Assembly: GCF_001485475.2 (NCBI RefSeq) | Contig: NZ_DF977000.1 | Location: 124,001 to 188,000 of the forward strand | DNA from: Tepidanaerobacter syntrophicus | Lineage (GTDB): Bacteria > Bacillota > Thermosediminibacteria > Thermosediminibacterales > Tepidanaerobacteraceae | Direction of reading: 5' to 3' | Length of the DNA stretch: 64,000 nt | Shown here: positions 1 to 64,000 of the stretch, one piece after another | Numbering within the stretch: the stretch's first letter is position 1 | How the letters are laid out: each line of letters begins with the position of its first letter | Position numbers and translations under genes: made by a program | Notes under the pieces: model-generated | Seen by the model: only the letters and a program-made list of their open reading frames with translations | The model's database searches: none | Told to the model about the DNA's origin: nothing

Positions 1-1030
1 CGATTTTAATGTAATTTAATATCTTTTTTAGCTGAGCTTCGTTTATCTGAGAGCCCATAACAGTATCTTCTTCCCAAGGAAGGCCCACTTTTATTTTTTT
101 GAAAGCATCTACACATTCGGCAAGGAATTTATCATATATGTCTTCATGAACAAATACTCTTGAGCCGGCGCAGCAAACCTGGCCTTGGTTGAACAATATT
201 CCAAGCTGCACACCTTCGATAGCTTTTTCCCACGGGCAATCAGGAAAATAAATATTTGCGGACTTTCCGCCGAGCTCTAATGTCGAAGGTATAAGCTTTT
301 TAGCTGCGGCCTCAGCTATACTGTATCCTACTTCGGTCGAACCCGTAAAAGCAAGTTTTCTAAATCCCGGATGTTCCAATATGTAGTTTCCTGTAGTAGA
401 GCCGCTGCCGGTTACGATATTTACAACTCCCGGAGGAAGCACATCATTGATTAATTTGCCAAGTTCCAAGATGCTAAGCGGTGTAGAAGAAGATGGTTTA
501 ATGACAACTGTGCATCCTGCAGCAAGTGCAGGCGCAAGTTTCCATGCAGCCATAAGCAGAGGGAAATTCCATGGTATTATTTGCCCAACAACTCCGATAG
601 GTTCTTTTAAAATGATACTCATGGTATCCTTGTCAATCATCGCGGCTTTTCCTTCTTCGGCTCTTATCGCTCCTGCAAAATACCGAAAATGATCGGAGCT
701 CAAAGGAACATCAATATTTCTTGTTTCGCGAATAGGTTTGCCATTATCTAGAGTCTCGACCATGGCAAGTTTTTCGGCATTTTCATCAATTAAATCAGCT
801 ATTTTAAGTAGTATATTTGCTTTATTCTGTGCGCTGGTATCTTTCCATGTTTCAAAAGCCTTCCATGCAGCATTTACAGCTTCGTCCACATCCTCTTTGC
901 CGGCATTGGCGCAAGTTGCCAAAAGTTCGCCATTTGCCGGACAATAAGTCTCAAATGTTTTCCCGTCTTTTGCCTCCACCCATCTACCGCCAATTAGTAA
1001 TTGATACTTTTTGTCAATGGGTTTATCCAA
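1..1030 (-). CDS. NAD(P)-dependent aldehyde dehydrogenase, C-terminal part outside window
   Basis: The reverse strand encodes about 343 residues of an aldehyde dehydrogenase, which oxidises an aldehyde to the acid in the cytoplasm. The Rossmann and catalytic parts are visible: IIPWNFP, KPSSSTPLS, FTGSTEVG, the general-base Glu in LELGGKS (near residue 252) and the nucleophile Cys in FNQGQVCCAGSR (near residue 286). The start is TTG at 1030, preceded by AAAGGAGACGA; no better ATG exists, so this reading uses a non-ATG start. The gene continues beyond base 1; the family is usually about 490 residues. Substrate is not identifiable, and no co-transcribed partner is visible on the upstream side. 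Confidence 0.93.
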   Translation of the reverse strand, partial: MDKPIDKKYQLLIGGRWVEAKDGKTFETYCPANGELLATCANAGKEDVDEAVNAAWKAFETWKDTSAQNKANILLKIADLIDENAEKLAMVETLDNGKPIRETRNIDVPLSSDHFRYFAGAIRAEEGKAAMIDKDTMSIILKEPIGVVGQIIPWNFPLLMAAWKLAPALAAGCTVVIKPSSSTPLSILELGKLINDVLPPGVVNIVTGSGSTTGNYILEHPGFRKLAFTGSTEVGYSIAEAAAKKLIPSTLELGGKSANIYFPDCPWEKAIEGVQLGILFNQGQVCCAGSRVFVHEDIYDKFLAECVDAFKKIKVGLPWEEDTVMGSQINEAQLKKILNYIKI

Positions 1031-1387
1031 GGAAATCGTCTCCTTTAATTTTTATTTAGGCATACGCCTAGGAAAAAATGATTTTGTGACAACATAAAAT
1101 TTTGAAAAAATTAGGGAGGTGTTTGCGAGATATTTTAGGAATTCGCTGATGGGATAATTTTATCTGACTTTATTATCTTCTTTGAATATATTATCATATT
1201 ATTATCTTTTTATCAATCATGAGTGTTTACTCAATTTGATATTTTCATTTATTATGCTGCCGCATACTTTTGTCATTTTGAGTGCGGAGAGGATTCTATT
1301 CTTTGAAGATCCTTCACTACGTTTAAGATGGCAAAGCTGTATTATAAAAACCTTCCGCAGAAAACACGGAAGGTTTTTTAAACTTGC
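1031..1387. other. Intergenic region with short palindrome and terminator
   Basis: This 357-base AT-rich gap separates the aldehyde dehydrogenase from the aldolase gene. A palindrome TAGGC-ATAC-GCCTA at 1057-1070, about 27 bases upstream of the dehydrogenase start, could be an operator. A bidirectional terminator lies at 1346-1380. I saw no convincing promoter and no conserved short ORF; the 139-codon plus-strand reading frame starting here runs antisense into the aldolase gene and is not a gene. Confidence 0.5.
1346..1380. terminator. Bidirectional intrinsic terminator
   Basis: Arms AAAAACCTTCCG (1346-1357) and CGGAAGGTTTTT (1367-1378) form a perfect 12-bp stem with T-runs on both sides. 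It ends leftward transcription of the aldolase gene. Confidence 0.85.
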
Positions 1388-2068
1388 CTATATTAAATCA
1401 GAAACAATCTTGCCTTTTCCATATACTTCTTCCCAGTCTTTTTCAAACTTTCTTATAGCAGAGTCAGTCAGCGGATGCTCTAAAAGTTTTTCAAACAGTT
1501 CAGGCGGAACAGTTACAGCATGTGTTCCTACTTGGCTTGCTTTATGGATTTGTTCTAAATTTTTAAAGCTTGCAGCAACTACTTTGGTTTTCAAATTGTA
1601 AATCTTGAATTCTTTAATGATTTCGGAAACTACTTCTACCCCATCGCCTATTATATTATCAAGACGATTTACATAGGGCGCTACAAAGTCTGCCCCTGCT
1701 CTTGCCGCAATTAATGCCTGCTGAGGCGTAAATACTGCCGTAGCAGTAGTCTTTATGCCTTTTTGACTTAGTATCTGAATTGCTTTTATCCCATAAGGGC
1801 TTACAGGGATTTTTACATATAGGTTTTCGCCCAGGAATTTGTTTAAAATCTCTCCTTCTTTCACTATATCTTCTGCGCTTTTGCCTAGTGTCTGGACATG
1901 AATCATTTTATCCGGTCCTAAGATTTCCTTTAACTGTGTAAAAAGCTGCCTAAAATCCATTTTTTCTTTTGACACAAGCGTCGGATTCGTAGTTACTCCG
2001 TCGATAGGATAAATATTGCAGAGCCTTTTTATTTCTTTGACATTTGCAGTATCTAATAAATACAGCAT
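1388..2068 (-). CDS. fsa: Transaldolase-like fructose-6-phosphate aldolase
   Basis: A 226-residue member of the small transaldolase/FSA family, the length typical of this subgroup. It is a class I TIM-barrel aldolase: the Schiff-base lysine is K86 in LYVKIPVSP, and the family pattern DTANVKEI near the N-terminus and GVTTNPTLVSKE (residues 24-35) are clear. Members either cleave or form fructose 6-phosphate from dihydroxyacetone and glyceraldehyde 3-phosphate, or act as transaldolase in the pentose phosphate pathway; the sequence alone does not settle which. It stands alone between a terminator and the NhaC gene, on the same strand. Confidence 0.88.
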   Translation of the reverse strand: MLYLLDTANVKEIKRLCNIYPIDGVTTNPTLVSKEKMDFRQLFTQLKEILGPDKMIHVQTLGKSAEDIVKEGEILNKFLGENLYVKIPVSPYGIKAIQILSQKGIKTTATAVFTPQQALIAARAGADFVAPYVNRLDNIIGDGVEVVSEIIKEFKIYNLKTKVVAASFKNLEQIHKASQVGTHAVTVPPELFEKLLEHPLTDSAIRKFEKDWEEVYGKGKIVSDLI

Positions 2069-2141
2069 GCTATCTCTCCCTGTTAGAATAATTTATATGT
2101 TGTATTTCTCTGCTTAATCCTATCACAAACTTTTTCAGCTT

Positions 2142-3596
2142 TCAATTTTTTATAGGTTGTTTGACCCTCTCTCCATCTTTTCCCTCAAATTCTCTGCCCC
2201 AGCCTGAGATGCAGGCAAATAGCGTCACAAACCAGACTGCCCAACTGTAAAAAACGGTGAAAAATAAGGAAGATGGATCTAGGGGTTGCACAAAAGGATA
2301 TGTGGAAGACACCGATTTCATGGTGCCTAGCAATAGCAAAACACATCCGCCATAGGGCACAAAGAACGGAAAGGAGCAAACTGCTGTGCTTAAGATATCA
2401 GCACGTCTGTAAGGATGCAAATCGTTTTTTCGTCCTATGGCATTTACAAAGGGAGATACGCATATATTTGCTATGGTATTTATGGCAGCGATAAGTATTC
2501 CGAAAATCGTTGACAATAAAAATATGGCAATATCTGCATCTCTTGGAGTTTTGATTACTTTTTCATTGAGCCAGTTTACAGTTGTTTCCATACAACCGCT
2601 TTTAACCAGCAAATTACCCATTGATACAACTACCATCAAAAGTATGGAAACTGTCGTCATGCCTGCAACACCATCAGGGATTGCTCCTACAACTGCGCCA
2701 TCTTTAATCACGGCAAGGTCCGCTACGCTAAATAGTCCGGCTGCAAGACCGATTATTATGGCAAGGATTGTCCCTGTGCTAAGTGTTGCAAAGATACTGT
2801 TTCCTTTTACAGCCATCCAAATTACCACAGCAGTTGGGATGAGGAGAAGAAGACCCATTGGATTTTGGTATTCGGTAAGTATTTTTGCTGCGCTTTCTGT
2901 ATTTGTCGAAGCCGCGCTTCCTCCAAAAAACCAAAACAGCACCGCTGCAATAATTCCGGCAACTATTACATACTTAAAACGGCTTTTGACTACTCCACCT
3001 ATCTCCGCGGTTCCTTCTTTATATTTATATGTTTGACTGGTTGCAGATATTATGGTGGTATCCGAAACCGGAGCCAGATTGTCTCCAAAGGCTGCACCGC
3101 TTAATATAGCTCCTCCCAGCACTGCAGGATTTGAGCCCAAAAGAAGTCCTGCGGGGTAAAGTATAAAACCCATTGTGGCAATGGTGCCGAAACCTGTACC
3201 GGTTGCTACCGCAAAAATAGCAGAAAATATAAATGCTGCTACTGTGAAGGCTGCGCCTTTTACTCCTAGTTTACAGCTCAGCCATACCAATCCTTCTACT
3301 AATTTGCCGCTTTTTAATATGCTTCCGTATATACCAACAACCAACCATATAAGGACTGCGGTCATACCCACATCAGAACCCAATCCTTCTATGATAACAT
3401 TCCAATACTCTTCTTTGTTTTCGCAAAAAAACATGCCGATAATAAGCCCGATTATTCCTGATGCTATCATCATATTAAGGTCTGCTGCTTTCATGAAAGA
3501 AAGGGAAATGGTGATTATGATGAATATGATAAATGGCACTAGGGCCGCAAATTGGTTAGGTCTAAAGGATAATATTTTAGTGTCTTTTTTGTCCAT
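2142..3596 (-). CDS. nhaC: NhaC-family Na+/H+ antiporter
   Basis: A 484-residue integral membrane protein with roughly eleven to twelve hydrophobic segments. Family blocks include FSAIFAVATGTGFGTIATMG, GAAFGDNLAPVSDTTIISAT and the late segment AAINTIANICVSPF. The GDN-LAPVSDTTI block is characteristic of NhaC/ArsB-like ion transporters. The likely role is proton- or sodium-coupled exchange, possibly of an organic acid or amino acid, as many NhaC paralogues are not true Na+/H+ antiporters. It lies just downstream of the cysteine desulfidase-like gene on the same strand (about 100 bases apart), so it may move a substrate or product of that enzyme; this is inference. Confidence 0.85.
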   Translation of the reverse strand: MDKKDTKILSFRPNQFAALVPFIIFIIITISLSFMKAADLNMMIASGIIGLIIGMFFCENKEEYWNVIIEGLGSDVGMTAVLIWLVVGIYGSILKSGKLVEGLVWLSCKLGVKGAAFTVAAFIFSAIFAVATGTGFGTIATMGFILYPAGLLLGSNPAVLGGAILSGAAFGDNLAPVSDTTIISATSQTYKYKEGTAEIGGVVKSRFKYVIVAGIIAAVLFWFFGGSAASTNTESAAKILTEYQNPMGLLLLIPTAVVIWMAVKGNSIFATLSTGTILAIIIGLAAGLFSVADLAVIKDGAVVGAIPDGVAGMTTVSILLMVVVSMGNLLVKSGCMETTVNWLNEKVIKTPRDADIAIFLLSTIFGILIAAINTIANICVSPFVNAIGRKNDLHPYRRADILSTAVCSFPFFVPYGGCVLLLLGTMKSVSSTYPFVQPLDPSSLFFTVFYSWAVWFVTLFACISGWGREFEGKDGERVKQPIKN

Positions 3597-3700
3597 TATG
3601 AAGCCTCCTGATGTATTGTTTTTAATGAAGCTTTATATTAAAATGAACTTACGGTTTATTTTTCATCGCAATTTCTTTTTGTGAAGCTGCGATTTTTTAT

Positions 3701-4990
3701 TTAATCGCATCTATTTATCATAATGTCCAAAATAACATCGTTTGTCTTTATCATTCCGGGTGATGCTATTTTCCCAATGTTCTGCATGGTTTCTTCCACT
3801 GTATTTCCTACGATACCGCTGTCTTTGGGTATATGAATATTTTTCAATGCCAAAAGTGCTGAAAGTATGGCGGTGCTTGCAGCCGTTACAGCCTTCATTG
3901 AACAGCCAAAGTTGCCGCCATCGCAGATTATTCCTGTGATATCCGCTGCCATGTTATTTATTGTAAAACCTATCTGTTCATTATTCCCACCTAAAAGGCA
4001 GCATATGCCTGCACTTGATCCTGTGCCTGCCGCAATAGCACAGCCACAAAAAGCCGACAGCCTTCCGGCAAAGGTTTTTATGTACATTGTAACAAGATAG
4101 CTTAAAAGTATTGATCTTACAAGTTTTTCCTCCGGTATTTCTTTTTTATCGGCTATTGCTATGAGAGGCAGTGTTGCTACAAGACCATGGTCACCGCTTC
4201 CGCATATGGACATAGCAGGTTTTGAAACTCCTCCCATTCGGGCATCAACTGCATATCCTGTATATGCCATTGCATAAGTTAATATATCTTCCTTCAGCCA
4301 TCCTTCTTCTATAAGGTCCGATATACCCCTTCCTACTTTCATGCCTTGACCCTGTTTGCCCTCTTTGGCAAGTTCATCATTGACCCTGACTGCTTCTAAT
4401 ATAAAATTTATGTCTTCATATGGTGTGTGCTCTGCTATATCTATCAAGTCTTTAAGTACAAGCTTTGATATATCAAAAGCCTTGTCTTTTGAAGTTTCGC
4501 TTTCCGCATCTTTTTTAAAGATTTCTTTTCCGTCTTTTTCTATTAAAACTATATTTGTATGTTTATCTTTTATGACAGCTCTACCTGTGCCCTTATCAGT
4601 TTCCACTATTGCATCTATAAAAATATCAGATGCACCTCGTTTTACATTTATCTCGATTTTTCCTTCTTTAATCATCTCCTTTGCCTTTGACACATCATCT
4701 TCTGTTACGTCTTCTAGTACCCTTAAACCTAAATTCGGCTTTCCGGCTATTACCCCAAGTGCTGCCGCCATCTCATTTCCTTTTTCAGAAGTTCCCGGTA
4801 TGGCACATGAAAACCCGTTCTTGAAAACCCCTTCATCCATCAGAACTGCAACCTTCTTTACCTCACCTCCAACTACTTCATAAGCCTTAGCCGTAGAAAG
4901 CGCGATAGCGGCCGGCTCTGTAACCCCCAAAGCTGGAACCATCTCCTCCTTCACTTGTTCTATAGCCTTTTGATAAAGTTCATTTGACAT
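3701..4990 (-). CDS. cyuA: L-cysteine desulfidase / UPF0597 (CyuA-like) serine dehydratase-fold protein
   Basis: The 429-residue protein matches the UPF0597/YhaM (CyuA) family, whose characterised members break L-cysteine into pyruvate, ammonia and sulfide with an Fe-S cluster. The N-terminal ALGVTEPAAIALSTAKA block, the motif ICGSGDHGLVATLPL and the cysteine-rich stretches SAFCGCAIAAGTG, AGICCLLGG and ICDGGNFGCSMKA are those expected for cluster and substrate binding. An upstream in-frame ATG at 5023 exists, but the ATG at 4990 follows AAGGAGGTATTCGT, so I take 4990. The divergent XRE gene at 5217 is a candidate regulator. Confidence 0.85.
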   Translation of the reverse strand: MSNELYQKAIEQVKEEMVPALGVTEPAAIALSTAKAYEVVGGEVKKVAVLMDEGVFKNGFSCAIPGTSEKGNEMAAALGVIAGKPNLGLRVLEDVTEDDVSKAKEMIKEGKIEINVKRGASDIFIDAIVETDKGTGRAVIKDKHTNIVLIEKDGKEIFKKDAESETSKDKAFDISKLVLKDLIDIAEHTPYEDINFILEAVRVNDELAKEGKQGQGMKVGRGISDLIEEGWLKEDILTYAMAYTGYAVDARMGGVSKPAMSICGSGDHGLVATLPLIAIADKKEIPEEKLVRSILLSYLVTMYIKTFAGRLSAFCGCAIAAGTGSSAGICCLLGGNNEQIGFTINNMAADITGIICDGGNFGCSMKAVTAASTAILSALLALKNIHIPKDSGIVGNTVEETMQNIGKIASPGMIKTNDVILDIMINRCD

Positions 4991-5144
4991 ACGAATACCT
5001 CCTTGAAAATCTGTACAAAGCATAGAAAATAAGTCTTATCTACTATTGTAACTTTAATTATTACATATATCAACCTTTCTGTAGCTTATATTATTACATT
5101 GTGGTTATGAAACCTCTATTTTCCTCCGTTTTTCTCTTTTTTTC

Positions 5145-5173
5145 TTGTAAGTTTGCTTAGAATCACTTATAAT
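5145..5173 (+). promoter_or_regulatory. Sigma-A promoter of the XRE gene
   Basis: TTGTAA (5145-5150) and a perfect TATAAT (5168-5173) are spaced 17 bases, about 45 bases before the XRE start at 5217. Confidence 0.65.
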
Positions 5174-5216
5174 GTCTGTAAGAAGTAATAAATACGATTA
5201 CAAACGGTGATTAATA

Positions 5217-5519
5217 ATGAATATAGGGACACGTATTAAAGTTTTGCGAAATAAGAAAGGACTAACTGCTATGCAACTTGCGGAAATGGTAAGCATATCC
5301 CGTGAGCATTTAAGCGCGGTCGAAAATGGAATAAAACCAATTTCTCTTACAACCCTCCAAAAAATCTGCGATGCTTTGGGCATTACGCTCGCCGAATTTT
5401 TTATGGATGAAAACGTTAATCTACCTCCTGAATATCAAGAATTACTTGAAAATGTTAAGGTACTTTCTCCTAAACAATTAGAACTGTTAAATGAATTTTT
5501 GAAGACGTTAAGGCAATAG
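5217..5519 (+). CDS. XRE-family transcriptional regulator, single HTH
   Basis: A 100-residue DNA-binding protein. Residues 5-59 form an HTH_3 domain (GTRIKVLRNKKGLTAMQLAE, followed by the recognition-helix pattern SREHLSAVENG). A short C-terminal helix carries the phrase LSPKQLELLNEFLKTL, seen in small Firmicutes XRE regulators. It is divergent from cyuA/nhaC with a shared upstream region of about 225 bases, so it could control them, itself, or both. It has its own 17-spaced promoter and a strong terminator after it. Confidence 0.88.
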   Translation: MNIGTRIKVLRNKKGLTAMQLAEMVSISREHLSAVENGIKPISLTTLQKICDALGITLAEFFMDENVNLPPEYQELLENVKVLSPKQLELLNEFLKTLRQ

Positions 5520-5560
5520 AATTCAAATAAGTAAACTGGCTATTTCCGAAAATAAAAAAT

Positions 5561-5598
5561 AGGCATTGGTAAGCTGAATAAAAAGTTTACTAATGCCT
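5561..5598. terminator. Hairpin after XRE gene
   Basis: AGGCATTGGTAA (5561-5572) pairs with TTACTAATGCCT (5587-5598) with one wobble. No strong T-run follows, so it may be an mRNA 3' structure ahead of the main terminator. Confidence 0.5.
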
Positions 5599-5611
5599 AA
5601 TGAAAGAGATC

Positions 5612-5648
5612 AAGGAACATGTCATAAATGTATGACATGTTCCTTTTT
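5612..5648 (+). terminator. Intrinsic terminator of the XRE gene
   Basis: A perfect 14-bp stem (AAGGAACATGTCAT, 5612-5625, with its complement at 5632-5645) is followed on the plus strand by T residues. Confidence 0.85.
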
Positions 5649-5661
5649 AAATTTGTGCGCT

Positions 5662-6105
5662 TTATGAATTGAATTTATTTATGCTTTTGATATGAAGAAC
5701 ACTTAACTGCTTAAAACTGTTCTCATATATATCGAAAAATTGCGTTATCTCTCTTCCCTGTCTGCGGATTTCCTCATCATTATCAGCAGATAATTGCCAT
5801 CCATAAGTTTTGTATGCTTCCCAGTTTTTCTTACTGACTGGTTTCAAGTTAAATTCTTTTTGAATTGCTTTAAATCCTTCTTCATAATCAATAAGGGCTT
5901 GTTTAAAAGCTTTGTCGGTATCTTTAAAAACCGGCATTTTATCCTTATTAGACCCTATGGCATAAGCCTCATTACTGCTTTTTGCAAAATCGCCTCCGAG
6001 TTTACTTGTATCATATTCGCCTACTACTTCGCTGTTAGGATTTGCACAGGCGATTAATAAAAACATCGCGCACAAAGTGATTGCAAGGATATAATATTTT
6101 TTCAT
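5662..6105 (-). CDS. Small lipoprotein of unknown function
   Basis: A 147-residue protein with a lipoprotein signal: basic MKKYY, hydrophobic core and lipobox LLIAC (Cys at about residue 20). The mature part is hydrophilic and helical, with no family I recognise (KSSNEAYAIGSNKDK, FKAIQKEFNLKPVSKKNWEAYK). It is expected to be anchored on the outside of the cytoplasmic membrane. It lies at the leader-distal end of array 1 and points away from it; the array transcript runs towards this gene, and I see no terminator between them, so read-through is possible. Nothing links it functionally to CRISPR. Confidence 0.7.
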   Translation of the reverse strand: MKKYYILAITLCAMFLLIACANPNSEVVGEYDTSKLGGDFAKSSNEAYAIGSNKDKMPVFKDTDKAFKQALIDYEEGFKAIQKEFNLKPVSKKNWEAYKTYGWQLSADNDEEIRRQGREITQFFDIYENSFKQLSVLHIKSINKFNS

Positions 6106-6169
6106 GTTTTACCTCCATGGTTTTAAATGCTGTTGTGCCTCTGATGCAAAAGTTATAGAGTTATGAGAA

Positions 6170-9100
6170 GTTTCAATTCCTTATAGGTAGGCTATAAACG
6201 TCTCAACGACGAGGAAAAACCGGATTTACCGGTCATGTTTCAATTCCTTATAGGTAGGCTATAAACGTATCCGTAAAAACGAAGAAGAAGCAAAACAACT
6301 TATAAGTTTCAATTCCTTATAGGTAGGCTATAAACAAATATACATTGCTTTGTATTCTCAGTAACTCTATCTCTGTTTCAATTCCTTATAGGTAGGCTAT
6401 AAACAGTGGCTCAAAGCGCAACAGAGCCGTCCGCATGACCGTGTTTCAATTCCTTATAGGTAGGCTATAAACTTAATAAAAATCTTTCTGTAATTCTTGA
6501 GAATTGCAAGTTTCAATTCCTTATAGGTAGGCTATAAACATGAATACTTAAATTACCTAAAAGTCAACGGCAGGTCGTTTCAATTCCTTATAGGTAGGCT
6601 ATAAACGAAGCGGCCTTATTAATAGTATCCGGGCTATCTTTGTTTCAATTCCTTATAGGTAGGCTATAAACTTTCACTATGTCTTATTTCCTCGATCCAT
6701 TCTTTAGTTTCAATTCCTTATAGGTAGGCTATAAACCTTTGTGGTCTTTGTTCTTTATGCCCTGCAAATACGTTTCAATTCCTTATAGGTAGGCTATAAA
6801 CCAAAAACGCAACAAACGAAGATTTAATGGAAGCACTGTTTCAATTCCTTATAGGTAGGCTATAAACCGTTGACCCTGGTACTCCGGGTACGCTCAAATA
6901 TGAGTTTCAATTCCTTATAGGTAGGCTATAAACCTCATGCTGCACTAGTGGCAGAAGCAGGACCAGAAGCAAGTTTCAATTCCTTATAGGTAGGCTATAA
7001 ACCTTCGCCATGGCCTGTTGCTGATTTGCCTCCGATAGTTTCAATTCCTTATAGGTAGGCTATAAACTCTTTAAGGTCCGAGACTTCGCTTGCTCTGGGT
7101 CCTGCATGTTTCAATTCCTTATAGGTAGGCTATAAACTTCATTTATCTTATCTAAATGTTCGGATTCTTGGTTTAGTTTCAATTCCTTATAGGTAGGCTA
7201 TAAACTGCATTTTTGGCTGAATCAGCGAAAGCATCAAAATCGTTTCAATTCCTTATAGGTAGGCTATAAACAATGCATCGAAATCTTCCGGTTGGTCTTG
7301 TATATTCCTGTTTCAATTCCTTATAGGTAGGCTATAAACTTTTTATGACAGTGGCGGAGGAACTTCTTTTATTACGGGTTTCAATTCCTTATAGGTAGGC
7401 TATAAACGCGGATTCGAGATTCGCTATCTTTACACCTTTGCCCGGTTTCAATTCCTTATAGGTAGGCTATAAACACTGAAAGCTTCGGAGAAATATATTC
7501 TGAAAGGGCGTTGTTTCAATTCCTTATAGGTAGGCTATAAACGCAAAAAATGAAAAAAACAGTTAATTTATATAAATGTTTCAATTCCTTATAGGTAGGC
7601 TATAAACTACTGATGATTGAAAAGAAATGGGAAATTGACGAAAGTTTCAATTCCTTATAGGTAGGCTATAAACTATCGTCTTTTAAAGCATTGGGATGCT
7701 CTCTAAAAAAGTTTCAATTCCTTATAGGTAGGCTATAAACAAATTAGTTGACTTTACTTTTTTCTTTCTTTCTAATGTTTCAATTCCTTATAGGTAGGCT
7801 ATAAACTTAGCCCCCTTTATCTTCCTTAGTTCCTTTTTATCGAGTTTCAATTCCTTATAGGTAGGCTATAAACGCTTCGGCTTGTTCAGGAACTGCAAAT
7901 TATTGTATTGTTTCAATTCCTTATAGGTAGGCTATAAACTATCTTTTTGACTCCTAGATAACCTATCTAATTTAGTTTCAATTCCTTATAGGTAGGCTAT
8001 AAACAAATATCCTTCTTCGTTCCTGTTCGTGTCTGCTGAATCGTTTCAATTCCTTATAGGTAGGCTATAAACTGGATAAAGGCTTCCAAGATGTCGGCCA
8101 GGTCAGTGTTTCAATTCCTTATAGGTAGGCTATAAACATAGAAGAATAAACCCTTACGCCGTGGAACATTCCGAGTTTCAATTCCTTATAGGTAGGCTAT
8201 AAACAACTTTGGACGTGAAATTCATGTCCGCCGCCTGGTAGTTTCAATTCCTTATAGGTAGGCTATAAACGTTAAGAAATATTTTTACTCAATAGACCAT
8301 GACATTCTAGTTTCAATTCCTTATAGGTAGGCTATAAACTTGTAGCCTAATACCTGATGCTGAAACGGCGTTGCCTGTTTCAATTCCTTATAGGTAGGCT
8401 ATAAACTTGACATATCTATATCTCCATGGATGCACTCATATCGTTTCAATTCCTTATAGGTAGGCTATAAACAAATGTTCTTGTGTTAATTCTCCGTTGC
8501 TACCGCAAGTTTCAATTCCTTATAGGTAGGCTATAAACGACCTAAAGTTCAAAAGAGACCTCGCAGAAGTAACATAGTTTCAATTCCTTATAGGTAGGCT
8601 ATAAACTAATTGATGACCTTATTAAAAATGCTGAGGAAGCCTAGTTTCAATTCCTTATAGGTAGGCTATAAACGTAATTTGTATCGGCTCGTCGAAACCG
8701 GGGAGTTTGTTTCAATTCCTTATAGGTAGGCTATAAACGGTCATAACGGCCGCTTTTTTACTTAAATTTTTTAGTTTCAATTCCTTATAGGTAGGCTATA
8801 AACCTTGTAACTTGGCGAAACGCAATGGGAAGGTTATAGAGTTTCAATTCCTTATAGGTAGGCTATAAACAAATGCTAAGGAGGTGAAGCGGTTGAACAA
8901 TCGTTGTTTCAATTCCTTATAGGTAGGCTATAAACAGTATAGAAAACAATTCATTTGCAATGTAAAAATAAAGTTTCAATTCCTTATAGGTAGGCTATAA
9001 ACGAATATTGCGGATTTATATGTATTTTCCATGAAAACGCGTTTCAATTCCTTATAGGTAGGCTATAAACGTGATTAAAATTAAAATCTACGTTTTTGCC

Positions 9101-10059
9101 GGGAAAGTGTTTCAATTCCTTATAGGTAGGCTATAAACATAAAAATCCCTTGCAAAACGCAAAGACATATGCTAGTTTCAATTCCTTATAGGTAGGCTAT
9201 AAACCGAAGGGTGGCAAGGCAAAATATCTGGAAGACCCCTTGTTTCAATTCCTTATAGGTAGGCTATAAACCGAGAATTGCAAATGAAATATTAGAAGCA
9301 ATTGCGTTTCAATTCCTTATAGGTAGGCTATAAACCTTTTCCGGCTGCCATGTGCCATCCGGGTATCCGTTTAGTTTCAATTCCTTATAGGTAGGCTATA
9401 AACTTGTTCATTCTTGAGGTAGAGGCTGAAGATAGCCGGTTTCAATTCCTTATAGGTAGGCTATAAACGTAAACCAATCTCTCCAGCGTTTTCTAAAATT
9501 GAGAGTTTCAATTCCTTATAGGTAGGCTATAAACGACGACATACAGGCAAGCCTAGCAAGACAAAAATGTTTCAATTCCTTATAGGTAGGCTATAAACAG
9601 TGCCGAGAAAGGGTAAGCATCCAGATTGCCCATGTTTCAATTCCTTATAGGTAGGCTATAAACGCAAAATCACGATTTTGGTATCGTGCCTGGAACTGGA
9701 AGGTTTCAATTCCTTATAGGTAGGCTATAAACTATTTTTCCCCTGAGTGGCATATTTGCCAGCAGGTGTTTCAATTCCTTATAGGTAGGCTATAAACAAC
9801 TCCAAGTTTTCTACCTCCTTTCCAGCTTGTCAAGTTTCAATTCCTTATAGGTAGGCTATAAACATTAACAAAACCTTTGGGTGCTGTCGATTTGTATTGT
9901 TTCAATTCCTTATAGGTAGGCTATAAACGTGGCTGGCCTAAAGAAGTGGCTTGCCGTGGGATAGTTTCAATTCCTTATAGGTAGGCTATAAACGTGAACA
10001 AGCATTAGAACCTGCAATAGAGAAGCACTGTTTCAATTCCTTATAGGTAGGCTATAAAC
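6170..10059 (-). CRISPR. CRISPR array 1: 59 repeats, 58 spacers
   Basis: I count 59 copies of a 30-bp repeat that on the plus strand begins GTTTCAATTCC and ends GGCTATAAAC, at an average period of 66.6 bases (spacers mostly 35-39). Copies appear identical. The array is transcribed leftwards: the conserved leader is on the right, and in that orientation the repeat ends in ATTGAAAC, the usual 8-base crRNA 5' handle of type I-B and type III systems. First and last repeats start at 6170 and 10030. Several spacers look like phage gene starts, for example one near 8871 with AAGGAGGTGAAG before a TTG. crRNAs are probably shared by the I-B and Csx11-type complexes. Confidence 0.98.
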
Positions 10060-10237
10060 CCGTAAATTAGGGTAAAAAATAAAGAAAATGCGAGAAAAAT
10101 AATTTCTGTAATTTTCTATACATAACTTCTACATAGAATCAAAAAATCCTTCTTTTCCATATCAATTCTTTATTTGATGGCAATTTTTGTTTGTCGTCGA
10201 TCTCCGGGGGTTTTTGCGCTATTGGGGATCGACGACA
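10060..10237 (-). promoter_or_regulatory. Leader of CRISPR array 1
   Basis: This AT-rich stretch is about 90% identical by eye to the sequence right of array 2. It holds a leftward promoter, TTGATT (10137-10142) and TATAGA (10115-10120) at 16-base spacing, conserved in both leaders. The far end is an inverted repeat, TGTCGTCGATCTCC (10192-10205) against 10224-10237. Transcription should start about 50 bases before the first repeat. Confidence 0.85.
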
Positions 10238-10326
10238 TTAGAAAACTTTATATGTAAAATGAGATAATTGCATGATTAACTTGTAATATATAATAATTAA
10301 GAAGGCATTAACTAATAATGCTGAAC

Positions 10327-11157
10327 TTATGTTTGTATGTAAACTCCTCTTTCTAATACTCCTGGTAAATTTGCTTTACTGCCTGGCGCTAAGCATATCT
10401 TGCTTTCTTTTATTTTTGGAGTAGCTATAGAGAAATCGGCTTCTACAATAATATGTTCAATTTTCCCCATTCCAAATATCCCGTTACAGTATTCGCTATA
10501 ATTCTTTAAATACACATTTGCAATGGATTTCCCTTCTTCATCTAAGCCCCAAAATTCAAGTTCTTCTTTAGTAATTTCGCACTTTCTAATAAGTTTTATT
10601 CTGCCAAATCCATATCGGCTTTCTCCTCCGAGCGTAAGTTCTAGGCCCTCTTTAAGGAAGTGTAAAACGCTGTCAGCAACACTTTCATCATCACTAACGC
10701 TTAATAGACCTGACCAATACAAACTATTGTTAGATTCCTTCATGCCAGTCTTTGATATCGGAAGAATGACCTCAATTTCATGAAGCGATTCACGTTTAGC
10801 AGCTTGCATTGCAGGGCTAATAGCTGTAGAAATATATGTATCTGTAAATTCTACTCTAAAATCTTTTTCTGATATACTTCCCAAATAAAACAGGCCATCA
10901 ACATAAGTTGGAAATAGCGGATCTTCATTTTCTTTAAATGAGGGAAAAAAGCAAGATATGTTTTTGAATAATTCTTTGCTTACATTAAAATCTTCTTCTG
11001 TTCCTCCTAAATATCCGCCATATCTCTTAGCCAGTGCTCCCCACATTGTCCAGCCTGGAATAAAAATCCTTGTTTCAGAAAGGACACCATAATTTCCGGC
11101 ACCTATATGTATGGGTTCCATCTGTTTGAAGATTAATTTATACCATTTTTTACTCAT
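10327..11157 (-). CDS. RAMP protein of the Csx11-type III operon (Cas5-group, Cmr3/Csx10 position)
   Basis: A 276-residue RAMP protein. The first strand FKQMEPIHIGAGNYGVLSET, the following IPGWTMWGALAKRYGG and the glycine-rich loop GGESRYGFGRIKL near residue 195 are RAMP hallmarks. By elimination it should be the Cas5-group subunit that caps the crRNA 5' handle, the place of Cmr3 in Cmr or Csx10 in III-D; exact family is uncertain. The start is ATG 11157 with AGGTGA in front, overlapping the end of cmr5 by 8 bases, rather than the GTG at 11166. It is the last gene of the six-gene operon. Confidence 0.72.
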   Translation of the reverse strand: MSKKWYKLIFKQMEPIHIGAGNYGVLSETRIFIPGWTMWGALAKRYGGYLGGTEEDFNVSKELFKNISCFFPSFKENEDPLFPTYVDGLFYLGSISEKDFRVEFTDTYISTAISPAMQAAKRESLHEIEVILPISKTGMKESNNSLYWSGLLSVSDDESVADSVLHFLKEGLELTLGGESRYGFGRIKLIRKCEITKEELEFWGLDEEGKSIANVYLKNYSEYCNGIFGMGKIEHIIVEADFSIATPKIKESKICLAPGSKANLPGVLERGVYIQT

Positions 11158-11581
11158 TCTCGTCACCTAGTGCTTTTACATGATATCGTGCATAAATCAA
11201 TACTGTCTCCAATGCTTCTCTGAAAAATAAAAGTTCATGTAAATTTTCTGAGAGGTTTTGGAAGAATGCCTCATTTCTACCTTCTCTATCGCTATAATTT
11301 ATATCTTTCAACTTTTCGTCTTTTAGGTTCACATATTCCTTAAGTTCTTTTATAATATCATTAACAAATATTTTAGAATATATTTTATTATCTTTATCTT
11401 TATCTTTTGATTTGCAGAATACATAATAAGCATAGACTCCATCATTTACCAAAACGCCTAACGCTTTGTCAATATGTGCTTTTAAACCGCTTCTTTCCGG
11501 CCCCCTTGTCTCGCTAATACTCTTGAGTATATTATATCCTAACTTATTTATGACTGCGTCAAGATTTTCTTTTTTAGACAT
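11150..11581 (-). CDS. cmr5: Cmr5-like small subunit (Cas11 group)
   Basis: A 143-residue, almost entirely helical protein. The segment KAHIDKALGVLVNDGVYAYYVFCKS matches the Cmr5 pattern in which a helix ending in NG is followed by a hydrophobic helix. Cmr5 lines the target-binding channel of type III-B/C complexes. Position between cmr4 and the last RAMP gene supports the call. The stretch KSKDKDKDNK is low-complexity. Confidence 0.75.
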   Translation of the reverse strand: MSKKENLDAVINKLGYNILKSISETRGPERSGLKAHIDKALGVLVNDGVYAYYVFCKSKDKDKDNKIYSKIFVNDIIKELKEYVNLKDEKLKDINYSDREGRNEAFFQNLSENLHELLFFREALETVLIYARYHVKALGDENE

Positions 11582-11609
11582 AATGTCACCCCCAGAATCG
11601 TTTCATAAT

Positions 11610-12863
11610 TTATGAAAAAAATAATTTAGCTCGGCCAAAACCTCTTGTAGTCATGCCACCTACCCCTAAACATTCATAGTATTTTTTGCTATCCTTTAGT
11701 GCCATAACAACCTCGTTTATAGTAGGTGCAACTTCGCTTTGGCTTTCGAGCAGCCTAATATTTCCATAAAAAACAGTGCCTCGAGGTATAGCTTCGGATG
11801 TAAACAAAGCTCCTTCCTTTGCCGTCCCTGTAAGGGGATTTATTGATACTGATGTTCTAACTTCTAAGTTCGCATTAATTATATTAGATATTAAATCATC
11901 AGGAACGATTATTAGATTCTCTGATATGTTTTTCCAAGTTTCTTCTTTATTTTCGAGGTTTGGTAATGCCAATAAAATATCCTGGTTTACTGCTTCAAGA
12001 TTTAGCCAGCCTAAATTAATATAATATTTATCATTTTCATTCTCACAGTTCTTTACTATAACAGCTGTATCATCTTTAAGCAAATTTCTAAGCCTGCTAA
12101 ACGAAGATTCGCTTAAGATATCCTCCGATTTATTCATTTGTTGAAATTTAGCTTTTATTCCCGCAGATTCTAAGATGTATGGAGATGTCACCCATTTAAC
12201 GCCCAATCGAGTATATACCGGAAAAAGAAGTATATTCAAATCAGAAAAATAAGCCATCCCTTGTTGTGATCTGTTTTTCTTTGAAAATCCAAAAGTCTTG
12301 CATATTATGCAGTGGCCACAATGCCCTGTATCAGATAATTCCCTAATACTACCGACAAGGCTATCCTCATAGTTTTCATTAGCTTTATCATCTTGCCCAG
12401 CACACTTAATAGATGAGATAAGATTGCCCCAATATAATTGCCAATCATTTTTCGTTTCATTATCATTATTATTTTCATAACAGTTAGTGTTTATTGCCGA
12501 ACTTATTGCTTTGGAGTATTTCTTAAACTTTGTCATTCGTTCGCTAAAGTTTTCTCTGCGACCTGCATCGAGTTCACGGTCTGCAAGTCGATTTACCAAT
12601 TCTCTAATGTCTTCTGTAGCAATTTCGTTTCCTCCAAGAATGCTCTTTATGTTTTCAAAATTCTTTTTGTACCATCCTTGTAATTCTAATGCCATATAAT
12701 ATCTCCAGGTTCCCGCAATGCTTGAGCCTGGTATTTTTGGTATTTTTGTTATAGTATCTCTTACGATCGTATTATCTACTCTGCCAATTGTATATCCTCC
12801 TGTGCCAATAAAAATAGGGTCAGTCGATAATGCGTACATATTTAATTCTTGTTTTTCGCTCAT
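11610..12863 (-). CDS. cmr4: Cmr4-like backbone RAMP with probable target-RNA nuclease Asp
   Basis: A 417-residue Cas7-group RAMP. The N-terminus follows the Cmr4 plan: ALSTDPIFIGTGGYTIGRVD, then IVRD and PKIPGSSIAGTWRYYMA. Asp30 in GRVD aligns with the Asp that cuts target RNA in Cmr4/Csm3. A cysteine cluster GHCGHCIICKTFG near residue 185 is likely a zinc site, MAYFSDLNILLFPV corresponds to the conserved Cmr4 strand after it, and VGGMTTRGFGRAKL is the C-terminal glycine-rich loop. Several copies should form the complex spine. It is longer than ordinary Cmr4 (about 290-340), mainly from inserts at residues 60-180. Start ATG 12863 follows AAAAGGAG. Confidence 0.85.
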   Translation of the reverse strand: MSEKQELNMYALSTDPIFIGTGGYTIGRVDNTIVRDTITKIPKIPGSSIAGTWRYYMALELQGWYKKNFENIKSILGGNEIATEDIRELVNRLADRELDAGRRENFSERMTKFKKYSKAISSAINTNCYENNNDNETKNDWQLYWGNLISSIKCAGQDDKANENYEDSLVGSIRELSDTGHCGHCIICKTFGFSKKNRSQQGMAYFSDLNILLFPVYTRLGVKWVTSPYILESAGIKAKFQQMNKSEDILSESSFSRLRNLLKDDTAVIVKNCENENDKYYINLGWLNLEAVNQDILLALPNLENKEETWKNISENLIIVPDDLISNIINANLEVRTSVSINPLTGTAKEGALFTSEAIPRGTVFYGNIRLLESQSEVAPTINEVVMALKDSKKYYECLGVGGMTTRGFGRAKLFFS

Positions 12864-12880
12864 TTTTAATTTCTCCTTTT

Positions 12881-15800
12881 CTATATCTTTCTAAGAGCTG
12901 TATGCCAAAATTCATACATATCTAAAAACCGCAAAAGGCATCTCCTAAATTCATTTGGAGGCATTATTAAAATATTTTCTAACTTTGGAACAGTCGTTGC
13001 GCTATCTGTATAAGTAGGCTGTATTAATATATGTGCAAATTTATCTTTTTCATTATCTGTTTTCAGATCAAAAATATTAATAAAAGCTGATAACATAAAT
13101 TTTTTGATACTGTCCTCATCATTTCTCCAGTCATTCAATTTAGAATATATTATATTTATTATTTGGTGGAGTCCAGCAATTTTGTTCTGATCATTCCTAA
13201 AGTATTCGGCAAACTCATTAAATAGCTTCCACTCTTTCCATGTATATGGTCTATTACTTTTCCCCTCTATTTTTCTTTTTCCTTTAGAATAGCAAATATC
13301 ATTTCTGCGACAGTTAGTATCTAAAAATTCAAAATCAATTGTGTTAGGATATATTACAATTTTAGTAATGGGTTTACTATTTTTAAAGTCAACTTCACAA
13401 ATATCAGTTTTTTTGTCTTCGGGGTTTATGTACAATTGATATTCATTTTCTTTATTATTTATTGTTAGATAGAAACTGTAATAATTTGTTGGATTTTCGT
13501 TTTTTTCATAAATTGTTATATTCTTTAATGCTTCCTTTTGAATTTCTTCAATATCTAACGCTTTTCCATTCATCTGTATTTCATTCCAACTCGTTATATC
13601 TCTTCTTATTTTTCTTCCTGCTTTAATGCCAATATATAATGGTTGTTTATAGTACTGAAATATTGTTCCTATATGTAATGGTAATTTCCCAGCGACATAT
13701 TTGAAATGATTATAATACTTATTTTGAATATTACTTATGAGGCAAGGTAAGGATTGGGCGGAAATAATAAACTGCCATGAAATTGGTGTTGGATTTATTA
13801 TTGAAATATATGGCAAATATGACTCATAAGTCGCCATATCTCCACTCAAGTTAATATCTGTATATTCGCCCGTGTAGTAATCTTGAAGTAGAATGTCATC
13901 TAACCAGTCAGTATTTTTAATAGCTAATGTATCTTTTGCCTTATCTTTAAAGCTTTTTTTGACAATAATAGGTATAGCTTCTGCTATAGAAGAAATTAGA
14001 TATGCATTCCCTTTCTTGTCTATCCAAAAATCTAGTCCTTTGTAACTATATTCTTTCTCCATATACCCCCGCTCGTCGACAGCTCTATACCAGACAAGTC
14101 TTTTATATCTATAATCTTCATCGCTGATATCTAATAGACTTTTCATATCTTTACTACATTCTATAAAAAAGTCTTGAGTTGTCTCCCATATTCTTCTGAG
14201 TCTTGCGGGTGATGGATTTTTCCTTAAAACAAATTGAAGTAAAATAGTAGCAAGGAAATCCGAGTCCTCTCCATTTAGCTTATCCCAGTCTATCTTTCCT
14301 TTATCAAAATCTACTTTGACGCCAAGTTTACTTTTAATAAACTCTTCCCATCTATCCCCAATACTTCGTTCTAGTATGATATTAGCAGTAAAATCATGTA
14401 GCTTTTGATTATGAACGCCTTTATTAACATATTCTTTTAATATAGTTTCCTTAACTAATTTCCCCGCTACCGAAAAATCTTTTACCAACAGATTTTTCTT
14501 TAAATGCCAATCTATTTGATTGGTAAAAGTAGTATTTATTAGGTCTCCGTTAAGCCAGTCCTGCAACTCAAATTTTAGGGTAACTATAGCAATTCTATCA
14601 TTTGAATCTTTTAAATCTCCTGTCCAAATTGTTTCACCGTTTATATTCTTAATCCATTCTTCGATTCTATTATCCTTTCTTTCCTTACATCCATCACAAA
14701 TCATTAAGTCTTCATCACTTTTTCTTGCTAGCCGGAAGTTGCATGCCTGGCACAAACCATTGAAGTTTGAATTTGTTTTATCTTCTGTTTCTTTTAATTT
14801 TAGTGCAATACCTTTACATATCTTCTCAAAGTTATTATCAGAATCTGTTGGATAAGAAGCCTTTAAAAAATTTTCTCTACTTTTTTCTAAAAGATATGTG
14901 ATATTCATCATGCCTCGAGAAGGCTTTGTTGTAAAGATGGAGGGGTAAATTTCACCGCCAAATATTTCGCTAAAAACTTTCATAATCTTATCAGCGATTT
15001 CTTTCAAAGATTTATTTAAAGGAAAAATATAATCGCTCTTGTTCCTAAAATCACCGGCATTCTCTGGTATTATAAAATAAATTCCCGTTTCATCTCGATA
15101 TATCTCATTTCCAAGCGCATATTCCGTTTCTATTATATCTTTCACCATTTTATCAGCCTTATCTGCCGCATCTCGGTACCATTTTATAAAATGTGCCTTT
15201 AAAGCCTTTTCAGCAAGGGCTAATTTATCATATTGAACGCCAAGTATACTCCACCTTATTTTCCTGCACTTGGTATTATCTATATAATCTTTGTATTTCG
15301 ATGAGTCTAATTGAATTGCTGCAAGAGAGGCTTTGAAAAGCGACGCAGTCATATATGCCTGGTCCCACAAAGTGACATCGTTTATAGGAAATCGAGAATC
15401 GCTTAAGAGGTGTGAATACCAGTTCTTGACCTCTTCAAAAACAAAATTTCTTATTTCTATCCAATCATCATCTGAAAAATCCTCTGGTTTTCTTGGTATT
15501 GAACTTATCATCTTCCATAGATTTTTAAAAAAACAAATTCTTTGCTTATCAAGCATTTCTTCTTTTACTTCTTCTTTAAATGAGCCAAATGCATTAGAAA
15601 TCCATAGATTTTTAAGCTTTTGTTTCTCTAGAGGTTCTCCTTTGTCGATTCCGGAATTTACATTTTCGCATCCATGGAATAATATATTTTTGACAAAATT
15701 TATGACATTGAGAGGCCGCTTTTTTTCAATACCATCGCCGTATACAATATCTGAAAGAAGTAAATCTTTTTCTAGGCCAACTTTGGTATTGTAGAAAAAA

Positions 15801-16066
15801 TCAGGAAAGTCTTCATTTATCCGTTTTAAATCTTCTTTAAATCTGCTTAAATTGGGGTCTTTATTATCTGTATAATAATCTCTGTACCCAGTAAAAATTG
15901 GATATCCATATTCTGCTTCAAACGCCTTTGCATTGATGTTAAAATAATCACTCCAATGTTTGAAATTAATATGTGTCTTCCCAAGGTTAAATAAAAGTGC
16001 TCCTATCTCTGCTTTTATTATTTCCGTCTTATTCTTTTTAAGTTTTTCTAAATCCAAACTACCCAC
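12881..16066 (-). CDS. csx11: Csx11-type Cas10 large subunit, HD and GGDD sites apparently lost
   Basis: A 1061-residue Cas10-superfamily protein, most like the Csx11 branch. The N-terminal HD position reads GALLFNLGK (residues 22-30): the His-Asp pair of the usual LLHDLGK is Phe26-Asn27. A zinc ribbon with two CxxC pairs (CQAC and CDGC, about residues 437-460) matches the Cas10 finger. In the second palm domain, INPTPISWQF (about 757-766) stands where GGDD should be, followed by the Csx11-like GKLPLHIG and PLYIGIKAGRKI. If both readings hold, it has neither DNase nor cyclic oligoadenylate synthase activity and acts as a scaffold. GTG start at 16066, with AAGGTGG before it, 12 bases after the preceding gene. 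Confidence 0.82.
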   Translation of the reverse strand: MGSLDLEKLKKNKTEIIKAEIGALLFNLGKTHINFKHWSDYFNINAKAFEAEYGYPIFTGYRDYYTDNKDPNLSRFKEDLKRINEDFPDFFYNTKVGLEKDLLLSDIVYGDGIEKKRPLNVINFVKNILFHGCENVNSGIDKGEPLEKQKLKNLWISNAFGSFKEEVKEEMLDKQRICFFKNLWKMISSIPRKPEDFSDDDWIEIRNFVFEEVKNWYSHLLSDSRFPINDVTLWDQAYMTASLFKASLAAIQLDSSKYKDYIDNTKCRKIRWSILGVQYDKLALAEKALKAHFIKWYRDAADKADKMVKDIIETEYALGNEIYRDETGIYFIIPENAGDFRNKSDYIFPLNKSLKEIADKIMKVFSEIFGGEIYPSIFTTKPSRGMMNITYLLEKSRENFLKASYPTDSDNNFEKICKGIALKLKETEDKTNSNFNGLCQACNFRLARKSDEDLMICDGCKERKDNRIEEWIKNINGETIWTGDLKDSNDRIAIVTLKFELQDWLNGDLINTTFTNQIDWHLKKNLLVKDFSVAGKLVKETILKEYVNKGVHNQKLHDFTANIILERSIGDRWEEFIKSKLGVKVDFDKGKIDWDKLNGEDSDFLATILLQFVLRKNPSPARLRRIWETTQDFFIECSKDMKSLLDISDEDYRYKRLVWYRAVDERGYMEKEYSYKGLDFWIDKKGNAYLISSIAEAIPIIVKKSFKDKAKDTLAIKNTDWLDDILLQDYYTGEYTDINLSGDMATYESYLPYISIINPTPISWQFIISAQSLPCLISNIQNKYYNHFKYVAGKLPLHIGTIFQYYKQPLYIGIKAGRKIRRDITSWNEIQMNGKALDIEEIQKEALKNITIYEKNENPTNYYSFYLTINNKENEYQLYINPEDKKTDICEVDFKNSKPITKIVIYPNTIDFEFLDTNCRRNDICYSKGKRKIEGKSNRPYTWKEWKLFNEFAEYFRNDQNKIAGLHQIINIIYSKLNDWRNDEDSIKKFMLSAFINIFDLKTDNEKDKFAHILIQPTYTDSATTVPKLENILIMPPNEFRRCLLRFLDMYEFWHTALRKI

Positions 16067-16078
16067 TACCCTTCCACC

Positions 16079-17239
16079 TTACATATTCAAGTAGCATATT
16101 GTGTCTTTCTCTACTATGCAAGCCTTTCCCCAACCATATTTGCTTTTTGCGCCTATTCCTTCTTCCTCAAAAGAATATTGGATAAGAGTTTTTATAATCT
16201 CATAGTCATTATTTACTTGATCTTTTAACTCTTTAAATGGCAGCATTACTGCATCATAAGGTATATATATAAATTGAAAAATGCCTTCTGTGCCTTGTGG
16301 AACTACTTCAAAATAAATAGGAAAAGTCCCAGCTTTTGTATTTCTATTGTGCGGATTTATCACTTCTAGATCTAACCGGTTAAAATACGTTGGGTAGAAC
16401 ACTCCTCTACCTTTTTTAGTTTTAATTGTTTCAATATTATCTTCGAAATATTGCCATATTTGCTCCTTTATACTCTTACCTTCTTTGCTGAATATAAGAT
16501 TTATCCCTAACTCTTCTAATGCATATTTTACAACTTTAGAAGTAAGATCGATTTCGTAAGCGCTTGTTTCTATTTTGTTTTTGGAGTTTTTTTCATTTTT
16601 TACATAGTCATCAATTGCTTTTTCGATCTTGCGGAATTCTTCCGAGCCTGTACCAAAAATCCTTAAAATGCTTTGAAAATATCGGATAGCTTCTACTTCT
16701 TGATTTTTATCCATGAGTTCAGCTAACTTTTTTGAAGCTGTTTTCAGAAGCATCCCTTTCCATCCAGCTCCTCTTACCATCGGAACTTTCCATATTTTCT
16801 CTTTTAATATCGGGTTGTCAATTATATAAAAGTCCTCCATATCGCGCGAAAAATAAGGGGCTTGTAAAATAAATCTATACTGAAGCCCAAAGGAACCTGG
16901 TATAAGAGATTTAATGTAATCTTGAAGAGCGCTTTGGTTTTTAAAGATGCCAGACGATTTTTGTGCAGAGCACGCATCATTAGAGCAATACCAAAAACCA
17001 TTTTTTTCTTTTTTAAAAAAAGCTAATGGGAACTCTTGAAATTTAACTTTTTTGGGCATTTCTTTGTGCGAAATATGGCTCGTTTTTACAAACGGAAATG
17101 TATTAAGAAAATCTTCCTCTGCTAATTCTTCTACTTTTTTATCTGAACTTTTGTCAACTGTATATTTATATGAATATTTTAAAAAGAGGGCATATGGCGT
17201 TAATTCCTTTGGGCAATCATAAATAGCTTCATATTTCAT
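16079..17239 (-). CDS. cmr6: Cmr6-like RAMP protein
   Basis: A 386-residue RAMP. The phrase LDLEVINPHNRNTKAG followed by FPIYFEVVPQG matches the Cmr6 pattern MNPHY ... P-pv-F, and GIGAKSKYGWGKA near the C-terminus is the Cmr6 glycine-rich loop. KVPMVRGAGWKGMLLKTA corresponds to the IPGSSLKGALR-type RAMP segment. An N-terminal extension carries two cysteines (FWYCSNDACSAQK) and may bind metal. Cmr6 sits at the crRNA 3' side of the complex beside Cmr1. It overlaps the upstream gene by 4 bases, indicating translational coupling. Confidence 0.72.
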   Translation of the reverse strand: MKYEAIYDCPKELTPYALFLKYSYKYTVDKSSDKKVEELAEEDFLNTFPFVKTSHISHKEMPKKVKFQEFPLAFFKKEKNGFWYCSNDACSAQKSSGIFKNQSALQDYIKSLIPGSFGLQYRFILQAPYFSRDMEDFYIIDNPILKEKIWKVPMVRGAGWKGMLLKTASKKLAELMDKNQEVEAIRYFQSILRIFGTGSEEFRKIEKAIDDYVKNEKNSKNKIETSAYEIDLTSKVVKYALEELGINLIFSKEGKSIKEQIWQYFEDNIETIKTKKGRGVFYPTYFNRLDLEVINPHNRNTKAGTFPIYFEVVPQGTEGIFQFIYIPYDAVMLPFKELKDQVNNDYEIIKTLIQYSFEEEGIGAKSKYGWGKACIVEKDTICYLNM

Positions 17240-18264
17240 CGGCTCACCCCGCTTAAAAATTTTTGTAAAAGTATTAGAGAAATAAATCCATACTGATACG
17301 AATTATTTGCTGTTTTATTGATCCAAGGAATTATTTTTGTGGCATTCGGACCTTCAATATTTTGATACTTGTCACGTTTGGTAGAACCAAATATGTAGTG
17401 CCGTTTTTCTTTATCGTCTACAGCCGATCTCATATCACTTTTGTATTTAACCAACTTTTCACTTATTTTTTTATAATCGGTATCTTTGCTTCTTCCCATA
17501 ATGTATAGACCAATTTGTCTATTTTCAATGAGGCTATCTTCTAATAAGTCCTTAAAATTTGCTATATTTTCCTTCACAATCTCGCTACAATTGATTTCAG
17601 GATATCCCTTAATTTTAAAGCTATTATAAATTTCAAGATTTTCATCTTCCACTTCGAATTTTACTCTCCCATACCCAAGGTTATTTTTCCCTCCAATGAA
17701 TCCATATATTTCAATAAAATGCAATAGCGGATATATGATGGTTTTCTTTAATTCATCGCTTTCCAATTCGAGATATAAACAGAAATCCCCCCAAAAGTAT
17801 GGTTTTTCATAATACCATTTCGAAGGTTTTTGCCTCTCAATAGATTCTTTTAGAATATACTTTGGTAGCTCTAATTGATCATTTAAGAAAGAGTGGATTG
17901 AGTATTCGAGTTTCTTTATTTTTACAAAGCCACACCAGCCATTACACCCAAAGATTTGAGAAGGTAAAGAAACTTTAAGTTCTTCTAAGGATCTCTGTTT
18001 AATTTCAAAAAGTGACATACCTACTTCGTTATTTCTTTCGGCACTTGATAATATATTATATACTCCCGATTTAAACTTATTATAATCTACCTTTTCTGCT
18101 TGATAGGATTTAACATCAATCTTGCTTGATGCATAACATATCACTTCAAACCAGAATCGCAGGGAACCCATAACAGATTGAGGCTGTATGCGCTTGCATG
18201 TGCCCGAAGCGTTCCCTGTCCATAAAGGTGTTACAGTATTTACTTTGATTTTTAGTGTTGTCAA
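17236..18264 (-). CDS. cmr1: Cmr1-like RAMP protein, first gene of the type III operon
   Basis: A 342-residue RAMP. The N-terminus, KVNTVTPLWTGNASGTCKRIQPQSVMGSLRFWFEV, is the classical Cmr1 pattern (TPLxTGG ... iRppSixGalRFWfR), shown here in parts: TVTPLWTGNASG, then RIQPQSVMGSLRFWFEV. SLPSQIFGCNGWCG follows the SlFG pattern of RAMPs and GGKNNLGYGRVKFEV is the glycine-rich loop. The longer ATG reading from 18369 is rejected: TTG 18264 is preceded by AAAAGGAGGTGAACGCGAA, a near-perfect ribosome binding site. No cas6, cas1 or cas2 lies in this operon, so crRNA supply must come from the I-B genes. Confidence 0.82.
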   Translation of the reverse strand: MTTLKIKVNTVTPLWTGNASGTCKRIQPQSVMGSLRFWFEVICYASSKIDVKSYQAEKVDYNKFKSGVYNILSSAERNNEVGMSLFEIKQRSLEELKVSLPSQIFGCNGWCGFVKIKKLEYSIHSFLNDQLELPKYILKESIERQKPSKWYYEKPYFWGDFCLYLELESDELKKTIIYPLLHFIEIYGFIGGKNNLGYGRVKFEVEDENLEIYNSFKIKGYPEINCSEIVKENIANFKDLLEDSLIENRQIGLYIMGRSKDTDYKKISEKLVKYKSDMRSAVDDKEKRHYIFGSTKRDKYQNIEGPNATKIIPWINKTANNSYQYGFISLILLQKFLSGVSR

Positions 18265-18464
18265 TTCGCGTTCACCTCCTTTTGCTTTTGCAAAAATCAT
18301 AACCATGCTAATTAACTTAAAAAATATAGTTATCGTGTTTATTTTAATTTGAATACAATTTCTCAGCATCCTGTTACATTACATGCAGTGCATCTTATCA
18401 GCCTTTAGAGATATTTTGAGGTTTATTGTTTATGCAATTTTGTGCTTTATGAATTTTTGATAGT

Positions 18465-18492
18465 ATGATAGAATTTTAATCACTAAGATCAA
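18465..18492 (-). promoter_or_regulatory. Candidate promoter of the type III operon
   Basis: On the minus strand TTGATC (18487-18492) and TATCAT (18465-18470) are spaced 16 bases. The implied leader of about 195 bases is long. Confidence 0.45.
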
Positions 18493-18563
18493 ATTACATA
18501 CTTATTCGACAAAAATGTATGCAAATCCTCCAAATTTTTAAATTAATATCTTACTTTTATATT

Positions 18564-18610
18564 AAAAAGCCCAAGCTCCGATTATTTTACTTGCGAAGTT
18601 TGGGCTTTTT
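18564..18610. terminator. Terminator after the methylaspartate operon
   Basis: AAAAAGCCCAA (from 18564) pairs with TTTGGGCTTTTT (to 18610) around a long loop, with T-runs for both strands. It ends leftward transcription of the DUF4387 gene's operon only if that operon read right; in fact the DUF4387 stop is at 18617, so it lies directly after it. Confidence 0.8.
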
Positions 18611-18616
18611 ATTTAT

Positions 18617-18928
18617 TTAAACCTCAATTGTAAGAAGGGGGGCATGCTGCTGGGCGCCGTAGACATCGCTTTCTCCTATTGCACCTGCTACGAGGGGTCT
18701 TTTTATGGTGATTTTTATTGCCTTTGCCGGGTCGAAGTTTATTATAGATATTATGTCTTCTTCGGGTATTTGGTAAAGGCTGCTGATGAGTTTTTTATTT
18801 ATGATGTCTTTCTGCTTTACTTTCTCATATGAGTCAAAGTCTTTAAAGATTATATCCATTGTAAGTTCGTAAGGACCTGAGTTTTTACTCCTTATAACTT
18901 CGGCTACTTCTGTAATCGGAATGCCCAT
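18617..18928 (-). CDS. DUF4387 family protein
   Basis: A 103-residue soluble protein of the DUF4387 family, recognisable from VAEVIRSKNSGPYELTMDIIF and the C-terminal RPLVAGAIGESDVYGAQQHA. In many genomes it is encoded directly after an AtuA-like (DUF1446) gene, as here, and the two probably work as one unit. The ATG at 18928 is chosen: AAGGAA lies 8-9 bases upstream and the preceding gene's stop ends at 18930; GTG 18937 is an alternative. Its linkage to methylaspartate genes suggests a role around mesaconate or citramalate, but the reaction is unknown to me. Confidence 0.85.
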   Translation of the reverse strand: MGIPITEVAEVIRSKNSGPYELTMDIIFKDFDSYEKVKQKDIINKKLISSLYQIPEEDIISIINFDPAKAIKITIKRPLVAGAIGESDVYGAQQHAPLLTIEV

Positions 18929-18929
18929 T

Positions 18930-20300
18930 TTATTCACTTCCTTTTATTGTTTTGACGGTAATGGGAAAGTATTCTTTTGGATCGTCTACTTTAAGTAGGT
19001 GATATATGCTAAATTCATAAACTTCTCCTGCCTCTATATCAGACGGCGAATATCTAAGAGCCAGATTGCCTGCGGTAGCTATTCTGCCGGGGTAGCCATA
19101 GTGCAGAAGGCTTGAACGAGTAAAGCTGCAAATGGTGTTGGCCATCTCTTGGGTTTTGGCAACTACTTCTATTATAATGCCAAGCTCATGTGAGGGCTCA
19201 TCCTTTAATGGCTCAAGTTTGCCCATTACGCCGTCTTTTCCGTATAGTGCAAATAGTATCTGGTAATCGTCGCTCTTTATATTTGAAAAATTGTTCTTTG
19301 CCATGTCTTTAACTGCTTCCAATATATCATCAATTTGATTTATCATTATGGGATCTCTTGTCCCTGCAATAGAAATCGTGCGGTAGCCGGTTTTTTTGGC
19401 GCCTTCAAGCTTTATGGTGTATTCATCAGAAGGTATGAATTTACTGCCGCTGACCTTTACACGCCTTTCATCTATCTGAGTAAACTCTGTCTCTTCAAGA
19501 CTTATTATTCCTCCCGGTCCATGAAGCCTATAGGGATCGTCTTTTTCGTAAAGAGTATGTGCTGCTATGGATGTAACGGTGCACTTTCTTTTTGGGTTTA
19601 AGGCTTCTAGGATAAAGCAGTCACGCCTTAGTGTGCCCATCATGCAGTCACTGCCGCTTCCGGGGGTTGCAGCTATGCTGGCGCATTCCAGTATTTTACC
19701 CATGTGAAGGGCGAGTCCTTTCGGAAATCCTGCTTTAATGCAGGGTGCGGCAAAGACAGTGGGGTCAAACGCCCTTCCTGCCAATACCAGGTCTACATCA
19801 TTTTCCAGTGCATCTATAATAGGTTCTACTCCCATCTGAGCCACTATCCGTGTTGTCTCTTCTATGTCTTCTCGGCTAAGTTCTCCTGCCGGAGCAAGAG
19901 GCTCGATCTTTCCTTTTTCAAATTCTTTTAAGATCTTCTCTTTGGGGATCTGTGCCTCTATAACCGCAACTTTAAGTTCTAGGCTTTCTTCTCTTGCTAT
20001 TTCTTTTATGATATCTTCGGCCCAGTATAGATGCTCATTTGCTCCAGAACCTCCGGCTGTGCCTACTAACACAGGTATCTTAAGTTTTTTTCCGGCTTTT
20101 AGCATAAGCTTTAAATCTCGTTTTACTGCTTCCCGGTCGGTAAAGGACACCCCTGCGCCTAGGTAGTAGGGCCCCGGATCTGTAGAACCTGCATCCACCG
20201 CTATAACATCCGGATGCTGATCAAGCCCTCTTTCAAAGGACTCTACCGGAAATCCGTAACCGAGTATGGCAGTTGGTGAAAGAACTTTTATTTCTTCCAA
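18930..20300 (-). CDS. AtuA-like acyclic terpene utilisation family (DUF1446) protein
   Basis: A 456-residue DUF1446/AtuA-family protein. Hallmarks are AVDAGSTDPGPYYLGAGVSF (residues 34-53), VGTAGGSGANEHLYW, LVLAGRAFDPTVFAAP, and HGPGGIISLEET. AtuA was named from terpene degradation in Pseudomonas, but homologues occur in many acid-fermenting operons with DUF4387. It directly follows mal with no gap (20300/20301), so it is probably co-transcribed and part of glutamate fermentation. The usual mesaconase genes are not in this operon, so a role acting on mesaconate, citramalate or their CoA forms is a reasonable but unproven guess. Confidence 0.85.
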   Translation of the reverse strand: MEEIKVLSPTAILGYGFPVESFERGLDQHPDVIAVDAGSTDPGPYYLGAGVSFTDREAVKRDLKLMLKAGKKLKIPVLVGTAGGSGANEHLYWAEDIIKEIAREESLELKVAVIEAQIPKEKILKEFEKGKIEPLAPAGELSREDIEETTRIVAQMGVEPIIDALENDVDLVLAGRAFDPTVFAAPCIKAGFPKGLALHMGKILECASIAATPGSGSDCMMGTLRRDCFILEALNPKRKCTVTSIAAHTLYEKDDPYRLHGPGGIISLEETEFTQIDERRVKVSGSKFIPSDEYTIKLEGAKKTGYRTISIAGTRDPIMINQIDDILEAVKDMAKNNFSNIKSDDYQILFALYGKDGVMGKLEPLKDEPSHELGIIIEVVAKTQEMANTICSFTRSSLLHYGYPGRIATAGNLALRYSPSDIEAGEVYEFSIYHLLKVDDPKEYFPITVKTIKGSE

Positions 20301-21551
20301 TCAGAAAACCTCCTTTTTGGACTTTAAAAGAGCAAGTACTCTGTTCATCTCGTTATATACAATCATCAATCCTTCATCTACCCCCATGCCGGGCTTTGCA
20401 AGTATTTGGCATGGTCGTGTAGCAAGAGCAATATCTGTGCATATCTGAGCCGAGCGATCAGTTTCATTGCACGTTCCGCCCTGGTATGCGCCTATTTTAT
20501 GTTCCTTGCAGTAAAGCACCGCCTCGATGGTATTGTTTATACCGCCTAAATCCGGTGTTTTTATCTGAATCATGTCGGCGGCGCCTTCATCTACAAATTC
20601 CTTTATATCTTCTAAGGTATTGCACCATTCATCGGCTACAATTTCAACCTTGATATTTCGCCCTTTAAGGCTTTCTCTAAGCTTCTTTAATTGCTTTAAC
20701 TGCTCATATTTGCTTCCCGCATCTATTGGGCCTTCTATTCTGAGCGTAAATGGAGATGCTGCTTCCTCGAGTTTTTCAAAATAATCCGTTATGGCGCAAA
20801 TATCACCGTCAAATGCCTCGCCGATTGTCCCATAAACATCTATGTGAAATATGGGCTTATAGTCATCTCCTGCTATTTGGTAAATCCTTTCTTTTAGCCA
20901 ATTGATATATTCTATGAGCTTTTCGCCCTGTTTACCAAGCTTTGAAACATTGTTTATAAGGGCATGGGGGAGCACATCCACCCGCTTTATTATCATCTTA
21001 TCAGCATTTGTATAGCGGTCATCTCCGCTTTGGGCAAAAATAGGAACCGGCATAGGATCTATTTTGAGGTTATATTCTTCAGCCACTACCTCTGTTCGGG
21101 TTATATCTTTTGCTTTAGCAACTGCATCCAGAATTGCTTGAGTGATTCCATACCGCAGCGCTGTATGAAGCCTTTTGCCGTTTATCTTGTAGTTATCTAT
21201 TTTATCGGCTAGTCTCCTAAAGCTGTCAAGCTCCTCGCCTATAAGTATTGGCTTTATCTCGTTTTCAATAACCGGTATAAAATCCTCAGCTAAAAACAAG
21301 GGGTCCCGACCGCCTGCCCCGGAATATTGGACGGCGGCGCAGTCTCCATAAGCCATCTTGCCATCATCTGTTATTATCATTACGGAAATCGACTCTCCGG
21401 CTTGCCTTACAGCTTTAAATCCCTTTGTTTTAGGCGTGCCTTCGTAAATAAATCCATCTTCTTTTGCATCGCTTTTGATTGCCGCCTGATCATCGAAATA
21501 AAAGCCGGCAAGACCTTTAGATGCTATAACTTGTCTGATTTTGCTCATCAT
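20301..21551 (-). CDS. mal: Methylaspartate ammonia-lyase
   Basis: A 416-residue enolase-superfamily enzyme that deaminates (2S,3S)-3-methylaspartate to mesaconate, step two of the methylaspartate pathway. The N-terminus KIRQVIASKGLAGFYFDDQAAIK and the catalytic pair are present: the His of VLPHALINN (about residue 194) and the Lys of QIKTPDLGGINNT (about residue 331), matching the numbering of the Clostridium tetanomorphum enzyme. Metal ligands lie in HIDVYGTIGE, IEGPID and EIVADEW. ATG 21551 follows AAGGAGACAAG; the 422-residue reading from 21569 would start inside the upstream gene's end. Confidence 0.96.
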   Translation of the reverse strand: MMSKIRQVIASKGLAGFYFDDQAAIKSDAKEDGFIYEGTPKTKGFKAVRQAGESISVMIITDDGKMAYGDCAAVQYSGAGGRDPLFLAEDFIPVIENEIKPILIGEELDSFRRLADKIDNYKINGKRLHTALRYGITQAILDAVAKAKDITRTEVVAEEYNLKIDPMPVPIFAQSGDDRYTNADKMIIKRVDVLPHALINNVSKLGKQGEKLIEYINWLKERIYQIAGDDYKPIFHIDVYGTIGEAFDGDICAITDYFEKLEEAASPFTLRIEGPIDAGSKYEQLKQLKKLRESLKGRNIKVEIVADEWCNTLEDIKEFVDEGAADMIQIKTPDLGGINNTIEAVLYCKEHKIGAYQGGTCNETDRSAQICTDIALATRPCQILAKPGMGVDEGLMIVYNEMNRVLALLKSKKEVF

Positions 21552-21561
21552 CTTGTCTCCT

Positions 21562-23016
21562 TTATGCAATTTTAGAATCCGTTCTTCCTACAAGCATTCC
21601 CTGCCCTATGGCATAAATGTCATCTATAACCATTTTAAAGCTTACTTCTCTGTTTTCCGCCTTGGCCCTTTCGGCTAATTTTCTTCTGTGGAATTCTTTT
21701 ATTTCATCATCAAACGGAATTGACCCGAAGTTTAAAAACCTGACTGCCCCGCTGTTGTCCCGTGCCGGCAAGATTTTTCCGGCATTATACTGGCTAGGCG
21801 CAAAGGGAACATCAAGTACCCCTGCTGCAAAGGCTCTTACTGCGCCTTTGGCCCAGTCTCCTTCTCCAAGTTCATACACTTTGGACAAAATCTGCCGGGT
21901 TTCCCTCTTTATAATTTCTTTTTCTTTTTCAAGTTCCTTATTAGAAATCATCCTCTGATCTTTTAGCATATTAATTACTTGTCTTGTTGCTCTTAAACCT
22001 TCGGCATTTGCCTCTTTTGTAGGTATGCCAAACGCCTCATGGGGTGTTTTTACAATAACTTTGGTAGCCTTGCTCAATGCTGCAGTTGCAGCTCCCCAGG
22101 ATATGACACCGAAGGCTTGAGCTTCGTCTTGGGGAAATCCGCCCATCCATTGATGAAAAGCTGTTGTAATCATGACACTATAATCTTTTAGATATTCCGC
22201 TGACAGCTCTTTTAACGTCTCTACTGCCGCAACATCTTGAATCAAATTGCCGCATTGTCCATATCCAAGGGTAATATTCCGAACGCCCTGCTCTGCAGCA
22301 AGAATTCCTTCGATAATGCCGATGCTATGGGATATGCAAGGCGGAACCAATGTTCCTGTTAACGGTCCAAAGGGTTCTCTGTTTAAAGAAACTCCGTTTT
22401 CTTCATAAATGCCTACAAGTCTGTCTACGTATTGCCAATAATAAATCGATTGTTCAATAGAGATTTTCTTGGCATAAGGCACATTGTATGATATGCCGCC
22501 GCCTTCAAAGTCTGTAAAGCCTCCTGCTAAAGAAATTTCAGCAAGAAGTCTGGCATCGGGAGTGCCATGTCTTACTTGAACGGGACAGTCTAAGGATTCA
22601 ATGACCTTTCTGCACTTTTGTACGCCGTAATTTACTGCAGGAAAACCATTCAGCAGAGACCGTCCTGCCTTTTCGCTTTCTCTAATTCCTTTTTCGGCTT
22701 CTTCATATCTGTTTTGTCTTGTATAGCTGTCTATTGTGGTAGGCAGCACGTCTGCCTTTCCTTTTTGTCTTAAGAATCTTAAAAGTTCTATATGTTCTTC
22801 AAGTAGCGCTACACCGGCCCTGGGTTGTATCAGTGTGTTGTTCTTTGAAGCAGCTTCTTTCAGCTTGTTTGTCATGATTTGATTCTTTGGAAGGTTCTGA
22901 TGGTATCTTAAGGCTTCTTCAAAATCAACTTCTTTTCCTGTAGGCCACTGATTTAAAACCTCTTGCCTCATTTCATTAAATTTCTTTATGTCCCATTTTT
23001 TATTTTGAATTTCCAC
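21562..23016 (-). CDS. glmE: Methylaspartate (glutamate) mutase epsilon subunit
   Basis: A 484-residue TIM-barrel catalytic subunit that, with the cobalamin-binding sigma subunit, rearranges L-glutamate to 3-methylaspartate. Recognisable family blocks include [74 protein letters not shown] and [12 protein letters not shown]. Length equals that of clostridial homologues. The gene stops 10 bases inside the region before mal's start, consistent with a tight operon. Confidence 0.96.
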
Positions 23017-23051
23017 AGTAAACGCCTCCTCGTTATAATAAACTTACAGTT

Positions 23052-24446
23052 TTAAATCTCTTTAAGATATTGTTTAGCTAGTCTTAAGGCCTTGTCAGGC
23101 ACGATTTCGCTTAATAATCCGATGGATGATAAAAGATATTTTTCATCAAGGAGTATTTTAGGATTCTCCGGCGCTAGGATATCCGGCTGGCTGCTGTCAT
23201 ATAAGCCATGTTTTAGTATTTCTTTTGGATTTTCGCCATATATCAAGATGCCGCCTGTCCCTATCAGATAGTTTAGCTGGGTAAGGTCCTTTCCATGCTG
23301 GACATATGCCGCTCCAAAGGGGCTATAGACTGTTTCAATTCTTCCTACGTGTCTTTTTACCGCAAGATCTGTTGCAGCTTTTGCAATTCCTGCATCTATT
23401 TCTTTTTCTATGTCATCGCAGGGTACATAATCTGTATTTTTGCTTATTTTCTCAACATATTCCACCAGCATTTTTTCTTCTATGTTAGGCGGCAGATAGT
23501 TCTTCAGTATGTTTTTGATGCCTACTTCTTCAACTAGCGCTAAGGCGCTATAACGCATCCCAAGGTCTCCCTCAACAGTCCTTTTCACGAAAGGCTCTTC
23601 CAGTCCTCTCAGCGTTACTCCTTGTTTTGTCGGCTCTCCTGTTGCAGCAGAATCCACATCTGTGGTGGCTCCGCCGATATCCACAACCATTACATCTCCA
23701 AGCCCTGCTTCATTATTACTTCCTTTTGCAAGAAGTTCGGCTGCCTTCATTACCGCTGAAGGAGTTGGTATTATCGGGCTATCTACATATTCGCTTACTT
23801 TTGCAAGACCTTTGGCATAGATGATTCTGTTTAAAAAAACTTCCCGAATAATTTTTTTGGCAGGCTCTATGTTGAGGCACTCCAATTTTGGCATTACGTT
23901 TTCGGCCACATAGACTTCTTTAGAAGCCGCACGCAAAACTTTTTCGACAGCAGATGCCGCCGTTTTGTTGCCTGCAACTATTATGGGAGCATCGACTTTA
24001 AGCTCTGCAAGTTTCTTAGCATTGTGGATTATTACATCCTTATTGCCGCCATCGGTGCCGCCTGCAAGTAAAATTATATCCGGCGAGTACTTTGTTACTT
24101 GATCTAGCTCATCGTCTGTCAGCTCATAGCAAAATACATGTCCTACTTTGGCTCCTGCTCCCAGCGCCGCACGCTTTGCAGCTTCAGAAGTCAGTTCAGG
24201 TACAAGACCTACTGCTATCATTTTAAGTCCGCCTGCCGCGCTACTGCATGCAAGCTTATGTTTTGCTTCTGTAGGCTCTACTCCCATTGCCCTAAGCTCT
24301 TCGATGGCCTTATTTATTCCGATATTTACATCTTCAGCTACGGTAGTTGCTGCTTGAGCTGTTCCTTTTAGCTCCACAGTTTCCAAATCTATGGCAGTCA
24401 CTTTTGTATAGGTGCTTCCAATATCTATAAGTAAGGCTAGTTCCAT
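23052..24446 (-). CDS. glmL: GlmL/MutL reactivating factor for methylaspartate mutase
   Basis: A 464-residue ASKHA-type ATPase: LLIDIGSTYTKVTAID at the N-terminus is the phosphate-1 motif and MVVDIGGATTDVDS near residue 255 the phosphate-2 motif. In the C. tetanomorphum cluster the equivalent mutL lies between mutS and mutE, exactly as here; it is thought to swap damaged cobalamin out of the mutase. Start ATG 24446 is chosen because AGAGGT sits six bases before it; the GTG at 24452 would overlap that site. Confidence 0.92.
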   Translation of the reverse strand: MELALLIDIGSTYTKVTAIDLETVELKGTAQAATTVAEDVNIGINKAIEELRAMGVEPTEAKHKLACSSAAGGLKMIAVGLVPELTSEAAKRAALGAGAKVGHVFCYELTDDELDQVTKYSPDIILLAGGTDGGNKDVIIHNAKKLAELKVDAPIIVAGNKTAASAVEKVLRAASKEVYVAENVMPKLECLNIEPAKKIIREVFLNRIIYAKGLAKVSEYVDSPIIPTPSAVMKAAELLAKGSNNEAGLGDVMVVDIGGATTDVDSAATGEPTKQGVTLRGLEEPFVKRTVEGDLGMRYSALALVEEVGIKNILKNYLPPNIEEKMLVEYVEKISKNTDYVPCDDIEKEIDAGIAKAATDLAVKRHVGRIETVYSPFGAAYVQHGKDLTQLNYLIGTGGILIYGENPKEILKHGLYDSSQPDILAPENPKILLDEKYLLSSIGLLSEIVPDKALRLAKQYLKEI

Positions 24447-24475
24447 TTTCACACCTCTTTGTAAACAAGAATTGC

Positions 24476-24898
24476 TTATTTAATCCCTAAATCATTTTTT
24501 AAATCTTCAATAGGCTTCTCAGGCAGCGTTCCCGGTGGATACGCTCTATCAAATCCCATATCTAAAAATTTCTTTTCAGTGGTTGGCCAATCTTGTTTTC
24601 CGACCACCAGGTTGCCGCCTACATATAGGATCAGATCACCTAAGCCTGCTTCGATACATTTTTCTTTAAAGCCTTTGCAGTCAAGTTCTCCATGTCCATA
24701 GAGCGAAGACACTAAAATAGCATCTGCATCGGTTTCTATTGCGGCATTAATAAAATCTTCCTGCGAGGATAAAACCCCGATGTTTACCACATTAAAACCG
24801 GCTTCGCTGAAAGCTTCATCAAGGATTCTAATTCCTACTGAGTGCACATCAGACCCTATAACTCCTAGTACAATCGTTTTTTTATCATCGTATTTCAA
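24476..24898 (-). CDS. glmS: Methylaspartate mutase sigma (cobalamin-binding) subunit
   Basis: A 140-residue B12-binding protein. GSDVHSVG (residues 15-22) is the DxHxxG motif, with His19 as the lower cobalt ligand; [15 protein letters not shown] and [14 protein letters not shown] are the other conserved B12-fold loops. It forms the active mutase with GlmE. Translation begins at TTG 24898, preceded by GGGGTGAT; no ATG is available. It is the first gene of the glmS-glmL-glmE-mal-atuA-DUF4387 operon. The symbol here is the mutase glmS, not glucosamine-6-phosphate synthase. Confidence 0.95.
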
Positions 24899-25241
24899 CT
24901 TATATCACCCCATGCAATAATTGTTTGGTTGAAGAAACGTATACAGAATATTCGGTATTTTTGGATGCCAGGTTTCCTGTATACAATCGCTCAAGAATAT
25001 TAATTCTAATTTAGTCCGTGCTCAATATATGTTTTCGTTTGAAAATATTCGCATACACAAGATACTGTTTTCTTGTATACAGAATACATAATCTTCTTTA
25101 TTTTAATATATCATATTTTTTAGGTTTTGTATAATACATTTTTTCTGAAAACAATTGTTTTACGCCATATATCACTAATACTCTTGTTTTTTATTAAATA
25201 TCTGCTTAGTTTATCAGCATTCACTTGTTTTTGATTTTTAG
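24899..25241. other. Regulatory region of the methylaspartate operon
   Basis: This 343-base AT-rich gap carries GTATAC-centred repeats and a candidate promoter (listed separately), followed to the right by about 150 bases in which I see nothing. No cobalamin riboswitch B12-box was visible. Confidence 0.5.
24939..25086 (-). promoter_or_regulatory. Promoter and repeated GTATAC operators of the glmS operon
   Basis: A leftward promoter TTGAGC (25020-25025) and TAATAT (24997-25002) has 17-base spacing. The 12-mer GTATACAGAATA occurs twice as a direct repeat (24939-24950 and 25075-25086), a third GTATAC lies at 24979-24984, and 25051-25080 forms an imperfect inverted repeat (GCATACACAAGA against TCTTGTATAC). 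Sites flank the promoter on both sides, which suggests a dimeric regulator of GntR or similar type; the regulator is not in the window. Confidence 0.55.
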
Positions 25242-25505
25242 CTAAATAATTAAATCTTCTCCCCCTTTTCGTATTCCCATAGCTTCTCTTTCAGAATACT
25301 TGGTAGTTCGAAGTATGTAAAATATAACTGAATCCTCACTTTCTTTGATGGTTTTCTTCAGCTCAAGCTTTAATTTTTTAAAACTTGCTTCCGAAATTTC
25401 CCCTTCTAAGACAGAATTTTGAACCCATGTCAGATACTTTCGACATATTTTTAAAACCTTTGCCACTCGTTTTTCTCCGACATCATATACAACTATTACA
25501 AACAT
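25242..25505 (-). CDS. cas2: Cas2 endonuclease/adaptation protein, separated from cas1 by array 2
   Basis: An 87-residue Cas2: ferredoxin fold starting MFVIVVYDV with the metal-binding Asp8, then KRVAKVLKICRKYLTWVQNSVLEGEIS, the standard Cas2 helix-strand block, and SVIFYILRT. Cas2 bridges two Cas1 dimers during spacer integration. ATG 25505 is preferred over GTG 25514 because AAAGGGTGG lies just upstream of the ATG. It sits at the leader-distal end of array 2, 6.3 kb from cas1. A hairpin with T-run upstream (25594-25613) probably shields it from the array transcript, so it likely has its own promoter. Confidence 0.95.
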   Translation of the reverse strand: MFVIVVYDVGEKRVAKVLKICRKYLTWVQNSVLEGEISEASFKKLKLELKKTIKESEDSVIFYILRTTKYSEREAMGIRKGGEDLII

Positions 25506-25554
25506 TTTGTCCACCCTTTAAGCTTTTCTTCAATGAAATTCTTCTGTACTGTTT

Positions 25555-25583
25555 ATTATATTTTACCATATGATTTTTGTGCG
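25555..25583 (-). promoter_or_regulatory. cas2: Candidate cas2 promoter
   Basis: A perfect TATAAT on the minus strand (25555-25560) lies about 50 bases before the cas2 start; the -35 at 25578-25583 (CGCACA) is weak. Confidence 0.45.
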
Positions 25584-25593
25584 ATATAAAAAT

Positions 25594-25613
25594 AAACCCA
25601 TTAGTATGGGTTT
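25594..25613 (-). terminator. Hairpin between array 2 and cas2
   Basis: AAACCCA (25594-25600) pairs with TGGGTTT (25607-25613), with TTATTTTTATA following on the minus strand. This would stop the pre-crRNA transcript before cas2. Confidence 0.6.
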
Positions 25614-25713
25614 AAGTTCATTTTTTCCATTTAGCGACAAGCGATCCTTTGCAGACAGACTATGAACATCTCTGGCATCTCTTGCCACGCTAAAGAAGAT
25701 GGATTTAATTCCG

Positions 25714-28700
25714 GATTTAATTCCTTATAGGTAGGCTATAAACGAAGATGCACTAATAAACTTCGGCCTGCAGAAAGCGTTGTTTCAATTCCTTATAGGT
25801 AGGCTATAAACGAAATGAACTGGGGTTATTCACTCCATCCAATAGAATGTTTCAATTCCTTATAGGTAGGCTATAAACGACAGCGAAGACGTTATAACTT
25901 CGTTGTCTAGATTATGTTTCAATTCCTTATAGGTAGGCTATGAACGTAGCTTTGGTGTTAAAAGATACAGTGCCTTCTGTGTTTCAATTCCTTATAGGTA
26001 GGCTATGAACGTTGGAGCCGTTACTACTCTTACCTCATGGCAGTTCTTGTTTCAATTCCTTATAGGTAGGCTATGAACCAGGCCGCTAGGCTTAGTGCCG
26101 GAAACATACGTTTGTTTCAATTCCTTATAGGTAGGCTATGAACATACTATTAAATATGACCAAAAATAGCCTTTAAAGTGTTTCAATTCCTTATAGGTAG
26201 GCTATAAACTAATATATTATAACAATAAAAAAAGGAGTTGTAACAAGTTTCAATTCCTTATAGGTAGGCTATAAACAAATAGCAACAGATGCAATTGCGA
26301 AAAGCGCTGCCAGGTTTCAATTCCTTATAGGTAGGCTATGAACCAATAGGGGCGCTAAACGAGACCGAAAGGCAAATAAGTTTCAATTCCTTATAGGTAG
26401 GCTATGAACTTACTAAATCAGATATTAATTTATTCATTTCATCAATGTTTCAATTCCTTATAGGTAGGCTATGAACTACAGCAGCAGTTCTAACAAACAT
26501 GCTAGGGTTTGAAGGTTTCAATTCCTTATAGGTAGGCTATGAACTCTGTATCTGTAAGCTCTTAACATACTATCATCACCAGTTTCAATTCCTTATAGGT
26601 AGGCTATGAACTCTTCTCGGCTGTGCAGTCTTGTTTTTGAAAATACGTGTTTCAATTCCTTATAGGTAGGCTATGAACTATGCAACCCTTATCCCATTGT
26701 GCAACCCTTGTATGTTTCAATTCCTTATAGGTAGGCTATGAACGGCCGGACAAGCCCAAAATATACCTTTTGGGGATTTGTTTCAATTCCTTATAGGTAG
26801 GCTATGAACGGTTTAAGTGGGGCTTTGAGCAGCTTCTGTATTTTGGTTTCAATTCCTTATAGGTAGGCTATGAACGTAGTCCAGGTTCTGGTTGTAACGC
26901 ACCCTGGCAGTTTCAATTCCTTATAGGTAGGCTATGAACGTTGTCTTCCATAAATTCATACAACTCATCTTGATAGTTTCAATTCCTTATAGGTAGGCTA
27001 TGAACTTGAAGTGCTGGACAAGAATTATAATCCATCACAGGCGTTTCAATTCCTTATAGGTAGGCTATGAACCCATGCTTGCCTTGCTTTGTATATATGG
27101 GAGAGCCGCGTTTCAATTCCTTATAGGTAGGCTATGAACCCTTTGGTGTTGGTGGGCTATGTGGATGGTCAAAAGGTTTCAATTCCTTATAGGTAGGCTA
27201 TGAACCTGGAGCAAAAAATGAAGGGAGGCAGAGAAGGTGATGTTTCAATTCCTTATAGGTAGGCTATGAACACTGTGGCTGTAGGGAGGTGTTGTAATAA
27301 AGGGTAGTTTCAATTCCTTATAGGTAGGCTATGAACATGTTTGTATTTTTTGAGTAATTCCTAAAGTTTTATGTTTCAATTCCTTATAGGTAGGCTATGA
27401 ACATCATCTCTAAAGTTTGATTTAACATAACCTTTAAACCGTTTCAATTCCTTATAGGTAGGCTATGAACAGTGTGTTCAGTCCTACAGGTTTACAATTA
27501 TAATCGTGTTTCAATTCCTTATAGGTAGGCTATGAACGCCTTGCAGCCCGTGATTAATTAGGGTCTCTCTTCGTTTCAATTCCTTATAGGTAGGCTATGA
27601 ACTGGAAGAAAATCCGCAGGACCAAGACGAGATTTGAGCGTTTCAATTCCTTATAGGTAGGCTATGAACCGCCCAAGAGCATGAAGTATTTCAGGCCTAT
27701 GGCGGTTTCAATTCCTTATAGGTAGGCTATGAACGCGATCATCTGTTCATAAGCGTTGCCGCCGGCTTTTTTGTTTCAATTCCTTATAGGTAGGCTATGA
27801 ACGTACCCACTGATGTTGTTCCCATAGCAACAATACGGTTTCAATTCCTTATAGGTAGGCTATGAACGGTAAACCTTCGCGTCCCAGGTGTTACGCTCCA
27901 TGTTGTTTCAATTCCTTATAGGTAGGCTATGAACGGTTTTGAAAGGCTGCTGCCAGTCCAGCTTCGGCTAGTTTCAATTCCTTATAGGTAGGCTATGAAC
28001 CCGGGCAGCTCAACAAAGACGGTGACGGCATTTTAGTTTCAATTCCTTATAGGTAGGCTATGAACGCAGGTGAACGTATGTTTGTTGCAATCCATCGCTC
28101 AAGTTTCAATTCCTTATAGGTAGGCTATGAACCAGTAGATACATATTGGGCTGCTGATCATTCTTCTGTGTTTCAATTCCTTATAGGTAGGCTATGAACT
28201 AAATGGGTGTTCAGGTGCATTGAACACTACTTGTAGTTTCAATTCCTTATAGGTAGGCTATGAACTCCGGCTCTATGGTTACTTTGAATGATTGCCCTGA
28301 GTTTCAATTCCTTATAGGTAGGCTATGAACTAGAAATTGCCCATAGTAGTGTCAGTATTTATTGTCAGTTTCAATTCCTTATAGGTAGGCTATGAACACG
28401 ATGCACTAAAAGCAGGAGGTATACAAAACGCAAGTTTCAATTCCTTATAGGTAGGCTATGAACTGTTTGCGTGGCGTGATGTTGTTGTCAATCATGGTGT
28501 GTTTCAATTCCTTATAGGTAGGCTATGAACCGAAATTGCCCGAGCAATTGACAGATACTGTCAAGAGTTTCAATTCCTTATAGGTAGGCTATGAACGGAA
28601 GAGCCAGAGCATTATGACCATCGGGGAATATTGTTTCAATTCCTTATAGGTAGGCTATGAACTTTTTTTGTGTGTTGCGAAGAATTTCCCTATATCTTGG

Positions 28701-31606
28701 TTTCAATTCCTTATAGGTAGGCTATGAACACCAACAGCGGCCTTCTCCGGCAGAGGGCGGCATATTGTTTCAATTCCTTATAGGTAGGCTATGAACTTAT
28801 TCCATGCTGTTCTTTCTGCCGAAGTTATATGCTGTTTCAATTCCTTATAGGTAGGCTATGAACCCACGGTTTCATGAGAAACCTTGTAGACGACAAGGTT
28901 GTTTCAATTCCTTATAGGTAGGCTATGAACTTTGCACTTCTTGACCCCCTCCTTTGGGCCCCTGAGGTTTCAATTCCTTATAGGTAGGCTATGAACTTTG
29001 AACGGCTCCCAATTGATTAGAGCCGTCCGGAGTTTCAATTCCTTATAGGTAGGCTATGAACGCCACAGAGCAAAATCTTAAAAGCCTTGAGAAACAATGT
29101 TTCAATTCCTTATAGGTAGGCTATGAACATTTAGTGAGTTCTGCTTTTAGCTGGGGTAAAAATTGTTTCAATTCCTTATAGGTAGGCTATGAACTAGGAA
29201 TATGTTTATTTTTAAATACGCCAGCAGCTCTGTTTCAATTCCTTATAGGTAGGCTATGAACGACCCAATCCATAAATGCATCTGCTTTAGGTTGGCGACG
29301 TTTCAATTCCTTATAGGTAGGCTATGAACATTTAGTGTGGTTGCTGTAATTGTAAGAGTATCACCTTGTTTCAATTCCTTATAGGTAGGCTATGAACTAT
29401 ATCTGTTCATTTTATCACCGCCTTAATAGAATTCGTTTCAATTCCTTATAGGTAGGCTATGAACTTCACCTCCAATGTAAAAGCCCCCTTTCGACAGGGC
29501 AGTTTCAATTCCTTATAGGTAGGCTATGAACTCAAATATTGATGGACCAAACCGGAATATATATCAATGTTTCAATTCCTTATAGGTAGGCTATGAACTA
29601 TGACCTTTGGCTTGTCCAGTTCAATTTGGTGCTGGTTTCAATTCCTTATAGGTAGGCTATGAACTAGATTTGCTATAGTTTTAGCCATGTTCTGTATCGT
29701 GTTTCAATTCCTTATAGGTAGGCTATGAACACATTCCTGCAAATACTTGTCACTAGCATAAAGGTCAATGTTTCAATTCCTTATAGGTAGGCTATGAACT
29801 GTCCGGGGTCGGTTTTGTGTCTGTGCTTTTACCGGTTTCAATTCCTTATAGGTAGGCTATGAACTAGAAACGGGCCGGTGGGAATGATAGATGTAATGTT
29901 GTTTCAATTCCTTATAGGTAGGCTATGAACTCAGATGCACAATAGAAACACTCACGATAGAAACACGTTTCAATTCCTTATAGGTAGGCTATGAACTAGA
30001 CAGGCTGACTGCCCGTTGAAGCCGGTGGAGGAGTTTCAATTCCTTATAGGTAGGCTATGAACGACCTGCCCATTTTTTGTTAGAACACATCTAACAGTGG
30101 TTTCAATTCCTTATAGGTAGGCTATGAACAATGAGAACCGATTTGATTAGAACCAGATTTATGCTGTTTCAATTCCTTATAGGTAGGCTATGAACTTCAT
30201 ATGCAGAGCCGATATGTAAAAAAGACACTCAGTTTCAATTCCTTATAGGTAGGCTATGAACTAACAGTTACAGCCGATGAAAATCTTCTCAAAAACCTTG
30301 GTTTCAATTCCTTATAGGTAGGCTATGAACAATGGAAGGAGGGCGTAAAATGGCATGGCAAACACCGTTTCAATTCCTTATAGGTAGGCTATGAACTAGC
30401 CCGCATTTGACCCAAAGCCAGGATAATTCTGTGTTTCAATTCCTTATAGGTAGGCTATGAACTAATAACCGGTCTTCCAGGCTTACCTCTTGGCATTGTA
30501 GTTTCAATTCCTTATAGGTAGGCTATGAACTTACGCTGTAACCCATAATCGTGCCGCCGGTAATGGGTTTCAATTCCTTATAGGTAGGCTATGAACGTGC
30601 ATCCAAGGACATTTTAATCATCGCACTTCCAGGTTTCAATTCCTTATAGGTAGGCTATGAACGGAAATGAAGCCTACCTTAGCCGGTTTTTGGGAGTGGA
30701 GTTTCAATTCCTTATAGGTAGGCTATGAACGAGTTCGGGGAATATAATGGGCAATTTCTTATACAAGTTTCAATTCCTTATAGGTAGGCTATGAACTTTT
30801 GCCCTGGAAAGCAACGCCCCTAGGATGCAAAAGTTTCAATTCCTTATAGGTAGGCTATGAACGGTATACCTGCATGGGAAATACTTGCAGAGGCAATGAA
30901 GTTTCAATTCCTTATAGGTAGGCTATGAACTCAAGCCTTCCCTTCAAGTTTATCGATGATGATTGAGTTTCAATTCCTTATAGGTAGGCTATGAACTTTT
31001 TATCTTTAAGGGAGCGGTTACAAGAGGAGATAATGTTTCAATTCCTTATAGGTAGGCTATGAACTGTAAAAGCCATTTATAACCACCTCTCCCTATAAGT
31101 TACCGGTTTCAATTCCTTATAGGTAGGCTATGAACTGTATGCAAAATACTTCCCTGTATCTGCACCCCTGCGCTGGTTTCAATTCCTTATAGGTAGGCTA
31201 TGAACATGAAAAAAGAGCCCGAAGGCTCTTCTCATATTACAGTTTCAATTCCTTATAGGTAGGCTATGAACCTCCTAACTGATATGTTTTACTCTGTAAT
31301 TTTTCTGCGTTTCAATTCCTTATAGGTAGGCTATGAACTATTGAAATTCTGCTCTTCTTGTATTCTCCAATTATGTTTCAATTCCTTATAGGTAGGCTAT
31401 GAACTCAAGTTTTGGATTGCTTTCTCCATTTACCCAATCCTTGTTTCAATTCCTTATAGGTAGGCTATGAACTATTTCTTTATTCTCATCGTTATAAAGA
31501 ATTTTTCCAGTTTCAATTCCTTATAGGTAGGCTATGAACTTTCAAAAATAGTTATAATTTCTTGAACTTTAGTGTAGTTTCAATTCCTTATAGGTAGGCT
31601 ATGAAC
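25714..31606 (-). CRISPR. CRISPR array 2: 89 repeats, 88 spacers, two repeat variants
   Basis: I count 89 copies of the same 30-bp repeat as array 1, mean period 66.6 bases. Repeat 1 (25714) is degenerate at two positions near its start. Repeats 1-3 and 8-9 (26180, 26247) end in CTATAAAC like array 1, while repeats 4-7 and apparently all of 10-89 end in CTATGAAC. The leader is on the right, so the oldest units are at the left and transcription is leftwards. Some spacers hold phage-like signals, for example AAGGAGGG before an ATG (around 30331-30352) and a terminator-like hairpin (31206-31241). The array lies between cas1 and cas2. Confidence 0.98.
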
Positions 31607-31784
31607 CCGTAAATCATGGTAAAAAATAAAGAAAATGCGAGAAAAATAATTTGTGTAATTTTCTATACATAACTTCTACATAGAATCAAAAAATCCTTCT
31701 TTTCTAGATAAATTCTTTATTTGAAGGCATTTTTTATTTGTCGTCGATCTCCAGGGGTTTTTGCGCTATCGGAGGTCGACGACA
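31607..31784 (-). promoter_or_regulatory. Leader of CRISPR array 2
   Basis: Homologous to leader 1 throughout. The conserved leftward promoter is TTGATT (31684-31689) and TATAGA (31662-31667) with 16-base spacing. The inverted repeat TGTCGTCGATCTCC (31739-31752) against 31771-31784 closes the leader, 17 bases from the cas1 stop. Confidence 0.85.
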
Positions 31785-31801
31785 ATTTTAAAATACAAAA
31801 T

Positions 31802-32794
31802 TTACCATCTTGCTATAAATGCTTCATATTTTTCTTCTCCGATAAGATGCTTTTCTAATTTGTATAGCTCCATACGTATTATTCGCCGATAAGAAATATT
31901 TCTTCCTAATTCTCTGTGCTTTATTGTTGTATTTAATTTGTCTTCATACTCTTGAACAAAAGCCTTTTTGGCATTTTCTTTCATAAGCAATCCATCGGTG
32001 GTTTTCTCGAAATCATCAGCTTTTATGATGTTCCTTCCCAGCAAAGTATAAATTACCCTGTCCACTATAATTGGTTTGAAAATTTCTGATACATCTAGAT
32101 TTAAGGTAAATCGTCGAAAGTTAGTCGCGTGCAAGAATCCTATTCGCGGATCAAGATGTGTTTTATATATTTCGCTAAGGCACGTAGTATACATGAGTGA
32201 GTTGCCAAAGCTTATCATGGTATTAAGATTGTTTTTTGGTGGTCTTCTGGTTCGTTCTACAAAACTAAATTCGGGTTTTTGTATTATTTCATCAAAAGCG
32301 TCGTAATAGTATTGTCTGATATTGCCTTCAATCGCCATTAATTCATCTATCTGCAAACATTCATCAATGTGCTGTTCAAGATTATTTATCTCATTTTCAA
32401 TATCTTGTAAGTTTTTGCCACGATTAATATAATACCTTACCGCTTGTCTCATATTTTTTGATGCCCCGATAACAAATTCCTTTGCCAATTCCAGTCTTTT
32501 TTCATTATCTAAATAGTGCTCAGCTTGTTTTAAAATCATATGCCCGGAATTTAAGTGTTCTCTTGGATAGTAAGTACCAGCGTAATAGCCATAATAATTG
32601 TAAAAATGTAAGATTATTTCTGAAGTCGTTGCAAACTCAAGAAACCTTTTGTTTATATCTACTTCTCCAAAAATGTGAATTTCACTCGTGCCGTTTACTG
32701 GAATATATTTCTTGCCTGCTTCATTTTCGAAGAACAATGTATTATCTTTTCTTTTTAGTTCTCCATTAGAAAATATGTATACAGGTTTTTTCAC
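31802..32794 (-). CDS. cas1: Cas1 integrase, type I-B
   Basis: A 330-residue Cas1 with all catalytic residues: Glu156 in MAIEGNIRQ, His222 in GFLHATN, and Asp234 and Glu237 in LDVSEIFKP. The N-terminal beta domain (YIFSNGELKRKDNTLFF) is complete. It integrates new spacers next to the leader that starts 18 bases after its stop codon. It is the last gene of the I-B operon, 12 bases after cas4; the transcript may continue into the array leader. Confidence 0.97.
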   Translation of the reverse strand: MKKPVYIFSNGELKRKDNTLFFENEAGKKYIPVNGTSEIHIFGEVDINKRFLEFATTSEIILHFYNYYGYYAGTYYPREHLNSGHMILKQAEHYLDNEKRLELAKEFVIGASKNMRQAVRYYINRGKNLQDIENEINNLEQHIDECLQIDELMAIEGNIRQYYYDAFDEIIQKPEFSFVERTRRPPKNNLNTMISFGNSLMYTTCLSEIYKTHLDPRIGFLHATNFRRFTLNLDVSEIFKPIIVDRVIYTLLGRNIIKADDFEKTTDGLLMKENAKKAFVQEYEDKLNTTIKHRELGRNISYRRIIRMELYKLEKHLIGEEKYEAFIARW

Positions 32795-32806
32795 AGCAGA
32801 CCCTCC

Positions 32807-33313
32807 TTAAGCAAAACAAAATTCTGCATATGCACAGTTTTTACAAAATGGAATTTTTCTAGCTGCGGGAGGTTGTTCTAGGTATATGATTTTTAAGATA
32901 TCTTGTTTCATTTGTTCAAGTTCAGTTAACGCCTCTTCGTTTAGCAAAACTTCTTCGCGCTTTTTTTCCTCTGGAAAATAAAGTTCGCCTCTTGCCGATA
33001 TCCCATTTTCTTTCAAAATTGATAGATAAAACAGCAGCTGCATTCTTGCTGCAAGCTTAAATTTACTGCTCTTTTTTACTTCACCTATCACAATCTGTCC
33101 ATTGTCCATCTTTAGTATATCAAGTTTAATATTGCCTATCTGCATCTCTTTCTTTTCACGCTGGTAAGAACTTTCATTAATAAATCTGCCAATCTCTATG
33201 AATTCATTTTCTTGGTCAGCCACGATGCTCCGAGCTATCAGCCAAGCTTCTCTCTTGCATACACAATAGTACCAAATCAGTGTGCCATTAATTTTAACAT
33301 CTTCTGCAGACAT
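32807..33313 (-). CDS. cas4: Cas4 RecB-like nuclease
   Basis: A 168-residue Cas4. The N-terminal Cys of YYCVCKREAWL and the C-terminal trio in FCKNCAYAEFC hold the Fe-S cluster; GNIKLDILKMDNG, IGEVKKS and AARMQLLFYLSIL are RecB nuclease motifs II, III and QhxxY-like. Cas4 trims prespacers and enforces PAM selection with Cas1-Cas2. It lies between cas3 and cas1 as usual in I-B. Confidence 0.95.
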   Translation of the reverse strand: MSAEDVKINGTLIWYYCVCKREAWLIARSIVADQENEFIEIGRFINESSYQREKKEMQIGNIKLDILKMDNGQIVIGEVKKSSKFKLAARMQLLFYLSILKENGISARGELYFPEEKKREEVLLNEEALTELEQMKQDILKIIYLEQPPAARKIPFCKNCAYAEFCFA

Positions 33314-33389
33314 TAGGCATCACCTTTCTTGCTATTTTCGTTTTTTTAAAACAGCAATTCTTCTGGCATGGGGTAAAAAAGCTTTCATG

Positions 33390-35630
33390 TTATATGATAG
33401 AAGGACTGTCATCATACTTAATTCCTCGTTCCGCACTATATTCCACTTCACAAAAAGGCAATGGACACTGTTCATCTTCAACTCTCGTCGCTGCTATCCA
33501 CCTTCGATATTTGCTGTAAGTTACGGGCACTTCATACAAGGGTATTTTTGCATACTCCTTTTCTGCATATAGTTCTTCAACTTTTTCCTTAAATATTGTA
33601 GGTATAATAGCTACTTTTATGATATCAAATCGTCTTGTAGCAAGCTTTTCGTCTATCGGTAAATCAAATATAAACAGTTCATCTGCGATATTTTGATATA
33701 GTTGCAAACCTTCTTCATAATTTTCATCATAAATATCAAACCCATCATAAACTTCTTCAATCATGTCTATAATTTCTCGCTCGGCTAATTTCTTTTGCTT
33801 TAATTTCAGTATCGTTTGAGTTTTTTCTAAAATTGCTCTTGAGTCTTTATAAACATATTTTATACTTATCTCCGACGGATCAAAGACAATAAACTCCGAA
33901 TTTTCAAATTCTAAGTGACGGTTGCAGCGTCCTGCTCTTTGTACCAAACTGTCAATAGGAGCACATTCCGAGAACATAATTTCAAAGCTTACATCTAAAG
34001 ATACTTCTAAGACTTGTGTAGCAATAACTAATTGATAATCCTTGCTTCCTTCTAATAACAAAGCTTCTTTTTTCATTCTATCTTCCATCGTAAATTCGGA
34101 ATGTAGACACAAGACACGAAGCGACTCATTTTTTTCATGCCAGTAATCATATTCTCTTTTTGCAGTTTCTATATCATTTACTACTAATGCAACTTTTTTA
34201 CCTTGCTGTAAGTATTCTTCTATTTCATCTCTAATATCTTCTAAATTCTTTTCAATATATCTCCAAGTGTTCGATTTTCTATCCATTAATTCTTCTGCTA
34301 TAATGGGTTTTTCTATATCTAATAAATCTTGAAAATGTTTTAACAAAAACTTTGGAAATGTAGCGCTCATTAACATAACCCTACCGCCTAATGTCTTTAT
34401 TTTTTTAATAGTTTGAGTAATAAGCGCTAATGTAAAGGTGTCGTATGACTGGATTTCATCGAAAATTACTGTACTGTTTATTAGAGCATATTCTTTTAAA
34501 CCCCATAATGTAGAGTTAAAACCGCTTGTTAAAATTTGATCGACGGTAGATACCATCACAGAGGGTATGAGGGCTTTTCCGTGTAGAAGCGTAAACGATG
34601 GTAAAGCATCATTTTCTTGTAGTGCAAAATAGGTGTTTGCGCCAGAATGACTCAAGCCACAAACCTTGGGATTAAAATAATATTTTTTCATACGTTCATA
34701 AATACTATTGGAAGTTACTTTAGTAGGCATACAAAAAATTATCTTCTTGCTGTCAAATTGCGCAGCCCACAAAAGAGATGCTTCAGTCTTTCCTGAACCT
34801 GTAGGTGCTATTGCTATTACATCGCCCTGGGCTTGAGCACACTTTTTATGAAACGGTCTTTCTACGTAAGTTCTGCCTTCTTCTTCTAATTTTTTCTTTA
34901 ATCTTTGAATTAGCTCATCTTGAGTAAGTGTATACTTTCGGATCTCTTCTTCCGAGGATGCCATCCAGTCACAATATTGGAGTTGGCCTTTAGCAATAGC
35001 GTAAAGTAAACGTAGGTCATAACGACTGATGGTTTTAAATGCTCCTCTTTCCTCCATACTCAGTAAACTAAATATGTTCTCTAAAATTAATTTTATCGTT
35101 AGTGGAAAACTTTCTGTATTCAAAGGTATTTGTGGCCTTATACCATGGTATTCATCTAATAGTTTACAACCATATTCGATTTCCTCATTGCTAAGTAATG
35201 GCCAGTTCTTTTTGTTAAATTCTCGTTCAAAACTATCAAATCTTTGATCTATTTGTTTGTGATGCGATATTACCGCAAAAAGCGGATACCCAAAATCCGC
35301 TTTTTGCTTTTTCCACTCACCTGCAAAAGGCAGCATATAGTAAAACGAAAGTAATTCATGTCGAAAGTGATACTTTTTATTTACTTTTTCTCCCCGGATA
35401 ATAGTTCGCATAACTTCTTGAAAGTTGCAATTTAACTTTCCAAAATCATGCATTAGAATTGCAATTTTCATTTTTTGCTCATATTGCTCCGGCGTCTCTC
35501 CACAACGGTTAAGCAATGGAGTTAAATATTTTAGTGTTTCTTTTAACTCATTTTCAAAGGTTTCATAGACTTTGCTAACATGATAGTAGTATGAACCTTT
35601 TTCACCATTTATAGGCTTAGCGTAATACAT
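33390..35630 (-). CDS. cas3: Cas3 HD nuclease-helicase, type I-B
   Basis: A 746-residue fused Cas3. The HD nuclease comes first (AILMHDFGKLNCNFQ with His61-Asp62, then ISHHKQID). The SF2 helicase follows: Walker A APTGSGKTE (about residue 275), Walker B IFDEIQSYD (about 390), motif III MLMSATFP and motif VI QRAGRCNRH. It is recruited by Cascade to a full R-loop and degrades DNA. It starts 3 bases after the cas5 stop; a gap of 76 bases to cas4 holds no obvious terminator. Confidence 0.97.
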   Translation of the reverse strand: MYYAKPINGEKGSYYYHVSKVYETFENELKETLKYLTPLLNRCGETPEQYEQKMKIAILMHDFGKLNCNFQEVMRTIIRGEKVNKKYHFRHELLSFYYMLPFAGEWKKQKADFGYPLFAVISHHKQIDQRFDSFEREFNKKNWPLLSNEEIEYGCKLLDEYHGIRPQIPLNTESFPLTIKLILENIFSLLSMEERGAFKTISRYDLRLLYAIAKGQLQYCDWMASSEEEIRKYTLTQDELIQRLKKKLEEEGRTYVERPFHKKCAQAQGDVIAIAPTGSGKTEASLLWAAQFDSKKIIFCMPTKVTSNSIYERMKKYYFNPKVCGLSHSGANTYFALQENDALPSFTLLHGKALIPSVMVSTVDQILTSGFNSTLWGLKEYALINSTVIFDEIQSYDTFTLALITQTIKKIKTLGGRVMLMSATFPKFLLKHFQDLLDIEKPIIAEELMDRKSNTWRYIEKNLEDIRDEIEEYLQQGKKVALVVNDIETAKREYDYWHEKNESLRVLCLHSEFTMEDRMKKEALLLEGSKDYQLVIATQVLEVSLDVSFEIMFSECAPIDSLVQRAGRCNRHLEFENSEFIVFDPSEISIKYVYKDSRAILEKTQTILKLKQKKLAEREIIDMIEEVYDGFDIYDENYEEGLQLYQNIADELFIFDLPIDEKLATRRFDIIKVAIIPTIFKEKVEELYAEKEYAKIPLYEVPVTYSKYRRWIAATRVEDEQCPLPFCEVEYSAERGIKYDDSPSII

Positions 35631-35633
35631 TAT

Positions 35634-36383
35634 TTATTCATTTCCTTTTTCATTAAATATATAGCACAAAGAAACTACTGTATCATCAAAAAAATACACA
35701 GAAACCGGATTAGTAGGCTTTTGATTGTCTCCCAAAAAGGTAAAAGTTTGGTATGAACAAGCTTGTCGAGCACCATCAGTTTCAAATGTATAATCTACAG
35801 GTAGTAATTTAACTATTGCTGGCTTTATAGTTTTTGCAATAGGAGTCTTACTTATTTTTTCCCAGTCTAATTCAAGATTAGACAATTGATCGCCATAAAT
35901 CCAGGTATTATCTATTTCTGAGCTTTTACCTATTTTTAAATCATCGTGCCATGTTACCTTGCTTAATTTTGCAATATCATCGCTTGTGCCTAAGGTTAGT
36001 CCGTAATAAGGTGCTGTAAAAGCATTATATAGCTCCTTTGCTATTTCCTTGTCCTCGCACATATAATACAATTTGCCACGAAATTCATATAAAAACTCTC
36101 TGATAACTATATCTGTGCCTGATTTGCCGCCACTTTTTATCTTCTCATAATTCCAGAGGTCGCGGCCTTTGCCTTGATAATTCCCTTGGCATCCGACCCC
36201 AATATGATACCTTTTGAAAAAGCTGAGAGTTTCTTCAAAACTCTTGCCCATTGCTGCTCCTGCAAATCCCGCAAGGGTGCTAGGAGGGGGTAAAGGGAGT
36301 GTCTCATGATACAACTGTCCTGCCGCTTCTCGAAATGAAGCAGTAATTGCTTCAACTTCTATGCTTATACCTTTCAAATTCAT
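35634..36383 (-). CDS. cas5: Cas5, type I-B
   Basis: A 249-residue Cas5. The N-terminus LKGISIEVEAITASFREA and the proline-rich PLPPPSTLAGFAGAAMG are the conserved Cas5 RAMP start and helix. Cas5 caps the 5' handle of the crRNA. Start ATG 36383 has AAAGGGAGGGAA directly upstream and leaves a 28-base gap to cas7; the longer reading from 36479 would overlap cas7. Confidence 0.93.
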   Translation of the reverse strand: MNLKGISIEVEAITASFREAAGQLYHETLPLPPPSTLAGFAGAAMGKSFEETLSFFKRYHIGVGCQGNYQGKGRDLWNYEKIKSGGKSGTDIVIREFLYEFRGKLYYMCEDKEIAKELYNAFTAPYYGLTLGTSDDIAKLSKVTWHDDLKIGKSSEIDNTWIYGDQLSNLELDWEKISKTPIAKTIKPAIVKLLPVDYTFETDGARQACSYQTFTFLGDNQKPTNPVSVYFFDDTVVSLCYIFNEKGNE

Positions 36384-36411
36384 TTCCCTCCCTTTGCTTA
36401 ATGAATTTTCC

Positions 36412-37287
36412 TTAATAAACTTCGCTAATCCAGTTTCTGATTTCTTTAAAGGCTTCTCCGATTGGCACAAACCCGTCATGATCTAAATCAAAGAAACCTT
36501 TTCTTTCTCCAAATGTATGAGCCAAAATCTGTGATGAAAAATCTTCTGCTGTATTTTTGATTAGCTCAGCATCAAAATCGTTTTCTCCTTTTAGTTTTAC
36601 GCTCTCAAGAAAAATAGGATTTTTAACCGGCATAATAGCTGCGCAAACCATCTTAGGCGACATATCAGTTAAAAATCTGCTCTGCCTTCCTACGGTCCAA
36701 AGGTTTTGTATTGCATCGCAAAGTGCAAGGACTCTCTTAGTTTTTTCTTCCGGACTTAAGCTAAGTTCGTAAAGGTCACCCTTTGAAGCTTCTCCAACCC
36801 TATCAAGCTCGATTAGAATAGTCCCGCAATAAAATCCGGAATGGATTTCCGTTTCAAATATGTTGGGATTGCCCCCAGCAGAAACAGACATATAATTCGT
36901 ACCAAAATCCATGTCTCCTAGATATGGATTAAGAGCAATTGCCGGCGATACGCGAACCGGGCTTGTTCTTTTTACAGTTTCTTTTTTCGCATCCATAAAC
37001 CCAAATAAATCATCATCGATATAGTTTTTGGGATCACACAACGTAGTAGCAGCACCTTTCTCTTTCTCTCCGGCTTTTCCTTCAGAAAGTTCAAAGCCCA
37101 TCACCGCAAGTTGCTCTCTAAGCGCTCTCCGAATAGCTTGTGAAGAACAGTATGGATAATCTTTCCCATCATTTTTACGTATCTTTTTTATGCTGGAAAT
37201 GTTATCTGCTTCTTTGTCAGAACCATTTAATGAAGCATAGCTTGCCTTTGTCAAATAAGTAATTGTCAATGCCTTAATTTTCTCCAT
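36412..37287 (-). CDS. cas7: Cas7 (Cst2/DevR family), Cascade backbone
   Basis: A 291-residue Cas7 of the Cst2/DevR type. ALTITYLTKASYASLNGSD and the following CSSQAIRRALREQL are typical, as is VRVSPAIALNPYLGDMDFGTNYMS-type thumb region and TVGRQSRFLTDMSPKMVCA. It polymerises along the crRNA spacer. It overlaps the end of cas8 by 14 bases, implying translational coupling. Confidence 0.94.
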   Translation of the reverse strand: MEKIKALTITYLTKASYASLNGSDKEADNISSIKKIRKNDGKDYPYCSSQAIRRALREQLAVMGFELSEGKAGEKEKGAATTLCDPKNYIDDDLFGFMDAKKETVKRTSPVRVSPAIALNPYLGDMDFGTNYMSVSAGGNPNIFETEIHSGFYCGTILIELDRVGEASKGDLYELSLSPEEKTKRVLALCDAIQNLWTVGRQSRFLTDMSPKMVCAAIMPVKNPIFLESVKLKGENDFDAELIKNTAEDFSSQILAHTFGERKGFFDLDHDGFVPIGEAFKEIRNWISEVY

Positions 37288-38980
37288 CTTTCACATCTCC
37301 TTTTTTAGAATCTGTCATGATACCATTATAAACATTCAATGCACCTAAAATACAGTAAGCTCGAAAATCTTCAAAATTAACATCGTTGATTAATCCCTCT
37401 TGTATTGGTTTAGATACAGAAATCCCATATCTAAACTGCAAGTTATTTAATTGGTTCAAGAAATCTGTTGCTGTCCGTGTTTTTCTCAGCTTAAATAAAT
37501 CGCCTTTAATTTTTTTAAATTCATCATTGTTCAGTTTTTGCTTTGCCTGCAAGACAATCTGCTTTCCCAAATTCACGGCAGCTTCAATCTGTTCTTTAGT
37601 CATGCTATCACCCCTTATAATTAATTGATAATTCATGATAAACAGCAGCATATTGCGCATACGCAGAAAACCGTTATTGCTCACTATTTTACTAAAACAA
37701 AATTCTTCCATATCCTGCAAGATAGGATGCTTATTTAGAACCTTTTTTAGTATTTCATTGCGCTTTAATGCCCTATTTTCAATTTTTGATTCCATTGTAT
37801 CGTATAAATCTTCAAATACTTGCTTTAAATTTACATCTTTTTCCATTAGTGCAGAAAATAGCCTAAACATGTATGCTGTATCTTGGTAAATGATTAAATC
37901 TTTAGTTATAAAAGTTTGCCCTTTAGTTTCTAAGAAAAGTAAAACTACTTCAGTTGGTGCTCCCAATATATCTCCGATTAGCTCTTGAAGAAATGAATTT
38001 ATGTTACTATTCACGTTTTCATTTTTTAGGTCATATTGTCTTTTTAGTAAATCATAGGCGTCAAAATAGAATGCCCAAAGCAGTTCATATGGTTTATTAG
38101 CATAATAAAGTAATTCATCTTTATTTACCCCTATATTTTTTAGAAAGTATTGATCATCAAAAGCTCTTAAAGCAGATCTGCAGCCAAGTTTGTCCTGTAA
38201 TTTGAGTAAATGTTTCAAATTGGGTGAGTTAGGAGAAATTATGATCATGGTATCGTTGTCCGTTTTATAGTGTATACACTCGTATGCAAATTTTGATAAG
38301 AAATTACACTCCCAACAAACAGCATCGAGTTTTCGTGCCTGAGAATGAAAGGATCGTGAAGCAGAAGCACTTGCAAATAAGAAATAGATTGGTTGTGCTA
38401 TATCATATACCTCAGTGTGTTCCTGGCCACATATACAGCAGGTATAGGTTTTCTTTTTACTCTTTTCTTTTGGCAAAATCTTGATTTCAGTATCGTGACA
38501 AATAGGTGGCTCATATAGAAGTTTTTCATCTTTACCCCACAGTTTTTTATTTGTTTGGCTTAAAAACTCATCAACTCGTTTTTTGAGAGATTCAGGCAAA
38601 TTTTCATATTTTTCTCCTTCGGCTTTCCAGCTTCTTGCGCTTAACACTTTTTGAATAGGCGGAATGGGCATTCGTCGCGGTGCTGTTTTTAGTTCATCTT
38701 TTTCTCTATCATATATTACAAGTTCCTGTTTTTCTCGCTGGCTGGCACTTGAGATATTCCAATACATCCCTGCAAGATGTTCATAGCATTCCCCGAGAAA
38801 AGAACGCAAATCATCAATATTTTCAGCTTGAAATGTAAGTCCTATCGATTTTGGAACAACTTCAATATTTAATTCCTCTCTTTTATCTCGAAGTGCATCC
38901 TTTACGGCTATAAGGTATAATCCGGCTAATCCCGCATTCAACCACCAATTATTTCTGACTTTAAAAGTATATTCCATCAT
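37274..38980 (-). CDS. cas8b: Cas8b-type large subunit (Cst1-like)
   Basis: A 568-residue large subunit resembling Cst1/Cas8b. The N-terminus FKVRNNWWLNAGLAGLYLI and a zinc site formed by CCICGQEH and CWECNF (residues about 183-225) are seen; the C-terminal third is helical, as expected for the Cas8 four-helix bundle that replaces a small subunit. It reads the PAM and starts R-loop formation. The combination with cas7 Cst2, cas5, cas6, cas3, cas4 and cas1 is the Tneap-like I-B arrangement. Confidence 0.88.
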   Translation of the reverse strand: MMEYTFKVRNNWWLNAGLAGLYLIAVKDALRDKREELNIEVVPKSIGLTFQAENIDDLRSFLGECYEHLAGMYWNISSASQREKQELVIYDREKDELKTAPRRMPIPPIQKVLSARSWKAEGEKYENLPESLKKRVDEFLSQTNKKLWGKDEKLLYEPPICHDTEIKILPKEKSKKKTYTCCICGQEHTEVYDIAQPIYFLFASASASRSFHSQARKLDAVCWECNFLSKFAYECIHYKTDNDTMIIISPNSPNLKHLLKLQDKLGCRSALRAFDDQYFLKNIGVNKDELLYYANKPYELLWAFYFDAYDLLKRQYDLKNENVNSNINSFLQELIGDILGAPTEVVLLFLETKGQTFITKDLIIYQDTAYMFRLFSALMEKDVNLKQVFEDLYDTMESKIENRALKRNEILKKVLNKHPILQDMEEFCFSKIVSNNGFLRMRNMLLFIMNYQLIIRGDSMTKEQIEAAVNLGKQIVLQAKQKLNNDEFKKIKGDLFKLRKTRTATDFLNQLNNLQFRYGISVSKPIQEGLINDVNFEDFRAYCILGALNVYNGIMTDSKKGDVKDGEN

Positions 38981-38989
38981 ATGCTTAAT

Positions 38990-39739
38990 TTACCTCCCTT
39001 CATTTATTATTTGTATGCACGAAAAACCTTGAGAGCCTTTGCTTCCAAGCCCAGCACTTAGTGCAAAGGACAGAAGTTCACTATCGCCTCGCAGGCGAAA
39101 TAACCCGCTAGAACCTTTTATAACTGTATTTTTATAAATAACTACATTTTGCTTATGATTGCCAACTGGGAAAATTTCGAATCTTTCAGGTGCCGGCCTA
39201 TTATAAAAGGCCTGCCATTTTTTTCTTAGATTTTCTTTGACTAATTCCTGAAACATTGGTTCCTTTGGCGTAAAATAACATGTATATTTTCCTCCATCTG
39301 GTTTTATAAAAGTACTATAGGCTACTATCGGAGATAGAGTTTGTACTAAGATAGATGTACTTTTGGTATTTGTCGGAATAAACTGTATTTCTTTAACCTG
39401 TAGTTTGTTTTTTCCTAAAACAATTTCACCTTTCTTTAAAATGGAATTCCCAAATGACTGGCAAAACTCATCCATCGGAGATGAAAAATACAGTTTCATA
39501 TCAGAAAAAAAGGTGATTGATTTGTTCTTTTTATCTATTGAGAATTTACCAAATAAATTAGAAAAATTAAACATTTTAAACGTGCGTTCATTATAGGTGA
39601 ATCCCCTATTGTGCAGAAAATCTGCGAGTTCATCATCTATATTATTGTATATCATTCCTTGAATTAAGTGATTATACTGCAACGGTAAAGTAGTTTGATT
39701 GTCATTTTGTCTATTTCTTAACAATAGACATAATTGCAA
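38990..39739 (-). CDS. cas6: Cas6 pre-crRNA endoribonuclease
   Basis: A 249-residue Cas6 with two RAMP folds. LPLQYNHLIQGMIYNNI (candidate general-base His24) and the C-terminal glycine-rich loop GLGSKGSQGFSCIQII are diagnostic. It cuts each repeat to leave the ATTGAAAC handle. As the only cas6 in the window it must serve array 1, array 2 and the type III complex. It is the first gene of the I-B operon; AAGGAGG precedes the ATG, and a guide-matching site of a divergent mini-CRISPR lies just upstream of that. Confidence 0.95.
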   Translation of the reverse strand: MQLCLLLRNRQNDNQTTLPLQYNHLIQGMIYNNIDDELADFLHNRGFTYNERTFKMFNFSNLFGKFSIDKKNKSITFFSDMKLYFSSPMDEFCQSFGNSILKKGEIVLGKNKLQVKEIQFIPTNTKSTSILVQTLSPIVAYSTFIKPDGGKYTCYFTPKEPMFQELVKENLRKKWQAFYNRPAPERFEIFPVGNHKQNVVIYKNTVIKGSSGLFRLRGDSELLSFALSAGLGSKGSQGFSCIQIINEGR

Positions 39740-39757
39740 TTTAAATCCTCCTTATTA

Positions 39758-39778
39758 TTGTGACTTTGCTGTTTTATT
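39758..39778 (+). promoter_or_regulatory. Target site of the mini-CRISPR guide in the cas6 leader
   Basis: Read on the plus strand, TTGTGACTTTG at 39758-39768 is identical to the first 11 bases of the mini-CRISPR spacer (39927-39937). The match continues to 39778 with mismatches only at guide positions 12 and 18. The three bases before it (39755-39757) are TTA, a plausible I-B PAM. The site spans about +7 to +27 of the predicted cas transcript. Confidence 0.85.
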
Positions 39779-39791
39779 TAATCTTACATTA

Positions 39792-39820
39792 AGCATAAAA
39801 CATAATAATCTAATTGTCAA
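39792..39820 (-). promoter_or_regulatory. Sigma-A promoter of the type I-B cas operon
   Basis: On the minus strand, a perfect -35 TTGACA (39815-39820) and a -10 TATGCT (39792-39797) are spaced 17 bases. Predicted start near 39785, giving a cas6 leader of about 45 bases that contains the guide target. Confidence 0.8.
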
Positions 39821-39862
39821 GAAGGTTTTTAAAAAAACTTAAAAAAACTTTTACAAAATAAG

Positions 39863-39891
39863 CTGCAATCTATCACGATTTTTGATATAAT
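39863..39891 (+). promoter_or_regulatory. Extended -10 promoter of the mini-CRISPR
   Basis: TGATATAAT (39883-39891) is a perfect extended -10; a weak -35 (CTGCAA, 39863-39868) has 17-base spacing. The start would be near 39898, the first base or two of the first degenerate repeat. Confidence 0.75.
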
Positions 39892-39896
39892 CAAAC

Positions 39897-39971
39897 AGAC
39901 ATAGATTGCCTATAAGGAATGGAAATTTGTGACTTTGATGTTTGATTAGTTTACCTATGAGGATTTTTATT
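39897..39971 (+). ncRNA. CreR-like mini-CRISPR: two degenerate repeats and one short spacer
   Basis: Compared with the crRNA-sense repeat, 39897-39926 matches at 21 of 30 positions (12 consecutive, CCTATAAGGAAT), and 39942-39971 at 18 of 30 (TAGTTTACCTATGAGGATTT against the repeat core, 16 of 20). The first copy also carries C at repeat position 4, as the array-2 variant does. Its handle reads ATGGAAAT instead of ATTGAAAC. The 15-base spacer (39927-39941) and the bases after it match the cas6 leader at 39758-39778. It is divergent from the cas operon. The arrangement fits the CreR class of crRNA-like RNAs that direct Cascade to repress cas promoters; processing by Cas6 is inferred. Confidence 0.83.
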
Positions 39972-40152
39972 TTAATGTTTAGCAAAATTACCTAAGTACT
40001 TTGAGAAAAATGTAACTTATTTATATATTCAACGCTTATCGCAGTTTTCCTCCTTTCCCGGAAAAATTTTATCTGATTTATTTGTAAACTTTGTAATAGG
40101 ATTTTTTGCTGTACTTAGAATGAAAGTAAGATATAGGATGATAACAGGATAC

Positions 40153-40179
40153 AAAAAAACGGAGCATTTATTTGCTCCG
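40153..40179 (-). terminator. Terminator of the zinc operon / lipoprotein
   Basis: CGGAGCA (40160-40166) pairs with TGCTCCG (40173-40179); seven T residues follow on the minus strand. Confidence 0.85.
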
Positions 40180-40208
40180 CTTTATGTTTTGTGTCGAATT
40201 TTGATGGT

Positions 40209-40949
40209 TTAATCTAAAAATTTAAAAGTGCTTATAATTTTATCGAATAATTCCTGTTTTTGTAAATCAATATCAAGTGTATAAAAACTAATTATGAAGA
40301 CTCGCTTTCCATCAGTAAGATAATAAGTATGAGGATACCATACGTCGATGTCTCCTCCGTAAGGATATGATTTCGTAATTATTTTTACGCCTGTAAGTTC
40401 TCCCACTTTTATATCTTCTTTAGATATAAGTTCATAATCATCGCTTGGCTTCCAGGTGTCAAGGAGAGTCTGGCCTTCCTTCATCATCACAGGCGGCAAA
40501 AGTTCTCCTATTTTTTCGCCATTTTCATCGGTAAAAATACTATATTCTACTTTCCACTGGGAGGGAAATTCTAGGGAGTAGGAAATTATAGGGGAATTTT
40601 CGCGAAAAGAATATGAGACCCAGTCTTCTGTAACATAAGCATAGTCTTTGACGATAATTTTTTTCCAGCCTTCTATTTGCTCTGCCTCTTCTATATTAAA
40701 TGCCGGTTCCTCTTCTGTATTTACATCATCGCCGTTTTTTGAGTCATCCTGGGTGTCTTCATCATCTGTATTTTGGACAGGCAAGACCACAGAATCTTCT
40801 TGGGACGATGTCTCTTTTGTGCCGGAAGGGTTGTTCTGCGTATTAGAAGTTCCCGGACTTGCACTATCCCCTTTACTACATCCTGTAAGTATCATTAATG
40901 CAACCAGCATAAAAATAGAAAGTTTTCCTACTAACTTTAGCCGGTTCAA
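40209..40949 (-). CDS. Lipoprotein following zur, PsbP-like C-terminal region
   Basis: A 246-residue lipoprotein. The signal peptide ends in the lipobox LTGC (Cys about residue 24). Residues 25-85 are a Ser/Thr/Asp/Glu-rich linker; the rest is a compact beta domain of the PsbP/MOG1-like kind (YSLEFPSQWKVEYS, then GELTGVKIITKSYPYGG, and DGKRVFIISFYT) seen in Clostridium lipoproteins. Translation starts at TTG 40949, 16 bases after the zur stop, so it may be the fifth gene of the zinc operon. A direct role in zinc binding is not evident: no His cluster is present. Confidence 0.75.
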   Translation of the reverse strand: MNRLKLVGKLSIFMLVALMILTGCSKGDSASPGTSNTQNNPSGTKETSSQEDSVVLPVQNTDDEDTQDDSKNGDDVNTEEEPAFNIEEAEQIEGWKKIIVKDYAYVTEDWVSYSFRENSPIISYSLEFPSQWKVEYSIFTDENGEKIGELLPPVMMKEGQTLLDTWKPSDDYELISKEDIKVGELTGVKIITKSYPYGGDIDVWYPHTYYLTDGKRVFIISFYTLDIDLQKQELFDKIISTFKFLD

Positions 40950-40965
40950 CTATATTAAAACCCCC

Positions 40966-41388
40966 TCATTTTTTTAATTTTTTGCTGCACTTTTCACAAT
41001 AGCCATAGATTTCAAATCGATGTTCCGTGGGCGTAAATCCTTTTTTGTCAAGCTCTTTTTCTATATCTTCCATCGGGCAGTAATCAATAGGTATTGACGC
41101 ACCGCACTTTTTGCAAATAATATGGTGATGGTGGCCTTTCTCTCGTCTAAGTTCATAAAGAATTTTATCGTCTTCAGAAGTAATTCGACACAAAACACCT
41201 TTTTTGAGCAGCACATCAATATTTCGATATACTGTCGAAAGATTAACATTCGGCATTACATCTATGACTGCTGCAAATATCTCCTGAGCGCTTAAAACTG
41301 AACTGGAATTCTGAAGCACTTGTATTATAGCCTTACGCTGCGGTGTTACTTTTAATTTTTGCTTTTTCAGTATCTCTTCAGTATCCAT
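40966..41388 (-). CDS. zur: Fur-family regulator, probably Zur
   Basis: A 140-residue Fur-family repressor: winged helix (KVTPQRKAIIQVLQ; NLSTVYRNIDVLLKKG), the sensor stretch GHHHHIICKKC and a structural zinc site of Cys92, Cys95, Cys131 and Cys134. Among Fur paralogues the assignment to zinc rests on context: its ATG overlaps the stop of znuB by one base, and the operon encodes zinc uptake. It would repress the operon through the box at 43965-43979 when zinc is ample. Confidence 0.87.
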   Translation of the reverse strand: MDTEEILKKQKLKVTPQRKAIIQVLQNSSSVLSAQEIFAAVIDVMPNVNLSTVYRNIDVLLKKGVLCRITSEDDKILYELRREKGHHHHIICKKCGASIPIDYCPMEDIEKELDKKGFTPTEHRFEIYGYCEKCSKKLKK

Positions 41389-42197
41389 TAGTTTAAGGCT
41401 CCTTTTAATTTTTTAACCAAAAGAACAATCATCAAAATAGCCGCAGCAATTAAAACGATGGTTCCGCCCGGAGCCAAATCAAATAAAAAAGAAATATAAA
41501 GGCCGCTTATCACAGAAAAAACTGCAACTACTGCAGATATAAAAAACGTCGATTTGAAACTTCCGGCAAGCTGCACGCTGACAGCAGCAGGTATAACAAT
41601 AAGAGCGGATATCAGTAAAGCTCCCACTATTCTGATCGAGAGCGTCACGACCACCGCTGTCATAAGCATAAAACAAATATTTACAGCTTTTACCGGAATT
41701 CCGGCAAGTTTTGCCGTCTCCTCATCAAAAGTTACAGCAAAAAGCTCTTTATATAATAATACCATAGAAAACATTAAGAAGGAACCTAATATTGAAATAA
41801 TTATCAGATCCTGCGAAGAAACGGCTACCAGACTACCGAATAAATAAGACATAAGATCTGTATTAAATGATTTTCCAAGGCTTATAAGCACCGCCGCAAG
41901 CCCCATCCCTCCGGAAAGCACCACTGCCAGAGCTACCTCAGCATATTTATTAAACGATGACCTTATTGCCTCAATTAAAAAAGCCGCAATGCATGAAAAC
42001 GCCAGGGCTCCATAAGATGTATTAATGCCTATAAGCATAGCCCCTGCAACTCCGGCTAAAGCCGCATGGGACAGGCTGTCGCCTATCATGGACATTCGTC
42101 TTAATACTATAAAAACGCCCATAATCGACGCTAAAAGCGCTATTATGATTCCTGCCGCAAAAGCTCTCTGCATAAAATCGAAACTTAACATATCCAT
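41388..42197 (-). CDS. znuB: Zinc ABC transporter permease
   Basis: A 269-residue ABC-3 family permease with about eight transmembrane segments. FIVLRRMSMIGDSLSHAALAGVA is the family signature after the first helix, and SQDLIIISILGS and RIVGALLISALIVIPAAVS are typical later segments. It forms the membrane channel for Zn2+ with ZnuC. Gene order znuA-znuC-znuB-zur with overlaps or 0-base gaps supports one operon. Manganese is an alternative substrate for this family. Confidence 0.93.
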   Translation of the reverse strand: MDMLSFDFMQRAFAAGIIIALLASIMGVFIVLRRMSMIGDSLSHAALAGVAGAMLIGINTSYGALAFSCIAAFLIEAIRSSFNKYAEVALAVVLSGGMGLAAVLISLGKSFNTDLMSYLFGSLVAVSSQDLIIISILGSFLMFSMVLLYKELFAVTFDEETAKLAGIPVKAVNICFMLMTAVVVTLSIRIVGALLISALIVIPAAVSVQLAGSFKSTFFISAVVAVFSVISGLYISFLFDLAPGGTIVLIAAAILMIVLLVKKLKGALN

Positions 42198-43022
42198 TTA
42201 AATACCTCTCCTTGCACTTTTGCCAAGCAATCTATAGGCCAAAATTTTTGAAAGACTGTCATTATTTTCATATACTGATATTTCGCCATCCTCCATGTAG
42301 CCTACTTTATCCGCAATCCTCAGCGCTGCGTCAACTTCGTGGGTTACCATTACTACAGTTCCGCCTTCTTTATGAAATTTGTCTAGGAGCTCATAAAACT
42401 CCCGCTGTGATGCTGCATCAATACCGGTAGTAGGCTCATCTAAGAAAAGCGCTTCAGGTTTTTTCACAAGCGCTCTTGCAAGAAATACCTTTTGTCTTTG
42501 TCCTCCCGAAAGATGTCCTAAAAGTTTAGTTGCAAGATGGCTTATCCCCACTTCTTTTAAAGCATCTTCGGCTGCTTCTTTTATCTTGCTTTTGTTAAAT
42601 ATTTTTCCAAATCCCGGATAATAGCCGGAAGATACGATTTCCATCACCGTTGCCGGAAAAGAAATATTGGTATTTGATGCATGCTGGGATATATAACCTA
42701 TCTTATTCCACTCTTTAAAATTTTTGATTTTTCGGCCGAATATCTTAGCTTCACCGGCCTTAGGCACAAGCAGGCCCAGCATGATTTTGAGCAGCGTTGA
42801 CTTTGCCGAGCCATTGGGGCCGAGAATTGCAAGAAATTCACCTTTTTCAACTAATAAATTTATATTACGCAAAACCGGTGTGCCATTATAGGAAAAGGAA
42901 ACACCTTCAAGCCTTATTACATCGGCAGATTTATCTATCTCTAACTTTCTTTCCATTTCGTCACCGGCTTTTGCTTTTAATTCGCCGCAAGAATCGATGC
43001 ATGAAGCATTACTGCCCTTCAT
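42198..43022 (-). CDS. znuC: Zinc ABC transporter ATP-binding protein
   Basis: A 274-residue ABC ATPase. Walker A reads GPNGSAKST: the glycine usually just before Lys is Ala. The Q-loop (YISQHAS), signature LSGGQRQK, Walker B ALFLDEPTTG and switch His (VTHEVD) are intact, so activity is likely. The reading from ATG 43022 overlaps znuA by 14 bases and adds about 22 residues with two Cys before the conserved part; an internal ATG at 42956 is an alternative start. It powers zinc import with ZnuB. Confidence 0.92.
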   Translation of the reverse strand: MKGSNASCIDSCGELKAKAGDEMERKLEIDKSADVIRLEGVSFSYNGTPVLRNINLLVEKGEFLAILGPNGSAKSTLLKIMLGLLVPKAGEAKIFGRKIKNFKEWNKIGYISQHASNTNISFPATVMEIVSSGYYPGFGKIFNKSKIKEAAEDALKEVGISHLATKLLGHLSGGQRQKVFLARALVKKPEALFLDEPTTGIDAASQREFYELLDKFHKEGGTVVMVTHEVDAALRIADKVGYMEDGEISVYENNDSLSKILAYRLLGKSARRGI

Positions 43023-43920
43023 ATTCTAACGCCTGCCTTAAAATATCTAAATTTTTTTCCATAATGGAAAAATAATCTTCTCCTGCCTTTATTTCATCAG
43101 GCCACAGTGTTTCTAAGGGATTTATAGTTAAAATCTGTGCCCCTATTTCATTTGCTACTGTTTCAGGTAGTTTTGAGGATGAACCTTTTTCTACTAAAAT
43201 ATACTTTATATTCTTCGATTTACATATATCCGCGATCTCGGCTATCTTTTTAGGCGATGGTTCATCTTGAGGCGAAAGGCCTGCTATAGATATTTGATTA
43301 AAGCCGTATCTTTTCGCCATATAATCTAAAAACCCATGAGAAGTAACAACATCCTTTTTTGAGCTTTTTGATGTTACTTCAAGCAGTTCTTTATCAAGTT
43401 CATCAAATTTTTTTAAAAGGGCTTCAAGATTTTCTTTGTATATTTCTTCATGTTCGGGGTCTTCTGCGGCAATTACTTCAAAAATCTTTTGTGCCATTTC
43501 CTTTGCTAAAACAGGGTCAAGCCATATATGGGGATCATTGTTTTCTATAAGATCTGTGCCGACTTCCAGCACCTTTACGCCATTCTTACTTAAATCTTCT
43601 GCAATCTTTGAAGCCCAAGGCTCCATGCTTTCGCCTAAATATATGAAAATATCGCCGTCGTAAATCTTTGCCATCTGTTTTGGAGAAAGTTCATAGTCAT
43701 GAGGTTCAACCCCTGTAGGAATGAGATTTTCCACATTGGCGTTATCGCCTACAATTTTCTCGGTAAAATCGTAAATAGGATAAAATGTAGTGTAAATTTT
43801 AAGGTTTGCTTGATCTTCCGGTTCTACTTCTTCTACATCTTCGTTTTTGGCGCATCCTGCTGCAAAAGCCGCAAGACATACAGCTAAAAATAATACTAAA
43901 ATAGTTTTTGTTTTCTTCAA
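43009..43920 (-). CDS. znuA: Zinc-binding lipoprotein of the ABC transporter
   Basis: A 303-residue cluster 9 solute-binding protein anchored as a lipoprotein (FAAGC lipobox, Cys about residue 23). Metal ligands follow the family: His in TGVEPHDYELSPKQ, His in NDPHIWLDP, His in VVTSHGFLDYMAKRYG, and an acidic residue in LETLWPDEIK. The His-rich loop of many ZnuA proteins is replaced by a short acidic stretch (NEDVEEVEPEDQ) near the N-terminus. It captures Zn2+ (or Mn2+) outside the membrane. First gene of the operon. Confidence 0.93.
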   Translation of the reverse strand: MKKTKTILVLFLAVCLAAFAAGCAKNEDVEEVEPEDQANLKIYTTFYPIYDFTEKIVGDNANVENLIPTGVEPHDYELSPKQMAKIYDGDIFIYLGESMEPWASKIAEDLSKNGVKVLEVGTDLIENNDPHIWLDPVLAKEMAQKIFEVIAAEDPEHEEIYKENLEALLKKFDELDKELLEVTSKSSKKDVVTSHGFLDYMAKRYGFNQISIAGLSPQDEPSPKKIAEIADICKSKNIKYILVEKGSSSKLPETVANEIGAQILTINPLETLWPDEIKAGEDYFSIMEKNLDILRQALEYEGQ

Positions 43921-43964
43921 CAGGCTTTCCTCCCTGGAGTTTGGTTTTAATAACCTTTTCTAAT

Positions 43965-44020
43965 TGCAAAGGATTTGCATTTGTAACTTACATTATAAGG
44001 TAGAAGGTAAAGAGTGTCAA
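43965..44020 (-). promoter_or_regulatory. znu operon promoter with candidate Zur box
   Basis: On the minus strand a fully consensus promoter is present: TTGACA (44015-44020), 17 bases, TATAAT (43992-43997). Just downstream of the predicted start, TGCAAA-GGA-TTTGCA (plus strand 43965-43979) is a perfect 6-3-6 palindrome, also readable as a 7-1-7 Fur-family box. Binding there would block a very strong promoter, as expected for Zur. Confidence 0.78.
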
Positions 44021-44067
44021 TAGATACATAATCCGTATCGACCGAATAACTATTTCACCAGAATTGC

Positions 44068-44097
44068 AAAAAAATACCCCCGTTTCCGAGGGTATTT
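44068..44097 (-). terminator. Terminator of the alcohol dehydrogenase gene
   Basis: AAATACCC... (from 44072) pairs with ...GGGTATTT (to 44097), with TATTTTTTTG following on the minus strand. Confidence 0.8.
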
Positions 44098-44115
44098 CTA
44101 AGTGCTAGATTGTCA

Positions 44116-45330
44116 CTAGGCATGCATGGGGGTTAATGATTTAGTAAAGATATCGGTTATAACTTTATCGGTAGCAGGAACAGGAGACATAGCGCAAAGG
44201 CCGTCTAATGATGGTGTTGTTTTTACAAGTTCTACTAATTTAGGTATATCCTCTTCAGTAAATCCAAGATCCGATAGTTTCTCGGTGCAGCCTACCGAGA
44301 ACAGCCATTCTTCGAACCTGCAAGCAGCATACTCTGCCTCAGCCGGGAGTCCTTGTAAATCAGGAACTATTGGGTATAATATATCAGCCAGCACTTCACT
44401 TTCTACAGGATAAATTGTCTCAATTACTGCCGGCAAGATAGCGCCCAGACCTAATCCATGGGAAAGATCGCCTTTTACAGCACTAAGCGGATGCTCTAAC
44501 GCATGTGTCAAATGCAGCAATCCGTTATCAAACGAAATTCCTGCAAGAAGTGATGCGTATAGTAAATAATAGCGAGCTGTTAAATTTTCCGGATCTTTTA
44601 ATACAATAGGTAAGTATCTTGCCACAAGCCTTATGGTCTCTTTGGCTGTTAAAATACTATAAGGCGAGGCTGCTTTCGTAGTAGCTGCTTCTATAACATG
44701 GTTTACGGCATCTACTGTAACTGCTATGGTCTGAGTTCTTGAAAGATTCTTCATTAAAGCAGGATCATCTATAGCAAACCTTGGATACAGACATTCATAA
44801 GCGATAGCCGGTTTATAGTTTTTCTCGGGAATAGTTGCAACGGCAAATCTATCGACTTCTGTCCCTGTGCCATGGGTCAAGTTTATTACAACAAGCGGAA
44901 CAGATTCTTCCGGAACAAATTCCAGAGTGTAGAGCTGTCTTGCATCTTTATCGGTATATTTTAATAGAACTGATACGCTTTTTGCTGTATCGGCAGGACT
45001 ACCACCGCCGATACTGATTATGGCTTCAGCTCCCATTTCTCTGCCTAGCTTTGTCGCCTCATCAATCATATCTACTGTTGGATTAGGGCCTACTTTGTCA
45101 TATAATTTGTATTCAAAACCTCTCTCATCTAATGCCGGTTTTACTATATCCCATGCTCCGCTAACTTTATAAGAACCTTTTCCGGTGACAAACAAAATCT
45201 TAGTTATTTTATGTTCTTTAAAGTTATCTAAGATATCAGCAATCTTGTGGATTGCTCCAACTCCAAAATATGTTGTGTTCTTACATCTTAGCTCAAAAAC
45301 TTTATTAGGATTTACGGTAAGCTCCCACAT
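44116..45330 (-). CDS. Iron-containing alcohol dehydrogenase
   Basis: A 404-residue group III (iron-type) dehydrogenase. The NAD(P) region has ISIGGGSPADTAKS; the metal ligands are Asp in TVDAVNHVIEA together with His residues in that block and in HLTHALEHPLSAVKGDLSHG. It reduces or oxidises a short-chain alcohol/aldehyde in the cytoplasm; the substrate cannot be told. It stands alone with its own promoter (45372-45400), an AAGGAGGTATT binding site and a terminator. Similarity to the second such gene at 49977 is only at family level. Confidence 0.92.
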   Translation of the reverse strand: MWELTVNPNKVFELRCKNTTYFGVGAIHKIADILDNFKEHKITKILFVTGKGSYKVSGAWDIVKPALDERGFEYKLYDKVGPNPTVDMIDEATKLGREMGAEAIISIGGGSPADTAKSVSVLLKYTDKDARQLYTLEFVPEESVPLVVINLTHGTGTEVDRFAVATIPEKNYKPAIAYECLYPRFAIDDPALMKNLSRTQTIAVTVDAVNHVIEAATTKAASPYSILTAKETIRLVARYLPIVLKDPENLTARYYLLYASLLAGISFDNGLLHLTHALEHPLSAVKGDLSHGLGLGAILPAVIETIYPVESEVLADILYPIVPDLQGLPAEAEYAACRFEEWLFSVGCTEKLSDLGFTEEDIPKLVELVKTTPSLDGLCAMSPVPATDKVITDIFTKSLTPMHA

Positions 45331-45371
45331 AATAATACCTCCTTGTGATTGTTTTCACATTCTCTGTATTT

Positions 45372-45400
45372 ATTATATAACTTGTATGTCAATTATACAA
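45372..45400 (-). promoter_or_regulatory. Promoter of the alcohol dehydrogenase gene
   Basis: TTGTAT (45395-45400) and perfect TATAAT (45372-45377) on the minus strand, 17 bases apart, about 40 bases from the start codon. Confidence 0.65.
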
Positions 45401-45601
45401 AATGCAACCACCTTTAAATATATCCATTCTGCTACAGTTTGTTTAATTTTTAACGATATATCTGCGATTTTCTCGATTTTGTGAAGATTTTCTCAATCAG
45501 AAGACAGTCTATGAACATAACTTAATATACACGCTTCTTGCTTACAATTATTTATAAAGGTTTTTGCATTTAGCTGACGATATTCGCAACTCGCAAACAT
45601 A

Positions 45602-45655
45602 TTGACAAATATCTATATATGTATTACCTTATTAGATAGATATCAATCAATATGA
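45602..45655 (+). promoter_or_regulatory. arsR promoter and possible operator
   Basis: A perfect -35 TTGACA (45602-45607) is followed by AT-rich sequence with several possible -10 elements (e.g. TATTAC at 45622-45627, short spacing). GATATCAATCAATAT (45639-45653) resembles the imperfect palindromes bound by ArsR/SmtB repressors and lies directly before the ribosome binding site. Confidence 0.45.
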
Positions 45656-45665
45656 GGTGTAATTC

Positions 45666-45962
45666 ATGGAAGAAAAAGATGCTGCTTTAATATGTAAAGC
45701 CCTTGGGGACTTTAACCGCCTGCAGATAGTAGAGATGCTCTCAGATGGCGAAAAATGTGCATGCAAACTACTGGAAAAGTTTGATATTACGCAGCCTACG
45801 CTATCCCACCATATGAAGGTGCTTTGCGACTCAGGCCTTGTAAATGCCCGTCGCGAAGGAAAGTGGTGCTATTATTCTCTAAACTGTGATACATTCTACG
45901 ATTTTCAAAGCTATATTGCATCTCTGTCTTGTTGCAAAAGCAGTAAGGAGTGCAGATGCTGA
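45666..45962 (+). CDS. arsR: ArsR-family metal(loid)-responsive repressor
   Basis: A 98-residue winged-helix regulator. CKALGDFNRLQIVEML, then EKCACKLLEKFDITQPTLSHHMKVL, are ArsR hallmarks; the CxC in the recognition-helix region (EKCACKL) is the classic As(III)/Sb(III) site. A C-terminal Cys cluster (SLSCCKSSKECRC) is extra and may add metal ligands. It precedes and overlaps the permease gene, so it likely represses its own operon until a metalloid releases it. Confidence 0.9.
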   Translation: MEEKDAALICKALGDFNRLQIVEMLSDGEKCACKLLEKFDITQPTLSHHMKVLCDSGLVNARREGKWCYYSLNCDTFYDFQSYIASLSCCKSSKECRC

Positions 45963-46960
45963 TGGCATGGAATTTTATTCAAAATCAGGTCCTGGGCCTT
46001 AAGTGGCTAAATACATTGATTGGAAATATATTAGTAAGGCTCGGATTGGATATAGAAAGCAAAGTAGGCGGCAGTCTTCAGTTTTTCTTGTATGACACAT
46101 TAAAGATTACTTTTCTCTTGTGTATCCTTATTTTTATAATTTCCTATATACAAAGTTATTTTCCTCCGGAACGCAGTAAAAAGATTATGGGAAAATTCAG
46201 CGGCATATGGGCAAATTGTATGGCGGCACTTCTAGGGACGGTAACGCCCTTTTGCAGTTGTTCATCTATTCCGCTGTTCATTGGTTTTACAAGCGCAGGT
46301 CTTTCGCTGGGTGTTACGTTCTCTTTTTTGATCTCGTCTCCCATGGTGGACTTGGGCAGTCTTGTGTTGCTGATGAGTATCTTTGGAACAAAAATCGCCC
46401 TTGCTTATGTGGTTCTAGGTCTTGTTGTCGCTGTGGCAGGCGGCACGCTCATAGAAAAGCTGCAAATGGAAAAGTATATTGAAGAGTTTATTGTAAAGGC
46501 CGGCAGAGTAGACATTGAATCTCCTGATTTGACTCAAAGCCAGCGGCTGCTATATGCAAGAGAGCAAGTTTCGAGCACATTTAAAAGAGTTTTTCCTTAT
46601 ATTTTAGTTGGAGTAGGCATAGGTTCAATTATTCACAACTGGATACCTGAAAGCTTTATAGAAAATATACTGGGCGATAACAATCCTTTTGGCGTAATTA
46701 TAGCAACATTGATAGGAGTGCCAATATATGCGGATATCTTTGGCACCATACCTATCGCAGAAGCACTGCTTTATAAGGGAGCGCAGCTTGGAACAGTGCT
46801 GTCTTTTATGATGGGGGTAACTACACTGAGCCTACCTTCCATGATAATGCTGCGCAAGGCTATAAAACCCAGATTGTTGACAGTTTTTATAGGGATTTGT
46901 ACTTTTGGCATTATTTTAGTCGGATATATCTTTAATATATTTCAATATATATTTATATAA
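45956..46960 (+). CDS. Permease of the ArsP / DUF318 family
   Basis: A 334-residue membrane protein with eight or so helices. The motif TPFCSCSSIPLFIGFTSAGL and the following GVTFSFLISSPMVDLGSL are diagnostic of ArsP-like permeases; the CSC motif binds trivalent (organo)arsenicals in characterised members, and related proteins export Cu/Zn. ATG 45956 has AAGGAG five bases before it and overlaps the arsR stop by 7 bases; GTG 45950 is rejected. Its operon partners (ArsR upstream, Cys-rich redox protein downstream) fit metalloid efflux. Confidence 0.87.
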   Translation: MLMAWNFIQNQVLGLKWLNTLIGNILVRLGLDIESKVGGSLQFFLYDTLKITFLLCILIFIISYIQSYFPPERSKKIMGKFSGIWANCMAALLGTVTPFCSCSSIPLFIGFTSAGLSLGVTFSFLISSPMVDLGSLVLLMSIFGTKIALAYVVLGLVVAVAGGTLIEKLQMEKYIEEFIVKAGRVDIESPDLTQSQRLLYAREQVSSTFKRVFPYILVGVGIGSIIHNWIPESFIENILGDNNPFGVIIATLIGVPIYADIFGTIPIAEALLYKGAQLGTVLSFMMGVTTLSLPSMIMLRKAIKPRLLTVFIGICTFGIILVGYIFNIFQYIFI

Positions 46961-46977
46961 AAGGTGGAGGGAATATT

Positions 46978-47328
46978 ATGGAACTTTTTGGAAAGAAAAA
47001 AGAGGAAATTGAACCCTGCTGCTGCAACTGTGATTGCAGCGATGAAAACACGAAAATAGCTGAGGAGAAAAAGACTGAAGGCGGCATCAAGATACTTGGC
47101 TCAGGATGTAAAAAGTGCAATGCATTAGAAGAAGCTGCGCGGCAAGCCTTGGCCGAGTTGGGCATGGATGATAAAATCGACCATGTTACAGATTTTAGTA
47201 AGATAGCATCTTATGGAGTAATGAGCACACCCGCTCTTGTAGTAGACGGCAAAGTTGTCTCCTTTGGCAAAGTTCTAAAAAAGGATGAAGTGGTAAAAAT
47301 CCTTAAAGAAGCCAGGGGCTTGAATTAA
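46978..47328 (+). CDS. Thioredoxin-like (MTH895/TM0996-type) protein with N-terminal Cys cluster
   Basis: A 116-residue small redox protein. Residues 36-113 form a thioredoxin fold with active site GCKKC (Cys44, Cys47) and the cis-Pro loop GVMSTPALVVDG. The N-terminal 30 residues carry five cysteines within CCCNCDC (residues 14-20), which suggest metal or metalloid binding. Such proteins frequently follow ArsP-type permeases, as here, 17 bases downstream with GGTGGAGGG before the start. It may hand a reduced metalloid to the permease; that is inference. Confidence 0.87.
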   Translation: MELFGKKKEEIEPCCCNCDCSDENTKIAEEKKTEGGIKILGSGCKKCNALEEAARQALAELGMDDKIDHVTDFSKIASYGVMSTPALVVDGKVVSFGKVLKKDEVVKILKEARGLN

Positions 47329-47340
47329 TAACCGCTTATA

Positions 47341-47396
47341 AAAAGACCAGCCATACCTAAGCATAAACGCTTGGACGGCTGGTCTTTTGGTTTTTT
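47341..47396. terminator. Bidirectional terminator between the ars operon and trxA
   Basis: AAAAGACCAGCC (47341-47352) pairs perfectly with GGCTGGTCTTTT (47377-47388), with an inner AAGC/GCTT stem; T-runs follow for both directions. Confidence 0.88.
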
Positions 47397-47398
47397 AT

Positions 47399-47710
47399 CT
47401 ATAGTCCTATTTCAGCTACTAATTCTTGTTTTGGTCTAAATCCTATTAATTTTTTAGCTACCTTTCCGTCTTCAAAAAGTATAAGTGTGGGTATGCTCAT
47501 GATTCCAAATTTTGAAGCGGTATTGGGATTTTCGTCTACGTTTAATTTGCAGACTTTAATTCCGGGATATTCTGCGGCTATCTCCTCAATAACAGGGCTC
47601 ATCATGCGGCAAGGACCACACCAAGCTGCCCAAAAATCTACTAATACCTTACCTTTTGCTTGAAGGACTTCACTTTCAAAATTATCGTCTGTAACAACTA
47701 TAGGTTTCAT
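47399..47710 (-). CDS. trxA: Thioredoxin
   Basis: A 103-residue classical thioredoxin: [11 protein letters not shown] holds Cys31 and Cys34, and [16 protein letters not shown] the cis-proline loop. It reduces protein disulfides in the cytoplasm. AAAGGAGG precedes the ATG. It is divergent from the triple-HTH regulator and their promoters overlap, so the two may be co-regulated. No thioredoxin reductase is adjacent. Confidence 0.95.
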
Positions 47711-47745
47711 TTAAATTTCCTCCTTTGGAAACTATTTTATTTTTC

Positions 47746-47788
47746 TTGACCTGTTTTTGTGGTTATACTATACTACTATTATAGTATA
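47746..47788. promoter_or_regulatory. Overlapping divergent promoters with 20-bp palindrome (trxA / triple-HTH regulator)
   Basis: Rightward: TTGACC (47746-47751), 17 bases, TATACT (47769-47774). Leftward: TATAAT (47778-47783) with weak -35. TATACTA-N6-TAGTATA (47769-47788) is a palindrome lying over both -10 elements; a further TATACTA at 47764-47770 could form an alternative half-site. It is a good operator candidate for the XRE protein. Confidence 0.6.
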
Positions 47789-47864
47789 ATTTATATTTTG
47801 CGAAAACCCCTTAAAGGTTTAGTGTAATATTATTTTTAAATTATTATGGAAGGATGCAGTTTTT

Positions 47865-48629
47865 ATGATAGAGAGCAAAATTATTCGGAGCCTTCGTCAA
47901 AAGCGAAATATGACATTAGAAGATTTGGCCCGGCAGACGGGTCTTTCAGTTTCTTACCTTAGTGAAGTTGAACGAGGCAAGAAACAGCCTTCATTGGAGA
48001 CCCTTGAAAAAATCTCGCAAGCCTTGAATATTTCTCGTGATGCACTTCTTTCTCCAACCAGTCCGGCAAATACCAGCGGACTTGGAGCAAAGATTTCTAT
48101 TATTCGAGAGGAAAAAGGCATGTCTCTTAGCGAGCTTGCTGAAAAGGCCAATATCTCGCCAAGCTATCTTTGCCAAATTGAAAACAGCAAGGTAATGCCG
48201 GCGCTTTCTACTTTGAAGAATATAGCCGCCGCTTTAGATGTAGAACCGGAACTTCTCATGGCTTCCACCAGTTTTGTCGGCTACAAGATAAAAAAGATAC
48301 GGCGGGAGCGAAATATCACCCAAGCACAGCTTGCAAAGAAAGCCGGAGTATCTACCGGTCTTATAGGTCAGATTGAAAGCGGAAAGGTAGAGCCTTCTAT
48401 TAAAACTCTAGAAAAAATCGCTGCAGCGCTTTCCCTTTCGCCGTGCTTTTTTGTTTCAGAGGATGATGAGCTTACGTCTACATTGAAATCTATGAATCCT
48501 GAAATAAGGGAACTCTTAAACGATCCTCGGGTCCGGTCAGCTCTTGAACTTTTGGCCGACTGCAGTACCGAAGAATTTACTTTTATCCTAAAGTTTATTC
48601 AGCTTTACAAGGAACATAGGCGTGTTTAA
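47865..48629 (+). CDS. XRE-family regulator with three tandem HTH domains
   Basis: A 254-residue protein built from three consecutive HTH_3 domains: residues about 3-57 (SVSYLSEVERGKKQPSLETL), 70-125 (SPSYLCQIENSKVMPALSTL) and 140-195 (STGLIGQIESGKVEPSIKTL), each with a clear recognition helix. A C-terminal tail of about 50 residues is helical and may mediate oligomerisation. Single or double HTH is usual; three in one chain suggests binding to a long or bent operator, or two chains contacting six half-sites. The likely target is the palindrome at 47764-47788. Confidence 0.9.
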   Translation: MIESKIIRSLRQKRNMTLEDLARQTGLSVSYLSEVERGKKQPSLETLEKISQALNISRDALLSPTSPANTSGLGAKISIIREEKGMSLSELAEKANISPSYLCQIENSKVMPALSTLKNIAAALDVEPELLMASTSFVGYKIKKIRRERNITQAQLAKKAGVSTGLIGQIESGKVEPSIKTLEKIAAALSLSPCFFVSEDDELTSTLKSMNPEIRELLNDPRVRSALELLADCSTEEFTFILKFIQLYKEHRRV

Positions 48630-48729
48630 ACGCTTTTTTCTAGCCTGATTTTATTATACTATTATTTTTTTTCGCTGTCAATGAGTATTTCTAAATATTT
48701 ATTATGCTACCATAAAGGAGAGAAAATCA

Positions 48730-49980
48730 TTGTCCAAAACAGATACAGCAAAAATATATGTTGTGGGGGGCGGAGCTTCCGGCATATTGGCAGCCCTTTC
48801 AGCTCGCTACAGCGGCGCAAATGTTACTATATTGGAACGCAATCCGCGAATAGGCAAGAAAATCCTTGCTACGGGCAACGGAAGGTGTAACTACACTAAT
48901 GTAAATACAGATATAAAATATTATCATGGCAAAAATCCGGAATTTGCTTATGGCGCACTGTCGGCTTTTAATGTACAGCAAACCATGGGCTTTTTTGAAA
49001 AGTTAGGTATTGTTCCCCGCATCGAAGACGCAGGAAAGGTATTTCCTATGTCTGATCAAGCTTCAAGCGTTTTAGACGTCCTTTTATATGAGCTGAATCG
49101 AGCAGGCGTAAATGTCATATGCAATACTTTTGTCAAAGACATAAAGAAAACAAAGCGAGGCTTTATGCTCCGGCTTGAAGATGGACGAATTTTAGAAGCA
49201 AGCAAAGTAATACTTGCCTGTGGCGGTAAAGCCATGCCTTCTTCCGGTTCAGACGGAAATGGATTTGAGATTGCTAAAAAATTAGGCCACCCTGTAGTTG
49301 ATATATTTCCTGCCCTCGTGCAGCTAAAACTTGAAGGGGATTTTTTTAAACAGATTGAAGGGGTAAAATTTGTAGGAACGGCCGAAGTTATGGAAGGCAG
49401 CAAGAGTATTGTAAAAGATAGAGGCGACATACTTTTTGCAAATTATGGCATCTCCGGTCCTCCTATTTTGCAGATTAGCCGTAAGGCAGGGGAATTAATA
49501 AATGCGAAAAGGGAAGCTGTGCTTAAAGTTTCAATAATAGATGATATGAGCGAAAATGAATTAGATGAGTTTCTTGCAAAACGTTTTCGCAATATGCCTG
49601 AAAAACCTCTTGATTTTAGTCTTGTGGGCTTTATAAATAAGCGACTGATACCTGTTATATTAAGGCAGGCAGGGATTGGTGAAATAAAAAAGCCCGTCTG
49701 CAATGTTTCTACGGCAGAAAGGGCTAAAATCGCAAAAATTTTAACGGATTGGAGATTTAAAATTACAGGCACCAGATCCTGGCCCAGCGCTCAGGTCACG
49801 GCAGGCGGCGTGGATACAACAACTATCAATCCATACACATTGGAATCCACGCTTGTAAAAGGTCTTTACTTTTGCGGTGAAATAATCGACATAGACGGCG
49901 CCTGCGGCGGCTTTAATTTACAGTGGGCTTGGTCTTCCGGTTACCTCGCCGGCAAATCTGCCTCATGTGCGCCAAATTAA
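48730..49980 (+). CDS. BaiN/HI0933-type NAD(P)/FAD-dependent oxidoreductase
   Basis: A 416-residue flavoprotein. The FAD-binding motif VVGGGASGILAALSARYSGANV opens the protein (shown here as VVGGGASGILAA), ILATGNGRCNYTN is the HI0933-family signature, and the C-terminal CGEIIDIDGACGGFNLQWAW closes the FAD site. Members include BaiN of bile-acid reducing Clostridium, but most have unknown substrates. The start is TTG 48730, with AAAGGAGAG 8-9 bases before it. Its last 4 bases overlap the convergent dehydrogenase gene. Confidence 0.9.
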   Translation: MSKTDTAKIYVVGGGASGILAALSARYSGANVTILERNPRIGKKILATGNGRCNYTNVNTDIKYYHGKNPEFAYGALSAFNVQQTMGFFEKLGIVPRIEDAGKVFPMSDQASSVLDVLLYELNRAGVNVICNTFVKDIKKTKRGFMLRLEDGRILEASKVILACGGKAMPSSGSDGNGFEIAKKLGHPVVDIFPALVQLKLEGDFFKQIEGVKFVGTAEVMEGSKSIVKDRGDILFANYGISGPPILQISRKAGELINAKREAVLKVSIIDDMSENELDEFLAKRFRNMPEKPLDFSLVGFINKRLIPVILRQAGIGEIKKPVCNVSTAERAKIAKILTDWRFKITGTRSWPSAQVTAGGVDTTTINPYTLESTLVKGLYFCGEIIDIDGACGGFNLQWAWSSGYLAGKSASCAPN

Positions 49981-51122
49981 TTTCCGTAATAGGCTTTCTT
50001 AAAAAGTTTTTCTAAATCCTCTTGGGTTGGCACCCTGGGGTTTGTTTGCGTGCAAGAATCCCTCATAGCTGTTGCTGCAAGAGCTTCTATGCTGGCTAAA
50101 AAATCTGCTTCAGGAATTCCGGTTTCCTTGAAACACGACGGCATTTCTAGATTTTCTTTAAGCTTTATAACCATATTTCTGAGCTCTTTTGCAGCGTATA
50201 TATCCGACATATAGTTTAGTCCTAAAAGCCTGGATATCTCGGCATATCTTACAGCGGCTTTTTCTTCTTTGCTGTTGTAATCTATGACATAAGGAAGAAG
50301 TATGCCATTTGCTCTGCCATGAGGTATGTGAAATCTTCCTCCTAAGGCATGGGCCATGCTGTGATTTATGCCTAGGGACGTGTGAGTAAAGGCCATACCC
50401 GCCAGAGTTGAGGCATCATGCATCCTGACTCTTGCTTCATCATCATTGCCATTTTGATAAGACTTCGGCAGATAATCAAAAACTATTCTTATGGCTTTTT
50501 CGGCAAGTGCATCTGTAAAATCCGATGCCAGGGTGGAGACATAAGCTTCTATGGCGTGAGTCAAGACATCTATCCCTGTATCTGCCGTTACTGTAGGGGG
50601 TAATGAACGCACAAGATTTGCGTCTAAAATCGCATGATTTGGCATTAATTTTTTATCTCTTAAAGGAATTTTGGCTTTTGCTTTCTCGTCTGTAATTACT
50701 GCAAAATCAGTAACTTCTGAGCCTGTGCCGCTGGTAGTCGGTATTACAATCAGCCTGGGCTTAGACTCTTCATTTTTTTCCTCATTAATACAAGCATAAA
50801 AATAGAGTATGCCCTTGGCAGTGTCTATGGCAGAACCTCCACCGAAAGCAATAATGGTTTCAGGCAAAATCTTCTGCGCTGCTGCAACTCCACTTACAAC
50901 TACCGCAACGGTAGGATCAGGAACTACATCGCTAAAGATTGTATAGCTAATATTTGCCTTATCTAATTGTTCTGTCACGTTCTTTATCATTCCTGATTTT
51001 ACTAAAAAGGGGTCTGAAACAATCAATGCATTTTTGATACCTATTTGAGCTAATACCTCTAGAGAGCCTAACCCATAATGTATCCTTGTCGGAACACAAA
51101 AACTTCCTCTCCAATTTACCAT
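49977..51122 (-). CDS. Iron-containing alcohol dehydrogenase (PduQ/EutG/DhaT-like)
   Basis: A 381-residue group III dehydrogenase. IAFGGGSAIDTAKG is the nucleotide site, IPTTSGTGSEVTDFAVI the family block, and the iron ligands lie in DANLV..., DVLTHAIEAY, GINHSMAHALGG and IPHGRANGILLPYV. Resemblance to 1-propanol/1,3-propanediol dehydrogenases is general only. No microcompartment or diol dehydratase genes are near. Upstream on the same strand is a terminator-like hairpin with an overlapping alternative hairpin (51141-51197), which implies control by premature termination. Confidence 0.92.
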   Translation of the reverse strand: MVNWRGSFCVPTRIHYGLGSLEVLAQIGIKNALIVSDPFLVKSGMIKNVTEQLDKANISYTIFSDVVPDPTVAVVVSGVAAAQKILPETIIAFGGGSAIDTAKGILYFYACINEEKNEESKPRLIVIPTTSGTGSEVTDFAVITDEKAKAKIPLRDKKLMPNHAILDANLVRSLPPTVTADTGIDVLTHAIEAYVSTLASDFTDALAEKAIRIVFDYLPKSYQNGNDDEARVRMHDASTLAGMAFTHTSLGINHSMAHALGGRFHIPHGRANGILLPYVIDYNSKEEKAAVRYAEISRLLGLNYMSDIYAAKELRNMVIKLKENLEMPSCFKETGIPEADFLASIEALAATAMRDSCTQTNPRVPTQEDLEKLFKKAYYGN

Positions 51123-51553
51123 AAAATCGCCCCTTATTTAAAAAAATAGCCCTTAAACCCACGCTTTTAAAAGCGTAGATATAAGGGCAACGTTGCCTTT
51201 TACATAAAAAACAAATACTACATTGTACTTGTTTTTTAATTATAAAATTTTTTGAATGACTAAATTAGTTTAGAGAGCTTATTAGCTTGATAATAATTAT
51301 ACACTATAACCCATCAAGATGCAAGACGGGAGTTAGAAGTGCACAGAGTGACGGTTCTTTTGTGTTCCTTTTGTGTTCTTTGTTCTTTCGTCATTTCGCT
51401 AACCATACTGTCAAAATAACCTCGAAAGTAGGGCAATTCATTTGCTCCCTGCGCCAATCGGAACTTTTAATCATGAATTGAGTCTAAATATACTAGGTGT
51501 ATTTCTGTGTAAATAAGTTATAATTATAAGGAAGAAGGGAAGGTGTATTTATT
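51123..51553. other. Intergenic region between adh and the propeller gene
   Basis: This 431-base gap contains the structured adh leader (51141-51197), the presumed leftward adh promoter (TATAAT on the minus strand at 51239-51244), a T-rich stretch with repeated CTTTTGTGTTC-like words near 51355-51390, and a plus-strand TATAAT (51519-51524) about 30 bases before the secreted-protein gene. Confidence 0.5.
51141..51197 (-). promoter_or_regulatory. Terminator with overlapping anti-terminator-like hairpin in the adh leader
   Basis: GCCCTTAA (51149-51156) pairs with TAAGGGC (51182-51188) around the perfect palindrome ACGCTTTTAAAAGCGT (51161-51176); on the minus strand it ends in TATTTTTTT (51141-51148), the form of an intrinsic terminator, only 19 bases before the adh start. 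A second perfect palindrome GGCAACGTTGCC (51186-51197) shares three bases with the terminator stem, so the two structures exclude each other. Confidence 0.6.
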
Positions 51554-53269
51554 ATGAAAACAACTGGACTGCGCAGCTTTGCCGCTTTGCTGGCAGGGCT
51601 TATGGTATTGATGTCAGCAGCACTGCCTGTAACAGCTGATGTCAAGATACCGACGCTTATGGTGGACGGTCAGCTTATGTCACCGGCATCGCCTCTTTGT
51701 TGGGACAATGAATCGATTTTAATATCATTAGAAGAGCTCGCTGCATATCTTAATGCCAGCTTTCAGTGGAATGAGGCCGAGGGAACAACCTGGATTCAAA
51801 AAAACGGACGCACGATTTTCTTTCGGCCTTCTACGGGAGAAGTGCGCAAAAATGGAGAGCCAGTTTCCGTCCCGGTATCTCCTCGATTGATCAATGACAC
51901 GTTCTATGTGCCGCTTCGCTTCGTAGCGGAAAATCTAGGAGTCACTGTAGTCTGGGATAATAGCGCTTATCAGGTTCAGATTATTACAGGCGAGCGCCAC
52001 ACTCCACCGGAACGGATAAGTGATGAGACGTTTAATGCTGTAGTAGCATATACCGATAAAGGCAATTTGTGGCTGCTTGACGGGCGGAAACGAGATGTTC
52101 TGCCAAAGCAGCTTACAGAGTCAGGCTATGCGGAATTAATAGGCTGGTCAGCCAACGGTGAATGGCTTGCCTATAAATATGCAAGCAGTGAAAGCACACC
52201 CCCTTATTTATGGGTGGTTCGGGCTGATGGAAAGACTGCAGGTCAGGTGGATACGGAGCCTATTTACGGTGACCCGCTATGGTCTCCTAAGGATAACAAG
52301 ATAGCCTATACTGTCATGAAAGACAGCGCTGATGGCTACATTCCGGCGAGCATTGTTAGATATGCCGATATTGCAGCGGAAGGAATCAAAGTCAATACCT
52401 TGCTGGAAAAAGACTTCATTTCAATTCCATCTTTAGCTTGGCATCCGAGCGGGGAAAGCATAACTATTTCTTTCCCGCGCACCGTAGAGCAAACGCCTAC
52501 GCTGGTGCAAGCAAACCTTACCGGCGAGCAGACTGTGCTTTATACTCTAAAAGATGAAGCGCCCGTGGATCTCGAGGGCATTTATAGCTGGGCCTTTATT
52601 AGTCTAAAATGGTCGCCGGACGGTCGCTACCTTGCCTATCATCTTGGAGTGAATTCCGCCTCCCTCACAGCCGATGGCGTTGAAACGGGCGTGCTAAATG
52701 TTAAAACCGGCCAATCCTTTAACTTGAGCGGCGGTCTAAATTATCTCCAATGGCTGGCATTTTCCCCGGATAACACAAAACTGGCCTATATTGCCGGCGG
52801 AGGCCGGGATGCCATGCTCAACAAGCGCTTGGAAATAGTTGATCTTATCAGCGGCAAGATTACTGATTACAGTCAAAAGGGCTATGCGGATACCCAACCC
52901 ATATGGCTTTCGAATAAAACTAATGAACTACTCTTTTGCCGCGGCCCTGAAGCCGAGACCCTATACCAATCGGAAATTTTGCCGGGGACTTTGGCTCCCG
53001 GCCAGCGGATTTATAAGCTGGACAATGATGGCAATGCCGTGCCTGTTACAGCAGGACCCGCCGATACAGCCGACTATTTTCCCAACCCATCGCCCTCTGG
53101 GGAAGAAATTATCTTTCTGCGATTGGAGCGCTACGATCAAGGGTCGCTTTACTTACAGCCGATAAATGCGCCGGAAGAGGCGGTGGAGATTTTGCGGGGC
53201 TTAAGAGGCAGGCCCGGTTACTATGGAAATTATTACCCAGATTGGATTAGCGTCCATTGGTTTGAGTAA
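51554..53269 (+). CDS. Secreted protein: copper-amine-oxidase-N domain plus TolB-like beta-propeller
   Basis: A 571-residue exported protein with a signal peptide (residues 1-28, cleavage near VTADVK). Residues about 30-150 form a copper amine oxidase N-terminal-like domain (SLEELAAYLNASFQWNEAEG; DTFYVPLRFVAENLGVTVVW), common on Clostridia cell-surface proteins. Residues about 160-565 hold TolB/WD40-like repeats, e.g. LIGWSANGEWLAYKYAS, LWSPKDNKIAYTV, LKWSPDGRYLAYHLG and LAFSPDNTKLAYIAGG. It probably binds peptidoglycan or a ligand outside the cell; no catalytic motif is seen. Its codons are clearly richer in G+C than its neighbours, suggesting transfer. Confidence 0.88.
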   Translation: MKTTGLRSFAALLAGLMVLMSAALPVTADVKIPTLMVDGQLMSPASPLCWDNESILISLEELAAYLNASFQWNEAEGTTWIQKNGRTIFFRPSTGEVRKNGEPVSVPVSPRLINDTFYVPLRFVAENLGVTVVWDNSAYQVQIITGERHTPPERISDETFNAVVAYTDKGNLWLLDGRKRDVLPKQLTESGYAELIGWSANGEWLAYKYASSESTPPYLWVVRADGKTAGQVDTEPIYGDPLWSPKDNKIAYTVMKDSADGYIPASIVRYADIAAEGIKVNTLLEKDFISIPSLAWHPSGESITISFPRTVEQTPTLVQANLTGEQTVLYTLKDEAPVDLEGIYSWAFISLKWSPDGRYLAYHLGVNSASLTADGVETGVLNVKTGQSFNLSGGLNYLQWLAFSPDNTKLAYIAGGGRDAMLNKRLEIVDLISGKITDYSQKGYADTQPIWLSNKTNELLFCRGPEAETLYQSEILPGTLAPGQRIYKLDNDGNAVPVTAGPADTADYFPNPSPSGEEIIFLRLERYDQGSLYLQPINAPEEAVEILRGLRGRPGYYGNYYPDWISVHWFE

Positions 53270-53434
53270 GCAACTTAGAATTTGCGAGGCATGATGAATA
53301 AAATGTCTGTGCTGTAATAAAGAAGTATTTCTGGTTATTTTAGGAATTGTTCCAGAAAAAGCCTAACTGGCACATTAAGTTTTTAAAATAAATTTTACAT
53401 AGAAAGCCTAAAAAATATTATCACTTGCAAACCG

Positions 53435-54100
53435 CTATTTTATTGAGTTTTTTAGGTTTTCTATATTTCGTTCATAATTTCTGTCGCCAAAAAATATTCC
53501 AGATGTACCGCCTACAAATATCCTTGCTCCTGCGTTGTAAAGCGGCGGTATCGTTTCAGAGTTTATATTTCCGTCAACCTCTATCTTAATATTTGTTAAA
53601 TGATTTTCTTTTAACATTTCATTTATTTTATATACCTTATTAACTGTAGATTTTATAAACTCTTGCCCTGCAAACCCGGGATTTACTGCCATTGTCAAAA
53701 TAAAGTCTGTTTCTTCTAATAAAGGCTCTATAAGAAGGTGGGACGTCCCGGGGTTAATTGCTATTCCCGCTTTCATATTGCACTCTCTTATTTCTTTGAG
53801 GGCTTTATGGATATGCGGTGTAGATTCCAGATGAACGCTTATTATATCGGCACCGGCCTTTTTTGCCTTTTCAATATAATTTAAAGGATTTTCAACCATC
53901 AGGTGTGCTTCTAAGGGAGTAGTAGATACACTTCGGATAGCCTTCAAAAGGTCAATGCTCAGTGCCAGATTATTTACGAAATGTCCATCCATTATATCCA
54001 TGTGGAACATATCAGTTCCGGCTTTTTCCAGTTTTAAAATTTCGCTTTCCAAATTCAATAAATCCGCGCACATTAATGAAGAAGAAATTTCTATAGTCAT
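53435..54100 (-). CDS. Ribulose-phosphate 3-epimerase family protein (AlsE-like)
   Basis: A 221-residue TIM-barrel epimerase. SSSLMCADLLNLESEI, FHMDIMDGHFVNN (catalytic His33 and Asp35), EAHLMVENP, LTMAVNPGFAGQ and EVDGNIN (second catalytic Asp) are all present. The family includes ribulose-5-phosphate and allulose-6-phosphate 3-epimerases. As the last gene of an amino-sugar PTS operon it more likely acts on a hexulose phosphate than on the housekeeping pentose pathway; the HFVNN instead of HFVPN at the substrate loop is compatible with a non-standard substrate. Confidence 0.87.
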   Translation of the reverse strand: MTIEISSSLMCADLLNLESEILKLEKAGTDMFHMDIMDGHFVNNLALSIDLLKAIRSVSTTPLEAHLMVENPLNYIEKAKKAGADIISVHLESTPHIHKALKEIRECNMKAGIAINPGTSHLLIEPLLEETDFILTMAVNPGFAGQEFIKSTVNKVYKINEMLKENHLTNIKIEVDGNINSETIPPLYNAGARIFVGGTSGIFFGDRNYERNIENLKNSIK

Positions 54101-54139
54101 GTCTAAAGCAAGCCACCTCTTAAACTAATTTTATTGCTT

Positions 54140-55321
54140 TCACAAGTTGTATATCTTAAACTTTCCCACGACACCATAAGCCTGCTCCTCGATAGAAAAT
54201 GCAGGATCTAAGTTGTCGGATTTTATTCCTAGTTTGATTGATTTAAAAAGTCCTAGCATTTGAGCATATAAAGCATAAAGCAAGGTTAAAAAAGCCTCGT
54301 CTAGATTATTAATATCTTTGTTTTCCAGCGAAACCACATAATCGGCCTCTTCGGTCCTCAAAGCTTTTGGCTCAAAAAGTAGAATTTTCCCTTTGTACAT
54401 TTTATTGTGGCTTATCTCATCTATGAGATCTAAATCATATTTTTGAGTATAAGCATTATTTGATACAAAGCATCCCAGAATCGTTTTATCATTTATTACA
54501 AATTTTTGTCCATGCCTTAAGCCTAAAAAGCTGCTATATGTCGCATTAACTGTCCCTTGGGTTAATTCTAACGACTTAAGGGCAGCCTCTCTTGCGCAGC
54601 CTTTTAAACTACCGCTTCCTAAAAAGTGCAGTCTATCATAGGATTCTTCCGCGATATTTTTTATCTTATCGCAGTCTTCATTGAGTATTCTTTTAGATTC
54701 ATTTACCAGAATTTGCAATATATCGTCTGCGCCACATTTTTTATCAACCAGATAGGGGAGCAGCAGATTTGCAAGGAGCATAGTGGTAAAACTGACTGTC
54801 GCAGCATAAGCTGAATCATTGGCCTCTTCTGGCAGCACCAGCGACATGCTCCTTTCTTGACCAATTTTCATCTTTGCTAACTGACCTTCTTTATTGCAAG
54901 TAACATTGAGAAAATATATATTGTTTATAAGTTGTTGAGCTTCTTGTATTACAGCTAAGCTTTCCGGACTGTTGCCTGATTTTGAATAGGATATTAAAAG
55001 AGTAGGCCTATCTTTTAAAAAATAGTTTTCCGGAGCCGCTGCAATGTCTGTAGAATCAATGGATTCTGCGTCTAGATCTAAAGCCCTGCGCAAATATCCT
55101 GCGCTGCAATCGCCGACAAACGCTGAACTGCCGGCTCCTGTCAATATAATCTTCACATTTTTAGTCTGAAATACTGGGTCTAGAAACTTTTTAAAGTCTT
55201 CCTTGTTTTTTATTAAATACCCGAATAGTTCCTTCCATGCCTTAGGCTGACTCGCAATTGCGCTTGCTGTAATATATGCATTTCTTTCTTTTAAAAATTC
55301 TTCATCAAAACCTAACAGCAT
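54140..55321 (-). CDS. agaS: AgaS-like SIS-domain sugar isomerase/deaminase
   Basis: A 393-residue two-SIS-domain protein. ILTGAGSSAFVGDCSAGYLRR and the following SYSKSGNSPES are the first sugar-phosphate site; HFLGSGSLKGCAREAALKSLELT is the second. AgaS in enteric bacteria deaminates and isomerises galactosamine 6-phosphate. Its place after a mannose-family PTS and nagA fits this or a related hexosamine 6-phosphate. Spacing to the upstream IID gene is 87 bases and contains a GAGGAGG inverted repeat (about 55360-55390) that could be a processing or attenuation hairpin. Confidence 0.87.
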   Translation of the reverse strand: MLLGFDEEFLKERNAYITASAIASQPKAWKELFGYLIKNKEDFKKFLDPVFQTKNVKIILTGAGSSAFVGDCSAGYLRRALDLDAESIDSTDIAAAPENYFLKDRPTLLISYSKSGNSPESLAVIQEAQQLINNIYFLNVTCNKEGQLAKMKIGQERSMSLVLPEEANDSAYAATVSFTTMLLANLLLPYLVDKKCGADDILQILVNESKRILNEDCDKIKNIAEESYDRLHFLGSGSLKGCAREAALKSLELTQGTVNATYSSFLGLRHGQKFVINDKTILGCFVSNNAYTQKYDLDLIDEISHNKMYKGKILLFEPKALRTEEADYVVSLENKDINNLDEAFLTLLYALYAQMLGLFKSIKLGIKSDNLDPAFSIEEQAYGVVGKFKIYNL

Positions 55322-55359
55322 AATTTATTGCCTTCCTTTCTCGGATAAAGTCTATTTAG

Positions 55360-55395
55360 TTAATAAGAGGAGGTTTACAAGCCTCCTCTTATTTA
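55360..55395 (-). terminator. Hairpin between PTS IID and agaS
   Basis: AATAAGAGGAGG (55361-55372) pairs with CCTCCTCTTATT (55381-55392) around TTTACAAG. T-runs are short, so it may be a partial terminator or an RNA-stabilising hairpin that lowers agaS and epimerase expression relative to the PTS genes. Confidence 0.65.
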
Positions 55396-55408
55396 AAGCA
55401 CGATCACC

Positions 55409-56209
55409 TTACATTAGGTTTAACAACGACATTATAAGAGAGAAAATTATTATATACAAAATCAAATTTATTGTCTTCATACGTTTTTCTTTTATAAGAT
55501 AATAAAGCAAAAAGACAAAACCCAACGGCAATAGATTTGGTAAAATAGAATTAAATATGTCTTGCACTCCAACTGTCCCGGCAATTTTAAGTTCCGGCCT
55601 AAAACTAAAATCTACATAGGAGGGGATTAAGCCGCCTACAACCGTGACTCCTAAAATACCTGCAACTTTAGTTAAGATATTGGCATTTTCTTGAATCATT
55701 GGTATCGCATTAACACCTAGAGAATATCCTAAACGTCCAAACCATATCCTGGAAATCGCTGCCAAAAACCATATTGCTAAGTATAAAATCGGGCCCAAGA
55801 TCGAACCCTGCTGGTTGATGGAGCTGCAAATTGCCGCTGAAATCGGGAGCAGTGTAAACCAGAATATTGCATCGCCTATTCCTGCCAGAGGACCAAATAA
55901 TCCGTTTCTTAGGTTTTTAATTAAACTCCTGTCTTCTCCGGACTCCTCAAGTGACAATATAAGTCCCATTAAAAACGTGGCCATATGAGGCTCTGTATTC
56001 ATAAATTCCATATTATAGGTCATAAATTCAGATACTTCTTCTTTTTTGTCTCCATAAATTTTCTTGATAGCCGGCAACATCGAGGCCGTAAATCCACCGG
56101 CCTGCATTCTTTCAAAGTTGAAACCAGCTTGTAAGATTATAGAACGCAGGCTCATTCTGTCAATATCTTTTCGTGTTAATTTTTTACTAGATTCCTTCAT
56201 CCGGGCCAC
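55409..56209 (-). CDS. PTS mannose/fructose/sorbose-family IID component
   Basis: A 266-residue membrane component. LRSIILQAGFNFERMQAGGFTASML and ATFLMGLILSLEESGEDRSLIKNLRNGLFGPLAGIGDAIFWFTLLP (seen in parts: GLFGPLAGIGDAIFWF) are the family signature. It forms the translocation channel with IIC. Its start overlaps the IIC end by 23 bases. Confidence 0.94.
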   Translation of the reverse strand: MARMKESSKKLTRKDIDRMSLRSIILQAGFNFERMQAGGFTASMLPAIKKIYGDKKEEVSEFMTYNMEFMNTEPHMATFLMGLILSLEESGEDRSLIKNLRNGLFGPLAGIGDAIFWFTLLPISAAICSSINQQGSILGPILYLAIWFLAAISRIWFGRLGYSLGVNAIPMIQENANILTKVAGILGVTVVGGLIPSYVDFSFRPELKIAGTVGVQDIFNSILPNLLPLGFVFLLYYLIKEKRMKTINLILYIIIFSLIMSLLNLM

Positions 56210-56969
56210 CTCCCTCAGTTCTAAGTTGTGCAGACTTCTTTTCAGATTTATATACCAAAACAGCGGCTACCGTGCCAGCAATAGCAACAGGCAAAACATT
56301 TCCTAATTCTAAGTAAGTTGCCATCAAAAATCCGATAAACAAGAAAGGCGCGTTATCTCCGGTCAACATTGTCCTAAGCAGCAAAGCAAGACCTACGCCT
56401 GGTAGCAGCTGGCCGCAGATTTCAAAGCCGTGAACAAACCAAGTTGGAAACGAGGTAACAAATCGAGCAATAGGTTCTTGCGCTACATATGCAGATACGA
56501 AAGTAACCACAGCGTACGTCAGACCAACAATTATTGCTCCTAGTATTACAGCTCTAGTAAACCCATTTGTATCAGCTTCAGCCGCTTTTCTGTCCAGCAC
56601 AGGCACCAGAAAAACTGAAAATGCGGAATGGTAAAAAATATTTATCCACTGCATCAAAAGCGCAAAAGGCAGTGACAGTGCAAGCGCAGCTTCAGGGCTG
56701 CTGCCGGTGGTGTACGCAATGATAACTGTCATGATTCCTGCCATTAGCGGGTTTGGCGGTACAGTACCGCCTATTGTTAGTAATCCAACATAGGCTAATT
56801 CTGTAATTGCACCTGCGGCCAAGCCTAATTGTACATCTCCAAGAATTATACCGGTAAAAAACGCTGCAATAATCGGCCTAAACCAGAAGAATGCTTCAAG
56901 AGAAAAGTCTATGCCGCAGATAAAGGCCATTATTGCGATCCAAATACCTTGAGCTAAAGTAACTTCCAT
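56187..56969 (-). CDS. PTS mannose/fructose/sorbose-family IIC component
   Basis: A 260-residue protein with about eight hydrophobic segments. FWFRPIIAAFFTGIILGDVQ and GLAAGAITELAYVGLLTIGGTVPPNP are characteristic of mannose-family IIC (Agav/Sor type). It pairs with the IID protein encoded just downstream. The substrate is probably an N-acetylated hexosamine because nagA is in the operon. Confidence 0.94.
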   Translation of the reverse strand: MEVTLAQGIWIAIMAFICGIDFSLEAFFWFRPIIAAFFTGIILGDVQLGLAAGAITELAYVGLLTIGGTVPPNPLMAGIMTVIIAYTTGSSPEAALALSLPFALLMQWINIFYHSAFSVFLVPVLDRKAAEADTNGFTRAVILGAIIVGLTYAVVTFVSAYVAQEPIARFVTSFPTWFVHGFEICGQLLPGVGLALLLRTMLTGDNAPFLFIGFLMATYLELGNVLPVAIAGTVAAVLVYKSEKKSAQLRTEGGGPDEGI

Positions 56970-57053
56970 CTAGAACCCTCCTTATATTGTTAAATTTTAT
57001 TTTTTATTCTGCTCTGTTTTACATAAAGGTTGAGGCAGAATAAAAATTTGTTA

Positions 57054-57524
57054 TCAAAGAATTACTTTTTTGTCATCTGGTATAGTTTGAGCAAAAACTT
57101 CTATCCCTTTATTTTTTAGATAATTGATGTCTTCTAGATCTTTATCATCCACATATACGTATGGTGTTAAAGGTTTTTTGCCTTCGCTAAAGTGCATATT
57201 TCCAACATTTACCTGCTTTATCGGGACGCCAGCTTCAACTAGTTTTCTAATAACTGCAGGGGTTTTGGCTACGATAAATATGTGCTGTTTTGGAGATGCT
57301 TTAAAAATGGTATCGATAGTTTGCTGAACAGTAAAAAACCTAATACCAACGCCGTAAGAATCGGCTGTCATCTTCATTAATTGCTGTTGCAAAGGATCTT
57401 TTGCTACTTCATCATCCACCACGATTATAAGGTTTGCCTTAGTCAGTCTGACCCAAACATTGCCCACTTGTCCATGCACTAGTCTGTTGTCAATTCTTGT
57501 AAAAACTATATTAGGTGTTGTCAT
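57054..57524 (-). CDS. PTS mannose-family IIB component
   Basis: A 156-residue IIB: IVFTRIDNRLVHGQVGNVWV carries the phosphorylated His17, and IIVVDDEVAKDPLQQQLMKM follows the family. It passes phosphate from IIA to the incoming sugar at IIC/IID. Confidence 0.95.
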   Translation of the reverse strand: MTTPNIVFTRIDNRLVHGQVGNVWVRLTKANLIIVVDDEVAKDPLQQQLMKMTADSYGVGIRFFTVQQTIDTIFKASPKQHIFIVAKTPAVIRKLVEAGVPIKQVNVGNMHFSEGKKPLTPYVYVDDKDLEDINYLKNKGIEVFAQTIPDDKKVIL

Positions 57525-57565
57525 AAATATTCCTTCCTTGTAAACAAAATGATTGCTTCTTGGTT

Positions 57566-58780
57566 TTAATAACTTTCTATCAGATATTCGTAAATATCTT
57601 TGTTCTCGTATGAGCCTTTTTGACTTAAATTATATTCAAGCTCTCCTTCTACGTAAGTAGCAACTACCTCATAATCATCGGTTATTACAGCAAAATCAGC
57701 ATCCTTAAGTTCTTGTATTGAGCCTTTTTTGTGATCGAGTTTTAGCACGCGAGCAGGATTTAGCGCGGCCATTTGAACTGCTTCTTCCATAGGAATGCCC
57801 ACTTTCTCAACCCAAACGCGTATTCCGTGAATCATAGGCAGCGCACTGCCGTCTATTGTACCGTCGCTGATATGCAGCAAACCGTCGCATCCTACTTCAT
57901 ATATCCCTCTGTCCGGCAAATTATATCGTCCTTTTTTCATCCCTGACATAACACCATTGTCTGCAATAATACATAACTTATTTTTCCCTTTTAATCTGTA
58001 GCACAGCTTTAAAAACTCAATGCTCGTGTGCGCCCCATCCGAATTTATTTCATTGTAAACGCGCTCGTCTAAAAGCGCTGCTCCTAAAACACTCATTTCA
58101 CGATGGTGCATGGGCTTCATACAATTGCCAGTTTTTTGAGTTATAATTGCTCCTCGATCAATTGCCGTTATAGCTTCACTATAGGTAGCATTGGTATGGC
58201 CTAAGCAGACATTTATTCCCCTTTCAACTAAGAAATCGATTATTTCAAAAATGCCCTCAAGCTCTGGCGCCAGCGTCACTGTAGTAATTTTTCCTTCGGC
58301 AGTTTCATAGTATTTTTTCATTAAGTTTAAATCTGGATTTGCTGTTTCTGAAGGCATCACAGAGCCCAAGCGCTCTTTGCTGATGAAGGGGCCTTCCATA
58401 TGAATTCCAAAAATTCTTGCCCCTTCTTGTTTTTCGTTCATTGTTTGAGCTATGGCCGCATTGTTGTCAAAGACAGTTGAGGAATAATGGTTGGAAGGAG
58501 TAAAGCCTGTAATACCACAAGTTGTAAGGGATTTGCTTAGTTTTTTGATTTCTTTCACATCGGGCGACATAGCGTTCCAGCCCATATAGCCATGAATGTG
58601 CATTTCAATTATGCCTGGAATTATTCTTTGATTTCCATAGTCAATTGTTTCTCCATCGAAAGTATGCGGCAAGTCAGGTTTTAAGAATATCTTCTTAAAT
58701 TTACCATTTTCAATAACAAATCCTCCGTCAATACATCCCCTTTCCGTATAAATTCGCGTAGATTTAATAAGTTTTTTCAA
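57566..58780 (-). CDS. nagA: N-acetylglucosamine-6-phosphate deacetylase
   Basis: A 404-residue amidohydrolase. IIPGIIEMHIHGYMGW holds the HxH metal motif, GIHMEGPFIS the metal Glu, VCLGHTNATYSEA and MKPMHHREMSVLG the metal and substrate His residues, and IADNGVMSG the catalytic Asp. It removes acetate from GlcNAc-6-phosphate or GalNAc-6-phosphate. The position between PTS IIA and IIB indicates that the imported sugar is N-acetylated. Confidence 0.94.
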   Translation of the reverse strand: MKKLIKSTRIYTERGCIDGGFVIENGKFKKIFLKPDLPHTFDGETIDYGNQRIIPGIIEMHIHGYMGWNAMSPDVKEIKKLSKSLTTCGITGFTPSNHYSSTVFDNNAAIAQTMNEKQEGARIFGIHMEGPFISKERLGSVMPSETANPDLNLMKKYYETAEGKITTVTLAPELEGIFEIIDFLVERGINVCLGHTNATYSEAITAIDRGAIITQKTGNCMKPMHHREMSVLGAALLDERVYNEINSDGAHTSIEFLKLCYRLKGKNKLCIIADNGVMSGMKKGRYNLPDRGIYEVGCDGLLHISDGTIDGSALPMIHGIRVWVEKVGIPMEEAVQMAALNPARVLKLDHKKGSIQELKDADFAVITDDYEVVATYVEGELEYNLSQKGSYENKDIYEYLIESY

Positions 58781-58862
58781 TTATTTTTCCTCCCGGCCTT
58801 CTTTCATTAAGAATCTCTATAACTTAACCGCCGATTCTTTAAACTTACTAAGTTAAAATAGA

Positions 58863-59297
58863 TTAAATTCCCTCATCCTCATTATTAGATCCTTGAACTT
58901 TATCAAAAACAAACTTGTTGATTTGCTCTTTGCCAATCTGTATAGTTTTATCTATAAAATCCTCAATATCATTTATGGGATCCGCCATCGACATACAAAG
59001 TTCTAAAACCATAGGCAGGTTTGCCCCATATGTGACTGTGGAGTTTTTGTGTTCTACGCTCAGCATGGCTGATGTCTTAAATGGCGTGCCTCCCATCAAG
59101 TCAGTTAAAACAACAATATGGGAGCAGGACGCCAATTTGTCAAATGCTTTCCCAAGCTCATTTTTAAGATCAGTATCAGAACTTCCCGGTTTAAAATCAA
59201 CAGCCACAAGATTCTCTTTCTTCCCCACAATTAATTGAGCCGCACTTTCCATTCCTGTCGCAAAATTGCCATGCCCTGTTAGTATTACGCCTATCAC
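58863..59297 (-). CDS. PTS mannose-family IIA component
   Basis: A 144-residue IIA: GVILTGHGNFATGMESA has the phosphorylated His9, and VVLTDLMGGTPFKTSAM is the next conserved block. It takes phosphate from HPr. It is encoded separately from IIB, as in the Aga/Sor-type systems. Confidence 0.95.
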   Translation of the reverse strand: MIGVILTGHGNFATGMESAAQLIVGKKENLVAVDFKPGSSDTDLKNELGKAFDKLASCSHIVVLTDLMGGTPFKTSAMLSVEHKNSTVTYGANLPMVLELCMSMADPINDIEDFIDKTIQIGKEQINKFVFDKVQGSNNEDEGI

Positions 59298-59482
59298 CGC
59301 GTTCTTTCACCTCTTTTATTTATTGATTTTAAATACCACTACCATACAGCATCGCTTATAAGTTACAATATCTGATTTTTTTAGAAGTTTCAACTATTAA
59401 CTTTCGCATAAAGAACAATTTTCTAAATTTCTTTACACTTTTTGCTTAATTGCTTAGCGAATCTAACATGCACATTCAGTTT

Positions 59483-60580
59483 TTATTGAAGGTAGTCAGG
59501 CTTTTCGGTTTTGCTCTTTATTGCATTCTCAAATTTAATAATTTCTTCAGCTTTACCCCAAATATCAAGATCTGTGCATATCATATGGGCAAGCACCTGA
59601 AATGGGACAACTAAAAATAAAGTGTTGAACCATTCATCTATATTGTGTTTTATGCGTAAAATCTTATCTTCCTCAGGTAGGTCGAAAGACCCTATCATAA
59701 ATACATTTTGAGTGATTATGTGAAGTGCATTATAAACTTCCAAAGTCCTTTGGCTCCCTGCACCGCCGGAATTGATTAATACAACCACATGCTCAGGTGT
59801 AAGCTCTAAATATCCTCCATGCATAAACTCCTCTATTTCATAAGGGCTGGCAGGTATCCCAAAAGTTTCGCTTATCTTTAGAGCTCCTTCCACGGCAGTG
59901 CCAAAATTTGGCCCGTAGCCGCATATTTGTAAGCGTTTCATTCTGGTAAAAATTTCTTTATGTTTATTATAGAATTCAATTGACTTTTGAACGGCCTCGG
60001 GATGAATCGAAAAAGCGTCAAGGATTTGCTTTATGTCTTTTGCGACTTCATTTTCCGTTTTTAAATTAAGTTTTTTAGATGCCATAAGGGCAAAAAGCGT
60101 AAGATATAGGACTGTCATTACGTATCCCTTTGTTACATAGCCCACAGTTTCTATCCCAACTTTAAAGTCTATCACAACATCGCAGTGATTTTTAACCTCG
60201 CTTTCAGGAAAACCGGTTAGCGCTATAGCTTCTCTGCCTAACTTTTTTACTTTTTCTAATGCTGAAATTGTATTTGTGCTGCGTCCGCTTTGGGTTATTC
60301 CAAATACAAAGGTATCCTCTGTTAAACGGTGATCATAATGTTCAAACGTAAAGGGTGTAACTACTTTCACATCCATGTTTAAACTTTTTTCCATATATAA
60401 TCTTGCGGTAGTAGCAGCATTGTTAGAAGAACCTGATGCAATTATTACTATATTTTTGTACTCTCTTTTTAAAAATTCATTTACCAAAGGAGCTACAATT
60501 TCCTCTGCCGCTTCAGTATTTGCCTTGCCAATTATAGAAGTTTCTTTGATATAATCCATCATTGTTTCCTTAACGGCCAT
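59483..60580 (-). CDS. SIS-domain protein, FrlB/GlmS-isomerase-like
   Basis: A 365-residue protein with two SIS domains: IVIIASGSSNNAATTARLYME and GITQSGRSTNTISALEK form the first, ICGYGPNFGTAVEGALKISET and INSGGAGSQRTLEV the second. The family includes fructoselysine-6-phosphate deglycase and the isomerase half of glucosamine-6-phosphate synthase. It is the first gene behind the sigma-54 promoter, so it may catalyse the first or a committed step on the imported sugar phosphate. ATG 60580 is chosen because GGAGG lies eight bases upstream; ATG 60595 would overlap that site. Confidence 0.88.
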   Translation of the reverse strand: MAVKETMMDYIKETSIIGKANTEAAEEIVAPLVNEFLKREYKNIVIIASGSSNNAATTARLYMEKSLNMDVKVVTPFTFEHYDHRLTEDTFVFGITQSGRSTNTISALEKVKKLGREAIALTGFPESEVKNHCDVVIDFKVGIETVGYVTKGYVMTVLYLTLFALMASKKLNLKTENEVAKDIKQILDAFSIHPEAVQKSIEFYNKHKEIFTRMKRLQICGYGPNFGTAVEGALKISETFGIPASPYEIEEFMHGGYLELTPEHVVVLINSGGAGSQRTLEVYNALHIITQNVFMIGSFDLPEEDKILRIKHNIDEWFNTLFLVVPFQVLAHMICTDLDIWGKAEEIIKFENAIKSKTEKPDYLQ

Positions 60581-60667
60581 AATAAGATCCTCCATTTCAT
60601 TATTAACGGTCTATATGTTCTTGCCATTAACCAATTTAATAATATTTTTCTTACTATAATATTGTTT

Positions 60668-60683
60668 TGCAAGATCTATGCCA
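60668..60683 (-). promoter_or_regulatory. Sigma-54 (-24/-12) promoter of the amino-sugar PTS operon
   Basis: On the minus strand TGGCATAGATCTTGCA has GG and GC elements separated by exactly 10 bases, as needed for sigma-54. It lies about 90 bases before the SIS gene and next to the gene of an activator with a GAFTGA motif. Confidence 0.88.
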
Positions 60684-60704
60684 ACTAGTATAAGCTAAAA
60701 TAAA

Positions 60705-60749
60705 AAACTCGCTATCCCTTAACTTATCTAGAAACTAGATAGCGAGTTT
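60705..60749 (-). terminator. Terminator of the LevR-type regulator gene
   Basis: AAACTCGCTATC (60705-60716) pairs with GATAGCGAGTTT (60738-60749); on the minus strand GTTTTTTATTTT follows. It isolates the regulator from the sigma-54 operon. Confidence 0.87.
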
Positions 60750-60767
60750 AAATATTTAATTAAAATT

Positions 60768-60831
60768 TAGTTACACTAATACAACCTATGATGAAACTAT
60801 GCTTACACTGCTTCATAAACTAGTTACACTA
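60768..60831 (-). promoter_or_regulatory. Candidate activator-binding (UAS) repeats
   Basis: TAGTTACACTA occurs at 60768-60778 and again at 60821-60831, with a partial copy GCTTACACT at 60801-60809. They lie roughly 85-150 bases upstream of the -24 element, the usual distance for enhancer sites of sigma-54 activators. Confidence 0.6.
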
Positions 60832-60837
60832 TTGTTG

Positions 60838-63696
60838 TCACAACTTGCCTTCCAGCATTAAATAGATAAAGTACACTTCTGATAGTGGAATATCTACATT
60901 ATAAAGCTTTTCTATATCTTTAAAACTTTTCTTTACATTTTCGATAAAATCTTTGTTTTGTTTTTCGAAATTAAACAAGAGTTCCGGATCGAGACCGCCA
61001 ATCTGCGTTTTTGTAACAAGTCTTTCTATTAAACAGCTTACGTGAACGTATAAACATATTTTTATATCATTGGTAAACTTAACTTTTAATTCATACTGGA
61101 GGATTTCAATTGCGGCTTCTGCATGGTCAAGTATCTTGTCTGGATTTAAGATAGTTATATGTTTTAATACGTTTTCCAGAGAAAAATACTTAATTATAGA
61201 TTGGTTTAGCTGCATTATCCCGTCTTCCGGAATAATGTTTTTAAACAATTTTCCAAACTCTTCCTCTCGTTTGCCCGATATAATATCTTCTAGTGAATAA
61301 TAAGGCGCAAAGTCTACGTCGGGATTCTTTGTTCCTATAATTGCAATCACATCAAAGCTGTTTAATGTGCCTGCTTTTGTCCCTTTGTTCTTTAATTCCA
61401 GATAGTCTACGGGAATTACTTCAAGCAGGTTAGAATACTCTCCAAGGCTTTTTACCATAAGGTCTTTAATTCTCATGGCAGTGCCTATTCCGGTAATGCA
61501 GGTGGTAACTATCGCTTTTTTCTTTTTGGCTGTAGGTTTTATGAGCTTGTAGTTTAGGCGGTGATTGCCGGTTACCTTACTTATCGTTTCCTCAACGCTT
61601 AAACCTTGTAAGATTTGACTGCCTGCATCTAAAGCCAGTTGAGTGGTGATATTATTTATTATCCCTATAACTCCATCGGAAATGCTTTCAAGACCTTCGT
61701 ATATTTCTTCAAGTGAGCCCATATCCACTAGAATAATTATGCCGTAAGATGTATTGACTTCTTGCATATATTGTTTCAATTTCTTTACGATTTCTTCGGT
61801 TCTAACATCAATAGGCATATCGAAAGATTCAAAAATATTTTCTCCCAACAGGTGATTGGCTACGTTAGCTATGCTGCTTGCCGTTGAAAATCCATGAGCT
61901 ATCACCACGGCCTTGGGTCTTTTGGGAACTTCTGATTTCTTCATGCTGAGCAGGTAAAGTGTTATTATATAAATTTCAAAAGGCGTCAAAGATATATCAA
62001 GCGCTGTCCTTAAAAAGTCTGAAATCTTTTCAGATGCTCCGCATTCTTCCGGAAAAAGGCGCTTAATATTTTCAAGATATTTATTAGATTTAACATCATA
62101 TCCGTTGATATCTATTAAATAGCGATATTCAATAGATTGATTTATAAAACCCGCGATTTTGTATCCTACATTGTCATAATATCTAAGATTGTATTTATTT
62201 TTTATTATTCCGAAAGCATTGTGGACAGCTGCCAAAATCGTATCAAACCTTATATTTCTTGTATCATTTGCAGCATATGGTCTCATGCTTCCTAATATCA
62301 GATAATCAAAAAAGTCATCTATTACAACTGCAATCTTATCCAAAACAGCATCACGATTGCTTTCAACCTGAAGAGCTTTTGAAAGCTGGACAATATCATT
62401 AAAGAATATCTTATATGTCTCGGCTTGTTTTTTATTGATTAAGGAGAAGACATCCGGTGAATCGTCCTGCAAAGCCTTAATAATAAGATCATCTGTTAAC
62501 ATTTCAGAAATTGTGCTCTCCGAGATGCTCTCATCTGTTATATAGTTGTGGGATAAATGTTCGGGAAGCATCATAAGATTAATATCGATACAATCTCTTG
62601 CTTGGTTTTTATTGGAATAATCGTTATAAGCTCTGGCACAGGCAAGTTTTATATCGTTTTTAAGCTGCCCCACATTGCCTTTAAAATCAGAATTTACCAA
62701 AACTCTCAAGGCTTGCTTGCTAATGCAAAGATTTTTTTTAATAGACAGCGCTTCCTGTTTAAAAAAGATATATATGAGCTGTACTTTTTCTGCAATCGGC
62801 CGTTCCTTAAGCGGAGGTATCGTAATTACTATAGGAATTCTCCTTGAGAAAGTATCAAGTAAAAATGTTTCGGGTTTTTCAGTGGTTGCAAAGATAAATC
62901 TGACACTAGCCTTTCTCCATCCGCTGCTTTCTCCCATGCGTCGAAATATGCCTTTGTCCATAAACAGAAACAACTTTTCCTGGCCTTCAGGCGGCAGCCT
63001 GTGAATTTCATCTAAAAATAAGTAGCCGCCGTCTGCCTGTTCTATTATTCCTTTAAAATCTTTTTCCGCCCCTGTAAACGCCCCTTTTGCATATCCAAAT
63101 AGGTTTGCCGAAAGCAGCTCAGGGTTATTTGCATATTCTGCACAGTTAAAAATTAAAAAAGGCGCTTCCGGTTGTATAATTTCGTTTTGCAGGGCATATT
63201 CAAACATAAGCTGAGCTAAAAAGCTCTTTCCTGTGCCAGTCTGACCGTTTATTAGTATCGGTATACCGTTTGGAGGATATTTTACTGCAGCCTTGCACTG
63301 CTCAATCTGATATTTTATGCTGCCGTCAAACCCTATAAATTTTGAGAAAGGGTTTTGTCCGGTTAAATGCACGTTGCAGAGATCTTTTTCTTTTGTCTGT
63401 GAGTTTTCTTCAAAAAGCTCCTCAAAGCTTCCATAAATTAGATTTTCGGCAGCATTTTTTCCTGTTCGCTCCTCAAAAACGTTTTTATCTATAAAGTGCA
63501 CCGGTCGAGTATTTACCTTTATTAATTTTTGCTCTCGATTTAGTTCATTAAGCAGGGAGCTTACATAGTTGCGCTTTAGTCCCAAGGCATTGGAAATTTC
63601 TTCAGCTGTAACACCGACGGTATCAGGAGTTTTTTGGTTATTCGCAAGGATCGTGCCTTTTTTTACCAGTTCATATATCTTTTCTTTATTTGTCAA
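60838..63696 (-). CDS. levR: LevR-type sigma-54-dependent PTS-regulated activator
   Basis: About 952 residues. Order: N-terminal DNA-binding HTH (TAEEISNALGLKRNYVSSLL), AAA+ domain (Walker A NGQTGTGKS, sigma-54 contact loop YAKGAFTGA, Walker B GGYLFLDEIHRLP), PRD1, an EIIA-Man-like domain (VVIAHGFSTASS), an EIIB-Gat-like domain (VTTCITGIGTA) and a C-terminal PRD2. Phosphorylation of the PRD/EII histidines by HPr and by the cognate PTS should set its activity, coupling the operon to sugar supply. The ATG at 63747 would overlap pth by 62 bases; TTG 63696 behind AAAGGAAGTGA is my choice (overlap 11 bases), but this is not certain. Confidence 0.92.
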   Translation of the reverse strand: MTNKEKIYELVKKGTILANNQKTPDTVGVTAEEISNALGLKRNYVSSLLNELNREQKLIKVNTRPVHFIDKNVFEERTGKNAAENLIYGSFEELFEENSQTKEKDLCNVHLTGQNPFSKFIGFDGSIKYQIEQCKAAVKYPPNGIPILINGQTGTGKSFLAQLMFEYALQNEIIQPEAPFLIFNCAEYANNPELLSANLFGYAKGAFTGAEKDFKGIIEQADGGYLFLDEIHRLPPEGQEKLFLFMDKGIFRRMGESSGWRKASVRFIFATTEKPETFLLDTFSRRIPIVITIPPLKERPIAEKVQLIYIFFKQEALSIKKNLCISKQALRVLVNSDFKGNVGQLKNDIKLACARAYNDYSNKNQARDCIDINLMMLPEHLSHNYITDESISESTISEMLTDDLIIKALQDDSPDVFSLINKKQAETYKIFFNDIVQLSKALQVESNRDAVLDKIAVVIDDFFDYLILGSMRPYAANDTRNIRFDTILAAVHNAFGIIKNKYNLRYYDNVGYKIAGFINQSIEYRYLIDINGYDVKSNKYLENIKRLFPEECGASEKISDFLRTALDISLTPFEIYIITLYLLSMKKSEVPKRPKAVVIAHGFSTASSIANVANHLLGENIFESFDMPIDVRTEEIVKKLKQYMQEVNTSYGIIILVDMGSLEEIYEGLESISDGVIGIINNITTQLALDAGSQILQGLSVEETISKVTGNHRLNYKLIKPTAKKKKAIVTTCITGIGTAMRIKDLMVKSLGEYSNLLEVIPVDYLELKNKGTKAGTLNSFDVIAIIGTKNPDVDFAPYYSLEDIISGKREEEFGKLFKNIIPEDGIMQLNQSIIKYFSLENVLKHITILNPDKILDHAEAAIEILQYELKVKFTNDIKICLYVHVSCLIERLVTKTQIGGLDPELLFNFEKQNKDFIENVKKSFKDIEKLYNVDIPLSEVYFIYLMLEGKL

Positions 63697-64000
63697 ATAA
63701 GTCACTTCCTTTGCCTTTTTGCCTGTCCTGTGCTGCATCAAAGCCATTGTAAATGCTCATAGCTTTCTGCACGCCTTCTGATATTATACAAAGAGCGGCA
63801 TCTGCTGCTGCTTCTATTGCCGTCTTAATATCCTCCGCCTCTTCTTTTTGAAACTTGCCTAAAACATAGTTTATCGGATCTTTCCTGCCATCAGGTCTGC
63901 CTATTCCTACGCGAATTCGGCAGATTTTGTCGGATGCTAGCTGATATATTACTGAGTCCATCCCCCGATGGCCTCCGCTGCTTCCCTCAGGTCTTATTCT
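63686..64000 (-). CDS. pth: Peptidyl-tRNA hydrolase, C-terminal part
   Basis: Read from the window edge the frame begins RIRPEGSSGGHRGMDSVIYQL and continues RVGIGRPDGRKDPINYVLGKF, the C-terminal half of Pth, which releases tRNA from stalled peptidyl-tRNA. The N-terminal catalytic His lies outside. The internal ATG at 63961 is not a start. It overlaps the regulator start, so the two may be co-transcribed. Confidence 0.93.
   Translation of the reverse strand, partial: RIRPEGSSGGHRGMDSVIYQLASDKICRIRVGIGRPDGRKDPINYVLGKFQKEEAEDIKTAIEAAADAALCIISEGVQKAMSIYNGFDAAQDRQKGKGSDLFDK

Follow-up and report, generated by a model that had tools for sequence, protein, structure and literature searches.

What can a type III CRISPR complex still do when its Cas10 subunit carries neither of the active sites that normally produce an interference signal? 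The question is raised by an operon of Tepidanaerobacter syntrophicus that lies in a window of 64,000 nucleotides (the whole stretch of DNA that was analysed), within a bacterial genome of 2.43 Mb in 9 contigs. An earlier note on this DNA had claimed that the HD nuclease and GGDD sites of the large subunit, a Csx11-type Cas10, have both been replaced, that the surrounding folds are kept, and that the system might rely on RNA cleavage by its Cmr4-like backbone.

The operon, its arrays and the neighbouring type I-B system

The genes run on the minus strand in the order Cmr1-Cmr6-Csx11-Cmr4-Cmr5-Cmr3 and constitute, by PADLOC profiles, a complete III-C operon (Table 1). All six are intact and close-packed, each overlapping its neighbour or separated from it by 28 bases or less; the gene order is conserved in relatives, and PADLOC E-values range from 4.3e-75 for Cmr1 to 3.7e-33 for Cmr5. 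The listed open reading frame of cmr1 probably starts too early, as homology begins about 35 codons inside it. A zinc finger or other special domain in the N-terminus of Cmr6 was considered and rejected, since that region is not conserved.

The large subunit is Csx11, as judged from NCBIfam TIGR02682 (E=1.6e-153, 513 bits against a cut-off of 249) and from the PADLOC profile of the III-C Cas10, Cas10c (E=1.3e-125), and it is the only Csx11 in the whole genome. Membership of this family, the presence of Cmr1, Cmr3, Cmr4, Cmr5 and Cmr6 in the operon and the replacement of GGDD identify the system as type III-C (PADLOC CAS-III-C). The system resembles the III-B Cmr complex of P. furiosus in its backbone subunits, in the Cas10 fold and in the catalytic Asp of Cmr4; it is set apart from III-B by the Csx11 family, by the missing GGDD and by the genome-wide lack of a match to the Cas10/Cmr2 Palm family PF22335.

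Table 1. Features of the III-C operon, the CRISPR arrays and the type I-B genes, in window coordinates.
Feature	Coordinates	Strand	Basis or description
csx11 (Cas10 large subunit, type III-C)	12881..16066	(-)	1061 aa, GTG start; TIGR02682, PADLOC Cas10c, AlphaFold model
cmr1	17236..18369	(-)	PADLOC Cmr1 E=4.3e-75; alignment
cmr6	16079..17239	(-)	PADLOC Cmr6 E=9.5e-73
cmr4 (Cas7 backbone, predicted RNA-cleaving)	11610..12863	(-)	PADLOC Cmr4 E=5.4e-46
cmr5 (small subunit, Cas11)	11150..11581	(-)	PADLOC Cmr5 E=3.7e-33
cmr3 (Cas5)	10327..11166	(-)	PADLOC Cmr3 E=2.5e-67
Csx11 F26-N27, replacing the His-Asp pair of the HD nuclease	15986..15991	(-)	Alignments; codons TTT (F26, 15989-15991) and AAC (N27, 15986-15988)
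Csx11 E134..N137, for Asp..Asp of the second HD motif	15656..15667	(-)	ENVNSGID vs D..DSAD
Csx11 Q236, for the HD-domain His	15359..15361	(-)	LWDQ vs LWDH
Csx11 zinc ribbon, C439-x2-C442...C457-x2-C460	14687..14752	(-)	Four Cys in 26/26 clade members
Csx11 central helical module, residues 508-612	14231..14545	(-)	Short form; exchangeable between relatives
Csx11 T760-P-I-S763, replacing Palm2 GGDD	13778..13789	(-)	Family alignment, profile alignment, AlphaFold model
Cmr4 catalytic Asp30 (GRVDNTIVR)	12774..12776	(-)	Invariant in Cmr4 alignment
CRISPR array 1	6170..10059	(-)	59 repeats, all identical and 30 nt long; the leader adjoins cmr3 at the high-coordinate end
CRISPR array 2	25714..31606	(-)	89 repeats; repeat and leader nearly the same as in array 1
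cas2 (type I-B)	25242..25514	(-)	PADLOC Cas2b E=3.6e-37
cas6-cas8b-cas7-cas5-cas3-cas4-cas1 (type I-B)	31802..39739	(-)	PADLOC

The 3' end of the repeat, in the minus-strand reading, is ATTGAAAC, which we take to be the usual 8-nt crRNA tag. Within the type I-B system, array 2 has cas2 on one side and cas1 on the other (window 25242-31784). In 84 of its 89 repeats it differs from array 1 by a single base (TATGAAC as against TATAAAC), the others being four repeats of the array-1 type and one degenerate repeat, and the two leaders are about 93% alike. The type I-B gene set is complete and the HD and Walker motifs of its Cas3 are intact (MHDFG, GSGKT, DEIQ). Comparison of the array 1 spacers with phages gave no match, and the one marginal match of an array 2 spacer (Erwinia phages, E=1e-3) was judged to be due to chance. 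Unlike most III-C loci, which are without an array (PMC12669027), the operon in the window adjoins one. On its other side the operon is flanked by what looks, by eye, like a glutamate mutase/methylaspartate (mesaconate) fermentation cluster (18617-24898).

Two dismantled sites in a retained Cas10 fold

The AlphaFold model of Csx11 (pLDDT 81, pTM 0.87) superposes over residues 14-1061 on Csm1/Cas10 structures, with a Z score of 18.8, 582 aligned residues and an rmsd of 4.4, and the zinc ribbon cysteines C439, C442, C457 and C460 are all present; the Cas10 fold is thus retained, as had been claimed.

At the HD site, codons and alignments both give Phe26-Asn27, in agreement with the earlier note, and three further metal-site motifs are also changed. 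All 31 HD-positive relatives have H-D at positions 26-27. E134 and N137 occur in 26/26 members of the clade to which the window Csx11 belongs (see below), where 23/31 HD-positive relatives carry D/D; Q236 likewise occurs in 26/26, as against His in 23/31, and the HH motif is absent both from the window Csx11 and from 26/26 clade members. The HD metal site is therefore altered at four places (H26, D27, D134/D137, H236) throughout this clade, and F26/N27, E134/N137, Q236 and the lack of HH set the window protein outside the HD-nuclease-active Cas10 proteins. Moreover, N27 recurs in 16 of the 26 clade members, mostly within LFNLGKT, which indicates that the replacement is neither a chance event nor a sequencing error.

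At the Palm2 site, a profile of 24 Csx11 sequences aligns the helix 'vlVPAekal' with 'AILPVDKAL' of P. furiosus Cmr2. Since the GGDD of Cmr2 ends at D673/D674 (PMC7192623), this alignment places GGDD exactly on T760-S763, with an inferred offset in construct numbering. In the model these four residues lie in a strand-loop-strand hairpin that precedes the helix 770-791. Family alignment, the Cmr2 profile alignment and the model thus all put TPIS at the GGDD position, near residue 760 as first proposed. Structure prediction and alignment with Csx11 and Cmr2/Csm1, which the earlier note had suggested as a check, hence show that both sites are lost within a Cas10 fold that is kept, and the aligned sites of the window Csx11 show neither an intact HD nor an intact GGDD pair.

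Distribution, selection and module exchange in the family

Csx11 relatives were gathered from 398 genomes of the host's own phylum and, by means of a Cmr4 alignment, from GTDB species genomes; a single-protein scan of genome contigs had given no relatives, and the Csx11 sequences diverge too far for their alignment to serve in a scan. GGDD was found in 0/80 Csx11 sequences that cover the hairpin. Among the 67 with an N-terminus the HD pair is present in 31 and missing in 36, a proportion that is not a prevalence estimate because the search was seeded with a window-like Cmr4. In published surveys, III-C loci are without cyclase sites and known effectors and half of them have a recognisable HD (Hoikkala et al. 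2024, PMC11229360); III-C is likewise classed as cyclase-inactivated (Makarova et al. 2025, PMC12669027).

Taken with these reports, the survey leads one to expect a double loss in about half of III-C, and the loss of GGDD throughout Csx11 makes the absence of cyclic oligoadenylate (cOA) signalling a III-C rule. The reading of this protein as an unusual double loss does not survive the comparison, as the GGDD result agrees with both reports and the HD result with the first (PMC11229360). The Palm of the window Csx11 is ordinary for III-C and its N-terminus is that of a common HD-less branch, the dismantled HD site being a difference from III-C generally that is published for about half of the subtype. 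The value of the case lies in a pseudoenzyme state that is clade-wide and selected, and in the biology of III-C.

In a tree of 66 sequences, from which the HD columns were left out, the HD label requires at least 5 changes, 4 of them forced by well-supported branches, against a mean of 22 when labels are shuffled. The window Csx11 falls in a 26-member clade (SH-aLRT 100) with 0/26 HD-positive members. Its nearest relative, from a Candidatus Syntrophopropionicum MAG, is 61% identical over the compared columns. The clade's hosts include Bacillota, Thermotogota, Thermodesulfobacteriota, Campylobacterota, Aquificota, Cloacimonadota, others and one Methanocaldococcus bin (an archaeon); many members are MAGs, and contamination may explain some of the taxon assignments. 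Another species of the same genus (L046, genome G002) carries a quite different, HD-positive Csx11, so that III-C systems appear to move horizontally.

The synonymous sites between the window Csx11 and its nearest relatives are saturated, and dN/dS was therefore estimated from other pairs within the clade. The dead HD region gave 0.17, 0.18 and 0.19 in three pairs; for the dead Palm2, which allowed an estimate in two of these pairs, the values are 0.085 and 0.118. Two HD-positive control pairs behave alike, with 0.19-0.32 for HD and 0.15-0.24 for Palm2. One further clade pair, L089/L081, looks recombinant and its dN/dS is uninterpretable. The dead domains of these relatives are thus under purifying selection, which by extrapolation would hold for the window Csx11 too, and the loss of the sites is not a matter of decay. 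Several of the replaced motifs are now conserved in their own right: E134, N137, S138, G139 and P761 do not vary within the clade and conservation of Q765 is also at least 0.96; positions 26 and 27 vary, between F/A/I/S and N/L respectively.

The dead N-terminal domain takes two forms in the clade, A (LFNLGKT, as in the window) and B (e.g. ALWDKV, in many cases shorter). When the tree is built from the remainder of the protein, this label changes 7 times, hardly less often than under shuffling (mean 8.2, with 127/500 shuffles as low). For most of window-equivalent residues 300-500 and 600-1061 the Csx11 proteins of L089:72-3773 and L081:5613-8972 show 81-94% identity, and they share only about 25-36% over residues 1-200 and 32% over 501-600. 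A second pair, L094:5529-8966 and L096:610-4323, shows 85-100% identity over most of its length and differs in a single central cassette, of which one protein has a short and the other a long form. In Cmr5 of L089/L081 the ends are near-identical and a middle segment has been replaced. These alignments indicate that the N-terminal domain and the central module (L089/L081), or the central module alone (L094/L096), have been swapped between relatives; MAG assembly artefact may account for some cases, and two independent pairs show the swapping.

The central module is helical and lies between the zinc ribbon and Palm2. Pfam and PDB fold searches with it were negative or below any cut-off; a known enzyme fold and a relation by fold to viral proteins were both rejected for want of a significant match.

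Remaining activity and alternative explanations

Each Cmr4 that has its N-terminus on the contig carries the catalytic Asp of the G-x-VD loop; a motif pattern search overlooked four truncated copies as well as four in which the loop varies and the Asp is retained, two of these being a single contig counted twice. With D30 intact, RNA cleavage by the Cmr4 backbone is, on the sequence evidence, the only recognisable activity that would remain, as had been proposed. The III-C gene set is retained wherever the contig is long enough, L064 alone being without a recognised Cmr1. Genome-wide searches for Csx1 HEPN and Csx1 CARF gave no match, while the controls matched, so that the earlier observation of a missing Csx1 effector extends from the window to the genome and is in line with lost signalling. 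The system may have a regulatory role, which the note had also raised, and the findings here lend it no support.

The account that we favour, and consider reasonably probable, is that of a crRNA-guided III-C complex with Csx11 as a pseudoenzyme, whose interference would consist of RNA cutting and would most plausibly form a second layer beside type I-B. In such a complex Csx11 would keep the Cas10 fold, with neither DNA cutting nor cOA synthesis, and would probably cap the crRNA tag and hold Cmr3, Cmr5 and the backbone together. The crRNAs would come from the shared arrays, be matured by the Cas6 of the adjacent type I-B system and be loaded into the complex, which would bind matching transcripts and have them cut by its Cmr4 subunits through Asp30. 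Type I-B Cas3 would destroy DNA, and III-C would add its RNA cutting probably on RNA targets or alongside I-B. In favour of this account are the loss of both sites within a kept Cas10 fold, the Asp of Cmr4, the selection on the dead domains, the retained gene set, the lack of a Csx1 or another Cas10 Palm match in the genome, the identical repeats of array 1 and the intact I-B system with Cas6 and Cas3. Against it count the spacers, which gave no credible phage target, and the clade-wide adjacency to type I genes (9/21 loci), which is not enriched over that in HD-positive III-C (10/25); the idea that doubly dead III-C is tied to type I genes nearby was rejected.

A main output of RNA cleavage by Cas7 domains, without Cas10 enzyme activity, is also predicted for III-E and III-I (Cas7-11). 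However, III-E is a fused Cas7-11 with no Cas10 and III-I has a much reduced Cas10, whereas the Cmr complex encoded in the window has several subunits and a dead Cas10 of full size. Other Palm-inactivated type III systems keep HD and have lost the Cas7 aspartates (PMC12669027), a division of labour opposite to that in the window. In P. furiosus III-B, unlike the window Csx11, both HD and GGDD of Cmr2 are active, and mutating both abolishes anti-plasmid immunity (PMC7192623). This engineered double mutant suggests that RNA cutting alone does not give immunity, and it may therefore not protect against DNA elements. A widespread natural clade with dead Cas10, its dead domains under selection, would allow one to test cleanly whether guided RNA cutting is enough by itself for immunity; in the literature searched there was no assay of any III-C complex.

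The exchange of modules points to a partner or an antagonist of Csx11, and one might guess that it serves to evade inhibitors or to take on a different partner. Csx11 of this clade could be a platform for an effector encoded elsewhere in the genome, with the HD-derived domain and the central module as docking surfaces; binding of target RNA would activate that partner. The strong conservation of the remodelled sites, the purifying selection on dead domains and the exchange of two modules between near-identical proteins, as for an interaction surface, are all consistent with this. However, no recurrent accessory gene was found around the clade's loci except type I-B cas genes, and nothing recognisable came from the fold searches with the central module; a platform is, on balance, unlikely. 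A related proposal, in which dead Csx11 would be a pseudoenzyme hub that swaps its N-terminal and central modules and a variable Cmr5 patch in order to change partners or escape inhibitors, with an output other than DNase or second messenger, is regarded as quite unlikely.

A new catalytic activity of the remodelled sites or of the central module might be read from clade-specific conserved polar residues such as K18, Q278, K281, E286, D305 and Q611. It is improbable, given that there is no metal-binding or known nuclease motif, that the fold searches gave nothing above a cut-off and that positions 26/27 vary as a catalytic pair would not. That the system is non-functional or decaying, as the broken loci of some relatives might suggest, is most improbable in view of six intact, close-packed genes with homologues across phyla, dN/dS below 1 in relatives and a large adjoining array with identical repeats.

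Two side observations concern the wider family. Csx11 appears as several fragments in L071 (Thermoanaerobacter thermocopriae) and L062 (a Hydrogenothermaceae MAG), so that broken III-C loci seem to occur. In L045, L052, L035 and L042, all outside the window's clade, the III-C operon lies in or beside a BREX cluster (BrxC/PglY, PglX, BrxHI, PglZ), the order in L045 being BrxC-PglX-[III-C]-BrxHI-PglZ.

Follow-up and report, generated by a model that had tools for sequence, protein, structure and literature searches.

A candidate CreR mini-CRISPR with a guide matching the cas6 leader of a type I-B cas operon in Tepidanaerobacter syntrophicus

A short crRNA-like unit beside the type I-B cas operon of Tepidanaerobacter syntrophicus is very likely a CreR element, with a guide that would direct the I-B Cascade to repress its own cas promoter. 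The unit lies in a 64,000-nucleotide stretch of contig NZ_DF977000.1 (positions 124,001 to 188,000; hereafter the window), where it adjoins the cas operon outside the CRISPR arrays, has degenerate repeats, and carries a guide partly complementary to the cas promoter region next to a PAM (16/17, TTA), with no toxin gene coupled to it. Pairing between guide and target covaries across genomes, suggesting that it is kept by selection. A sequence-only reading of the window had proposed such a CreR-like feedback loop, and the covariation, the pairing footprint and the presence of TTA in ten guide/target pairs give this proposal unusually strong support at the sequence level.

The mini-CRISPR lies on the plus strand, divergent from the cas operon, of which cas6 is the nearest gene. 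The TTGACA/TATGCT cas promoter proposed in the sequence-only reading was confirmed, with a 17-nt spacing, and cas6 has its own ribosome-binding site. A cas2 gene was located at 25242-25514 (minus strand), separated from cas1 by the 5.9 kb array, and no cas2-sized ORF lies beside cas1. The earlier description of a Csx11-type system sharing crRNAs holds anatomically, as the same repeat occurs in both arrays, the type III-C cluster has no cas6, and the genome contains one PF01881 protein. Both systems presumably depend on that Cas6, and from gene content the link between them is likely one of Cas6 supply rather than of crRNA sharing alone. No significant psi-repeat was found near the type III-C cluster, and no phage protospacers were found for the main array, which would have given an independent test of TTA as the PAM.

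Table 1. Features of the mini-CRISPR, its target and the neighboring CRISPR-Cas genes (window coordinates)
Feature	Position	Strand	Basis or remark
Extended -10 element TGATATAAT of the mini-CRISPR promoter	39883..39891	+	Seen in sequence; expected start ~39898
Psi-repeat 1 (degenerate CRISPR repeat)	39897..39926	+	22/30 vs closest array repeat variant GTTCATAGCCTACCTATAAGGAATTGAAAC
Functional guide, 17 nt, TTGTGACTTTGATGTTT	39927..39943	+	All homologous pairs keep pairing through position 17
Psi-repeat 2 (degenerate CRISPR repeat)	39942..39971	+	18/30, ACCTATGAGG core retained
Predicted mature CreR RNA, ~45 nt (8-nt handle + guide + psi-repeat 2 stem)	39919..39963	+	Predicted from type I-B handle length
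PAM TTA	39755..39757	+	Read in sequence; TTA also in all nine homologous pairs
Target (protospacer) in cas6 leader, TTGTGACTTTGCTGTTT	39758..39774	+	16/17 to guide
cas operon promoter TTGACA-17-TATGCT	39792..39820	-	Consensus promoter scan
cas6, TTG start 18 nt past target	38990..39739	-	Sole PF01881 hit in genome
cas8b-like large subunit	37274..38980	-	PADLOC Cas8b, E 1.4e-23; no Pfam/NCBIfam hit
cas7 (Cst2/DevR, type I-B)	36412..37287	-	Profile match
cas5	35634..36479	-	Profile match
cas3	33390..35630	-	Profile match
cas4	32807..33313	-	Profile match
cas1 (type I-B)	31802..32794	-	Profile match
Main CRISPR array, repeat common to second array	25714..31606	-	Repeat scan
Type III-C (Csx11/Cmr) effector cluster without own cas6	10327..18369	-	Gene content; sits between the two arrays
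Second CRISPR array, repeat common to main array	6170..9806 (far end approximate)	-	Repeat scan

Psi-repeat 1 is the top repeat-like sequence of the window outside the arrays, with sites of at least 21/30 expected 0.13 times per 55 kb. Psi-repeat 2 is weak by itself and sits exactly where a second repeat would be expected, and a CCT-NNN-AGG repeat core is present in both. Both repeats noted in the sequence-only reading are thus real; its score of 18/30 is exact, while its 21/30 for psi-repeat 1 refers to the GTTTATAGCC variant rather than to the closest one. The nominal spacer (39927-39941) is 15 nt long, and guide pairing thus enters psi-repeat 2 by 2 nt. Compared with a canonical array, which has conserved repeats and full-length spacers, the unit has repeats of 22/30 and 18/30 and a spacer of 15 nt rather than 34-41 nt. 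Type I-B crRNAs carry an 8-nt handle. A good -35 element was not found for the mini-CRISPR promoter, and the extended -10 element directly 5′ of psi-repeat 1 was missed by the consensus scan. In silico, the psi-repeats barely fold, and an intact repeat folds somewhat better. An Rfam scan of the mini-CRISPR region and its comparison with phages gave no match.

The plus strand from 39927 matches the plus strand from 39758 at the first 11 of 11 positions, then at 16 of 17 and 19 of 21, with mismatches at positions 12 and 18. This agrees with the earlier count, including the start of the match at its first base and the TTA in place, and the bases preceding the boundary do not match, as had been argued against a simple duplication. 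The 19/21 figure stands as a count, but functional pairing stops at position 17 in the comparative data, and the three extra matches at positions 19-21 are probably accidental. Shuffled 3000 times, the surrounding 1200 bp gave a best 17-nt match of 15 and never 16/17 (0/3000). Tested on the same region, the best of 145 array spacers reached 14/17. Only one site in the genome combines the PAM with a perfect seed match to the guide, and this is the cas6 leader, where, relative to the cas promoter, the target covers about +11 to +27.

For comparison, we used 119 cas6- or cas8-bearing loci of related genomes, totaling 882 kb. An initial loose psi-repeat scan yielded far too many chance sites and was replaced by criteria of paired repeats and a guide match; a simple pattern search gave many chance matches in ordinary arrays, and those spacers were used as negatives. 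The first paired-psi-repeat scan, which returned none in eight shuffles of 77 kb, detected pairs beside cas genes in five other loci, and in the window and the four other loci with a visible target, the best guide match adjoins a TTA PAM. The main scan was position-blind, requiring a psi-repeat score over a fixed cut-off and, within 600 nt, 14 or more plain matches over 17 nt. It yielded ten guide/target pairs: the window, L058 (Pelotomaculum sp. UBA10960), G002, G120, G332, G135, G174, G356, G198 and G322, from eight families without counting L058. The PAM is TTA in 10/10 pairs, and the target lies on the guide strand in 10/10. With the consensus of one repeat family and targets at most 600 nt away, about a dozen positives among the 119 loci is a lower bound. 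Three pairs initially came from a search that masked positions 6 and 12, and the mismatch statistic took only those that also passed unmasked, namely G198/L113; L116 and L107 (found with masking) and L104 (13/17, listed for its PAM) were left out of the statistics.

Further mini-CRISPRs lie at contig ends (G060, G081 and G269), and a local target was not found for those of G083 and L122. In G269 (L082, contig C49, 215-290), the two-repeat mini-CRISPR lies at the contig start beside methyltransferase and DUF1538 genes, with no cas genes nearby in view. Two same-genus relatives have a cas6 only 44% identical to that of the window and no match to its cas8; one of these genomes, G002, encodes a different I-B variant (Csh1/Csh2) with its own mini-CRISPR and a different guide between cas6 and cas8, and in the second only 164 bp are visible upstream of cas6. 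The only close orthologue of the window's cas8 (69%) is in G009/L047, where the contig ends just upstream of cas8, leaving the leader out of view.

Across the ten pairs, positions 1-5, 7, 10, 11 and 13-17 are paired in 10/10 and positions 8 and 9 in 9/10, in contrast to position 6 (4/10), position 12 (2/10) and position 18 (1/10), beyond which pairing is at background. Within positions 1-17, 14 of the 16 mismatches fall at position 6 or 12 (binomial p 9e-12). The guides vary at every position, with a mean pairwise identity of 43%, and match their own targets at 14-16/17 compared with a mean of 7.4/17 for the targets of others. Since the guides differ and yet each fits its own target, this represents covariation rather than one conserved sequence. 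The check suggested in the sequence-only reading, covariation outside positions 6, 12 and 18, thus gave a positive answer, with the other 15 positions paired (13 at 10/10, two at 9/10). Shifting the guide start to 14 other offsets gave 0 TTA hits in any mini-CRISPR. Where promoter and gene are readable, the targets lie mostly at or just past the -10 element. The R-loops of type I Cascade have a flipped-out base at every sixth position. The concentration of mismatches at bases that Cascade leaves unpaired indicates that Cascade-bound guides are under selection; the footprint is the trace expected of selection for Cascade binding, and we know of no other cause that would produce it. One further psi-repeat pair, on the minus strand in G156 (L139), has a guide whose pairing with a TTA site at a distance of 123 nt is limited to positions 1-5 and 7-11.

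This footprint bears directly on whether the unit could instead be a decayed two-repeat array, now functionless, whose spacer matches the cas promoter by chance or through an earlier acquisition from it. Its repeats are degenerate and self-derived spacers do occur, but decay should erode pairing evenly, whereas here covariation keeps the match in ten genomes, the mismatches fall nearly all at positions 6 and 12, and the PAM is constant; the mini-CRISPR spacers are also only ~15-20 nt long, compared with 34-41 nt in arrays. We therefore regard a dead remnant as very improbable. Even less credence goes to a route through the type III-C (Csx11/Cmr) complex, in which the CreR guide would also or mainly act as an RNA-level repressor of the cas6 mRNA leader: the repeats are common to both arrays and the target transcript in the window is complementary to the guide, but the PAM and the 6/12 signature are features of DNA-bound Cascade and are kept whichever way the target faces the gene.

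Least probable of all, in our assessment, is a CreTA-type addiction module, in which the guide would silence a toxic product (small RNA or peptide), with cas6 expressed by read-through. The guide architecture is the same as that of CreA, and in some relatives the target has a small ORF (55 aa in G120, 30 aa in G174) or a PemK toxin gene (G387) in its vicinity, but in the window the cas6 start, preceded by its ribosome-binding site, follows the target so closely that there is no room for a separate gene, and no CreT toxin gene lies between the target promoter and the cas genes.

Repression of the cas promoter by a CreR-loaded Cascade is thus the reading that we favor, and from it we infer the following course of transcription, processing, repression and sensing. 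The mini-CRISPR transcript would be cut by Cas6 in both psi-repeats, giving a crRNA-like RNA of ~45 nt, and the guide, half the usual length, would assemble a smaller Cascade. This complex would pair with three 5-bp segments (1-5, 7-11 and 13-17) of the cas6 leader beside TTA and, positioned at about +11 to +27, would block RNA polymerase and lower transcription of cas6-cas8-cas7-cas5-cas3-cas4-cas1. Because the guide is too short for an R-loop that licenses Cas3, the R-loop would stay incomplete and no chromosomal cleavage is expected. Repression would be relaxed if Cascade were scarce, filled by array crRNAs, or inhibited. The loop would also set the crRNA supply of the Cas6-less type III-C system: with a single detected Cas6 and no cas6 in the type III-C cluster, that system should be throttled too. 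An extended version with dual feedback, in which Cascade-CreR, by repressing the only cas6, starves type III-C of crRNAs and CreR in Cmr/Csx11 additionally targets the cas6 mRNA leader, appears unlikely; if true, one guide would exert DNA-level and RNA-level control over two CRISPR systems.

Several of the related loci have arrangements of their own. In G387 (L104, contig C27, 2930-3130, minus strand), a PemK/MazF-like toxin gene followed by cas6 has a mini-CRISPR in its leader, and the guide of this unit matches the promoter just upstream, next to TTA, pairing at positions 1-5, 7-11 and 13-15; a 72-aa ORF upstream is possibly an antitoxin, and the gene is possibly a CRISPR-repressed protein toxin. 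In G120 (L078, 6833-7138), the guide is directed not at cas6 itself but at the leader of a 55-aa ORF (MEKQIRHEKSNMSF...), which it matches at 16/17 beside TTA; this ORF sits between the mini-CRISPR and cas6 and may encode a toxin or small regulator. In G174 (L106, 1668-2929), the first gene of the cas6 + cas8b operon encodes a WYL-domain regulator, and the guide targets its promoter, with a 30-aa hydrophobic ORF between target and regulator that overlaps the regulator start. Just 5′ of cas6 in G119 (L107/L041), an ordinary array ends with a degenerate terminal repeat, and its final full-length spacer, adjacent to this repeat, fits the cas6 leader at 15/17 with TTA and mismatches at positions 12 and 16, which looks like a CreR emerging from an array end. 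The mini-CRISPR of G356 (L109, 3918-4020) lies within the 5′ leader of a downstream 704-aa large cas gene on the same strand, with its target 44 nt upstream, and guide and cas genes would form one self-repressed transcript. A Cas_APE2256 (ring-nuclease-like) gene in G322 (L103, 4125-5674) is preceded, at a distance of 277 nt, by a strong promoter that the guide targets (16/17, TTA); this long gap could accommodate a small RNA.

The less expected aspects of the proposed element are the three-segment, 17-nt pairing rule and the possible joint throttling of a Cas6-less type III-C (Csx11) system. If the reading is correct, sequence alone reveals lasting selection for RNA-guided autorepression of cas genes among the type I-B systems of Bacillota. 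The pairs would also provide a natural readout of the guide positions that Cascade uses in vivo, a 5+1+5+1+5 pattern with its end at 17, and this rule could help to predict further sites of CreR, CreA and off-target binding. Control of both type I and Cas6-less type III through one Cas6 would tie together the regulation of two immune systems. The primary paper on CreR (cas-regulating RNA) is reportedly that of Liu et al. 2023, Cell Host Microbe 31:1481.

CreR, as described in reviews (PMC12737573, PMC13131331, PMC12948488), is a crRNA-like mini-CRISPR RNA partly complementary to the cas promoter, and its repression is relieved once crRNAs or anti-CRISPRs occupy Cascade (PMC12737573). The window element shares this arrangement, and type I-B is among the published types. 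As CreR autorepression has already been published for type I-B (PMC13131331), the element adds a member rather than a new kind. The ordinary type I-B array of the same genome has the same repeat family and presumably the same Cas6, but differs in its conserved repeats, its 34-41 nt spacers, and in that none of the 145 spacers tested matches the cas promoter region above 14/17. CreA of haloarchaeal I-B CreTA resembles the element in its psiR1 and psiR2, its PAM-adjacent promoter target and its lack of need for positions 6 and 12 (PMC8501985, PMC9458426). There, positions 6 and 12 are dispensable and only 1-5 and 7-11 are needed (PMC8501985), a rule resembled by the two-segment match in G156; haloarchaeal CreA represses a toxin and uses the PAM TTC, in contrast to the cas leader target, TTA and pairing to position 17 seen here. 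The I-F CreA of Acinetobacter is similar in its 17 paired positions, its target downstream of the promoter and its divergent orientation, but belongs to type I-F and represses a toxin, a 33-bp mini-ORF located between cas3 and csy1; its positions 13-17 are essential (PMC10097628), in agreement with the 17-nt end point seen here.
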